Positions 1-41,310 of a DNA stretch of 41,310 nt are shown here, piece by piece. The stretch is from Promethearchaeota archaeon. GTDB lineage: Archaea > Asgardarchaeota > Lokiarchaeia > Sigyniarchaeales > SOKP01. How positions within the stretch are numbered: position 1 is the first letter of the stretch; the number at the start of each line of letters is the position of its first letter. A program made the translations under genes and the position numbers. The notes under the pieces are model-generated. The model made no database searches. It was given only the letters and a program-made list of their open reading frames with translations, and was not told the origin of the DNA. The DNA is taken from positions 1 to 41,310 of the forward strand of contig WJIS01000181.1 of assembly GCA_014730165.1 (NCBI GenBank). Reading direction: 5' to 3'.

Positions 1-1653
1 TCAAAAAGATGGTTCTCTGATAAATTTATATTATCTAATTTAGATTTTCAGGTTTCATTTGAGTATTTCCAAATCATTCAAGAAAATATCATATTATCCA
101 TTCTAAATATTAAGAAGGAAGCTGAAATACCATATTCTAAATCTTACTTTCTTCCATTAATTATTTATAAGGATTTAAACCAAATTCTAAATGAAAGTGA
201 AAAAACTAAAAATAATATTTTGAAACTCACAGAATTTACTTTCAGTAAGAAAATTGCTCTCACTATTGATAGAGATCAAAAAATATTTACAATTAATTTA
301 ATCGAAGCTGAATATTGTCTTTATTTTTGGGAAAGTATTCTTTTTAAAAAAGAGATATCGGAAAATTACCCCAATTTATCCTTAAATCTCAGTTTATATA
401 CAGAACAATTTCAAGACGAAAAGAATATGAATAAAGTCCAAAATTTGATTGAAGCGAGTATATATTCCGATAGATATGACATATCATTAAATCAATTAGG
501 AAAAGGAAATACTACAAATATGTTATTTCAATTAGAGCTAAATAATCTTAAAACTAATGAAACCTATTCATATGTTTTAAAATCATATAAGGAGTTTTCA
601 GAAAGTTTGGAACCAACTACTCTGTATATTCTCGTACAAAATAATTTTCCTAATGCTCCTAAAATATATGGAACGGTTAATCTTAAAGAAAAGGAGTCCA
701 TTGGAATTCTTGAGTATGTTCCAAATAATGGAAATGTCGGAGATATTTACTGGAATGAATTAAACACCTTAATTACAAATACTTTTATTGATATACGCAA
801 GAATAAGGCTATATTGAATAATAAAAAGGAAATTTCAACTTTAATAAAGAAATACTGTGCTCAGACATTAACTGTTTCTGAATCTATTAGTCAAGCAATC
901 CAAAAATTACATAAATCTCTAATTTACAATGAAAAAGAAGATTATTCTAAAGAAAGTGTAGAAAGTGACTTTTATCTTAACAATTATACGCAAAAATTAA
1001 ATTTAATGATATCAGATTTACAGCATATTATGCAGCAGCAATCTCAAAAAATATTCTATAATCTCCCAAAAATCAGTTCAGTATTAATTGATACAGAAGA
1101 TATTCTTCAAAAATTTCGAAAAGAATTTGCGGAGGAACAAATAAAAATTCAACCAGTACACCAAGATCTCCATATGGAACAGGTTCTATATGATTTAAAA
1201 AAGGGAAAATATCGTTTTTACTTTATGGATTTTGAGGGAGATCCCCAACTTAGTCTCGTGGAAAAAAAAGCAAAATATCCTATAGAAAAGGATCTAGCCT
1301 CCTTTCTAAGATCATTAAGCTATATTAAATTTAATACTATTCTTCAATTCATAGAAAAAAATTTAATTAATAAAGACCGATATGAGGTCCCTGAAGAGAT
1401 ACTTTATACTCTATTTTTTAGAAAATCTTCTACGAAGAAAATAGAAACCCTCGAAATACTTCTTAATTACCTGAATGAATGGGAAACAAAACTTATGACA
1501 AAGATCCTTAAAGATCTCGATCCTAGCATAACACTCATAAATTTTTATACCATAGAACGTATACTTCACGAGTTAAATTATGAAATATTATTTCGACCAA
1601 ACAAATTCATCGTACCTCTATTAGGATTGAAAGAAATCGTTGACAAAAATTAG
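1..1653 (+). CDS. Maltokinase-like sugar kinase (5' end outside window)
   Basis: The frame is open from base 1 to the TAG at 1651-1653, so this is a gene cut by the left edge (550 codons visible), not one starting at the internal TTG at 220. The first visible residues (KRWFSDK) resemble the N-terminal RWF..K motif of maltokinases (Pep2/Mak), so little is probably missing. The kinase core has HQDLHMEQVL (His at visible residue 387), the Brenner-type catalytic loop of the aminoglycoside-phosphotransferase fold, then MDFEGDP (Asp 410) as metal-binding motif, followed by a basic stretch and DLASFLRSLSY, the typical maltokinase C-lobe signature. Known family role: ATP-dependent phosphorylation of maltose to maltose 1-phosphate, often next to or fused with GH13 trehalose synthase. 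A large GH13 gene lies at the other end of this window. The middle (visible residues 200-350) is less conserved. Kinase family is confident; maltose as substrate is inference. Confidence 0.8.
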   Translation, partial: SKRWFSDKFILSNLDFQVSFEYFQIIQENIILSILNIKKEAEIPYSKSYFLPLIIYKDLNQILNESEKTKNNILKLTEFTFSKKIALTIDRDQKIFTINLIEAEYCLYFWESILFKKEISENYPNLSLNLSLYTEQFQDEKNMNKVQNLIEASIYSDRYDISLNQLGKGNTTNMLFQLELNNLKTNETYSYVLKSYKEFSESLEPTTLYILVQNNFPNAPKIYGTVNLKEKESIGILEYVPNNGNVGDIYWNELNTLITNTFIDIRKNKAILNNKKEISTLIKKYCAQTLTVSESISQAIQKLHKSLIYNEKEDYSKESVESDFYLNNYTQKLNLMISDLQHIMQQQSQKIFYNLPKISSVLIDTEDILQKFRKEFAEEQIKIQPVHQDLHMEQVLYDLKKGKYRFYFMDFEGDPQLSLVEKKAKYPIEKDLASFLRSLSYIKFNTILQFIEKNLINKDRYEVPEEILYTLFFRKSSTKKIETLEILLNYLNEWETKLMTKILKDLDPSITLINFYTIERILHELNYEILFRPNKFIVPLLGLKEIVDKN

Positions 1654-1732
1654 ATTAATAATATTTTCAATTCTAATTAATTTTTTATTTGTTTCTGTCC
1701 TACGGATGAGATAAAGAATTCAAATTTATGAA

Positions 1733-2368
1733 TTATTCCGATTTAGCAAATTCAAAAGCATAATGAGTAGCATCTCTTCTAATAGGTGAGATGGTTTCTT
1801 CATATCTTTTTTTTAATTTACTGCTATCCTCAAGTTGTTCGGTAGTAAATTCTATAGAAAAATCTCCTTTCTCTCCCTTAGTTATAAATTGCCACGCAAA
1901 TGCTTCTACAAACTTTTTAGGTCCAAATTTTTTGGAAAAAAGAATATAACTATGAGCATCAATAAATTTTGGAAATAAGCCATATTCTTCACATAAATCC
2001 AATTTATAGTCCTTATCATCTAATTTTCCTTCTAATCTAGCTAAGTCGTTGATAAAACGTGCTAATTCAGTACCAAGTTCTATTTGAGTTACTTCATTTA
2101 GGTCTTCAATTATTTTCTTAAAGTAATTTCGTTTTAGAATTATTAATTCATTCTCATTTAAGGAATTTATGGAATTTCTATCTATTAAAAAATATTTGGC
2201 CATTTCTAAATATTCTCTAATAACCGCTGCTTTTGTAAGCCGTCTTCGGTTACAGATTTTATTTAAGGTTTCGTCTAAATCAGAACTTATCCTAACTGTT
2301 AAAACAGTATCATTATTTTTGCTAGATTTCTTATCTGTTCCGTTTCTTTGTCGATTTACAGGACTCAT
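1733..2368 (-). CDS. Ribbon-helix-helix regulator with uncharacterised C-terminal domain
   Basis: 211 residues. After a polar tail, residues 22-60 (TVLTVRISSDLDETLNKICN, then RRRLTKAAVIREYLEMA) form a ribbon-helix-helix DNA-binding unit of the CopG/Arc type: one beta strand, then two helices with the T-K-A-A-V-I-R turn. The remaining 150 residues are charged and helical, with no motif I recognise. The start is ATG with a GGAG ten bases upstream. The gene converges on the maltokinase-like gene (79 bases between stops) and its 5' side faces the long gene-free stretch, so it could act on sites there; that is inference. The long C-terminal domain is unusual for RHH proteins and could be a ligand or partner-binding part. 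Confidence 0.7.
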   Translation of the reverse strand: MSPVNRQRNGTDKKSSKNNDTVLTVRISSDLDETLNKICNRRRLTKAAVIREYLEMAKYFLIDRNSINSLNENELIILKRNYFKKIIEDLNEVTQIELGTELARFINDLARLEGKLDDKDYKLDLCEEYGLFPKFIDAHSYILFSKKFGPKKFVEAFAWQFITKGEKGDFSIEFTTEQLEDSSKLKKRYEETISPIRRDATHYAFEFAKSE

Positions 2369-3019
2369 TTTTTATATACTCCATTTTAATAAAGGTAAAT
2401 ATTGTAGTATTTCTCTGTCATATGTTACACAAGAAAAATCATATTTTAACTTTAGTGTTTTAAGAAAAATATTATTCATTCTAAGGGACTAATTATATCA
2501 ATTTTTAATTAATTGTTTTTTAATAGAATATAAAATTAATTTCTTTCATTAAATCTTTCTATTTCTAGTTTATGGAGGGAAGATAGAGTTTATTGAATAC
2601 TACGTATCATTTTACGATTTGATTTGAAAAATAAAAGATTTACATGAAGATCAAAAAGAAGTTTCAAATTGCAAATATAATTAGGTTAAAAGAAGTTCAT
2701 CAACATATAAAATTCTTCCAATTCATTATAATAAACCTTTTATAGTGTATATAATCCATATTTATTCATGATTAACCTAAAAAGTAATATCTCTTTAAAA
2801 TTATAGCTTTTGATTGATTAAATAAATATTATTTATCCATTCAATTTTTATACGGATCTATTATAAAATTTATGATTGTATTACTTAAAGAATAGTGTTA
2901 AATTAAATTTAAATAGATAAATCAATTGAAACAAATTTAAATATTCTATAATAATTAAAGGAAATAATCAAGCAGATTTAATAAGAGCTTCAATTACGTA
3001 ATCTGAGATTTGGGATTTG

Positions 3020-3065
3020 AGAGTGTTTTTACTTATTTGTAAAAGAATTAATGCATTAACACTCT
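3020..3065. repeat. Inverted repeat AGAGTGTT/AACACTCT with inner hairpin
   Basis: Arms AGAGTGTT (3020-3027) and AACACTCT (3058-3065) pair perfectly over 8 bases. A second pair, TTTTAC (3027-3032) and GTAAAA (3039-3044), sits inside. This could be a folded RNA, or scars of a decayed gene. Confidence 0.35.
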
Positions 3066-3131
3066 TTCAAAAATGTTCAAAATGTTAGCTTTGAAATAAT
3101 TTATTTGAAAAATCTATTAACATTCACGCAG

Positions 3132-3208
3132 AGTATACTAATTGATTATCTCGATAATCAAATTTAAGATTTTAACTACATTTCAAATATCGTAATCAAT
3201 TGTATACT
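3132..3208. repeat. Nested inverted repeat in gene-free region
   Basis: The outer arms are AGTATACTAATTGATTA (3132-3148) and TAATCAATTGTATACT (3193-3208), complementary except for one extra base in the left arm. The left arm overlaps a second short hairpin, GATTATC-TC-GATAATC (3144-3159). Arms of 16-17 bases are longer than I would expect by chance even at this AT content. Possible roles: operator, structured RNA, or ends of a lost small element. Confidence 0.45.
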
Positions 3209-3866
3209 TTGTTTAAAAATGTAACTTTTGTATTAGATATTATTTTTTTTTAATTTCAAGTAAAAATTAATCAGATGATTAAGTGGTTTTTTTTCAATAA
3301 ATGTTCTTATTAGCTTATACAACTAACATAATTTAAGAACTTTGTCATTTATTAAATATCCTAATGATTAAAAAGTATTATACTATAATCCTAGTTTGAA
3401 TGGCTAAAATATAAAGAAATGCTTTTTTAATTATCTACATATTTAGGTAAATCAATTTTTCTCATCAATCAATAACGTAAATCTATTTCATTTCAAGAAT
3501 TATGATACCTTGATTACTAATCTGTATTTAATGTGTTTATGCACACAAAAGATATTAGTTATCTGTAATATATATTCTGAAATGAAATGTGAAAACATTC
3601 TTTATGTAGTGCGAGTTGTCTAAAGTCAGATTAAAATACCCAAATATTAATTTATTATTTATAAAATAAGCTTTTTCAAATCAACTAACATAAAATAGGC
3701 CATGATGAGCTTTTGAATGTTTTTAGTTTATTAAAAAAGCCTTCTATATGAATTAACTATTGTAAAAGTGAATTTCAAATTAAATGTCAATTGTAACTAA
3801 ATAATTTCAAATAACATCATCTGAATTTAAAATACTATAAATGCATATGGTATCAATTGAAAAAAA

Positions 3867-3875
3867 TATATAAAA
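3867..3875 (+). promoter_or_regulatory. TATA-like box upstream of ArsR gene
   Basis: TATATAAAA, preceded by an A-rich stretch that could serve as BRE, lies 65 bases before the ATG at 3941. This fits a start of transcription near 3895-3900 and a leader of about 40 bases. Read by eye in AT-rich sequence. Confidence 0.4.
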
Positions 3876-3940
3876 GCATAAAATTACTTAATTATTTTGT
3901 TGAAGTATCCACTAATTTAGTAAGGGTTGCATAAAAAATA

Positions 3941-4279
3941 ATGGAAATTAACGAAATAAACGATAGTGAATTTTTTGAAGTAGGTTTACTTAATGAAAGT
4001 TCGGATTTAATAGTTATAGAGTCCGATGATCATATTGAATTAATTATGAAAGCCCTTTCCTCAAAAACACGTAGAGAGATTTTACAGCAGATTCAAATGG
4101 GTCCTATGGATGTATCTGATATCGCTGCTATTTTAGATATGACAGAAGCAAATATATCTGCTCAAATTAAAAAGCTTGAAAAAGCAAAATTGATTAGCTG
4201 TGATTATAGCTCTGGTAAGCATGGTGTAAGGAAAATAAGCTCAATCCGATTTAATTCGCTACTCGTAAAGTTCGCATAA
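3941..4279 (+). CDS. ArsR-type winged-helix transcriptional regulator
   Basis: 112 residues. An acidic N-terminal tail of about 30 residues precedes a winged-helix domain. ALSSKTRREILQQI is the opening helix typical of ArsR regulators, DVSDIAAILDMTEANISAQIKKLEKAKLI is the helix-turn-helix with recognition helix, and the beta wing follows (SGKHGVRKISSIRF). No metal-binding cysteine pair is present, so it is unlikely to be a classical metal sensor. It stands alone behind the gene-free region, 163 bases before the next small gene on the same strand. Family assignment is solid; ligand and targets are unknown. Confidence 0.8.
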   Translation: MEINEINDSEFFEVGLLNESSDLIVIESDDHIELIMKALSSKTRREILQQIQMGPMDVSDIAAILDMTEANISAQIKKLEKAKLISCDYSSGKHGVRKISSIRFNSLLVKFA

Positions 4280-4442
4280 GGTATATCTTTTTTATATTTT
4301 TTCTCTTCTTTTATTTACTTGCTTTTAGAAATAATAATTCTCTTATCAGAATTATTTTTCAAAAATTCACTAATTTTGTCGTCTCCTAATTTTTAAATTC
4401 ATGAATTAGATTTTTTATTCATAGTTAAGATCAGGTGATCAA

Positions 4443-4646
4443 ATGGCTCTTGAATCCAAAAAGCAGATAAAAGAAAACCTAAAATACATTACAGATCATA
4501 GAGAAAAAGATTTCTTCAGCATCAAGCATATTTTTATATCTTACTCTGAAATTGAGCGAAAAAATACTGCTAATGGAATTTTTAATGTAGATAAAATCAA
4601 AGATAAGAAAATTAAAGAAATACTTAAGAAAGAGTTATTCGATTAA
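4443..4646 (+). CDS. Small basic hypothetical protein
   Basis: 67 residues, rich in Lys, Ile and Glu, with no recognised domain. The start is supported by AGGTGATC just before ATG, one of the clearer Shine-Dalgarno matches in the window. It follows the ArsR gene on the same strand, separated by a 163-base AT-rich gap. Predicted soluble and mostly helical (KDKKIKEILKKELFD at the end). Function unknown. Confidence 0.55.
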   Translation: MALESKKQIKENLKYITDHREKDFFSIKHIFISYSEIERKNTANGIFNVDKIKDKKIKEILKKELFD

Positions 4647-4941
4647 GAGAACAAATCTAAATATGTATTTCTTATAATTGCCTGTAAATTCTATAACTTA
4701 TATTCTCTTTGTTGTTGTATATCTATATGATATGGAAAATTGTAAATTTTAATTATGTTATGAATCTTGTTATGATCAATAATTGAGGAAAAAAGTTTTA
4801 TATAACATTGATATTTTTAAGAAAAATTATATAATAAGGAAAAAAAAAGAAAAAACCGCTAATTTGCCCTAAAAACAGGACGGAATGATATGCTCAACTT
4901 AATAATTAGAGTTTTTTATTAAACTTATAATTTAAACTATT

Positions 4942-6513
4942 TTACTTAGCTATCGCTTGTTTTTCCATATTCATTAATTTCGAAAGATATGATTCTATTT
5001 TAAATGCTTGCCCTGTTTTATGTTTAATTTCTTTAGCATTATTACTAATTTGCTTTAATTCTTCCGAAATATTCGATCTTGAAATTCCTTGACTTCGAAG
5101 CATCTGCCAACCACTCATAATAACTGTTTTCATAAACCTAGGAATGCTGCTTGACATCCAATTAAATTTACCGAATGGATTGCAATATCGTTTACCTAAC
5201 ATCTTAAGCCATTCCTCACCAAGATAATAGGAAGAATATGCTTCTACCACTAATTGATACAATTCTTTACTCGATAATTTATCAGTATCCATCATCGAAT
5301 AAAACAAATTATAATGCCGATAATTATGACTTGAAATCCTTCCTTCAGATTTCATTTCTTCATAAAATTTTGTTCCAGGAAAAGCAGTTATAGGAGTAAA
5401 CTGAACGCATGTCAAATTAAGTGATTTAGCATATTGTATTGTTTGTCTGACCATCTTTTTCGTTTCTCCTGGAAATCCAATTATTACTCCTCCAAATATC
5501 GAAATACCATAACTTTGTAGCATTTCTACTACTTCTCTTGTCATTTGAGGAGTTGTACTACGTTTATTCATAGCATTAAGACTTTTTTGATGTACAGATT
5601 CAATTCCTAAGAAAACTTGTCTCATTCCAGCTTTATACATTAGTTCGACTAACCAAGGATTTCGATATAAAGTATCTACTCTTGATTGACAGCTAAAGTA
5701 GATTTCACTATTGATTCCTGATTTGATGATTGTGTCAAGGATCTTCTTAGTACGTTTTATATTAATGGTGAAATTATCTTCACAAAAGAATATAAAATCG
5801 TTTTTTTTAAAATCTACATCGTAAATTTCTTGCATAATACGTTTAATGCTTTTTGATCGATATGATAAATGCTGATTAGGATCTCTCCACATTTTTTGAA
5901 TACAGCAAAATTTACATGAATAAGGGCATCCTCGAGAACTTTCGAGTGATGAAACCCTAACTCCTAAATATAAATATTTTGAATCATCAATTAATTCACG
6001 TCTTGGTAATGGAAAGTTATCCAAATTTTTTTCTAACTTACGCGCTTTGTTATGTACAATTTTTCCTTCTTTATCTTTATATGAAAGACCATCGATATCT
6101 CTAATTGAGATATTGTGCTTATTATTATCAAGAAAATCTACAAGTTCTTTAAACGTATGCTCTCCCTCCCCTCTTATGACATAGTCTACGTAAGGATTCT
6201 TAGTCACATAATCGGGTGCTAAAGTTGGATGATATCCTCCGAAAATAGTCGGACATCCATGTTCCTTTGCAATTTTTGCGATCTCGAAGGCACTATAGAT
6301 TTGTGGAGTCATACTTGTTATTGCGACTAAATCATGATGATTTAGTTCTCTAATTAAATCTTTTCTATCAAACTTATCAACTTTGTAGTCAATGATTTTT
6401 GCTTCATGCTCAGGAACCATTGCAGCTAACGTGATAAGATTTAAGGGTTGTCCTTTAATAATAAAATCTAAACCAACCCTTATTCGTGCGGGATTAATGT
6501 AAAGTATATTCAA
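4942..6513 (-). CDS. B12-binding-domain radical SAM protein
   Basis: 523 residues, a normal length for this class. Residues 1-130 form a Rossmann-like cobalamin-binding domain (LYINPAR at the start, then FGGYHPTLAPD at 91-101 and RGEGEHTF at 114-121). The radical SAM core follows, with C196-x3-C200-x2-C203 for the 4Fe-4S cluster and later strands FFCEDNFT, LGIESVHQKSL and GVIIGFPGET. The cobalamin domain lacks an obvious DxHxxG histidine, as in many members that bind B12 base-off without it. About 130 C-terminal residues are helical. Such enzymes (BchE/COG1032 type) carry out methyl transfers or ring chemistry on unactivated carbons; the substrate cannot be read here. It stands 331 bases downstream of the next minus-strand gene, so it probably has its own promoter. 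Confidence 0.88.
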   Translation of the reverse strand: MNILYINPARIRVGLDFIIKGQPLNLITLAAMVPEHEAKIIDYKVDKFDRKDLIRELNHHDLVAITSMTPQIYSAFEIAKIAKEHGCPTIFGGYHPTLAPDYVTKNPYVDYVIRGEGEHTFKELVDFLDNNKHNISIRDIDGLSYKDKEGKIVHNKARKLEKNLDNFPLPRRELIDDSKYLYLGVRVSSLESSRGCPYSCKFCCIQKMWRDPNQHLSYRSKSIKRIMQEIYDVDFKKNDFIFFCEDNFTINIKRTKKILDTIIKSGINSEIYFSCQSRVDTLYRNPWLVELMYKAGMRQVFLGIESVHQKSLNAMNKRSTTPQMTREVVEMLQSYGISIFGGVIIGFPGETKKMVRQTIQYAKSLNLTCVQFTPITAFPGTKFYEEMKSEGRISSHNYRHYNLFYSMMDTDKLSSKELYQLVVEAYSSYYLGEEWLKMLGKRYCNPFGKFNWMSSSIPRFMKTVIMSGWQMLRSQGISRSNISEELKQISNNAKEIKHKTGQAFKIESYLSKLMNMEKQAIAK

Positions 6514-6844
6514 TTTATTGTTTAACCTACTATTGTAATTATTTATTCAATTTATTCGTTTTAGCATTAGAATGAAATGCTATATTTTAATCAAAAAAAC
6601 ATTCATTAGAATTAACGTAATAATTCATGTGAATATTAAAAAAAAATAAGAAGGAATTACAATACACTTCTAAATTTTTGTAGTTAGTAAAAGATAATTA
6701 GGTATAAAAATGTTATCTCCATAGTTTTTAATGAATTATCTAAAATACATAGAAATTCACCTTTTGACATACAAACCAAATTAATTTCTTCTAAATTCAA
6801 TACTCCAATTCGAGACTAATATTTAAGATAGATATTATATATCT
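6514..6844. other. Intergenic region with operator-like inverted repeat
   Basis: No gene seen. A perfect 7-base inverted repeat, TAGCATT (6562-6568) and AATGCTA (6576-6582) with a 7-base loop, lies about 50 bases upstream of the radical SAM start. It is placed where a regulator site would be. Confidence 0.35.
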
Positions 6845-7990
6845 TTAGGAAAAATAAGGAATTAACATCTCTTTAACCTTATTTAAATGTCCTAAATGAG
6901 CTTCTTGAAGCTTATCTAAAGTTTCTCTGATTCCTATTTTATCAATTCGTTCTGCTAATTTATAAAATGGACTATCTTTCATTTTTTTGATTAATTTTTT
7001 GTTAGATACGCCGTCTTTAAGATAAGTTTTAGGTTCGAAATCCTTTGAAGCTCTTTTTCCTAACATTCCACGGACAATCGTTAGTAGCATCATATCGAAC
7101 GTAATCCTTAATATATCCTCTTTATCTATATCTGCGGATTTTGCATTAAAAGCTTCCTTCAATAACTTAATAGATTTCTTTAAAAGATTAATTACACTAT
7201 TTCCCAATTCTTTTATTTTATCATTATACTTCCTATCTTCAGATGCCCGTAGAGATAAAGCTGCGACAAGTTCATACTCTGCAATTAAATGGATTAATCT
7301 ACTCTTTGAATTCTTCATCAATCCAATTTGATCATTATCTTCCATTATCTCTTCTAAATGTTTTACAGCTTTTCGGAAATATTTTGATATTTCAATGAAT
7401 TTATTCGAAGCGGCTTCATAATCTTCCATATTTAATAACTTAAGAGCTCTTTTTTCCTCCATTTGATAAATTTCATCAAACTTATTAACGGTCATGACGG
7501 CTTTAAGTATTAAATGTTCTCCTTTATCAGCACCATGTTTTGTACGTTCTAAAGCCTCACCTGCTTTAAGTAATAATTGGGAGGATAATTTATAATATTC
7601 TTCTGAATCAAGTTCGTAAAAGTAGTCCGAAGCTTTACTCCATGCATTTCCTGCAGTTTCATAGTCCTTCATTTTAAATGAAAGATTTCCCAATTGGATT
7701 AATAATTTTGCTGAAATTTCTTTTAAATCCAATTCTTCAGTTTTACGGATTATTGATTTTAACCTATAGACTGCTTGAATATTGTTTTTAAATTTTGAAA
7801 TGATCGAAGATATTTTGATGAATAATTGATCGAGTTTAATATAGCTTCCAATATCAAGATATTTCTGTGCCGCTTTTTCATAAAGGTCGATTGCTTCCTT
7901 TCCCTTCCCTTCATCAGCTAAGTTTTCTGCTCTATCAATTAAACTTAATGCTTCTATTTCTATTTCTTCCTTGTCGTGGTTATTAATCAT
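6845..7990 (-). CDS. TPR / SNAP-like alpha-solenoid protein
   Basis: 381 residues, almost all alpha-helical. Residues 10-160 show helix pairs with TPR spacing (ALSLIDRAENLADEGKGKEA, YEKAAQKYLDIGSY, AKLLIQLGNLSFKMKDYETA, AWSKASDYFYEL), an arrangement also like alpha-SNAP. Residues 160-300 are longer helices without clear repeats, and the C-terminal 80 residues form a separate basic helical part. There is no signal peptide and no membrane span. It lies between the MtrH-like gene and the radical SAM gene on the same strand, 137 bases after the former. A scaffold role is likely; SNARE/SNAP homology would be speculation without a structure comparison. Confidence 0.65.
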   Translation of the reverse strand: MINNHDKEEIEIEALSLIDRAENLADEGKGKEAIDLYEKAAQKYLDIGSYIKLDQLFIKISSIISKFKNNIQAVYRLKSIIRKTEELDLKEISAKLLIQLGNLSFKMKDYETAGNAWSKASDYFYELDSEEYYKLSSQLLLKAGEALERTKHGADKGEHLILKAVMTVNKFDEIYQMEEKRALKLLNMEDYEAASNKFIEISKYFRKAVKHLEEIMEDNDQIGLMKNSKSRLIHLIAEYELVAALSLRASEDRKYNDKIKELGNSVINLLKKSIKLLKEAFNAKSADIDKEDILRITFDMMLLTIVRGMLGKRASKDFEPKTYLKDGVSNKKLIKKMKDSPFYKLAERIDKIGIRETLDKLQEAHLGHLNKVKEMLIPYFS

Positions 7991-8127
7991 TATTATTAAT
8001 CATCCTATTATTTATAATATTCAGTATCTTTTACTACATCAAGAATTATTTAACTGAGATATTAAATGTTTTACTTATAGGTTTAAAAAATGACCTTTTA
8101 TTTATATCTATTGAGATTTCAATTCAA

Positions 8128-9003
8128 TTAGTCAAATAGTTTTATATTATGTTCAATTAGTATTTTTTTAAACTCATAAGATTGATGCACTGAAGGAAAA
8201 GTCTCAATCGAATCTTCTATAGCGCCGTAGAAAATAAAATTAGAATACCATGATGCAAGTGTCATAATACTTGCTCTTCTGTATTTCGTATGAAATTTTT
8301 GATTTAATCGTGGGCTAGAATACTTAAATAAAAATAGACTAGGGGCACATCCTACAGGATGTTTTAAAGACTCAGAAACAATTTGCTGAGTTTCAAGGAT
8401 GTGTGCTACACTTTCAAGAGTAACTACTCCACCATCGATCCAGATTTTTTTTACTCCAAGTTTCTTTACTCCTTCAATTAAACTCATCTCTTTAGGTTGC
8501 CTTTTTTTAACAAGATAGTTATATCTCTGAGTAGAAGTCATATTCTCGGAGCCTATGATTAATATAACTACAGTTTCAATTTGGTTTTCCTTGATTAAGT
8601 CGAGTTCCTTTTTATTTTTCAAATTTGAGATTGTATTGTAAATATATTCATTAGGTCCGATCCCTCTATCGTTTAGATATTCTACTCCAGCTTCTCTTGC
8701 ATCAAAAGTCCCACCCAATACAAATGGAGTTTCGTAGTTGTCTAAATAGAACTTCAAATATTCGATCATCGATTTAGGATCAATTGCTGAAATTTCAATC
8801 ATCTCAGGCAATTTATATTTTTTTGAGAGAGTTTTATGATTATCAATACGTTTTTTTGCTTTTTCAGGATTAAATTTGGAAGGATCTTTGCGATCTACTA
8901 TAGTCTCTCCTTGATAAAAAATAGTTCCGATTAATAATGGCGGTAATTCGAAGTTTCCATAGCCTAGTTTAAGATCTTTATAGGTATAAAAAAGATTTGA
9001 CAT
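8128..9003 (-). CDS. MtrH-family methyltransferase subunit
   Basis: 291 residues, close to MtrH (about 310). Motifs of the family are visible: PPLLIGTIFYQGETIV (MtrH opening strand and loop), FVLGGTFDAREAGVEYLNDRG, YIYNTIS, TVVILIIGSENMTSTQRY, and a late VGCAPS. MtrH in methanogens moves the methyl group between tetrahydromethanopterin and the corrinoid protein MtrA; MtrH-like proteins elsewhere pair with corrinoid proteins of methylotrophic or folate-type systems. No MtrA, corrinoid protein or other Mtr subunit is adjacent, and the only corrinoid-type neighbour is the radical SAM protein two genes downstream. It follows the vWA gene by 59 bases on the same strand, which suggests cotranscription. 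The methyl donor is unknown. Confidence 0.8.
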   Translation of the reverse strand: MSNLFYTYKDLKLGYGNFELPPLLIGTIFYQGETIVDRKDPSKFNPEKAKKRIDNHKTLSKKYKLPEMIEISAIDPKSMIEYLKFYLDNYETPFVLGGTFDAREAGVEYLNDRGIGPNEYIYNTISNLKNKKELDLIKENQIETVVILIIGSENMTSTQRYNYLVKKRQPKEMSLIEGVKKLGVKKIWIDGGVVTLESVAHILETQQIVSESLKHPVGCAPSLFLFKYSSPRLNQKFHTKYRRASIMTLASWYSNFIFYGAIEDSIETFPSVHQSYEFKKILIEHNIKLFD

Positions 9004-9062
9004 GATAAGGTATAGATGATGATTTTTATGTAGATCTAATATGATTTCAAAAATTAAAACCT

Positions 9063-10262
9063 TTATTCTAGTTTCAATTTTTTTCCACAGTTTTTACAGT
9101 GTGAATCATCTAATTCTTTGAAGCATTCTTCATGATACAGTACACCGCAATCTTTGTTCCCACATTTAATAATATCTTCATCTTCTTCAAATATCATATT
9201 ACATACTGGACAAGAATTATAAAAAGCCTCATCCCCTAAATATGAAGTATTCAATTTCTGAGCAAAAAAGGTCTTAGATTTCGTTTTATCTACTTCGATA
9301 TTCATTTGAGTACCTTTATAAGCTTTTAAACGTTTTACTTGAGTTACTTCAGTAGGAATCTTCAATAAATAGAAACAATGAGGACATCTTACTGTTCCAG
9401 AACGTTGTAGTTTGGGATCATCTTGAGACGATGCCCAACCAGCCAAGCAATGAACATGGAATGGAGAATTACAATTAGGACAAAAACGTCCTGTAAGGAA
9501 AAATGAAGCCTTTGTTTCGGGATCTTGATCAGAAAAACAAATAGAACATTTTTTATAATCTGCAACTCCTCTGATTTGCTTTATTCTTGATTCTTGGTCT
9601 TTAGTTAGATCCTGTACTCTCAATAGATTAGCAGCAATTTTTCTGAGAAAAGCAGGATTCTCAGTAGGAGGTTTAGATGAGGACCCCGAAGGTTTAAGGT
9701 TATCTTTCGCGAGATTTTTTGCTGACTCAATTAAAGAGTCTAAATCATTATTATAATAATATCTACCACCTGATAAATCGCTTAATCTTTTTAAAATATT
9801 AAGATGACTCACTTCACCAAGTCGAAACGTATCAATTTTGATGTTCAATCCCTTTGCAAGTCTTGCCATTTTTACTGGATCTGCAGCAGATGTTGTATAA
9901 TTTCCGTCCGAAATAAGTACAATCCGAGGAGGTTTTGCAGCCATTTTCCTTAATTCTTCAATCAATAACTTTATAGAATATGCCAATGCTTCTCCAAGTG
10001 GAGATGCCCCTTGATATTTGAGATTATCTAATGCATCGAATAATTCATCTTTTAAACTGGAAAAGTCTAGAACTTTTTTATAGCTATCCGAATACTTTAC
10101 AATTGCAAATGTTGTTGCTGGATCTTCAGAAAGACGTTCTTCGACTAATGTTTTGAATGCTTTAATACTACAAGATAAACGAGAGGGTGTGTAATCACTT
10201 CTATACATAGAACGTGAAGCATCTATGCATAAAACGATGTTTTCGGGGATTCTTATTGACAC
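9063..10262 (-). CDS. vWA-domain protein with two C4HC3 zinc fingers (RING/PHD-like)
   Basis: 399 residues. Residues 8-185 are a von Willebrand A domain with an intact MIDAS (DASRS, D14-S16-S18; GASPLGEAL near 85-93; ISDG, D119). A Ser/Pro-rich linker (190-203) leads to a first zinc module: C239-x2-C242, C261-x2-C264, H269, C272, C293-x2-C296. A second module closes the protein: C351-x2-C354, C367-x4-C372, H377, C380, C389-x2-C392. Both follow C4HC3 order, as in PHD and RING-variant treble-clef fingers. vWA plus zinc-finger layouts are known in eukaryotic RGLG-type E3 ligases and in the TFIIH subunit Ssl1/p44. Asgard archaea have ubiquitin-like systems, so an E3 or scaffold role is possible, but no ubiquitin, E1 or E2 gene is nearby. 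Probably cotranscribed with the MtrH-like gene 59 bases downstream. Confidence 0.8.
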   Translation of the reverse strand: MSIRIPENIVLCIDASRSMYRSDYTPSRLSCSIKAFKTLVEERLSEDPATTFAIVKYSDSYKKVLDFSSLKDELFDALDNLKYQGASPLGEALAYSIKLLIEELRKMAAKPPRIVLISDGNYTTSAADPVKMARLAKGLNIKIDTFRLGEVSHLNILKRLSDLSGGRYYYNNDLDSLIESAKNLAKDNLKPSGSSSKPPTENPAFLRKIAANLLRVQDLTKDQESRIKQIRGVADYKKCSICFSDQDPETKASFFLTGRFCPNCNSPFHVHCLAGWASSQDDPKLQRSGTVRCPHCFYLLKIPTEVTQVKRLKAYKGTQMNIEVDKTKSKTFFAQKLNTSYLGDEAFYNSCPVCNMIFEEDEDIIKCGNKDCGVLYHEECFKELDDSHCKNCGKKLKLE

Positions 10263-10646
10263 GGGCTTAAACCTTCAGTTTAACTCTTATTTGATTCAAT
10301 CTTTATATATTTCTATATTTAGAATCTTAATGGTATCTTAAAAATTTATTTGAATAGATAATTAGTTATTTCCTCAAAATAAATAAAAATTGAATATTCA
10401 AATTACTTTGGAAAAGCGGATATGAATGAAATAAAAATATCAAATAACATTTTTGCTTTAGTAATAATTTAAGAGATTGAGGTTGCTAATCATAATATTT
10501 AGTCTTTAGAGTCTTTTAAAAAGGACCATAACACCAAATAACAAATAGTTTTTATAAACACTTAAATTCTTAAATAGTCATTTAGATATTATCTAGAACA
10601 AACCAATTATTTTATATTGAAAAATATCTTAATCTGATGAATTATT
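10263..10646. other. Divergent promoter region between vWA and GTPase genes
   Basis: 384 bases between two divergent starts. A TATA-like TTTATAAA lies at 10551-10558, about 90 bases before the GTPase ATG. No gene or RNA was recognised. Confidence 0.35.
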
Positions 10647-11852
10647 ATGTCTACGGAAGAAGATTTAGCTAAGATTAGAGAGTTCTTTAAGAGAAATGTA
10701 ATCATTTCGGAATTAGAAGAAGTCTTGAGATTTAAGCCCGAAACGCTAATAGGAATCGATCAAATTTCGGGAGATAAATTAATTGAAAATGGAATTGAAA
10801 CAATCCAAGATCTGGCAAATATCCCGGAAAGTAGTCAACCTGAGATTAAAGGGATATTACCTAAGATGATAAATAAATGGATTCAAATCGCAAAAGTCTT
10901 AGAAAAGGCAGTAAATGAACAAATAAAAGCTCATAAAAAATTATTAATGATTGGACTGGACAATTCCGGTAAGACTTCAATCTTATCAATAATACAAGAT
11001 AAATATTCTATCATTAAATCTCTACTCCCTACTAAAGGTGTTAAAAGAGAAAGACTATCCTTTTTTGGGTATCCAATAATAAGTTGGGATCTGGGTGGAC
11101 AAGTACAGTATAGGGAAAAATATTATTTCAATAAACCAGAAATTTTCTTTACAGAAGCGGATTTAATCATTTATGTTGTTGATATCCAGGATCCGGACAG
11201 GTTTGAGGAGTCTTCCCAATATTTCACTCAAGTTCTTGATGTTTTGAAAGAATTAGGAGAAGTCGCTCCAATACTTATTGTTCTCCATAAAAGCGATCAA
11301 GATTATCGAAAAACACTAGAATGGCAAAAACAAGTAAGGGCAGTCAAGGACCTCTTTAACCCTATCGTCGAAGAGTATAATAATTTCGATGTAGATTATT
11401 ACGATACCACAATATTCCAGAAAGAAACTATCATGCAGATGTTTAGTATCGCACTAAAGAAAGTGTCTGAGACATCCGAGATCATTGAGAATATTTTAGA
11501 AGACTTTACTCGAACGATAAATGGAAAAGCAGCAAGTCTTATATCGTTAGATGGGCTTATTTTTGGAAGTTATCAACAAAGTAAGACTGATGAGATGCTA
11601 GTAAACAATACTGCTCTCTTACTTCAAACTATGTCTAATTTTCATAATTCAATAGGTTTGATTCGTGAAAAGTCCTTAAGGCTAGACTTTCCATTGAATA
11701 ATTTTACAATAAGGGGAGAAAAGTTATTCGAATATTCAGATTTGCAAATTGCGGTATATTTATGGGTTTTAAGTGAAAATCCTGAACTAATTGACGAAAA
11801 TCTTGAATACTTTAAGCAACAGCTACTTCCATTAATTCACTTGTTTCTCTAA
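10647..11852 (+). CDS. Arf/Ras-like GTPase with N-terminal HhH and C-terminal roadblock-like domain
   Basis: 401 residues in three parts. Residues 28-75 (LIGIDQISGDKLIENGIETI and following) look like a helix-hairpin-helix module. Residues 97-280 are a small GTPase: P-loop GLDNSGKT (103-110), switch I threonine near TKG (129-131), WDLGGQ (147-152) as in Arf/SRbeta proteins, and a degenerate base-recognition motif HKSD (214-217) in place of NKxD. From about 285 a domain opens with AASLISLDGLIFGSY, like the first strands of roadblock/LC7 domains, and ends with LFEYSDLQIAVYLWVL. Roadblock and longin domains are known partners and regulators of small GTPases, and Asgard archaea carry many such genes. 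There is no N-terminal myristoylation glycine or membrane span. Transcribed alone, with convergent genes downstream. The GTPase is certain; the roadblock call is by pattern only. Confidence 0.85.
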   Translation: MSTEEDLAKIREFFKRNVIISELEEVLRFKPETLIGIDQISGDKLIENGIETIQDLANIPESSQPEIKGILPKMINKWIQIAKVLEKAVNEQIKAHKKLLMIGLDNSGKTSILSIIQDKYSIIKSLLPTKGVKRERLSFFGYPIISWDLGGQVQYREKYYFNKPEIFFTEADLIIYVVDIQDPDRFEESSQYFTQVLDVLKELGEVAPILIVLHKSDQDYRKTLEWQKQVRAVKDLFNPIVEEYNNFDVDYYDTTIFQKETIMQMFSIALKKVSETSEIIENILEDFTRTINGKAASLISLDGLIFGSYQQSKTDEMLVNNTALLLQTMSNFHNSIGLIREKSLRLDFPLNNFTIRGEKLFEYSDLQIAVYLWVLSENPELIDENLEYFKQQLLPLIHLFL

Positions 11853-11924
11853 TTATTTTTTTTTACAATTATTCTACATTTTCAGGTTATAAAAATAAGT
11901 TATACTTAGTAGAATATCAAATTC

Positions 11925-12140
11925 TTATTTATTGATTTCTTCATGTGCTTTGAGCAAAAATTCGGTGCTTTTATCAATCATCTCTATAGCTTTGTTCAAG
12001 TTTTCCTCAACATTAGTTAAACCTTGTTCTCCTGCAAAATCTCTCCATTTTTCAAATGATTCCTTATGAGAATCATTATGGTCTGCCCAATGTTCAAGTA
12101 ATTTAGTTAGCTTAGCAATTTTTCTACTCATATTAAACAT
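11925..12140 (-). CDS. Small helical protein with HWxxHxxxH motif
   Basis: 71 residues. The motif LLEHWADHNDSHKESFEKW places three histidines and a tryptophan on one helix, followed by a second amphipathic helix (VEENLNKAIEMIDKS). Small archaeal and bacterial proteins with this H-W-x2-H-x3-H pattern exist and have been thought to bind metal, but I cannot assign a function. The ATG at 12140 was kept; a second Met three codons later is equally possible. Convergent with the GTPase gene (72 bases between stops). Confidence 0.6.
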   Translation of the reverse strand: MFNMSRKIAKLTKLLEHWADHNDSHKESFEKWRDFAGEQGLTNVEENLNKAIEMIDKSTEFLLKAHEEINK

Positions 12141-12303
12141 CCATTTACGATTTATGGTTTATTTAGATCTTTTTGATTAATGTAAGATAAAGAATTAAAA
12201 TTTCATTTTTAATGTTTAGGTTATAGGATAATGAATGATAAAAAAGTGTAAATAAAGCTTTCTGCTTATTAAAATCTTTTATGAAATAGAGAAATCAAAA
12301 TGA

Positions 12304-12600
12304 TTAAAGACAATTATTTTTTATATAACTTCTTACTTGATTTCTTTTTATTAGTTCCTCTTCTTGGGGGTTTACCCTAGTATAGCAAGCAAGAGCTTCA
12401 TCTTTATATATAGAAATAATAATATGGTCGCTCATTCTATTAGTTCTAACTTCCAAGTCCTCTCCTAACTTTCCCTTCATTGAGAAATTATCTGAATCTT
12501 TAATTCTTATTTTCTCTTCCTTAAATTTTATGTGATCTTCATAAATCTTTCCACGATAATGCTTCTTGTTACAATTTTTACAGAAATATGGTTTTGGCAT
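12304..12600 (-). CDS. Small zinc-finger-like hypothetical protein
   Basis: 98 residues. The N-terminus, FCKNCNKKHYRGKIYEDH, has C-x2-C followed by two histidines (positions 15 and 23), a likely zinc site found at the start of many small archaeal proteins. The rest is a beta-rich segment (LEVRTNRMSDHIIISIYKDE) and a basic end. It lies 163 bases upstream of the small helical protein on the same strand. Function unknown; nucleic-acid binding would fit but is not shown. Confidence 0.55.
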   Translation of the reverse strand: MPKPYFCKNCNKKHYRGKIYEDHIKFKEEKIRIKDSDNFSMKGKLGEDLEVRTNRMSDHIIISIYKDEALACYTRVNPQEEELIKRNQVRSYIKNNCL

Positions 12601-12891
12601 ACTTATACCTCTATATCCTTTTTTAATACCTCTATATCGGTAAGAATAAGAAATAAATATTATTTAAATGTGTAGATTTAACATTATTTTATAGTAGGGA
12701 GTACGAAAATTTATCGTTAAGCTTGAAATCGATACATGTAAAGATTTTCGAAAATGAAAGAAATGGCTAATCTTTAATCTAAAAATTTGAATTAAGAGTT
12801 TATTCTCAAAATTAATCTTAATAATCAGGTTTTTATTCTTTGCTTGAAAAATGATAAAAATAAATTTTACTTTCCTTTTTTTAATATTTGA

Positions 12892-13377
12892 TTAATCAAC
12901 CTTCATTGAATTCTGAATCTTTTCTGTGAATTCTTTAATCTTTATATCTAAGACATTTTCCTCTGCATCCTTTTTAATAAAACCCATTTTAGCTATAGGT
13001 TCTTTTCCGATAAGTTCTTTAAGATCCCCAAGTAAAGAATCTACCCCTCTTCCCTCAGCAGTACAATATATGGCAACATTTTTAAAATCTTCTTTAAATC
13101 TATTAATATAGGTTCTTATTGCGGGAGTCATGCGTTTATTCCAGTTTGGAGTTCCAAGAATAATGATATCATACTGTGAAGGATCGCTTTTTAACTCCCC
13201 AATTTCGGTTGTTTTACCCATTGTAGCATGGTATCCAGACTTTAACCATCCAAAGAATCCAGAACGATTTTTTTTATCGATTATTTCCTCTGTATCTGCA
13301 TTTAACTGTTTTTCTATCAATTCAGCAACCTTTTTGGTATTTCCCGTTCTTGTATAAAATGCAATAATACTTTTCAT
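12892..13377 (-). CDS. Flavodoxin-family protein
   Basis: 161 residues, typical flavodoxin length. The phosphate-binding loop TRTGNTKKVA (9-18) follows the first strand (SIIAFY). The loops GTPNWNKRMTPAIRTYI and CTAEGRGVDSLL correspond to the two FMN isoalloxazine-contacting loops. Flavodoxins carry one or two electrons between redox enzymes in the cytoplasm, here possibly serving radical SAM or C1 enzymes, which is inference. It stands alone: 291 bases separate it from the next minus-strand gene and 100 from the doubtful small frame on the other strand. Confidence 0.85.
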   Translation of the reverse strand: MKSIIAFYTRTGNTKKVAELIEKQLNADTEEIIDKKNRSGFFGWLKSGYHATMGKTTEIGELKSDPSQYDIIILGTPNWNKRMTPAIRTYINRFKEDFKNVAIYCTAEGRGVDSLLGDLKELIGKEPIAKMGFIKKDAEENVLDIKIKEFTEKIQNSMKVD

Positions 13378-13477
13378 TTCAATTTTTCATCTCGTTGAAT
13401 TTCGATTATAAATAATATTTTAAGTAATTTACATAAATTTAAAAAAAAGATTATTTTATTAGATAAATTCCGTATTT

Positions 13478-13675
13478 ATGCTTCTCTCACTCAAAATCAG
13501 TCCGGACTTGTTTCCATTTATAACAAATAAAAACATGTCGCAGTTGGATTTCTCAATTAAGATAATAAATACTCTATTGAATCAGGAATTTTTCCAAATT
13601 TGGATTTTATCTACAATTTCAACTAAAGATGAAATAATGATAGGTTATGAACTAAATCAAATCATCCATGAATAA
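13478..13675 (+). CDS. Doubtful small open frame
   Basis: 65 codons from ATG (or 46 from the internal ATG at 13535). No Shine-Dalgarno sequence precedes either start and no family is recognised. In its favour, the composition is protein-like and a 6-base hairpin with a 3-base loop (TCTTCT 13692-13697, AGAAGA 13701-13706) follows the stop in AT-rich sequence. Could equally be chance in the gap between flavodoxin and dehydrogenase genes. Confidence 0.2.
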   Translation: MLLSLKISPDLFPFITNKNMSQLDFSIKIINTLLNQEFFQIWILSTISTKDEIMIGYELNQIIHE

Positions 13676-13771
13676 GGATAAGAATCGAGTGTCTTCTCTT
13701 AGAAGATAATTATTTTAAGCTTAAATATTAATTTTTCATATTATGTAATAATCAAATCAATACGAAATCGA

Positions 13772-14992
13772 ATGAAAATGAAAGCTTTATTAATTGATCT
13801 TACTAAATTTTTAAAATTAAAGCAGAAAAAAAATACCGAATCCAACTTTACGCTAAAACCCTATGATCTAGTAGATTATTATGAGGAGTATCCCGATTTA
13901 ACCTTAATTAATGAAAATTGGGTTAGAGTGAAAGTCGTTTTAGGAGGGATATGCGGTTCTGATATGCATGTTATGAACTTGGATAATTCCTTAGTGCTCT
14001 CAAGTTTTACATCACTTCCCGCGGTACCTGGTCATGAAATAGTAGGTGAAATCATAGAACTCGGTCAAAATGTAAAAGATTTTGAGACTGGAGATAGAAT
14101 AATCTGTGATACAAATCTAAGTTGTGAATCGAGAGGCTTAGAGCCATGTCCACAATGTCGTGAGGGAAATTATAATTTATGTTCCAATCAAGATAAAGGT
14201 GATATTTCACCTGGAGTAGTTTATGGATTTTGTAAGGATGTAGGAGGAGGTTGGGGAGAGTATCTATTAGCTCATAAAAATATGATTTATAAAATACCAG
14301 ATAATTTAAGCTGGGAAGATGCTCTAATAGCTGAACCAATCGCATGTGCGCTACATGGTATTTTAAAACATAAACCAAAAAATTATGAGAAATGCGTAGT
14401 TATAGGATGTGGAACAATCGGATTAGCTTTAATAACAACTTTAAACGCATTAAGTAATTGTAAGATATATGCAACTGCGCGCTATGATTATCAGGCTGAG
14501 TTAGCATCTCAGTTAGGGGCTGAAGAGGTGTTTATAACCAAAAAAGACAGACATATAAAAAAACTTGCTCGAAAACTAGGTGCAAAAACAGTTACACCCC
14601 CAATGGAGACTGTTTATGCTTACGGAGGCGGTGCTGATATAGTAATCGATTCGGTCGGGAATGAAAGTTCAATCAAGGATTCATTGAGAATAATAAAACC
14701 AGAGGGAACGTTATTGCTTATTGGATACCCAAGTCATATAAAAATAGATTGGACCCCAATGATGGCAAAGGAAGTTACGATTATTACTTCCAATATCTTT
14801 AGTTATGATGAGTATGAAGGAAAAAAGGAACGAACGATGAAAATTGCCTTAGATATGATTTCATCAAATCAAGTAGATGTAAGTAAGTTTTTGACTCATA
14901 CATTTTCAATAGAAGATTATAGAAAAGCGTTAGATGTTGCTAATAGCAAGAGTGAATATGAAGCTATAAAAGTCGCTTTTAAATTTAAATAA
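13772..14992 (+). CDS. Zinc-dependent alcohol/polyol dehydrogenase (MDR family)
   Basis: 406 residues, somewhat long because of an N-terminal extension of about 40 residues. Catalytic zinc ligands are visible as C61 (GGICGSD), H88-E89 (PGHE) and the AEP glutamate (E188). The structural zinc lobe is CPQCREGNYNLC (C126, C129, C137) with an earlier cysteine at 118. The Rossmann motif GCGTIG lies at 212-217, followed by a long insert (TKKDRHIKKLARKLGAKT) before the GGGADIVIDSVGN strand. Family members oxidise alcohols, polyols or threonine with NAD(P); the cofactor choice and substrate cannot be read. Start: ATG at 13772 with a second ATG two codons later and no clear ribosome site. Convergent with the SIR2-TPR gene, only 40 bases between stops. 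Confidence 0.85.
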   Translation: MKMKALLIDLTKFLKLKQKKNTESNFTLKPYDLVDYYEEYPDLTLINENWVRVKVVLGGICGSDMHVMNLDNSLVLSSFTSLPAVPGHEIVGEIIELGQNVKDFETGDRIICDTNLSCESRGLEPCPQCREGNYNLCSNQDKGDISPGVVYGFCKDVGGGWGEYLLAHKNMIYKIPDNLSWEDALIAEPIACALHGILKHKPKNYEKCVVIGCGTIGLALITTLNALSNCKIYATARYDYQAELASQLGAEEVFITKKDRHIKKLARKLGAKTVTPPMETVYAYGGGADIVIDSVGNESSIKDSLRIIKPEGTLLLIGYPSHIKIDWTPMMAKEVTIITSNIFSYDEYEGKKERTMKIALDMISSNQVDVSKFLTHTFSIEDYRKALDVANSKSEYEAIKVAFKFK

Positions 14993-15032
14993 AATTTAGA
15001 TATAATTATTTTAGAAATAAAGATTCAAGAAC

Positions 15033-18000
15033 TTAATCCAAATTTGAGATCTTTTTTCGCAGAGTATGTATTTCTTCATCTATTTTAAGATTTTCATAAA
15101 TCTCAAGGGATTTTTGATAATATTCCAAAGATTTTTCCTTGTTACTCTTATTTTCATTAATCTCACCGATATGTTTGTAAATTTTTGCTATCCCTATGCG
15201 GTCTTCACTTTTTTCATATAAAAAAATTGCTTCTTGAAAAATCTCTAAAGCGGAAGTATAAGCCTTAAGGTTTTTATGCATTACGGCGATGTTATTCTTC
15301 AAAATACCTTGTTGATTTAGATCATTTAAGTCTTCAGCGATTTGGAGACCTTTTTCAAAGAAGGCAATAGCTTTCTTAAAATCTCCAGTTCTATAATAAT
15401 TAAGTCCAATATCTGTTAGATTATCCATAGTCCATTCGGGGTTATTCATCCTTGTACTTATTTCAATTTGATTATTTAAAATGTCTATGGCTTTGTTATA
15501 TTCTTCGGATTTTTTATGGATAATAGCTCTATATGCGTTCATAATATAGAGGTTTTGATGATCCTTCAATTTCCTATATATTATTGCCGCATCGTTGTAA
15601 TAAGGAAGAGCTTTTCTCATCCTATTTTTTTCGTATAATTCAGTCGCGATACTATTTAAATGAGTTGCTTGATTTGAGTAGTCTCCTAACTTTTCATAGA
15701 GTTTCGTAGCACGTTCATAATATTGTATGAATTCTGATGTATCTTTTCGCTCATACGCCATCTTACCTAAATTATCTAAAATAGTAACTTGATAGTTCAG
15801 ATCTTTCTTTTCCTCTGCTAAATCTAGTGCCATTTCATAATGGTTTCTTGCTTTATTATAAATCATTTTTTCCTTATATTTAAATCCAAGAACATTATGT
15901 GCTTTGATTTGGCTTTCTTTGTCCTCAGTTTTCTTAGATATCCGAATTATTTCCTCATAATGATTTATTTGTTTCTCGAAAATTAATGATCGATCTACTA
16001 GGGGTGTTATCTTTAGCAGTATATTGAGATGTAAAAAATAATCTTCAATAGTTCCAACTTTTTTAAGCGCGATATCATAATATTCAATAGCGTTATCTAT
16101 AGCACCACTTTTTTCAGAAATGGATGCAATTTCTAAATACAGCTTTATCATTAATTCATTTTCTTCACTTTTTTCAGCATAATCCGATCCTATTTTTAAT
16201 AATTCTAATGCATCTTCAAATGATTCCAATTTCTTATTTATTAGTCCGAGATTGTAATAAATAAAGGCTTTTAAGGAATAGGCATCTTCATCTTCCATAA
16301 GTTCTAGTGCTTCATGTGAATTCTTTAAAGCGGCTTCCATATAATCTTGCTCAATGTTTAATGTAGTGATATTGTTTAAGATCATGGCAGTCATAAATCT
16401 ATCATTTAATATCCGAGAGATTTCCAAAGACCTTTGATAAAAGCTTAAAGCTTCGTTAGTTTTATTTCGATTGCGATTCATACTTCCAATATTATTTAAT
16501 ATCATAGCTTTATTTGATAAATCTGCTAATTCTTCTGAGATCATCAAGGCTTCATCTAAATAATGTTCGGCGGTTTCAAGGTCTCCCATTTTCATATTTA
16601 ATTCTCCTATATTATTCAATAATATAGCTTTTTGCTGTAGATCTCCACTTATTTTTATTTCTTTTAAACCCTTTTCGTAGTAATGTTTAGCCTTATCTAT
16701 CTTTCCAATTCGATTATAAATAAGTGCAATATTGCTTAATATAACCGCACTTTCAAGATGATCCTCTTTCGATTGAAAATATTCTAACGCTTTCTGGAAA
16801 TATCGTAAAGCTTGGTCTGTATTGCCTTGTTTTGCATATATAGAAGCAATATTGTTCACAACTAATCCAACTTTATGAGGGTTACCAATCTTTTCCACAA
16901 GTTTAAGCGAATTTGAATAGTAGTTAAGGGCTTTATTAAAATCTCCATACTCAGAACTAATCAGAGCTAATAAACTCGTGAACATTTCCTCCATCTCTTG
17001 ATTTTTATGTTCTCGAGATTTTATTAATCCCTCCTCTGCGCAAGAGAAAGCGCTTTCAAGGCTTTTTAAATCGAAATATAAATAGGATGCGAAGAGATGT
17101 TTCTTTAAATTACTCTGTTCTCCAAATTGATTTTTTAGCCACTTTAAATAACTAACTCTATCAGATGTGATGTTTCTCCCAGATTTTTTAAAAGTAAGAT
17201 TATAATTAAAAATATCTTGGGAAAGGTTAGAAACCAAATCGGAAGTATTCCATTTAACATAATATACATCTATTTTTTTTGATGATTTTATTTCTCCTAA
17301 TAGTTTGAGAGATTTCGATTTTATATCTTTTACATTTTCTAAAGTAGAATCTTTAATCTTAAAAATCGCTTTATCTGGTTCTGTAGAATGTTCTATCCAA
17401 ATTAACGCTCTCAGGTTACTTAATTCTTTTAGAGTGGGAGTAATATCAAAATCATCACTTCCAGAGTATCCCATGACCACTAGCATTCTATCTTTCATCG
17501 TATTAAGGATAGCTGGTTTTTTAAATGGTTCAATCGCGAAAGTTGAACTTGATTCTCTCTCTCTTCCAAGTGCTTTAATTGTAGTAATTAAAGATTGAGC
17601 TGTAGACCGGTTGGTAAAGAGATTCTTTTTAGAGCCATGTATCTTGAAAATGGGGAATTTGTTATTCTCTAACAATTCTTTTGGGTCTGAATGATTGATA
17701 AACTCTTCCTTTGTTATGATTGGAATAATTTCTATTTCGGAAATGTTTTCTGATAATTCTTTTGTAGCATATTCAATTAAGTAATCAAAATTAGTGGTTA
17801 TTACATAGTTTCCCTTTAATAGAGAATTAGCAAGGAAATAATGAATTTGATTTGGAGTTTTGATAAATTCTAAATAATCCAGTATTTTTAATTCGGGATC
17901 AAATATATTTTGGAGCTCTTCAACCACTTTCTCATATCTTAGACCTGGGAGGTTAATTAACTTTTCTCTTTGTTTTTCGGGAGCAAAAACATTAAATAAA

Positions 18001-18146
18001 TCTTTAACAATACCTACTGCGGAAGGTACGTTTGAAGGATAATCCATACTTATTCCCGCACCAACCAGAAATGTATATGACTTATTCTTACTAAATATTT
18101 CCCCGATTTCCCCCTTATATTGTTCTAAGAAGTTCTCATCTTGCAT
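15033..18146 (-). CDS. SIR2-domain protein with long TPR array
   Basis: 1037 residues. Residues 20-300 are a SIR2-family Rossmann domain: FLVGAGIS (26-33), VITTNFDYLIE (115-125, with the conserved Asn 119), KIHGS (168-172, catalytic-type His 170) and GYSGSDDFD (226-234). No CxxC zinc finger of deacetylase sirtuins is present, which matches the SIR2 type found in anti-phage NADases. From about residue 340 to the end runs an array of roughly 15 kinesin-light-chain-like TPRs of about 40 residues (for example NNIASIYAKQGNTDQALRYF). The same layout is known for prokaryotic defence proteins in which a sensor array controls NAD hydrolysis; that role is inference here. Last gene of a short minus-strand run, 91 bases downstream of a small PepSY-like gene. 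Confidence 0.85.
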   Translation of the reverse strand: MQDENFLEQYKGEIGEIFSKNKSYTFLVGAGISMDYPSNVPSAVGIVKDLFNVFAPEKQREKLINLPGLRYEKVVEELQNIFDPELKILDYLEFIKTPNQIHYFLANSLLKGNYVITTNFDYLIEYATKELSENISEIEIIPIITKEEFINHSDPKELLENNKFPIFKIHGSKKNLFTNRSTAQSLITTIKALGRERESSSTFAIEPFKKPAILNTMKDRMLVVMGYSGSDDFDITPTLKELSNLRALIWIEHSTEPDKAIFKIKDSTLENVKDIKSKSLKLLGEIKSSKKIDVYYVKWNTSDLVSNLSQDIFNYNLTFKKSGRNITSDRVSYLKWLKNQFGEQSNLKKHLFASYLYFDLKSLESAFSCAEEGLIKSREHKNQEMEEMFTSLLALISSEYGDFNKALNYYSNSLKLVEKIGNPHKVGLVVNNIASIYAKQGNTDQALRYFQKALEYFQSKEDHLESAVILSNIALIYNRIGKIDKAKHYYEKGLKEIKISGDLQQKAILLNNIGELNMKMGDLETAEHYLDEALMISEELADLSNKAMILNNIGSMNRNRNKTNEALSFYQRSLEISRILNDRFMTAMILNNITTLNIEQDYMEAALKNSHEALELMEDEDAYSLKAFIYYNLGLINKKLESFEDALELLKIGSDYAEKSEENELMIKLYLEIASISEKSGAIDNAIEYYDIALKKVGTIEDYFLHLNILLKITPLVDRSLIFEKQINHYEEIIRISKKTEDKESQIKAHNVLGFKYKEKMIYNKARNHYEMALDLAEEKKDLNYQVTILDNLGKMAYERKDTSEFIQYYERATKLYEKLGDYSNQATHLNSIATELYEKNRMRKALPYYNDAAIIYRKLKDHQNLYIMNAYRAIIHKKSEEYNKAIDILNNQIEISTRMNNPEWTMDNLTDIGLNYYRTGDFKKAIAFFEKGLQIAEDLNDLNQQGILKNNIAVMHKNLKAYTSALEIFQEAIFLYEKSEDRIGIAKIYKHIGEINENKSNKEKSLEYYQKSLEIYENLKIDEEIHTLRKKISNLD

Positions 18147-18237
18147 AATAAAAAAGTCATAAAATTTATTTCATTTAAACTTAGCTTTTTTAGGGTAGAT
18201 TAAAACAAAACTTTAGATTAGAAACAATTAGATTAGG

Positions 18238-18429
18238 TTATTTTATCTCAAATCCGAGGACAGCACCATCAGATCTTGAAACTTGAATGTAATATTTTTT
18301 ATTTCCATCGGAGTATAATATAACCCACTTTACTATTTTATCTTGAATTTCTTCGAATGAACAGTTCTTATATCCATTTTTTTCTAAATATTCATTTGCA
18401 ATGATTTTGGCTTCTTCAGATGATACCAT
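18238..18429 (-). CDS. Small PepSY-like hypothetical protein
   Basis: 63 residues. The layout, one helix (SSEEAKIIANEYLEKNGYKN) followed by strands WVILYSDGNKKYYIQVSRSDG and AVLGFEI, resembles a single PepSY-type fold, though without signal peptide. It lies 91 bases upstream of the SIR2-TPR gene on the same strand, so the two may be cotranscribed. If the SIR2 protein is a defence effector, this could be an accessory or unrelated protein; nothing in the sequence decides. Confidence 0.5.
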   Translation of the reverse strand: MVSSEEAKIIANEYLEKNGYKNCSFEEIQDKIVKWVILYSDGNKKYYIQVSRSDGAVLGFEIK

Positions 18430-18880
18430 TTTTAATTACCAAATTAAAGAATTAAAAAATATCCTATAACGAATTATATTATAATTTATTATATAAGAGG
18501 TTTATATTATTAAAAATAAAATTGAAAAAAGACTTAAATGAAAACTAATACTCATGAAAATTTGAAATACTTAGTATTATTTTTAGGAATTTCTTGTCAT
18601 ATAAGAAATATAAATAAGTAATAATATCATCTAGTGAATCATTATTCATATTTACACTGAATATACACAACAACTCTTAATTTTGAAGAGTGTGAAAACT
18701 CTCACACATAAGGATTAAGTATCTCTTCCAATTTGATTTTGTTACATAAGAATTAACCTTTAAATTTACAAATCCATTGTTTATTTGGAAAATATAAATT
18801 TTAAAATAAAATCAAATATATCCATAATTATTAATTACGATTAACAATAACAAAACCTAAAAATTGTGTGAATAAAAAAT
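18430..18880. other. Promoter and leader region of cdhA
   Basis: 451 bases between the divergent small gene and cdhA. It has an inverted repeat at 18690-18707 and a TATA-like AATATAAATTTTAAAAT near 18790. No gene recognised. Confidence 0.4.
18690..18707. promoter_or_regulatory. Inverted repeat GTGTGA-N6-TCACAC upstream of cdhA
   Basis: GTGTGA (18690-18695) and TCACAC (18702-18707) pair exactly around a 6-base spacer, about 175 bases before the cdhA start. GC-richer than its surroundings, which makes it stand out. A candidate operator; a single copy, so unproven. Confidence 0.35.
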
Positions 18881-21229
18881 ATGTCCAAAAAAGGCGCAAA
18901 ATTAAAAATTGACGAATATAAAGGTCCACTTGGTAAGATAAAAGGATTTGAATTCACAACGGGAAAAGTTTCATACGGAGACGAAACCGAATGGGAACCT
19001 ATGGGGCCACATCCAAAACCTCATATTCCTACACTGCGCAATTGGTTTTTCACGCTAATGGATCGATATAAACCCTTCTACATGCCGATATGTGATATGT
19101 GTTGTTTGTGCACATTCGGTAAATGTAATTTATCAAAGGGTCGAACTGGTGCGTGTGGAATCAATATGGAAACCCAGCAAGCGAGGATTGTAGAGATTGC
19201 TTGTTGTATTGGTGCCTCTTGTCATTCCGCACACGGAGACCATCTACTTCACTGGTTAAAAGAAAAATACGGAAATGTTCCTATTAATTTCGGGAATAAT
19301 ATTGCCGTAGAAATGCCAATGACTCGTTTGATAGTTGGTATGAAACCAGAAACGTTAGAAGATCTAGAAGAAGCAATGGGATGGGTCCAGTTTAATATTA
19401 CACATCTCTTAGCAGCTGGACACACGGGCCAGGAAGCGAGTTTCAAAGATTATGAAGCAAAAAGCTTTTTAGCTGGATTATGTGATTCAGTTGGTATGGA
19501 GATTGCTGATGCCGTTCAAATTGCAGCATACGGATTTCCTGTGGGAGAACCCGATGTACCTATTGTTGAATTAGGAACAGGTACGATGGATTTCGATAAC
19601 AAAGCGACAATCTTAATGATTGGTCATAATGTTGCTCCAGGAATAGAATTAGTTGATTACATTAGAGAAAAAGGAGTTGATGAGAAAATTGATGTCGGAG
19701 CAATTTGTTGTACCGCTCATGATTTAACCAGATACTATGATGGTGCGAAAATAGTTGGCTCTCTCTCAAGGCAAATGTCCTTTATTCGTTCTGGGTTAGC
19801 CGATGTTGTAATGGTTGATGAACAATGTGTAAACCTACGTTCATATGAGCAAGCTAAGTTAGTAGATGCTCCATTCATAGCGACTAATGAAAAAAATATG
19901 AATGGACTTCCTGATAGAAGTGATGATCCAGAAGATCAAATCATAGATGATTTAGTCAGTGGAAAAGTTGACGGCGTACTTATTTTAGATCCTGTAAAAG
20001 CAGGAAGAGTTGCTGTTGAAACAGCTATTAGAGTGCGACCAATTCGTAAAGGGAAGAAAGCAGTTCCAGATGAAGAGGGATGCATTGAAATGGCTTTAAG
20101 ATGCAACGGGTGTGGTAATTGTCAAAGAAATTGTCCTAACGATTTACCATTAGTCGAAGGGGTTCGATTAGCGAAAGAGGGAGACTTCTCATTATTAGGA
20201 GAGATTTATGATGAATGTTTAGATTGTGGTAGATGCGAAGCTGATTGCATGAAGGAAGTTTCACCACTTACATTAATAATGTATGCTGCTCGTGAACAAA
20301 TCAAAAATGAGAAATTCAATGTACGCGTTGGACGAGGTCCAATCCAAGATACAGAAATTAGAAATGTTGGTGCTCCTATTGTCTTAGGAGAGATTCCTGG
20401 AATCGTAGCCATCATTGGATGCGCGAACTATGCAAAGGAAATTCAAGAATTATATCTCATGGCAGAAGAATTTTGTAAAAGAAATTATATCGTTGTAGTT
20501 TCTGGATGTGCTGCGATGGATATTGGTCTTGTAAAAAATGAAGATGGTGAAACATTATACGATAGATTTCCAGGAGACTTTGATAGAGGCGGATTAGTCA
20601 ATGTTGGAAGCTGTGTATCTAATCCACATATAACTGGTGCAGCGTGTAAAGTTGCTAATATTTTTGCGAGACGCCCATTAAGAGGTAATTTTGAGGAGAT
20701 TGCGGATTATGTCTTGAACAGAGTTGGAGCTGTAGGTGTTGCTTGGGGTGCAATGAGTCAAAAAGCAGCCAGCATTGCCAGCAGTGCTAACAGTTTGGGA
20801 GTTCCCGCAGTTATCGGACCACATGCGGCTGAATACAGAAGAATGTACTTAGGACGAGCAGATGTTCAAGAAGAATGGAAAGTATGGAATGCTCGTGATG
20901 GAACTCCAGACCATGAGGTCGGTCCTTCACCTGAACACTTGTTAACCACTTCAGAAACCATAGAAGAAGCTATCTGTTTAGTCGCAAAATTAGCTTTAAG
21001 ACCAGCTGATAACTCGAAAGGACGAATGATTAAAATTTCTCATTGGATTGATTTAGAGCGTAAATATAAAGGTGTAGACTTTCCAGAAGATCTAGAAAAG
21101 TATATCCGTGTAGAACAAGATATTCCAATTAATATGAAAGATGAGATCATGGATTATCTTAAAGAGAAAGGCTGGGAAGAAAAAGAGTTAGTTGATCCAA
21201 CTTTATTGGAAAGACTGTGCCACGCCTAA
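18881..21229 (+). CDS. cdhA: CO dehydrogenase/acetyl-CoA synthase alpha subunit
   Basis: 782 residues, the normal size of archaeal CdhA. The N-terminal cysteines C71, C74, C75, C77, C82 and C92 (CDMCCLCTFGKC, then GACG) supply the shared B and D cluster region. GASCHSAHGDH and later GHNV, ICCTAHD and DEQCVN fit the Ni-Fe-S C-cluster part. Two ferredoxin motifs, C408-x2-C411-x2-C414-x3-C418 and C446-x2-C449-x2-C452-x3-C456, are the extra 4Fe-4S clusters that separate archaeal CdhA from bacterial CooS/AcsA. Known role: reversible CO2/CO conversion within the Wood-Ljungdahl pathway, cytoplasmic. In methanogens cdhA heads an operon with cdhB, cdhC, cdhD and cdhE; none follows here, the next gene being feoA 445 bases away. 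Codon use is somewhat richer in GC than its neighbours, as expected of a highly expressed gene. Confidence 0.95.
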   Translation: MSKKGAKLKIDEYKGPLGKIKGFEFTTGKVSYGDETEWEPMGPHPKPHIPTLRNWFFTLMDRYKPFYMPICDMCCLCTFGKCNLSKGRTGACGINMETQQARIVEIACCIGASCHSAHGDHLLHWLKEKYGNVPINFGNNIAVEMPMTRLIVGMKPETLEDLEEAMGWVQFNITHLLAAGHTGQEASFKDYEAKSFLAGLCDSVGMEIADAVQIAAYGFPVGEPDVPIVELGTGTMDFDNKATILMIGHNVAPGIELVDYIREKGVDEKIDVGAICCTAHDLTRYYDGAKIVGSLSRQMSFIRSGLADVVMVDEQCVNLRSYEQAKLVDAPFIATNEKNMNGLPDRSDDPEDQIIDDLVSGKVDGVLILDPVKAGRVAVETAIRVRPIRKGKKAVPDEEGCIEMALRCNGCGNCQRNCPNDLPLVEGVRLAKEGDFSLLGEIYDECLDCGRCEADCMKEVSPLTLIMYAAREQIKNEKFNVRVGRGPIQDTEIRNVGAPIVLGEIPGIVAIIGCANYAKEIQELYLMAEEFCKRNYIVVVSGCAAMDIGLVKNEDGETLYDRFPGDFDRGGLVNVGSCVSNPHITGAACKVANIFARRPLRGNFEEIADYVLNRVGAVGVAWGAMSQKAASIASSANSLGVPAVIGPHAAEYRRMYLGRADVQEEWKVWNARDGTPDHEVGPSPEHLLTTSETIEEAICLVAKLALRPADNSKGRMIKISHWIDLERKYKGVDFPEDLEKYIRVEQDIPINMKDEIMDYLKEKGWEEKELVDPTLLERLCHA

Positions 21230-21674
21230 AGAATTCTTACCTTCTTATTTTTTCTATTTTTTTATTTTAACTTTTTTTATCAGCTTTATTATATTTGAAA
21301 AGACAGAATTTATATATTCTTAGATGTTATCCAGAAAAATTTCTATTTTCATTACTATTTCTAATTTATAACATTTATTTGTAATAATAGCATATATAAG
21401 TTGATTATATATCAAGAATTATTCCTTGAGATATATTTTTTTATTTCAAAATGAAAATGGATATTATGAATAAAAGATATTGATAAATTATCCCTTGGAT
21501 TTGGCCTCTATTTTGAATAATAATTTAAATTTAGGTGCTTTAGATGAAATATTTTAGCTTATGTAGTCTTTTATTGGGCTCTTTTTTTCATCTTTTTAGA
21601 TAAACCAAAAAGTTTAAATATAATCTAAAACGCTTTCTAGATAAGAATAGAAAACAATTTTCATAGTATTAAGC
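21230..21674. other. Intergenic region between cdhA and feoA
   Basis: T-rich runs just after the cdhA stop (21241-21285) look like an archaeal U-tract terminator. An imperfect inverted repeat, ATATATCAAG (21407-21416) with CTTGAGATATAT (21425-21436), lies in the middle. TTTAAATA at 21613-21620 behind an A-rich stretch is a plausible TATA box for feoA. Confidence 0.4.
21613..21620 (+). promoter_or_regulatory. TATA-like box of feoAB
   Basis: TTTAAATA, preceded by CCAAAAAG as possible BRE, lies 55 bases before the feoA ATG and would give a leader of about 30 bases. Confidence 0.4.
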
Positions 21675-21962
21675 ATGAGACGTGTTAAAGGTACTCCGAC
21701 TCATCAAGGAATTTCGCTAATAAAATGTTTAACTGAATGTAATGATGGACAAGAATTGACTGTAGTAAATGTGAATTCAGGTCGAGGAGCAAAAATGAGA
21801 CTTGCTAATCTAGGAATTATTCCGGGATCGAAAATAATAAAGAAGCAATCTGCGCCTTTTCGAGGTCCTGTAGAACTTAATGTAAAAGGTACTTCAATAG
21901 TGATTGGACGAGGTTTAGCAGCGAAAATCAATGTAAGATGTAATAATGATTGTCAAACATAA
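21675..21962 (+). CDS. feoA: Ferrous iron transport protein A (FeoA)
   Basis: 95 residues. Shows the SH3-like FeoA fold: an ISLIKCLTECNDGQEL opening, then MRLANLGIIPGSKIIKKQSAP and the closing PVELNVKGTSIVIGRGLAAKI strand pair. FeoA is a cytoplasmic partner of the FeoB permease. It starts with ATG at 21675, behind a TATA-like box, and its stop lies 77 bases before the preferred feoB start, so the two form an operon. The C-terminal NNDCQT tail has no known role. Confidence 0.92.
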   Translation: MRRVKGTPTHQGISLIKCLTECNDGQELTVVNVNSGRGAKMRLANLGIIPGSKIIKKQSAPFRGPVELNVKGTSIVIGRGLAAKINVRCNNDCQT

Positions 21963-22039
21963 TTTTAGAAATTGTTTTTAACACTCATTCTTTTTTAGTT
22001 TACAATATATCATTACTAGAAAATAGGTCTGATACCATT

Positions 22040-24193
22040 ATGAGTTTTGAGATATCAAAAGAAAAAAATGAAATTAAAGAAAACGAGAAAAGTGCTATAA
22101 ATATTGCATTAGCAGGAAATCCAAATGTAGGAAAATCTGTCATATTTAACCAGTTAACTGGATTAAGTCAAACCATAGGAAACTGGCCGGGAAAAACAGT
22201 AGAAAAAAAAACTGGAAGTTTAGATTTCCTTGGATATAAATTTCGGATTGTTGATCTACCTGGCATCTATTCTCTTTCTACCTATACATTAGAAGAAATT
22301 GTAAGTCGACAATACATAATCTCTGATGAGGTAGATCTCATAATAAATGTAATTGATGCAACCAACTTAGAACGAAATCTGTTTTTTACTTTTCAATTAT
22401 TAGACTTAAAAGTTCCAATGATCCTCGCCATAAATCAAATGGATATTCTTCGTAAAAGGCATATTAACTTAAATTTTGAAAAGTTAGAGGAGATCTTTAA
22501 ACTACCTGTTTTACCGGTTGTTGCAGTACATGGTAAAGGAGTCCATGAGTTATTGGAAGAAGCAATAGAAATGGTGGTGTATAAGTTTCCTCATTCACAT
22601 TATAATGGAACTGAACCAGAAAATTGTTCTCACCATGGACATGATTATTATAGGGAAGTACATTTATCGGATCAAAATAATACACCTAACGAATGTTCGC
22701 GAGAAAAATTCGAATTTCCTGATTTAAATGAATTATTCGAGTATGGAAAAGAAATAGAATATAAAATTAAAAGATTACAGAGCGAAATAGAGAAACATAA
22801 CAAACAGATTTCAAAATTTAAATATCCTTCGCGATTCTTAGCGATAAAATTATTAGAAGAAGATTCTGAAATAATAGAAATCTTTGGAAAGAATCCAGAT
22901 TTGGGATATATTCTCAAAAATGCTGAAAAATATCGAAATGAGTTGGAAAATATGCATGGAGAGGATATTCATACGATCATCTCCTCAGAAATCTATAATA
23001 AGATCAATAAAATAATTGATGAGGTGCAGGAAATCCAACCTGAAAAGGAAAGGAAACATGATAGACTTACTGATAAATTGGAGCATATCACAACTCATTC
23101 TTTTTTTGGATATATTATTCTGATTTTAGTGATCTTAGGAGTATATTATTTTACGTTTAATTTTGGAGACTTTTTTGGTGGATTAATTGATGGTGGATTT
23201 TCTAAATTAAGTGAATATGTGTATAATACTTTTGGTGAAGAAAATATCTTTATATCGGTATTGTGGGATGGTGGTGTAGGAGGTTTTTTTGGTGCGATTA
23301 GCGGAGTTTTAGTATATGTTGTTCCCTTCTTTTTAATCATTGAGATACTCCAAGATTCGGGTTACTTACCACGGGTTGCATTTTTAATGGACAGAGCCAT
23401 GCATGCTATTGGAGTTCACGGAAAATCAATTATAACTATGATTTTAGGGTTCGGTTGTAATGTGGCTGGATGTGCAGGTTGTAGAATTATGGAAACTGAA
23501 CGGGAGAAGCGGATTTCAATCGCCCTTACTTCATTAATTCCTTGTGCCGCAGTCCTCACAGTAGTAATGGGATTGGTTGGACGATATCTCGGAATAGGGT
23601 GGGTTTTATTATTATTTATCATCAATTTTGCTGTAATTCTATTAGTTGGAAGAATCTTAAATAAAAGCATGCCAGGGAGTTGCACTGAACTTATAATGGA
23701 AATGCATGAATATCGGAGGCCAAATTTCTCGGTAATTCTTAAACAAACTTGGGTACGTTCAAAAGAATTTATATTTAAAGCTCTCCCATTGTTAGTAATT
23801 TTGGGAATAAGTTTAGAAATTATACTTATTTTTAGGCTATTAGATCCAATAAATATTATATTATCACCAATCACCGTAGTATGGCTTGGTTTACCTGCAG
23901 TCACTGGTGTATTTTTGATCTACGGGATCCTCAGGAAGGAACTAACATTAGCTTTGTTGCTGATTCTTGCCGATTCTATTGGAATTACATTATTAGGATT
24001 ATTGAGTCCAATTCAGATTTTTGTTTTTAGCTTAGTAACTATGCTTTATGTTCCATGTTTTGCAACTATTGTTGTAATTGCAAAGCAAACCGATTGGAAA
24101 TATGCTCTTCAAATTACGCTGTTAGAAATCACTATTGCCTTATTAATCGGCGGAAGTATATATTGGATATACACGATATTTATGGCAATATAA
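22040..24193 (+). CDS. feoB: Ferrous iron transporter FeoB
   Basis: 717 residues from the ATG at 22040, chosen because it leads straight into the G domain; a TTG at 21950 would add 30 residues unlike FeoB and overlap feoA. The cytosolic G domain has GNPNVGKS (26-33), DLPGIYSL, NQMD and a VAVHGKG G5-like loop. A helical spacer follows with a histidine-rich stretch (HSHYNGTEPENCSHHGHDYY) before the coiled region. Then comes the membrane part: FFGYIILILVILGVYYF, two Gate regions (VVPFFLIIEILQDSGYLPR and GFGCNVAGCAGCR), the FeoB C-domain, and LVMLY-type helices to the end. It imports Fe(II) across the cell membrane using GTP. The GCNVAGC cysteines are the conserved Gate residues. No FeoC follows. 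Confidence 0.93.
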   Translation: MSFEISKEKNEIKENEKSAINIALAGNPNVGKSVIFNQLTGLSQTIGNWPGKTVEKKTGSLDFLGYKFRIVDLPGIYSLSTYTLEEIVSRQYIISDEVDLIINVIDATNLERNLFFTFQLLDLKVPMILAINQMDILRKRHINLNFEKLEEIFKLPVLPVVAVHGKGVHELLEEAIEMVVYKFPHSHYNGTEPENCSHHGHDYYREVHLSDQNNTPNECSREKFEFPDLNELFEYGKEIEYKIKRLQSEIEKHNKQISKFKYPSRFLAIKLLEEDSEIIEIFGKNPDLGYILKNAEKYRNELENMHGEDIHTIISSEIYNKINKIIDEVQEIQPEKERKHDRLTDKLEHITTHSFFGYIILILVILGVYYFTFNFGDFFGGLIDGGFSKLSEYVYNTFGEENIFISVLWDGGVGGFFGAISGVLVYVVPFFLIIEILQDSGYLPRVAFLMDRAMHAIGVHGKSIITMILGFGCNVAGCAGCRIMETEREKRISIALTSLIPCAAVLTVVMGLVGRYLGIGWVLLLFIINFAVILLVGRILNKSMPGSCTELIMEMHEYRRPNFSVILKQTWVRSKEFIFKALPLLVILGISLEIILIFRLLDPINIILSPITVVWLGLPAVTGVFLIYGILRKELTLALLLILADSIGITLLGLLSPIQIFVFSLVTMLYVPCFATIVVIAKQTDWKYALQITLLEITIALLIGGSIYWIYTIFMAI

Positions 24194-24235
24194 AAGGAAT
24201 AAAAGGTTTTCAAATTAATAAGAAAGTAGATATAT

Positions 24236-24832
24236 TTAGAGAGAAGATAAGAAATCAGAGATTGCTTCTGGCTTTCTATCTTCATCTGTTAATTCTTCGG
24301 GGATATCTATTCCTAACAATGTAAATTTAAATCGACATCTTTCATCTTCCAACAATACACATTCAACTTCTTCTCCTTCTGCATCAAACCCAAGTGATTC
24401 TAAAATTCCATTAAGAATACCTTGGTTTATTAGGCATAGATTTTTTGCCATGATGTTTTCTTTTTCTGCTTGTGAAATCGGCTCATAGATACTGATAAAA
24501 ATATGATCTTCTTTAAAAGTCGCCGTAAGATAACCGTGTCCCATTAAAGCGAATCCTTCTAGTACTCCCAATAAGACTTCTTTTTTTACCGGAAGAGGTT
24601 CTAAGCTCCAATCTTTCTCATAAAAAAATTTCTCTATCATTTCTTTTCCTATACTCTTTCCAGACCAAATTAGGATATCATCAGCATTCGTTCCTGCAAA
24701 TTCACTGAATTCCATAATGTCTATTGGTCTGAGCATCAGAAGCCTGATATCTTTTTTTTTATCACCAAGATATAAGTGACTCTTGTTATCATCTATTTTA
24801 ATCTGTAATTCTTTCTTCAATCTTTTAAACAT
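24236..24832 (-). CDS. V4R-domain (Bet3-like fold) protein
   Basis: 198 residues. The segment GTNADDILIWSGKSIGKEMIEKF opens a V4R domain, and ECVLLEDERCRFKF (C158, C166) closes it with the E-C-x7-C-x-F ending typical of the family. LLGVLEGFALMGHGYLTATF lies between. V4R domains share the fold of TRAPP subunits such as Bet3 and of heme-NO-binding proteins, and bind small hydrophobic ligands; the two cysteines often bind metal. It is the last of three minus-strand genes, 95 bases after the longin-GTPase gene. In eukaryotes Bet3-fold proteins activate Rab GTPases, so the neighbour is suggestive; a functional link is inference. Its 3' end is 42 bases from the convergent feoB stop. Confidence 0.7.
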   Translation of the reverse strand: MFKRLKKELQIKIDDNKSHLYLGDKKKDIRLLMLRPIDIMEFSEFAGTNADDILIWSGKSIGKEMIEKFFYEKDWSLEPLPVKKEVLLGVLEGFALMGHGYLTATFKEDHIFISIYEPISQAEKENIMAKNLCLINQGILNGILESLGFDAEGEEVECVLLEDERCRFKFTLLGIDIPEELTDEDRKPEAISDFLSSL

Positions 24833-24927
24833 AGTATGAATTAAATTTAACTATTTAGTTATTTAAATTTAATGCTTAATAATAAGGCTACTCTTTTTCT
24901 CTAATTAATGAACTAATAGTAAGAAAA

Positions 24928-26001
24928 TTAATCAAAGAAATCTTCAGATTCATACTCATACGAGCTTAATTCAAAAATTTTTTCTAATGTGTTTTCAATC
25001 TGAAAGTTAGTTTTGACCGAAGTAAACATGAATTTCCACGTTCTATTTGATATTCTCTCAAATTTAAAAAACTCAAAAATCTCTTTTTTAATTCTGTATA
25101 GATGCTCTTCTTGAGTTTTTCCATTTTGCTGATTTTTTATTAAATCAACCTTATTTCCCAAAATAATTAATGGAACGCCATTCAGTTCATATCTATTGAG
25201 GATTTTCCATAATTCTCTTTTGGATTCTTTAAATCTCCTTTGATTAGCAATATCAATCATATAAATTATAATGTTAGAATCCTGCAAACCTACTAACCAT
25301 TTCTCACGGAATGCTCGCTGACCTGGCATATCCCAGATACTTAAAAATCCCGCATCATCTTGGAGATATTCAATATTAAATTTCCTAGTTGGAGTGAAAT
25401 AATTATCGGAATACTTTCCTGTTTTTATCCTACGAACGAAGGAAGTTTTCCCTACCTCATCAATTCCGAACAAAAACACTTTAATAAAAAACTCTTCTTG
25501 GTAATGATATTCAAGTTCGGGGGTTTTTTCTATGATCTCATCCCCATATCTTCTAATACCGATAAATAAAGTTAATAATAGGTTTTCTATTTCAATATCA
25601 TCTTCAAATGAGAAATTTGATTCTGAATTTAAAAAATCATGTAAGAGTTCAAGAAAAATGTCCTTATAATCATAGGGATTATCATCTTTCTCAAAAATTA
25701 GTCCTATACTAATGTTTTGATTTACACAAGTCGTATAAATATTTAAACTGTCAATAAGTTGAGGAATTGGCTCACTTATCTGGTATTGATTAGTAGAAGA
25801 AAGATTTGATATCTGTAAATTCGATTTTTTATTTTGTTCTCGACAATTGTTTATTAGTTCTTCATGATCGTGATCGTAAATAATATTTCTAAGGAGATCT
25901 TTCTTTTCAATGGTAACAAGATCATTTGGATAACTAAAAATGTTTAATTGACTAAGATCTTTGATGTTCTTACCTTTGAGTAAGAAGATGTTATATAGCA
26001 A
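24928..26001 (-). CDS. Arf/Rab-like small GTPase with N-terminal longin-like domain
   Basis: 357 residues. Residues 1-145 look like a longin/roadblock-type alpha-beta domain (opening MLYNIFLLKGKN, a strand NISIGLIFEK at 96-105, helix YKDIFLELLHDFLN). Residues 172-345 are a complete small GTPase: GIDEVGKT (179-186), switch I TPT (203-205), WDMPGQ (223-228), NKVD (283-286) and TSVKT as G5. WDMPGQ with a Gln at the Ras Gln61 position suggests normal hydrolysis. There is no prenylation CaaX box; the tail is acidic (YESEDFFD). Cytoplasmic or peripheral membrane. The order 497-residue protein, this GTPase, V4R protein is operon-like (163- and 95-base gaps). The GTPase is sure, the longin call is by pattern. 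Confidence 0.85.
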   Translation of the reverse strand: MLYNIFLLKGKNIKDLSQLNIFSYPNDLVTIEKKDLLRNIIYDHDHEELINNCREQNKKSNLQISNLSSTNQYQISEPIPQLIDSLNIYTTCVNQNISIGLIFEKDDNPYDYKDIFLELLHDFLNSESNFSFEDDIEIENLLLTLFIGIRRYGDEIIEKTPELEYHYQEEFFIKVFLFGIDEVGKTSFVRRIKTGKYSDNYFTPTRKFNIEYLQDDAGFLSIWDMPGQRAFREKWLVGLQDSNIIIYMIDIANQRRFKESKRELWKILNRYELNGVPLIILGNKVDLIKNQQNGKTQEEHLYRIKKEIFEFFKFERISNRTWKFMFTSVKTNFQIENTLEKIFELSSYEYESEDFFD

Positions 26002-26164
26002 TTAATAATCCATTTTAACTAATTGAGATATAATAAGTAATTACAGCTTTTTAAAAAGATTTATGATTAACAATCTCAATTAAAATGGCAATCTAATTAA
26101 CAAAAATTAATATTAAAACATTTCTATTGTACAGAAATATTAAATAAAGAAAATAGCGGAAATA

Positions 26165-27658
26165 TTATTCATCGGAAATATTGTCATCACTATCTTCTAA
26201 ATTCTCATTTTCAATATCTTGACCATTAGAATCCATAACTTCGGTTTCAGTTTTTTCAGTCTCATCTTCTATAAGTTCCTGAGGTATTTGTTCTATTGAG
26301 GATTCTCCGGAATTAGTCTCTTTCCCAACAGAAGTTCCGCATATAGGACACTCGGACCAGCCTTCCCTTAAAGCATACCCACATTTACTGCATTCTTTTA
26401 TTTTATCATCTGGTTCCCATTGTGGTATGTCTAAACCCCCACCTTGACGTTTTTTCGCTAATTCCTCCAATTCCTCTTCTTTCCAGACTTCCATTCCTTC
26501 AGGTAATCCTGCTTTTCTTTCCTTTGAAAATTTTTCCAGATCATCTGATGACCAAACCTCAATTCCATTAGGTAAGCCGCTACTTGAACTTCTTTTAGCC
26601 GCTTCTTGTGCTAATTCTTCAGCAGTCCATGATTTTAATTCTTGTCCTCCTGGAGTAGTAACTTTACCCCCTTGCTGCTGAGATGTTGATAGCCCTCCTT
26701 GAGGTGCTCCAGTGGAGCTTGGAGAAGGTGTCGAAGGAGCATCACAACATACAGCAGAAAATCTTAAAACGGCTTCAAAGCATCTATTAAATGTATCAGA
26801 GTCTCCTCCTTCATCTATTACAAGAACTAATGAATTTTTATCGGCAGGTTGAGGTAAGGCAATCCCACAAACAGCAATTTCGGAATCATTTCTTCCCGAA
26901 TCGATGCTTGATTGTAAGTTGTTCATCACTTTCATCAGATCATCTCGCTCCATTAAAAAGTCGCAAATTGGCTCTCCATGTCTTTGGAAGCCCTCATGAT
27001 ATCTGGCTAAATGATTTTTTGTTGACGAACTTTCTAAGGAGTCGAGAATCGCATCAATATAACTATAGTTGTAGGATTTTTTAGATCCTTCTGATGATTC
27101 TTTAAATTTAAACCCTTGGAGATCAAATTCACCCATAACCGGAGCAAATAATGGGTCTTCATCCTTGATTCTCCCATATATTGTTGTTTTAGAGATTGGA
27201 CAGTTGATAACTCCATAATATGCAATTATATCATCAATTAACTCAACTTTTTCTCCATTAAACTTAATTTTAGGAACAGTCCGAAAGATAATCTCCGACC
27301 AAGGCATTTCCTTCACAGGGATAATTGCATAACATGTTTTATCAATTAGATCTTTCAATATTTTTGCATAATTTTTAAAAAGACCCTTCAATTCCTTACG
27401 ATTCTCATCATACTCACTCTTTTCAAGCTCTTTTTTCCCAGTTTCGAGAAACTCATCATAATCTTCTTGGTTTTTCTTCAAATCTCCTCCAAAATATTTG
27501 ATCTCTCCTATAGTATTTCCTTCTATGATTTTAGTTGCTTCCTTTAATACTTTCTTCTGAAAACCGGAAAGATTATCGATTTTAGTAAGAAATATATAAT
27601 CCACTATATTAAAATCGATCTCACTCAAGAATGACTTAAATTTTTGAATAGCAGTCAT
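26165..27658 (-). CDS. Uncharacterised protein with Trp-containing repeats and zinc ribbon
   Basis: 497 residues, no family recognised for residues 1-300, a mixed alpha-beta domain (IIPVKEMPWSEIIF, IAVCGIALPQPA, SLVLVIDEGGDSDTF). A low-complexity Ser/Pro/Gly/Gln linker (305-340) leads to three repeats of about 24 residues with the pattern W-x2-(E/D)-(E/D)-L-x4-(A/S)-K-x-R, at W344, W369 and W392, followed by W414. A zinc ribbon with C423-x2-C426 and C437-x2-C440 follows, then an acidic tail of 50 residues. No membrane span. First gene of the minus-strand run leading to the longin-GTPase (163 bases), so it may be its partner. The repeats could be linear binding motifs. Confidence 0.6.
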   Translation of the reverse strand: MTAIQKFKSFLSEIDFNIVDYIFLTKIDNLSGFQKKVLKEATKIIEGNTIGEIKYFGGDLKKNQEDYDEFLETGKKELEKSEYDENRKELKGLFKNYAKILKDLIDKTCYAIIPVKEMPWSEIIFRTVPKIKFNGEKVELIDDIIAYYGVINCPISKTTIYGRIKDEDPLFAPVMGEFDLQGFKFKESSEGSKKSYNYSYIDAILDSLESSSTKNHLARYHEGFQRHGEPICDFLMERDDLMKVMNNLQSSIDSGRNDSEIAVCGIALPQPADKNSLVLVIDEGGDSDTFNRCFEAVLRFSAVCCDAPSTPSPSSTGAPQGGLSTSQQQGGKVTTPGGQELKSWTAEELAQEAAKRSSSSGLPNGIEVWSSDDLEKFSKERKAGLPEGMEVWKEEELEELAKKRQGGGLDIPQWEPDDKIKECSKCGYALREGWSECPICGTSVGKETNSGESSIEQIPQELIEDETEKTETEVMDSNGQDIENENLEDSDDNISDE

Positions 27659-27820
27659 TTATTAGACCTCTTTAGGTTATAATTGAAAATTTAGAAATCT
27701 ATTACTTATTATTATATCAATGAGAAACATATAAAAATTTATTTACATTGAAATCTGACTTCTTAATTATTCTCTTAGTATGAAATGAAAATTTAATTCA
27801 CTTTAATTCATTTTACATTT

Positions 27821-28204
27821 TTAATTAATAGTTTCGCAGAAAGGATTTCCATAGATATTTACGTAGATATCATCTATCTCTGTGAGTTGGTTGATATCAT
27901 TCGGTTCTGAAAGGTGATTATAAGACAGTTCGATGGACTTGAATTGCAGATATTTTTGAAGGTCAAGGATCCGCGATATTTTTTTATTATTCACCCAAAT
28001 TTCGAGTAAATTATCGGGTAGTTCCATATGATCTATATAAATTATCGAATTGCTTCTTAAATCGATGGTTTTCAATTTAGAGAGTAATTTCAGATTCCTT
28101 ACTTTAGATATCTAGTTTTGACTAAGTTTTAGATGTTAGATTTTTCAATGCTTCTAAGTTTTCGATCTCTGAGATTTGATTACCTATAAGATGCGAACGG
28201 ATTT
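27821..28204 (-). pseudogene. Decayed leucine-rich-repeat gene
   Basis: An open part of 84 codons (27821-28075) reads as LRR sequence (TIDLRSNSIIYI, LLEIWVNNKKI, FKSIELSYNHLSE). Upstream, the same strand encodes LRR-like sequence in other frames: IGNQISEIENLEALKNL near 28130-28192, then a stop and a frame change before ISKVRNLKLLSKLKTIDL joins the open part. The repeats are of the SDS22 type, unlike those of the intact LRR gene at 28814. The gene is therefore broken by at least one frameshift and a stop, next to a mobile-element remnant. Confidence 0.65.
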
Positions 28205-28390
28205 ATATATTATTGGAAGGGGTCCGGGACAGATAAGAAATCTTTTTTCTTTTTCAAGGTTAATAATAAAAAGAAAGATAAGTATTTAAAAATTGAAATG
28301 AATACTGAATGAGAATATGATATCAGGATTAATAGTCTAAACGGAATCTCAATTATAGACAATTTAGATTACTTATGGATATTTCATACA

Positions 28391-28442
28391 AACTTTATTG
28401 AAGCCTCCCCACCCTAAAAGGACAGGGATTCCTACGAGTCCG
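28391..28442 (-). mobile_element. Putative right end of IS200/IS605-type element
   Basis: Read on the minus strand, directly after the TnpB stop: a GAATCCCTG..TTTTAGGG..GGGGAGGCTTCAA pattern with hairpin arms CCCT/AGGG (28412-28415 and 28424-28427). Right ends of IS605-family elements have this kind of imperfect hairpin shortly after tnpB, overlapping the omega-RNA region. It is clearly more GC-rich than its surroundings. No matching left end or tnpA was found. Confidence 0.5.
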
Positions 28443-28829
28443 CTAAGCATTAGCTGGTGGGCATATCTTAGGGCTGTGTATCGTAGAAAATCCTTTCCAC
28501 TTGCAGAGAAACGATTCCTCCTTCAAAGAGGGTTGATGCGATAGCTCGTCAGAGTTCAGAAACTTTACCATTATATTAATAGCGGAATTTAGGTCTCTGT
28601 CCAACCGGTGACCACAATCGCACGTAATATCACGTTCGGACAACTCACACCTCACTCGTGTCCCGCATTTCGCACAAGTCTGCGTGGTATAGGATTCATC
28701 AATTCTTATTACTCTTTTACCCATTTTCTGTGCCTTATAGGTTAAGAATTGGACAAATCTCCCCGCTGAACCCGTGTTTTGCAGTGAGTGGTTGAGAGTC
28801 TTGTGTGCTTTATTTAATCTTTTTTTTTC
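28443..28829 (-). pseudogene. tnpB: 3' fragment of IS605-family tnpB
   Basis: About 128 codons of TnpB C-terminus against the usual 370-400. The frame reads RLNKAHKTLNHSL, FVQFLTYKAQKMGKRVIRID, then the zinc-ribbon domain ESYTTQTCAKCG with a second CDCG pair and the RuvC III motif DRDLNSAINI. An internal ATG (28724) makes part of it look like a small gene, but homology continues upstream to about 28820, overlapping the end of the intact LRR gene, before a stop at 28830-28832. The RuvC I and II parts are missing, so it cannot be an active RNA-guided nuclease. It is the remnant of an IS200/IS605-type insertion between two LRR genes. Confidence 0.8.
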
Positions 28830-29785
28830 TTAAATATGAAGTATTTATCTGTGATAGTCTTTTTGAAATCTTTGAGATTTCGAATTGAATCAGGAATCTG
28901 TTCATTATCAATGTTATTAAAGGATAAATCTAAGTAGTTAAGGTTTTTAAGATTTTTAATAGTCTCTGGAATGATTCTAATTTTATTGCCTTTTAGATTT
29001 AAATATTTAAGATTGCGTAAATTTCCAATAGACTCCGGAATAGTATCAATTATATTAGCTGAGAAATCTAGATGTCTAAGCTTTTTAAGTTTCCCGAATG
29101 AAACTGGAAATGTTTTGAGTCGAATGGAGGAGAGATCTAAATATTCCAATGAATATAATTGATTAATAGTGCTACACCATTCAGGATCTTTCTCATCTTC
29201 TATTTCATTTCCTGAAAGATCGAGATATTTTAAACTCTTCAGTTTTCCAAAATTTTTGGGTAACTCATATATTGGATTATATGATAAGTCCAAGATCTCT
29301 AATCTACTTAAATATGCGAGATTCTCAGGAATTTGAGAAAAGTAATTTTCTTCGGGTACAAAATAACTGATCATTCGAACATACCCTTTTTCATCAGTTG
29401 CGTAGACTGAATTAAAATACATATCATCCCAGCGAAAGTAATTTAATTTTCGTGCATTATCAATTTCAAATTGTTTAATTTTTACGAAGTATTCTATTTT
29501 TCTATACCCGCTCCGTTCTATGAAATTTTCCAGGTTCGTTTTAATCATACTTAAGATATCTTCTTTTTCCCGTTTGTCGAGTCCAAGGCTATTCAGGTCT
29601 CTAAATGGAAGTCTTCCATTTAAAAAATCTTCGAGATCTTGAGTTTCAATTTTTATGAATTGCCTTCCGGTTAAATATTCTAATAGCTCTAACACAGAGG
29701 CGTCACCATCAATTACCCCTTGATCTTTATACTTTTCACCGTGAAAGACCTTTCCCTCATAGATTTTTATATCTTTTTCTGACAT
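28814..29785 (-). CDS. Leucine-rich-repeat protein
   Basis: 323 residues. The N-terminal 145 residues form a domain I do not recognise, with an acidic helix (DLEDFLNGRLPFRDLNSL) and a strand pair around FRWDDMYFNSVYATDEKGYV. From about 150 to 305 there are six to seven LRRs of about 23 residues of the plant/bacterial type (L-x2-L-x-x-L-x-L-S-x-N-x-I-x2-I/L-P), for example LEILDLSYNPIYELPKNF and LKYLNLKGNKIRIIPETI. No signal peptide or membrane anchor, so cytoplasmic protein binding is likely. The last residues (KKKKD) and stop coincide with the start of the tnpB fragment, so the original C-terminus may have been altered by the insertion. Confidence 0.8.
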   Translation of the reverse strand: MSEKDIKIYEGKVFHGEKYKDQGVIDGDASVLELLEYLTGRQFIKIETQDLEDFLNGRLPFRDLNSLGLDKREKEDILSMIKTNLENFIERSGYRKIEYFVKIKQFEIDNARKLNYFRWDDMYFNSVYATDEKGYVRMISYFVPEENYFSQIPENLAYLSRLEILDLSYNPIYELPKNFGKLKSLKYLDLSGNEIEDEKDPEWCSTINQLYSLEYLDLSSIRLKTFPVSFGKLKKLRHLDFSANIIDTIPESIGNLRNLKYLNLKGNKIRIIPETIKNLKNLNYLDLSFNNIDNEQIPDSIRNLKDFKKTITDKYFIFKKKKD

Positions 29786-29878
29786 TTTGGTTTGATTTTT
29801 CTCTTTATTTAAATTAGGATTATTGTAGATTTAAATTTTTAGAGTCTGAAGATTTATTGTTTCTATAATTTTCAATTA

Positions 29879-30781
29879 TTATATAAATGGAATCCCACTA
29901 AAATGCAACTTTTGAAGTAAAGATTTTGCATAATAACTCTTTCGATCAATTTCAAAAGCTTTCTGGCAACACTTTATTGCCTCATCATAATTCTTTTGTG
30001 CTAAATATACTTCACCTAGATTACATAATACCTCAGTATTGTTAGGATCAATACGTAATGCTTTATTGTAGCACTCTATAGCTTTAGAATTGTCTCTTAG
30101 ATGTATAAAATACATAAGACCTAATGTGATCCACCCCTCTATCAATTCGGGATCATATTTAACAGCATTTTGAAGATATTCAATAGTCTTATTATATTTT
30201 ATTGACCTAAAAGTATAGATTGCTAAATTAAACCATGCTCCCGCAAACTTAGGATCTATTTCTAATGCTTTTTGATAACAATCTAATTCGTTTTTATATT
30301 TTCTTGAACTCCTATAACCAAGACCCAAACCATTTAATGCTTCTACTTTTGTATGATCGATATCTAGAGCTCTTTGGAAGCTGTTAATTGCTTTTTTGTT
30401 TTTATTTAAATAATAAAATGAGCAGCCCATTCCAACATAAGCATTTGCAAATTTTGGGTCAATTTCTAACGCTTTTTGGAAACATTTTAAAGCATCTTTG
30501 TATTGTATCAAATTATTATAAGCAAAACCTAAGCACACTTGAGTGATTGGACTTTGAGAATTTAATTCAACAGCAGTTTTTGAAAGAGTAAATACCTCTT
30601 TTTTACTGATGTACTTAAAATGGAGCTTAGAATGTACATACCCACTTAATCCCAAAGCTTCAGCATGGTTAGGATTAATTTTTAAAACTTTTTTTAACAG
30701 TTTCAAACTTTCTTCGAAATGTCTCACTTCTATTTCATTTACTGCTTTTTCAAACAAATTTTCTATTTTATTGGCATTCAA
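29879..30781 (-). CDS. TPR-repeat protein
   Basis: 300 residues made of about seven canonical tetratricopeptide repeats of 34 residues, each with the G/A-Y and A...P pattern (YKDALKCFQKALEIDPKFAN, NKKAINSFQRALDIDHTKVE, DEAIKCCQKAFEIDRKSYY). A short helix precedes the first repeat, and the end is a brief hydrophobic tail (GIPFI) with no catalytic domain. Such proteins are scaffolds for protein complexes. It lies 93 bases upstream of the intact LRR gene on the same strand, so the two may be transcribed together. Confidence 0.85.
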   Translation of the reverse strand: MNANKIENLFEKAVNEIEVRHFEESLKLLKKVLKINPNHAEALGLSGYVHSKLHFKYISKKEVFTLSKTAVELNSQSPITQVCLGFAYNNLIQYKDALKCFQKALEIDPKFANAYVGMGCSFYYLNKNKKAINSFQRALDIDHTKVEALNGLGLGYRSSRKYKNELDCYQKALEIDPKFAGAWFNLAIYTFRSIKYNKTIEYLQNAVKYDPELIEGWITLGLMYFIHLRDNSKAIECYNKALRIDPNNTEVLCNLGEVYLAQKNYDEAIKCCQKAFEIDRKSYYAKSLLQKLHFSGIPFI

Positions 30782-30856
30782 TTATTTCATCTAAATAATA
30801 GAATTTTAGATTAAAATATATTTATTATACAATAAAAAAAATTTAAAATTTACAAT

Positions 30857-31090
30857 TTATAATGTCTTTTTAGTGAGAATTTTAATTGTCCGCTCCAGAA
30901 GAACAACTATAATCATACCTATAAGACTCGTGAGACCGACTTGTAGGGCACTTGTTAGACCGTTAACTCTTTCAGGATGTGGACTCCCCCATGTAAGAGC
31001 ATCCTCGATGTCTTGATATTTAAAAGGTATTTTATTCTCCTGCTATAAAATAAGAAATCGATTCAGTTTAGGTGATTTCCCATTTTTCAT
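30857..31090 (-). pseudogene. Small membrane-protein reading frame with an in-frame TAG
   Basis: From ATG at 31088-31090 the frame runs 15 codons (MKNGKSPKLNRFLIL), meets TAG at 31043-31045, and continues without break for 61 codons to TAA (30857-30859). The second part contains DIEDALTWGSPHPERVNG, then one membrane helix (SALQVGLTSLIGMIIVVLL) with basic flank ERTIKILTKK. The stretch is clearly richer in G+C than the flanks, which argues for past or present coding. Between TAG and the helix there is no ATG, GTG or TTG; AGGAG at the TAG sits 7 bases before an ATA, a poor start. Options: nonsense mutation, read-through or pyrrolysine at TAG, or an unusual start. TAG does end the kinase gene at 1653, so TAG is a normal stop here. 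Family unknown. Confidence 0.45.
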
Positions 31091-31365
31091 AGGATTGATT
31101 TGACAATAATATATGTTTTCTTTTAAATACTGAACAATAGTGTATTTTTTCCTCTTTACTTATAAAATATTTTCAGCGTGACTTATAAGGTAATGTGGGA
31201 TTAGTTTGGTATAGTATATAAAACTATCAAAATTTTTTAATCCATTAAAAATGTCTTATTCGGTATTTTTAGAAATAATATCGTTCTTTTGTATGCTATT
31301 GGGGAGATTTATGAAGATCTTGTTAAGCTCGTCAAATAATTCGAAAAGGAAGCAAAAATAAACAT

Positions 31366-31385
31366 TTATATATGATATCACAATA
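31366..31385 (+). promoter_or_regulatory. Shared promoter/operator box of RHH gene 1
   Basis: TTATATATGATATCACAATA, identical to 32201-32220 before the second RHH gene and at nearly the same distance from the start (36 against 40 bases). It joins a TATA box (TTATATA) to the perfect palindrome TGATATCA. RHH dimers bind such palindromes, so autoregulation by the encoded proteins is a reasonable inference. Confidence 0.6.
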
Positions 31386-31421
31386 ATAATAATAACAAAA
31401 ATTTCTGGAAAGGCGAGAAAA

Positions 31422-31712
31422 ATGAAAATTGTAACCGTCAATGTGCCAAGAGAATTCATCCAAGCTATGGAAAAATTAACTGGTAATGATGGATTATATC
31501 CCTCGAGGTCAGAACTTATTCGATGCGCTGTGAGGGATTTTTTAATCAAAGAATTGAAGATGGCACGGAAACTTTCAAACTTTAACAAAAAGGAAAGCAT
31601 ACAGACTGATGATGAAAATATCGTTCAAATTCCCCTAGATGAGAATTCCGATGATGATGAGGCTGAACGTAATTTTAAAACATATAAGATAGTTAAACGT
31701 CTTGAATTTTAA
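31422..31712 (+). CDS. Short RHH transcription regulator (CdrS-like), paralog 1
   Basis: 96 residues. Residues 1-48 are a ribbon-helix-helix domain: strand MKIVTVNVP, helix FIQAMEKLTG, turn GLYPSRSELIRCAVRDFLIKEL. The P-S-R-S-E-x-I-R-x-A motif is that of the archaeal short RHH regulators to which haloarchaeal CdrS (cell-division regulator) belongs; equating function with CdrS is inference. A variable acidic linker ends in KTYKIVKRLEF, a tail shared with the paralog at 32261. The start ATG follows GGAAAGGCGAG. A pyrimidine-rich stretch with T runs (31762-31785) lies after the stop as likely terminator. Confidence 0.85.
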   Translation: MKIVTVNVPREFIQAMEKLTGNDGLYPSRSELIRCAVRDFLIKELKMARKLSNFNKKESIQTDDENIVQIPLDENSDDDEAERNFKTYKIVKRLEF

Positions 31713-31761
31713 AATAAAACCCATATATAAGGCTTTATCAAATAAATTCATTCCTTCCGAT

Positions 31762-31785
31762 CACCTCCCTCCTCTCTTTTTTTAT
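31762..31785 (+). terminator. Pyrimidine/U-tract terminator after RHH gene 1
   Basis: CACCTCCCTCCTCTC followed by a run of seven T and then ATTT, 50 bases after the stop. A similar CTTCTCTCTTTTT tract follows the second RHH gene. Archaeal termination commonly uses such U-runs. Confidence 0.4.
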
Positions 31786-31882
31786 TTCAAATATTTAGAG
31801 TGATTTATAAAGAGATCTTAAGAAATTAATCTTTTTTTATAAAAAATGATATTAAGAAAAAAAATATGGTCAAAAAGATCAA

Positions 31883-31927
31883 TTTTTTATAATTATTTCA
31901 CTTTTTGCGATTCTAAATTATAAAAAA
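31883..31927. repeat. Perfect 12-base AT-only inverted repeat
   Basis: TTTTTTATAATT (31883-31894) and AATTATAAAAAA (31916-31927) are exactly complementary with a 21-base loop. Could fold in RNA or be a chance product of AT-rich sequence. Confidence 0.4.
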
Positions 31928-32200
31928 GTTCAAGAAAAATTTATTTGGATGAACATTTTTAATTGTCTCTATTTTATATAGAAAAAAAAATTTTAGTCTT
32001 TATTATATAATAACTAACAGATTTTCTAAAATAATTAAAAAAGACATATATTTTTTTCAATACATAAGTATTATAAGAATTGAGGAAATTGCTGATATTT
32101 AAAAAATTAATACTTTAATAAAATATACTTAAATAGGAAACAAGATTATAGGTGAATCCGTAAAGAGATTTCGTCATATTAATCCGATAAAAATAAATCT

Positions 32201-32220
32201 TTATATATGATATCACAATA
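32201..32220 (+). promoter_or_regulatory. Shared promoter/operator box of RHH gene 2
   Basis: Same 20 bases as at 31366-31385, again with AAAAATAAA a few bases upstream and TAATAATA downstream, while the rest of the upstream sequence has diverged. The box ends 40 bases before the TTG start. Confidence 0.6.
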
Positions 32221-32260
32221 CATAATAATATAAAAAAAGTGTGAATTAAGGCGATTTAAA

Positions 32261-32551
32261 TTGAAAATTGTTACTGTAAATGTACCTGAGTCTTATATAG
32301 ATGCTATTGAAAAATTGGTTGGAGAGAACGGACTTTATCCCTCTAGGTCCGAGTTAATAAGATGTGCTGTTAGAGAATTCTTAATGAAAGAACTCAGAAT
32401 TGCGAAAAATATGAACATGTATGAAAGCAAGTCTGAGATGAAGGATTTTGACGAAAAAAAGTTTGTAAAAATACCTGTAGATAAGATGGAAAATGATGAG
32501 CCCGTGAGAGAATTCAAAACTTATAAAATTGTGAAAAGATTAGAATACTAA
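32261..32551 (+). CDS. Short RHH transcription regulator (CdrS-like), paralog 2
   Basis: 96 residues, same length as the paralog at 31422 and more than half identical by eye: MKIVTVNVP, GLYPSRSELIRCAVREFL and KTYKIVKRLEY are shared, the acidic linker is not. The start is TTG, fixed by alignment with the ATG of the paralog and by the conserved distance to the promoter box. Together the genes are a tandem duplication with retained control region. The products could form homo- or heterodimers and regulate each other. A pyrimidine-rich, T-rich tract near 32606-32631 probably ends the transcript. Confidence 0.85.
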   Translation: MKIVTVNVPESYIDAIEKLVGENGLYPSRSELIRCAVREFLMKELRIAKNMNMYESKSEMKDFDEKKFVKIPVDKMENDEPVREFKTYKIVKRLEY

Positions 32552-32854
32552 ACATACATCTCTACTAATCTTTAATTGAGATATAAGTATTAGAATGTTG
32601 GATCGCTTCTCTCTTTTTATTTTTTTCTTTTAATATTATCAGTTCGATCCATATTTCATTTCGGAAGAGATACTGATTTTCGAAACATACTAATGAAAAA
32701 ATTTCATTATCAATGAAAAAATTGAAATTTGTTTAATTTGACTACTTGCCAGAAATAGACAATAAAATAGTTTTTAACAATAATATTTAAAATATAATAA
32801 TTAATATTCTTCCAATACAACTATCTTTATACTTTAGATCATCATGGAAAGCTT
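32552..32854. other. Intergenic region after RHH gene 2
   Basis: 303 bases. Holds the T-rich terminator-like tract (32606-32631) and a small perfect inverted repeat, AATGAAA (32692-32698) with TTTCATT (32702-32708), whose left half recurs at 32712. No gene seen. Confidence 0.35.
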
Positions 32855-33733
32855 ATGATTCTACTGACGTATTTTAACAGGACTATTGGACCAGAATTAT
32901 ATCTAAGCGTCCCACAAAACTTGAAACAAAATTTAGACAGTAACTATGTTGCGCAAATTAAATCACTATTAGACACGAGTAATGAAGGATTTTTCAATCA
33001 TTATTTTTCTCCTGAATTTAAGACGGCTAATTGGATATTTACTATAGATTCGGAATGGGCGAGGGGATTTAAGGAAGTGGTTATGATAACAATTATTATC
33101 CGTGAAGAGGAACCAGATTTTTCTTATTATGAGCGTATTTTAGGTGAATTCAAGGAGAAAATTCGGAAGAAATCAGAAATCTACAAAGCTTTTTATATTA
33201 ATAAGAAAACTCAAGAAGGAAGGAATGAAATTTATGAACAATATGGAAGATTGAAGGAGGAACTTGATAGATTATACAAAATTGTCTCTATCAAAGTAGT
33301 TGAAACCGAAGGTAGTCTGGTTTCTCTTAAACAATTAAAAGAAACTAAATCTATCGAGATTTCAGATCAAATGCTTAAAAAAATTACAAATAATACTAAG
33401 AACTCTGAAAATTGTTTTATTGTGTTTAGAACTCGTGGTAAATCCACAAAAATAGATATTCTTCCTGTTGCTACAGATAAGATCTTGAGATTGACGATTA
33501 TTTTTGGAGAACAAATGACGGTGAAGATTATCCAGAAAATCTCTCAAATCTTTTCGAAATATGAAGAAACTGTTTCATTAGTTTTTACATCAGGTATATG
33601 TCAAGAGATTGATCGCTGTCTTTATGAAGTGTATATCAATGCGGACTTAGATAAATTGAATGAGATCATCGAGGAAATTTACAAGATCGAGGGGGTTCTG
33701 TCAATCCAAGTGAAATTAATTGAGACAAGCTGA
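32855..33733 (+). CDS. Longin-like protein with C-terminal ACT-like domain
   Basis: 292 residues. The start MILLTYFNRTIGPELYLSVP followed by helix and strands (ANWIFTIDSE, VVMITIIIREEEPDFSYYERIL) resembles longin/roadblock-type domains common in Asgard proteins, about residues 1-105. A coiled helix follows (NEIYEQYGRLKEELDRLYKI). Residues 205-290 show an ACT-like beta-alpha-beta-beta-alpha-beta order: ILRLTIIFGE, helix MTVKIIQKISQIFSKY, strand ETVSLVFTSG, strand RCLYEVYINAD, helix LNEIIEEIYKIEG, strand VLSIQVKLIE. ACT domains usually sense small molecules such as amino acids. The combination is unusual. It is followed after 61 bases by the GalT-family gene on the same strand. Domain calls are by pattern only. 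Confidence 0.6.
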   Translation: MILLTYFNRTIGPELYLSVPQNLKQNLDSNYVAQIKSLLDTSNEGFFNHYFSPEFKTANWIFTIDSEWARGFKEVVMITIIIREEEPDFSYYERILGEFKEKIRKKSEIYKAFYINKKTQEGRNEIYEQYGRLKEELDRLYKIVSIKVVETEGSLVSLKQLKETKSIEISDQMLKKITNNTKNSENCFIVFRTRGKSTKIDILPVATDKILRLTIIFGEQMTVKIIQKISQIFSKYEETVSLVFTSGICQEIDRCLYEVYINADLDKLNEIIEEIYKIEGVLSIQVKLIETS

Positions 33734-33794
33734 TCATTGATTAGATAGAGATTAATAATGCGATTATCTTTATTCATAATGAAGGGTAAATTAT

Positions 33795-35078
33795 ATGAAT
33801 AAAAAAAAAACACAAGAAAAGAAAAGAAAGACCCAATCCGATTACATCCCAAAATTCATGGAATGGGGAATAATTACCGAAAGAAATTTTAAGGGTATGG
33901 ACACTTATGATATTCCGATTAAACGTTGGGATCCTCTTTCAACTGTTTCTATAAAAAGTAAAGATTTCGGGTTAAGAGAGGAACATCGCCGTTTATATGG
34001 ACATTATGCCTATATTAGTCCTATACGCGGAAAAAGACCGAAAGGCTTTAAAGCTCAAGATAAAAAGAGTGAATTACTGGATTGTTCTGAACAAATATTA
34101 TCAAAAACGAAGGATGTATTTATGTCCATTACAGAAGGACGAGTTATATATGATACTGATGAACATCCAATTGGAGATGGATATACAATAATAATTTGTG
34201 AAGATAATAAAAGGAGAGATAATCCGTTTTCAAGTTTTCCACATAAAATTCAAAAAGTTCCTGAAAACACCAAAGCGTTGACCTTAATTAATAGATACCC
34301 CGCAATGGCGAGAATAATTGAAAAGGATGTTATGGAAACTATTGAAGAGTCCTTGCCTTCCCATCTTAGATTAGCAAGGGGTATTAATCTTGTTACAATC
34401 TCTAGAAATTTTTATCCATCAATGTGTTTTAATCTTGTACCCGAAGAAGTGCTTGCTGGAATTTTTATAAGTATGAAAGAAAGCATTCTTTATTGTATTC
34501 AAGAAGCGATCCAGAGAGATTATTATGATATTCCTGTATCACCATTTTTCAATATCGGAATGAAAGTAGGAGGTTCGCAACCCCGCCTTCATGGACAAAT
34601 CTATATTGATCTTAGCATGGACGGTCATGGAAGTAGATTGGAAGGCTTCTTAGAGGCATTTAAACAGATGGGAGATACTTGTCATTTATGTAAAACGAGT
34701 CACCAAAATAGTGATAGAATTATTAAAAAATCGGAATATTGGACATTTTATACCACTGGTAGTCCTGTGCGAAATTATCATATTAGATTCCATCCAAATG
34801 AACATATCCGTCGATTTTCCCAGTTAAATATCAATCAAATTAGTGATTTAGCTCATAATCTCAAAATAATTTTTCAAGCTTTGGATGATATTGAAGTAGA
34901 TAAGAATAGAAATATCATATTTAACTGCTGTCCTTTTCATTATGATGCTAATTTTCACTTCTTTGGAGATATCATCCCACATGAGGTTATCGGTGGAGCA
35001 GAAATGGCAGATGATATGAGAGTAGCACGAAAATTACCTCATTTAACAGCCAAAGAAATAAGAAAAGCCATTAAATGA
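33795..35078 (+). CDS. GalT-family (HIT superfamily) nucleotidyltransferase
   Basis: 427 residues. The N-half has YISPIRGKRPKGF, like the GalT opening, and LTLINRYPAMARI, like the VPNxFPA segment. The active-site loop reads GGSQPRLHGQ: the nucleophilic His of the GalT HPH triad is retained (H266) but the first His-Pro is replaced by Arg-Leu. A CHLC pair (C296, C299) may bind zinc. The C-half repeats HIT-like strands and ends with FHFFGDIIPHE. GalT transfers UMP between glucose 1-phosphate and galactose 1-phosphate; the altered triad suggests a different acceptor, such as another sugar phosphate or a nucleotide phosphorylase reaction. The nucleotidyltransferase gene downstream (258 bases, same strand) supports a sugar-nucleotide role. 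Confidence 0.75.
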   Translation: MNKKKTQEKKRKTQSDYIPKFMEWGIITERNFKGMDTYDIPIKRWDPLSTVSIKSKDFGLREEHRRLYGHYAYISPIRGKRPKGFKAQDKKSELLDCSEQILSKTKDVFMSITEGRVIYDTDEHPIGDGYTIIICEDNKRRDNPFSSFPHKIQKVPENTKALTLINRYPAMARIIEKDVMETIEESLPSHLRLARGINLVTISRNFYPSMCFNLVPEEVLAGIFISMKESILYCIQEAIQRDYYDIPVSPFFNIGMKVGGSQPRLHGQIYIDLSMDGHGSRLEGFLEAFKQMGDTCHLCKTSHQNSDRIIKKSEYWTFYTTGSPVRNYHIRFHPNEHIRRFSQLNINQISDLAHNLKIIFQALDDIEVDKNRNIIFNCCPFHYDANFHFFGDIIPHEVIGGAEMADDMRVARKLPHLTAKEIRKAIK

Positions 35079-35336
35079 CATTTTCATCAAAATGATTATC
35101 ACAAGATAAACTATTGACTCCAGTAATATCTTTTAGATATTATTAGGAAGATTTAAAAGATATTTAATAATTTATTGGATATCCACTTTTGTTAGCATCA
35201 CTTCTTAAATTACTCTTTTATTATATCAAATGTTCATTTAACTGAAAATAAACCATATAATTTTAAGAATTGAAAGTTATTATAGACTTAGGATATCTAA
35301 TTCATTCCAATTACAAATAAAAATTGAATATTTTAT

Positions 35337-36491
35337 ATGACGCATCGCGAATGGTCAGCTGTCGTACTTGCGGGAGGGAAAGGTACTAGATTAATGCCTT
35401 TAACCTCAGATATTCCGAAGCCAATTGTAAAGGTAACAAATGAGCCTATGGTGGATTATGCTATAGCTCATTTAATTTATGCTGGAATCAAACATATAGT
35501 TGTAGCTTTAGCTCATATGGGGGAAGAATTAAAAGCATACATAGAGAACGTATGGACCCCCGAGAGGTTAGGTGATGTCATCTTGGAATGTGAGGTTCAA
35601 AAGAGTAAGGGGACAGCAGACGCATTGAGATTGCTTACGGGAGATCTCGATTCTGATAATATAGTTGTATCTATGGCAGACATCGTAACAAATCTGCCTA
35701 TGAGAGAATTTATGGATTTCCACATTCAAAAAGGTGGAATGTCCACAATTTCAATGAAATCAGTTGAATCGCATACATCTCAATATGGAGTTGTTTTATT
35801 AGATGAGAATAGAAAGATTTACCTATTCTTAGAAAAACCAGCACCTATGGAATTATATGTTAGCAGCATGGCACAAAGGAATGAATTATATTTACATACA
35901 AATGTAATAAATACGGGAATTTATTGTTTTAAGAAAGAGATATTAAAAATTTTGGATGATACTGATCTAATGGATTTTGGAGGAGAGGTCTTTCCTTATT
36001 TACTTGAAAATGAATACGATTTGTATGGTTTTGTTAAAGATTATTATTGGTTAGACTGCGGTAATCCAAAGACATATCTTTGGGCAAATTGGGATATGCT
36101 GAGAAAATATGCTTGGCCAATCACTCCTAAAGGCAAAGAATATGATGGAATATGGGTTACGGGGATAATTAACTCCGGTCATGATGTTATAATAAAGAAA
36201 CCGACATGTTTTGGTGATTATGTTCAATTGGATGATAATATAACTATCCATGAATTATCATCAATTGGAACACATGTGAAAATCAAGAAAAATACACAAA
36301 TTCGAAAAAGTGTGATATGGGATAATGTAAATATAGGTAGTGATTGTGAAATTATTGAAAGCATTATAAGTAATGATTGTGAAATCGGAAATAATGTTAG
36401 ATTGGAGCGCTCTGTTATTGGTCCACATTGTAAAATTAATAGTAATACCAAACTTGAAGATGAAACCCTTAGTAAGGATCAAGAAGTCTAA
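35337..36491 (+). CDS. Sugar-1-phosphate nucleotidyltransferase with hexapeptide repeats
   Basis: 384 residues. The signature LAGGKGTRLMPLT..IPKP (11-30) binds the nucleotide triphosphate. GTADALRLL, DIVTNL (metal Asp), a YGVVLLDENRKI/FLEKP segment and DYYWLDCGNPKTYLWAN complete the catalytic domain. From about 285 to 370 left-handed beta-helix hexapeptides follow (VIIKKP, VKIKKNTQIRKSVIWDNVNI, IGNNVRLERSVIG). Family members make GDP-mannose, ADP- or dTDP/UDP-glucose; nothing here fixes which. The gene is convergent with the GH13 gene, touching end to end at 36491/36492 with no spacer. Confidence 0.88.
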   Translation: MTHREWSAVVLAGGKGTRLMPLTSDIPKPIVKVTNEPMVDYAIAHLIYAGIKHIVVALAHMGEELKAYIENVWTPERLGDVILECEVQKSKGTADALRLLTGDLDSDNIVVSMADIVTNLPMREFMDFHIQKGGMSTISMKSVESHTSQYGVVLLDENRKIYLFLEKPAPMELYVSSMAQRNELYLHTNVINTGIYCFKKEILKILDDTDLMDFGGEVFPYLLENEYDLYGFVKDYYWLDCGNPKTYLWANWDMLRKYAWPITPKGKEYDGIWVTGIINSGHDVIIKKPTCFGDYVQLDDNITIHELSSIGTHVKIKKNTQIRKSVIWDNVNIGSDCEIIESIISNDCEIGNNVRLERSVIGPHCKINSNTKLEDETLSKDQEV

Positions 36492-39400
36492 TTACTGAAA
36501 TTGTTCTAAGAATTCATTTAATCTATAATTTACATTTTTAGCTGTTTTTCTGAAATTTCGGATTAACTCCAAATTTTTACTAATTCTCTCTCCAATATTT
36601 TTAGATTCATTTGCAATATCCTTTATTATAGTTACTAATGAAATCCAATTACATAATGTAATAAAATTTTCTGCTCTAAACCATAAAATCTCCTTATAAC
36701 GATTAACATCTATAAATTGTCGTACATCTGAATCAGTAAATAACTCCTTTAGAATTTTCCTTGCTTGAAAATTCTCATTATAATTATTGATAAAAAGATC
36801 TTGTAGCATAATTAAGATTTTTATTAAAGTAGTCGTTCTAGCAGGATTTTGTGAATCTTTAGTTTTTAGACCTTCTAAAGTTAAGTTTATATATTTTGAA
36901 AGTTGCCACTCATCAATCCAACTTCTACTTATAAGTTTATATTGATTTTTTGAGACCACTTTTCCGAGTTGATGTAAAATACCCCATGAAAGTATAATTC
37001 CCCAATCAAAATCATTCTTGGGCAATAGATCTTCGATAAAGGACATTTTATCATTTATTATATCATACTCTTTTAATTTATTCTTTAATTCCAGAGAAGT
37101 CCGTAATATATCAAGGATATTTAATTTAATTTTTTTCAGATTATTAGTTCCAGATGAATAATTTTTTACTTCTTCTAAGAATCTCTCAAGATCTGGAGAT
37201 ATTGTTTTTATGTAAGAATCGATATTTTCCAATTCAACTATTTTTTCAAAGTTATTTACATTAACTAATTTTTCAAACGGTGCATGAAGAGGTTGATAAA
37301 TTACTTGTGTTAGAGTTTGATCAATATTATGCACACCTCTCCCGTTTAATAAATCATGAAGTTGAGTATAATGGAAAAATTCATCATCTTGGGTGATTCT
37401 AAAATCTAAAAATGCATGAGTTTCATAAGCTCTCAATTCTAGGTATAGTCCCTTTTCATGTATATCTTTGTTTCTTCTAATATATTCTAACTCAGTAATA
37501 TAATCTTTGAATATACAGTAGCCCTCCTCGGGTAATTGTAATCCTTCTGCTAAAGTTCTTTGTTCTATTTTTTTTCCATCACCGTCTTTTACTGCGAAAC
37601 CGACTGATTGCTTGATAAAGCCTTTAGTTTCGGCATACTTATTATGATAGACTATAAGTGCTCTCTGATCATTAGAACTATTAGAAAAGGCATACACATC
37701 CTCATTTACAACATCTCCAGTCCAAAAATCGTAGAGTAAGAAATTATCAACATCTGCAAAGATATAACGTTTTTTCATTATTGGAAAAATTTGGTCTTCG
37801 TGTCTATGGACTAATCCCCAATTTATCTCTTCATTCCAATATGATTTTCTATATTCCATTCCATATTTTTCTTCAAATCCTTGAATTTGTCCATGACCAA
37901 ACATAGGTAAACCCGGCATAGTCACCATCATTAAACAAACTCCGAAGTATTTATCTCCATCACCAAATTGCTTTATAGCGGTTTCTTCATCCGGATTATT
38001 CATGAAATTAACAAAACGCTTCAAAATCTTAGGATCAAACTCAAGCGTGTTTTTTAATACAGCTCTAAATTTTGTATTATCTTCATCACTCATCATGTTC
38101 ATAAACGCAGAGTTATAAACTCTATGCATTCCTAATGTTCTGACAAAAAAGCCCTCTAATAACCAGAATGCCTCAGCTATTAACAAGGTATCTGGGTTTT
38201 CCTTATTGATTCTATCAACCACTTCTCTCCAAAATTCTTTAGGCATTTTTTTATAAAACTCTTCCTTAGACATTCCATTTTCAGCTCGAGAAGGAATTGC
38301 TCCCCCTGTACCGGGTTCTGGAAACCATAATCTTTGAAAATGTTTTCTCGTTAATGTCATAGCAGCATCAAATCGAATTATCGGAGATAATCTAGAAACA
38401 TGCAATATAGTTTGTATCACAGCCTCCCTAACTTCAGGATTCAAGTAGTTCAATTGTGCTGTATCATTCCATGGAAAGCTTGTTCCATCATTTCCGTGAT
38501 AAATATATCTTGTTTTATTATTCTGATAATTTACCCTTTTAAAAGTTACAGCCGCATCAGTTCTTGTAAAATATTTGTCTTCTAAATATATACCGACGTT
38601 CGAATCTCCAGAAAGGTTCTCACCAGTATATTCATATGAAGGAAATGGTTTATAATCCAATTGAACATACCAATCTGGATGCTCCATCATCCATTTTGAA
38701 ACAATTCCGGTATGATTAGGTACCATATCGCTTGCAATTCGAATTCCTCGTTCAATTGCTCTTCGTTTTAAGTTTTCAAATGAATCTGGACCTCCTAAAT
38801 CATAAGCTATTACGTAATCGTAAAGAGAGTAGGCACTTGCTTCTGCTTCAGGATTTCCGCACCATCGTTTAATCCTTTTAGAAGCTTGACTTCTCTCCCA
38901 AATTCCAATTAGCCATAGAGCATTGAATCCCCATTCCTTCAATTGATCAAGTTCTTCATTGGGTATTTGATGTAGTTTCGTAATGGACTTGTTATACTTT
39001 TTAGATAATTGATCAAGCCAAACATATGTATGTTTCGCTATCATAACTACTTTAGGCATCCAGAACTTATCCGGGGTAAAATTTTCATATTCTAACGCAT
39101 TATAATCTAATACTCTTGCCTCTCCAGGCCCTAATCCCCTAAACATCTCCTCTTCTCTTATCAAATCTAACGCAGTAAGAATTCTTAAAGCAAAATTTCC
39201 GAGTATTGAACCATACTCATCATGAATATACTCTAATTGATCTTTAATAGAATTTGGATGCTTTTTAATAGGTTTTTGTAAAATATCAATAAGATTTTCG
39301 TCCTTAGGACCAAATTTTGGCTTATCTTTAAAAAAATCTTTGATCTCATCTGTTATCTCATCATATATCGTATTCATTCTTATTTTGTCATCATCAAATA

Positions 39401-39890
39401 ATTCCCTATAGGGAGAAAAAGCAGGATTATCATTTGCAATTTTCAGTTTCAATAATTCTTTTATAATTATTTTTTTATTTTTTACTTCATTACGTTCAGT
39501 TTCTAAATATTCATCTACGTCTATTTCGGAGTTGTATACTTTTTCAGGCGGAAACTCATTAATTAAATTTCTCGTAGTTTCAATTAGATCTTCTTCATCC
39601 AGTTTATTTGTAAGATGATCATAGAGATCTTCATGTAGAGACACAGAATCTACATCTTCATCATATAAGTTAAAAAGATAATCATTTATCTCAAATAATA
39701 ATGCCATCCCATTAATCTTACCTACTTGAAAACCTAATTCAGGAAAATTGATTAAATCTTTCTTATTATTTAACTTTTGGACAAAAGCTCTAACGGGATA
39801 TATCTCACCTTCAAAATCAATACTTCCATAGTCAGAATATTTAAAATCATCCAACTGATATTTATTCCTTGCCTCTCTTGATATTTTCAT
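36492..39890 (-). CDS. Large GH13 alpha-amylase-family protein
   Basis: 1132 residues. The first 270 form an acidic helical domain of unknown type. The GH13 barrel follows: MVPNHTG (conserved region I with Asn-His), RFDAA with nucleophile D508, IAEAF with acid/base E573, and NNPDE with D634 in place of the usual NHD. Conserved inserts include LWLIGIWERS, YHGNDGTSFPWNDTAQLNY and PGLPMFGHGQ. The C-terminal 300 residues are helical with no recognised fold. No signal peptide, so it acts in the cytoplasm on internal glucans or maltose/trehalose-type sugars; related long GH13 proteins occur in diverse bacteria, but the product is not known to me. Divergent from the phosphohexomutase-like gene (241 bases) and possibly functionally tied to the maltokinase-like gene at the left edge. 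Confidence 0.85.
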   Translation of the reverse strand: MKISREARNKYQLDDFKYSDYGSIDFEGEIYPVRAFVQKLNNKKDLINFPELGFQVGKINGMALLFEINDYLFNLYDEDVDSVSLHEDLYDHLTNKLDEEDLIETTRNLINEFPPEKVYNSEIDVDEYLETERNEVKNKKIIIKELLKLKIANDNPAFSPYRELFDDDKIRMNTIYDEITDEIKDFFKDKPKFGPKDENLIDILQKPIKKHPNSIKDQLEYIHDEYGSILGNFALRILTALDLIREEEMFRGLGPGEARVLDYNALEYENFTPDKFWMPKVVMIAKHTYVWLDQLSKKYNKSITKLHQIPNEELDQLKEWGFNALWLIGIWERSQASKRIKRWCGNPEAEASAYSLYDYVIAYDLGGPDSFENLKRRAIERGIRIASDMVPNHTGIVSKWMMEHPDWYVQLDYKPFPSYEYTGENLSGDSNVGIYLEDKYFTRTDAAVTFKRVNYQNNKTRYIYHGNDGTSFPWNDTAQLNYLNPEVREAVIQTILHVSRLSPIIRFDAAMTLTRKHFQRLWFPEPGTGGAIPSRAENGMSKEEFYKKMPKEFWREVVDRINKENPDTLLIAEAFWLLEGFFVRTLGMHRVYNSAFMNMMSDEDNTKFRAVLKNTLEFDPKILKRFVNFMNNPDEETAIKQFGDGDKYFGVCLMMVTMPGLPMFGHGQIQGFEEKYGMEYRKSYWNEEINWGLVHRHEDQIFPIMKKRYIFADVDNFLLYDFWTGDVVNEDVYAFSNSSNDQRALIVYHNKYAETKGFIKQSVGFAVKDGDGKKIEQRTLAEGLQLPEEGYCIFKDYITELEYIRRNKDIHEKGLYLELRAYETHAFLDFRITQDDEFFHYTQLHDLLNGRGVHNIDQTLTQVIYQPLHAPFEKLVNVNNFEKIVELENIDSYIKTISPDLERFLEEVKNYSSGTNNLKKIKLNILDILRTSLELKNKLKEYDIINDKMSFIEDLLPKNDFDWGIILSWGILHQLGKVVSKNQYKLISRSWIDEWQLSKYINLTLEGLKTKDSQNPARTTTLIKILIMLQDLFINNYNENFQARKILKELFTDSDVRQFIDVNRYKEILWFRAENFITLCNWISLVTIIKDIANESKNIGERISKNLELIRNFRKTAKNVNYRLNEFLEQFQ

Positions 39891-40090
39891 AAATGATCAT
39901 CACATTACATTAAGTTTTATTTGAAATTAAAATCTTTAAATTGAATAATATTTTTTAGTTTTAATCAGATCTATGTAAATTCTATAATAATCGAAATATA
40001 GTTTTAGTTAATAAGGTTTTTTCATTAAAATTATCGACTAAATCTCTTTAGACTAAAATCGAAAATAATTTAAACTTTAAATAAAAGTAG

Positions 40091-40100
40091 ATTATATAAG
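40091..40100 (+). promoter_or_regulatory. TATA-like box of phosphohexomutase-like gene
   Basis: ATTATATAAG, 31 bases before the ATG at 40132, in the divergent region shared with the GH13 gene. It would give a very short leader of about 10 bases. Confidence 0.4.
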
Positions 40101-40131
40101 AATAAGAACTTAATGAGATGGGAAATTCAAG

Positions 40132-41310
40132 ATGAATGAAGAAGAAAATTCCTCAACCCTAAAAAACCTTTATAAAGGAGGGAGAATTGTTGGTAGAGCT
40201 AATTTTGTCTTTACTCCTGAATTGGTAACTAAGATTGGAGTTTTACATGGGAGTATGTTTGAGGAAAATGAATCTATAGTTTTTGGTCGTGATTATCATA
40301 ATGACTCAAGAATGTTGAAGAGAGGATATTCCTCCGGCTTTATGTCTACTGGAGTGAATCTCCTCAATTTGTCGGACTGTACATTTCCCCTTTTACAGTT
40401 CACCATTCGCAGGTTTGGGGCTAGCGGAGGAATATATTTTTCGGGAGGTCATCTATACTCAGAGGATGTTGGGATACGATTTTTGGATGCTCAAGGAATC
40501 GAATTTTCTCAGCCAGAGATCAAAAAATTTATTAGTTCATATGCTTCCTATTCCGAGAAAATTAGAAGAGTTGAGCCCAATAAAATAGGACGACTTACTG
40601 CTATTCCACAAACAGAAGATATCTATATTAAATCATTACAGCAATTCGTAAGTAAAAAAGAAATTGCAGAACAGAATCTTAAAATAGTAGTGGATTGCTC
40701 CTATGGACCAACGGGTAAAATTACTCCTTTATTATTGAATGATTTGGGTGTGGAAGCAATTGCATTAAATACACATTATCGACAAAGGGGTAATCCTGTA
40801 CCTAACATTAGGACTATTAGAAATACAGCAGATATTGTGAAAGCATCAAATAGTCATTTGGGAGTATGCTATGACGTAGATGGTTCACGAGTTTTGATTA
40901 TTGATGAAAATGGATTAGAGGTAAGTTTTGAGGACCTCTTTATGTTATTTGTTTCATATGAAAAAAGAATACAGAACTCAAAGGGAAACCCAATTATTAC
41001 AACCAATTCTGTTTCGTCTGTTGTACAAGAATTTATTGAAGATAATGGTTTTCCTGTAAAACAAGTAGAAAATTTTCCTGGAGAACTGTCACGACAAATA
41101 AGACAACAAAGAGCTTGTTTTGCTGCTTCGGATACTTTGAAATTTTATTTTCCGCAATTTGCACCTATATCAGATGGAAACTTCATTTTATTGAAAACTT
41201 TAGAAATTATGACTCAAGAAAATGATCTTCTTAGCTCTCTTACGAGAGGATTTCCTAAAGGAATCAAAATTAACAAAACTATTCCCGTTAAATCGGATTC
41301 TATTGATGGA
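40132..41310 (+). CDS. Phosphomannomutase/phosphoglucomutase-like protein with degenerate active site (3' end outside window)
   Basis: 393 codons visible from ATG 40132, open to the right edge. The domain order matches alpha-D-phosphohexomutases, but key motifs are changed. The phosphoserine loop, normally TASHNP, reads IYFSGGHLY with a serine at S104. The metal loop DGDGDR reads DVDGSR (D248, D250, S252, R253), losing the third Asp. The sugar-binding GGExSGH region appears as ENFPGELSRQ. Intact elements include SDGNFILLKTLEIM and the GGIYF strand. Such degenerate mutase domains occur fused to or beside sugar nucleotidyltransferases in bacteria and eukaryotes, where they may be regulatory. 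A nucleotidyltransferase gene lies 3.6 kb upstream. Catalysis is doubtful but not excluded. Confidence 0.75.
   Translation, partial: MNEEENSSTLKNLYKGGRIVGRANFVFTPELVTKIGVLHGSMFEENESIVFGRDYHNDSRMLKRGYSSGFMSTGVNLLNLSDCTFPLLQFTIRRFGASGGIYFSGGHLYSEDVGIRFLDAQGIEFSQPEIKKFISSYASYSEKIRRVEPNKIGRLTAIPQTEDIYIKSLQQFVSKKEIAEQNLKIVVDCSYGPTGKITPLLLNDLGVEAIALNTHYRQRGNPVPNIRTIRNTADIVKASNSHLGVCYDVDGSRVLIIDENGLEVSFEDLFMLFVSYEKRIQNSKGNPIITTNSVSSVVQEFIEDNGFPVKQVENFPGELSRQIRQQRACFAASDTLKFYFPQFAPISDGNFILLKTLEIMTQENDLLSSLTRGFPKGIKINKTIPVKSDSIDG

Follow-up and report, generated by a model that had tools for sequence, protein, structure and literature searches.

The Gene Triad and Its Products

The window, that is, the whole stretch of 41,310 nucleotides analyzed here, corresponds to contig C64 of a 4.65-Mb genome assembled in 392 contigs. 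Its three genes of interest lie on the minus strand in the order P1 (26165–27658; 497 aa), P2 (24928–26001; 357 aa), and P3 (24236–24832; 198 aa), with spacers of 163 bp between P1 and P2 and 95 bp between P2 and P3, and encode, respectively, a zinc-finger protein with WxxEEL repeats, an Arf-like GTPase with a predicted, fused longin-like domain at its N-terminus, and a V4R-domain protein. These ORFs reproduce in full (3/3) the same-strand run of GTPase, V4R, and zinc-finger genes described in the first-pass annotation, including the V4R gene within 95 bases of the GTPase. The repeats and the zinc ribbon that it mentioned are both present, and on one and the same protein, P1. The operon is a putative one: the genes share a strand and are colinear in relatives, but the spacers measure ~100–300 bp in nearly all genomes, unlike those of a tight operon, so that separate promoters are possible. 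Scanning of the window for tRNA and Rfam RNA genes returned none. The relatives in named genomes were all (55/55) assigned to Candidatus Lokiarchaeota or Lokiarchaeia. Judging by the sequences, with orthologs in ~55 genomes of the family at ~40–68% identity and in mostly intact frames, the triad is not a chance arrangement.

The G domain of P2 (residues 172–345; 24967–25488, minus strand) matches the Pfam Arf profile (E = 1.9e-28), and 27/27 relatives have intact G1, G3 (WDxxGQ), and G4 (NKxD) motifs; in their alignment, the catalytic Gln228 is invariant. With WDxxGQ, NKxD, and the Arf profile all present, P2 exhibits the Arf-type G motifs of the Arf/Arl GTPases; the top Foldseek matches were Arl8b, Arl3, and the Asgard Arf-related GTPase HodArfR1, in a list filled by G-domain matches. 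The start codon is TTG in the window and ATG in relatives. Arf/Arl GTPases carry a short N-terminal amphipathic helix, which is often myristoylated; this helix is absent from P2, and a longin-like domain of ~157 aa (residues 1–157; 25531–26001, minus strand) is predicted in its place. AlphaFold2 (AF2) arranges these residues as strand-strand-helix-strand-strand-strand-helix-helix (E-E-H-E-E-E-H-H), which is the longin order, unlike a roadblock topology, which would begin with a helix. The assignment rests on one AF2 model (pTM 0.53), in which the block-mean pLDDT of the domain ranges from 44 (mid loop) to 88. Longin family matches sought with the N-terminal alignment in Pfam and PDB sequences amounted to none, and the profile of this region showed no similarity to another Asgard longin-like domain. 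The N-terminal domain of P2 is accordingly described here as a predicted longin-like domain; structure prediction, which had been suggested as the check on this fold, bore out the earlier description of a GTPase with its own longin-like domain, one that is invisible to sequence searches.

For P3, the Pfam V4R profile (PF02830) matched the window sequence below the gathering score (E = 5e-5), over the C-terminal V4R signature (24323–24457, minus strand), and it matched 29/29 orthologs, the best at 2.7e-9, which sustains the V4R label given previously. The residues of a predicted zinc site within this signature are conserved as C133 (29/29), E155 (29/29), C158 (29/29), and C166 (26/29). In DmpR, zinc is held by Cys151, Glu172, Cys177, and Cys185 (PMC7264223); the Cys spacing is 25/8 in P3 versus 26/8 in DmpR, and the Glu of P3 lies two positions off with respect to the DmpR numbering as printed (PMC7264223). 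The best PDB sequences for the P3 profile were TRAPPC3 (E = 0.14) and MJ1460 (E = 0.29), neither of them significant, and the weak profile matches were to V4R/MsvR/MetOD1 sensors, without specific preference for TRAPPC3. On the profile match and the predicted Cys/Glu/Cys/Cys site, P3 is assigned to the V4R domain family.

The N-terminal domain of P1 (residues 1–308; 26735–27658, minus strand) was predicted confidently, with block-mean pLDDT values of mostly 83–96, and a Foldseek search of the PDB with this fold retrieved no solved relative (best E 0.17, probability 0.04). It is followed by three tandem helical motifs of the form W[TS]xE[ED]L...R (W344, W369, and W392; 26447–26629, minus strand), whose three Trp residues are invariant in 28/28 sequences at a spacing of ~22–25 residues. 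The motifs precede a CxxC-x10-CxxC zinc finger (26339–26392, minus strand), also invariant in 28/28, that matched Pfam Zn_Ribbon_1 just under the cut-off (3.8e-5). A search of the source genome with the full P1 query for other proteins bearing P1-like repeats detected none.

Conservation of the Triad within One Family

In a survey of 228 genomes of the phylum, P1 was detected in 64, the GTPase (E ≤ 1e-55) in 60, and V4R relatives (E ≤ 1e-5) in 80. In 51 genomes, all of them from the Lokiarchaeota family of the window itself, the three genes shared a contig in colinear order, with median match-to-match spacers of 196 and 137 bp; exceptions within the family were mostly due to contig ends, and two genomes had the V4R gene on another contig. 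Outside this family, the three genes were nowhere adjacent among the 228 genomes. The synteny comparison, with its 51 colinear cases, runs counter to the outcome that the first-pass annotation had named as refuting, namely genes never adjacent in relatives. The idea that all three genes make up one ancient module found no support, the triad being confined to one family and the deeper neighbors of P1 being different ones.

Synteny conservation alone is weakened as evidence by the near-equal stability of the flanks. Retention in the loci of the family reached 43/44 for the GTPase and 38/41 for V4R, alongside 37/43 for a ribbon-helix-helix (RHH) gene, 34/39 for a galT-like gene, and 31/35 for a prismane gene, so that adjacency within the family counts for little by itself; the loci outside the family carry more weight. 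All three genes are absent from G143, a closed genome in which the flanks p365-galT-RHH are kept, and from the few-contig genomes G004 and G015, and these three are the only convincing absences. Co-loss of the genes was also considered as strong evidence and was weakened in turn, as one assembly breaks 1.8 kb past galT and another ends short of where the triad would lie.

An Older Gene Block around P1

In the sister families, among them f2 and f3, P1 has neither P2 nor P3 nearby. At two f2 loci (L175 and L177), its companions are genes for an RHH, a vWA-RING, and a TPR-like protein, and a proteasome alpha gene lies close by; at one f3 locus, they are a vWA gene and genes for Rag-like GTPases. 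Taking the three families together, vWA-RING genes lie near P1 in all of them and RHH genes in the window's family and f2, and a Rag/Arf-like GTPase is near P1 in the window's family and f3 and at a distance of ~5 kb at a single f2 locus (L175). A proteasome alpha gene occurs within ~5 kb of P1 at four loci, on Pfam evidence at L168 and L175 and by sequence resemblance at L177 and L293.

The window carries the same parts: the RHH protein p96 (31422–31712, plus strand), which remains a neighbor of P1 even at loci where the GTPase lies apart; the vWA and RING-like protein p213 (9063–10262, minus strand; Pfam VWA_2 3.5e-17, zf-RING_2 1e-5); a Rag/Arf-like GTPase of 401 aa (10647–11852, plus strand; Gtr1_RagA 3.3e-25); and a TPR protein (6845–7990, minus strand; weak TPR/RPN7/SNAP matches below the cut-off), which may correspond to the TPR proteins that adjoin vWA-RING genes in relatives. 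P1 belongs to this different and older block of RHH, vWA-RING, TPR, and Rag-like GTPase genes, sometimes with proteasome alpha. The simplest history would be that, in the window's family, the GTPase–V4R pair ended up separating P1 from the remainder of the block.

The composition of this block raises the alternative that P1 acts in a proteolysis or ubiquitin-type module and is near P2 and P3 by position only. The recurrent vWA-RING and RHH neighbors, the proteasome alpha genes, and a local structural match of the 25-residue P1 finger to RanBP2/NZF fingers (probability 0.75–0.98) all point in this direction, but the E-value of that match exceeds 1 and Pfam labels the finger a zinc ribbon. We regard this role for P1 as somewhat doubtful.

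V4R Genes beside GTPases outside the Triad

Phylogenetic analysis placed the V4R of the triad together with V4R genes of two sister families in one clade (V4R_A; support 100/99). Its sister clade, V4R_B, unites the second V4R of the sister families with the other V4R of the window's family (100/99), and in the latter the V4R_B gene adjoins genes for a type II/IV secretion ATPase and a prepilin peptidase. Two sister-family loci (L193 and L194) exhibit the order roadblock, 308/309-aa protein, MglA-like GTPase, V4R_A, V4R_B, with Pfam support for the roadblock domain in both and for the GTPase in L193, where a type II/IV secretion ATPase gene is likewise found close by. Two others (L219 and L220) show V4R_A, V4R_B, and a roadblock–GTPase fusion, followed by an AN1 zinc-finger protein in L219 and by a similar-looking protein in L220. 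At a further locus, the V4R pair is convergent with a GTPase, and both of its V4R sequences form long branches in the tree. More distant V4R genes lie 3–33 bp upstream of a Rab-like GTPase at three loci of class-level relatives.

Overall, a same-strand GTPase neighbor was found at 7 of ~69 sampled V4R loci outside the triad versus 7 of 525 background slots (1.3%), an excess with a binomial p of ~0.0025 among relatives that are not independent. All seven adjacencies fall within the window's own class. Elsewhere, V4R is fused to roadblock at two loci, is likewise fused behind a longin-like region at three (by inspection), and follows a roadblock protein at two, one of these on Pfam evidence. Given these fusions, neighbor pairs, and GTPase adjacencies, V4R is broadly associated with longin/roadblock domains, and its pairing with GTPases recurs within the class. 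A link of V4R to small GTPases and roadblock/longin domains is seen in other lineages too. As to the suggestion of a module that predates TRAPP, the linkage of V4R to longin/roadblock domains and GTPases is older than the triad, which was assembled at the level of one family, so that the phrase can refer at most to that linkage of domains.

These loci bear on the alternative that the three genes lack any functional link and have been kept together through slow rearrangement in one family. The almost equal conservation of the flanks and the different old neighbors of P1 agree with such an account, as do the GTPase homologs that stand alone elsewhere: the nearest longin–GTPase homologs of the sister families lie apart from V4R at four loci, and a single-contig f2 relative has the GTPase homolog without a V4R neighbor, consistent with the report of Tran et al. 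(2024) on MK-D1. Against it are the V4R_A orthologs adjoining other GTPases and roadblock proteins in the sister families, the V4R–roadblock fusions, and the near-closed G004, G015, and G143 without all three genes, though one deletion could explain the last point. We consider this account unlikely.

A Candidate GTPase Switch with an Accessory Regulator

We find it fairly probable that P2 and P3 constitute a GTPase switch and its accessory regulator, with P1 derived from another block. By analogy with other longin/roadblock proteins, the longin-like domain that P2 carries in cis would probably dimerize and form a platform for the G domain. P3 is probably a dimer, alone or with its paralog V4R_B, and would dock on that platform in the manner of the Bet3-type subunits flanking the two longins of TRAPP. 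There, it may tune the nucleotide state or localization of P2, possibly upon binding a hydrophobic ligand. The best reading is thus of a GTPase/longin/V4R switch module in which V4R would be a ligand-sensing scaffold or regulator. As the weakest step, the three tryptophan motifs and the zinc finger of P1 might conceivably let it serve as an effector or adaptor.

One alternative, in line with the GTPase-activation module suggested in the first-pass annotation, is that P3 is a true GEF for P2, a minimal TRAPP-like activator. Bet3-type subunits are indeed part of the TRAPP GEF (PMC10933270), and V4R genes recur beside GTPases. The TRAPP core, however, is a longin heterodimer that contacts Rab, whereas here the longin-like domain is fused to the GTPase and the triad encodes no separate longin pair; moreover, the predicted zinc site and the weak matches of P3 point to V4R/MsvR/MetOD1 sensors and not specifically to TRAPPC3. 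We deem GEF activity of P3 quite improbable. Since longin subunits form the core of TRAPP and Bet3-type subunits flank it (PMC10933270), a scaffold or co-regulator would fit P3 better than a lone GEF.

Overlapping with the switch-and-regulator reading is the alternative that P3 is mainly a small-molecule or redox sensor with the GTPase as its output, possibly tied to the prismane/hybrid-cluster gene. The conserved Cys/Glu/Cys/Cys site resembles that of the ligand-sensing DmpR, Asgard TRAPP/V4R structures have ligand cavities (PMC10933270), and a prismane-family gene follows V4R in the 31 of 35 loci mentioned above. On the other side, no ligand is known, and several genomes have lost the prismane gene, which in the window is inverted. 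This possibility deserves serious weight, although we place it short of even.

A more far-reaching and tentative proposal, which we think unlikely to hold in full, is that Lokiarchaea keep a dedicated GTPase–longin/roadblock–V4R unit as a living counterpart of the TRAPP ancestor. V4R_A and V4R_B would form a Bet3/Trs33-like heterodimer serving exchangeable GTPases (MglA-like with roadblock, roadblock–GTPase, and longin–GTPase), and in one family the unit would have been joined to the vWA-RING/Rag-GTPase block via P1, an adaptor of new fold with three tryptophan motifs.

These loci bear on the origin of TRAPP-type Rab activators, for which they supply specific candidate regulator–GTPase pairs. 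In the window's family, the pair is P3 and P2; in the sister families, V4R_A/V4R_B are matched to the GTPase and roadblock protein that adjoin them. If the pairing is true, a GTPase–longin/roadblock–V4R unit would be placed in Asgard archaea; if it is false, this would argue for Bet3-type subunits as sensors recruited to GTPase control only later.

Comparison with Known Systems

The domains themselves are known already. Tran et al. (2024) described longin–GTPase fusions in MK-D1, V4R/TRAPPC3 proteins with zinc sites, and one longin–TRAPPC3 fusion in Heimdall, all comparable to the parts discussed here (PMC10933270). They also reported that GTPase genes of MK-D1 are generally outside operons with roadblock, longin, or TRAPPC3 genes and that gene positions therefore make it difficult to assign regulators to GTPases (PMC10933270), whereas a GTPase–V4R linkage was found here in one Loki family and in families sister to it; as far as the open-licence papers searched extend, this pairing is unreported.

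Like TRAPP, the triad combines a longin domain (here predicted), a Bet3/V4R-fold subunit, and a small GTPase. In TRAPP, however, the longins form a separate heterodimer acting on prenylated Rab, whereas the triad has a single longin-like domain, carried in fusion by an Arf-like GTPase that lacks C-terminal cysteines. The pairing of roadblock with an MglA-like GTPase in L193 and L194 resembles the MglA–MglB and Streptomyces conservon-type systems (PMC4316618), from which these loci differ by the added V4R pair and in that no histidine kinase or response regulator was seen there, and the triad has a predicted longin-like domain where those systems have roadblock. Finally, P3 shares with DmpR/PoxR and the archaeal MsvR the V4R signature and the Cys/Glu/Cys/Cys zinc site, which is predicted in P3, but it differs from them in standing alone, without an AAA+ or DNA-binding domain, beside a GTPase.

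Gene Neighborhood of the Triad

In f1, the window's own family of Lokiarchaea, the V4R gene is as a rule followed by a prismane/CODH-family gene of matching orientation; the window copy of the latter (18881-21229, plus strand) is inverted, with FeoA-FeoB (21675-24193) located between it and the V4R gene. Immediately upstream of P1, the zinc-finger protein, lies a TnpB/Cas12f-like transposon protein remnant (28443-28724, minus strand; TNB domain, 9e-16), close to the LRR and TPR genes which in this genome separate P1 from the ribbon-helix-helix (RHH) gene. Kept alongside the triad is a sugar-metabolism stretch comprising a 1132 aa alpha-amylase-domain protein (36492-39890, minus strand), a galT-like protein (33795-35078, plus strand), and an adjoining nucleotidyltransferase.

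Around P1, an older conserved block was observed in the window and in relatives (L175, L177, and L294), consisting of a vWA-RING protein (9063-10262, minus strand), a Rag-like GTPase (10647-11852, plus strand), and the RHH regulator (31422-31712, plus strand). The proteasome alpha subunit gene found near P1 in sister family f2 and in genus g6 of f1 suggests that this block is tied to proteolysis or a ubiquitin-type process. In family f4, a gene called as proteasome alpha subunit by resemblance is likewise close to P1.

V4R Paralogs, Fusions, and a Shared Domain

The V4R_B paralog has a type II/IV secretion ATPase and a prepilin peptidase as neighbors, along with small membrane proteins (L216, L218, L223, and L193), in stretches such as L216 844-6109 (G000:C103) and L193 258-1355. 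From this neighborhood, a pilus-like machine may be connected with V4R/GTPase control. V4R-roadblock fusions were detected in two relatives' loci, L231 (5422-6330; Pfam V4R 8e-14, Robl_LC7 5e-4) and L233 (5551-6459; V4R 1e-11, Robl_LC7 8e-6), both adjoining proteins of 1110-1123 aa.

A common domain starting with 'ILLTYF..xxGP' and bearing a conserved 'WARG..E' (window 32855-33733, plus strand; L255 5761-6735; L212, L213, and L215) occurs as a stand-alone protein, at a GTPase N-terminus, and in a V4R fusion. It matched Afi1 at E 0.05 and, judged by sequence, looks longin/DENN-like.
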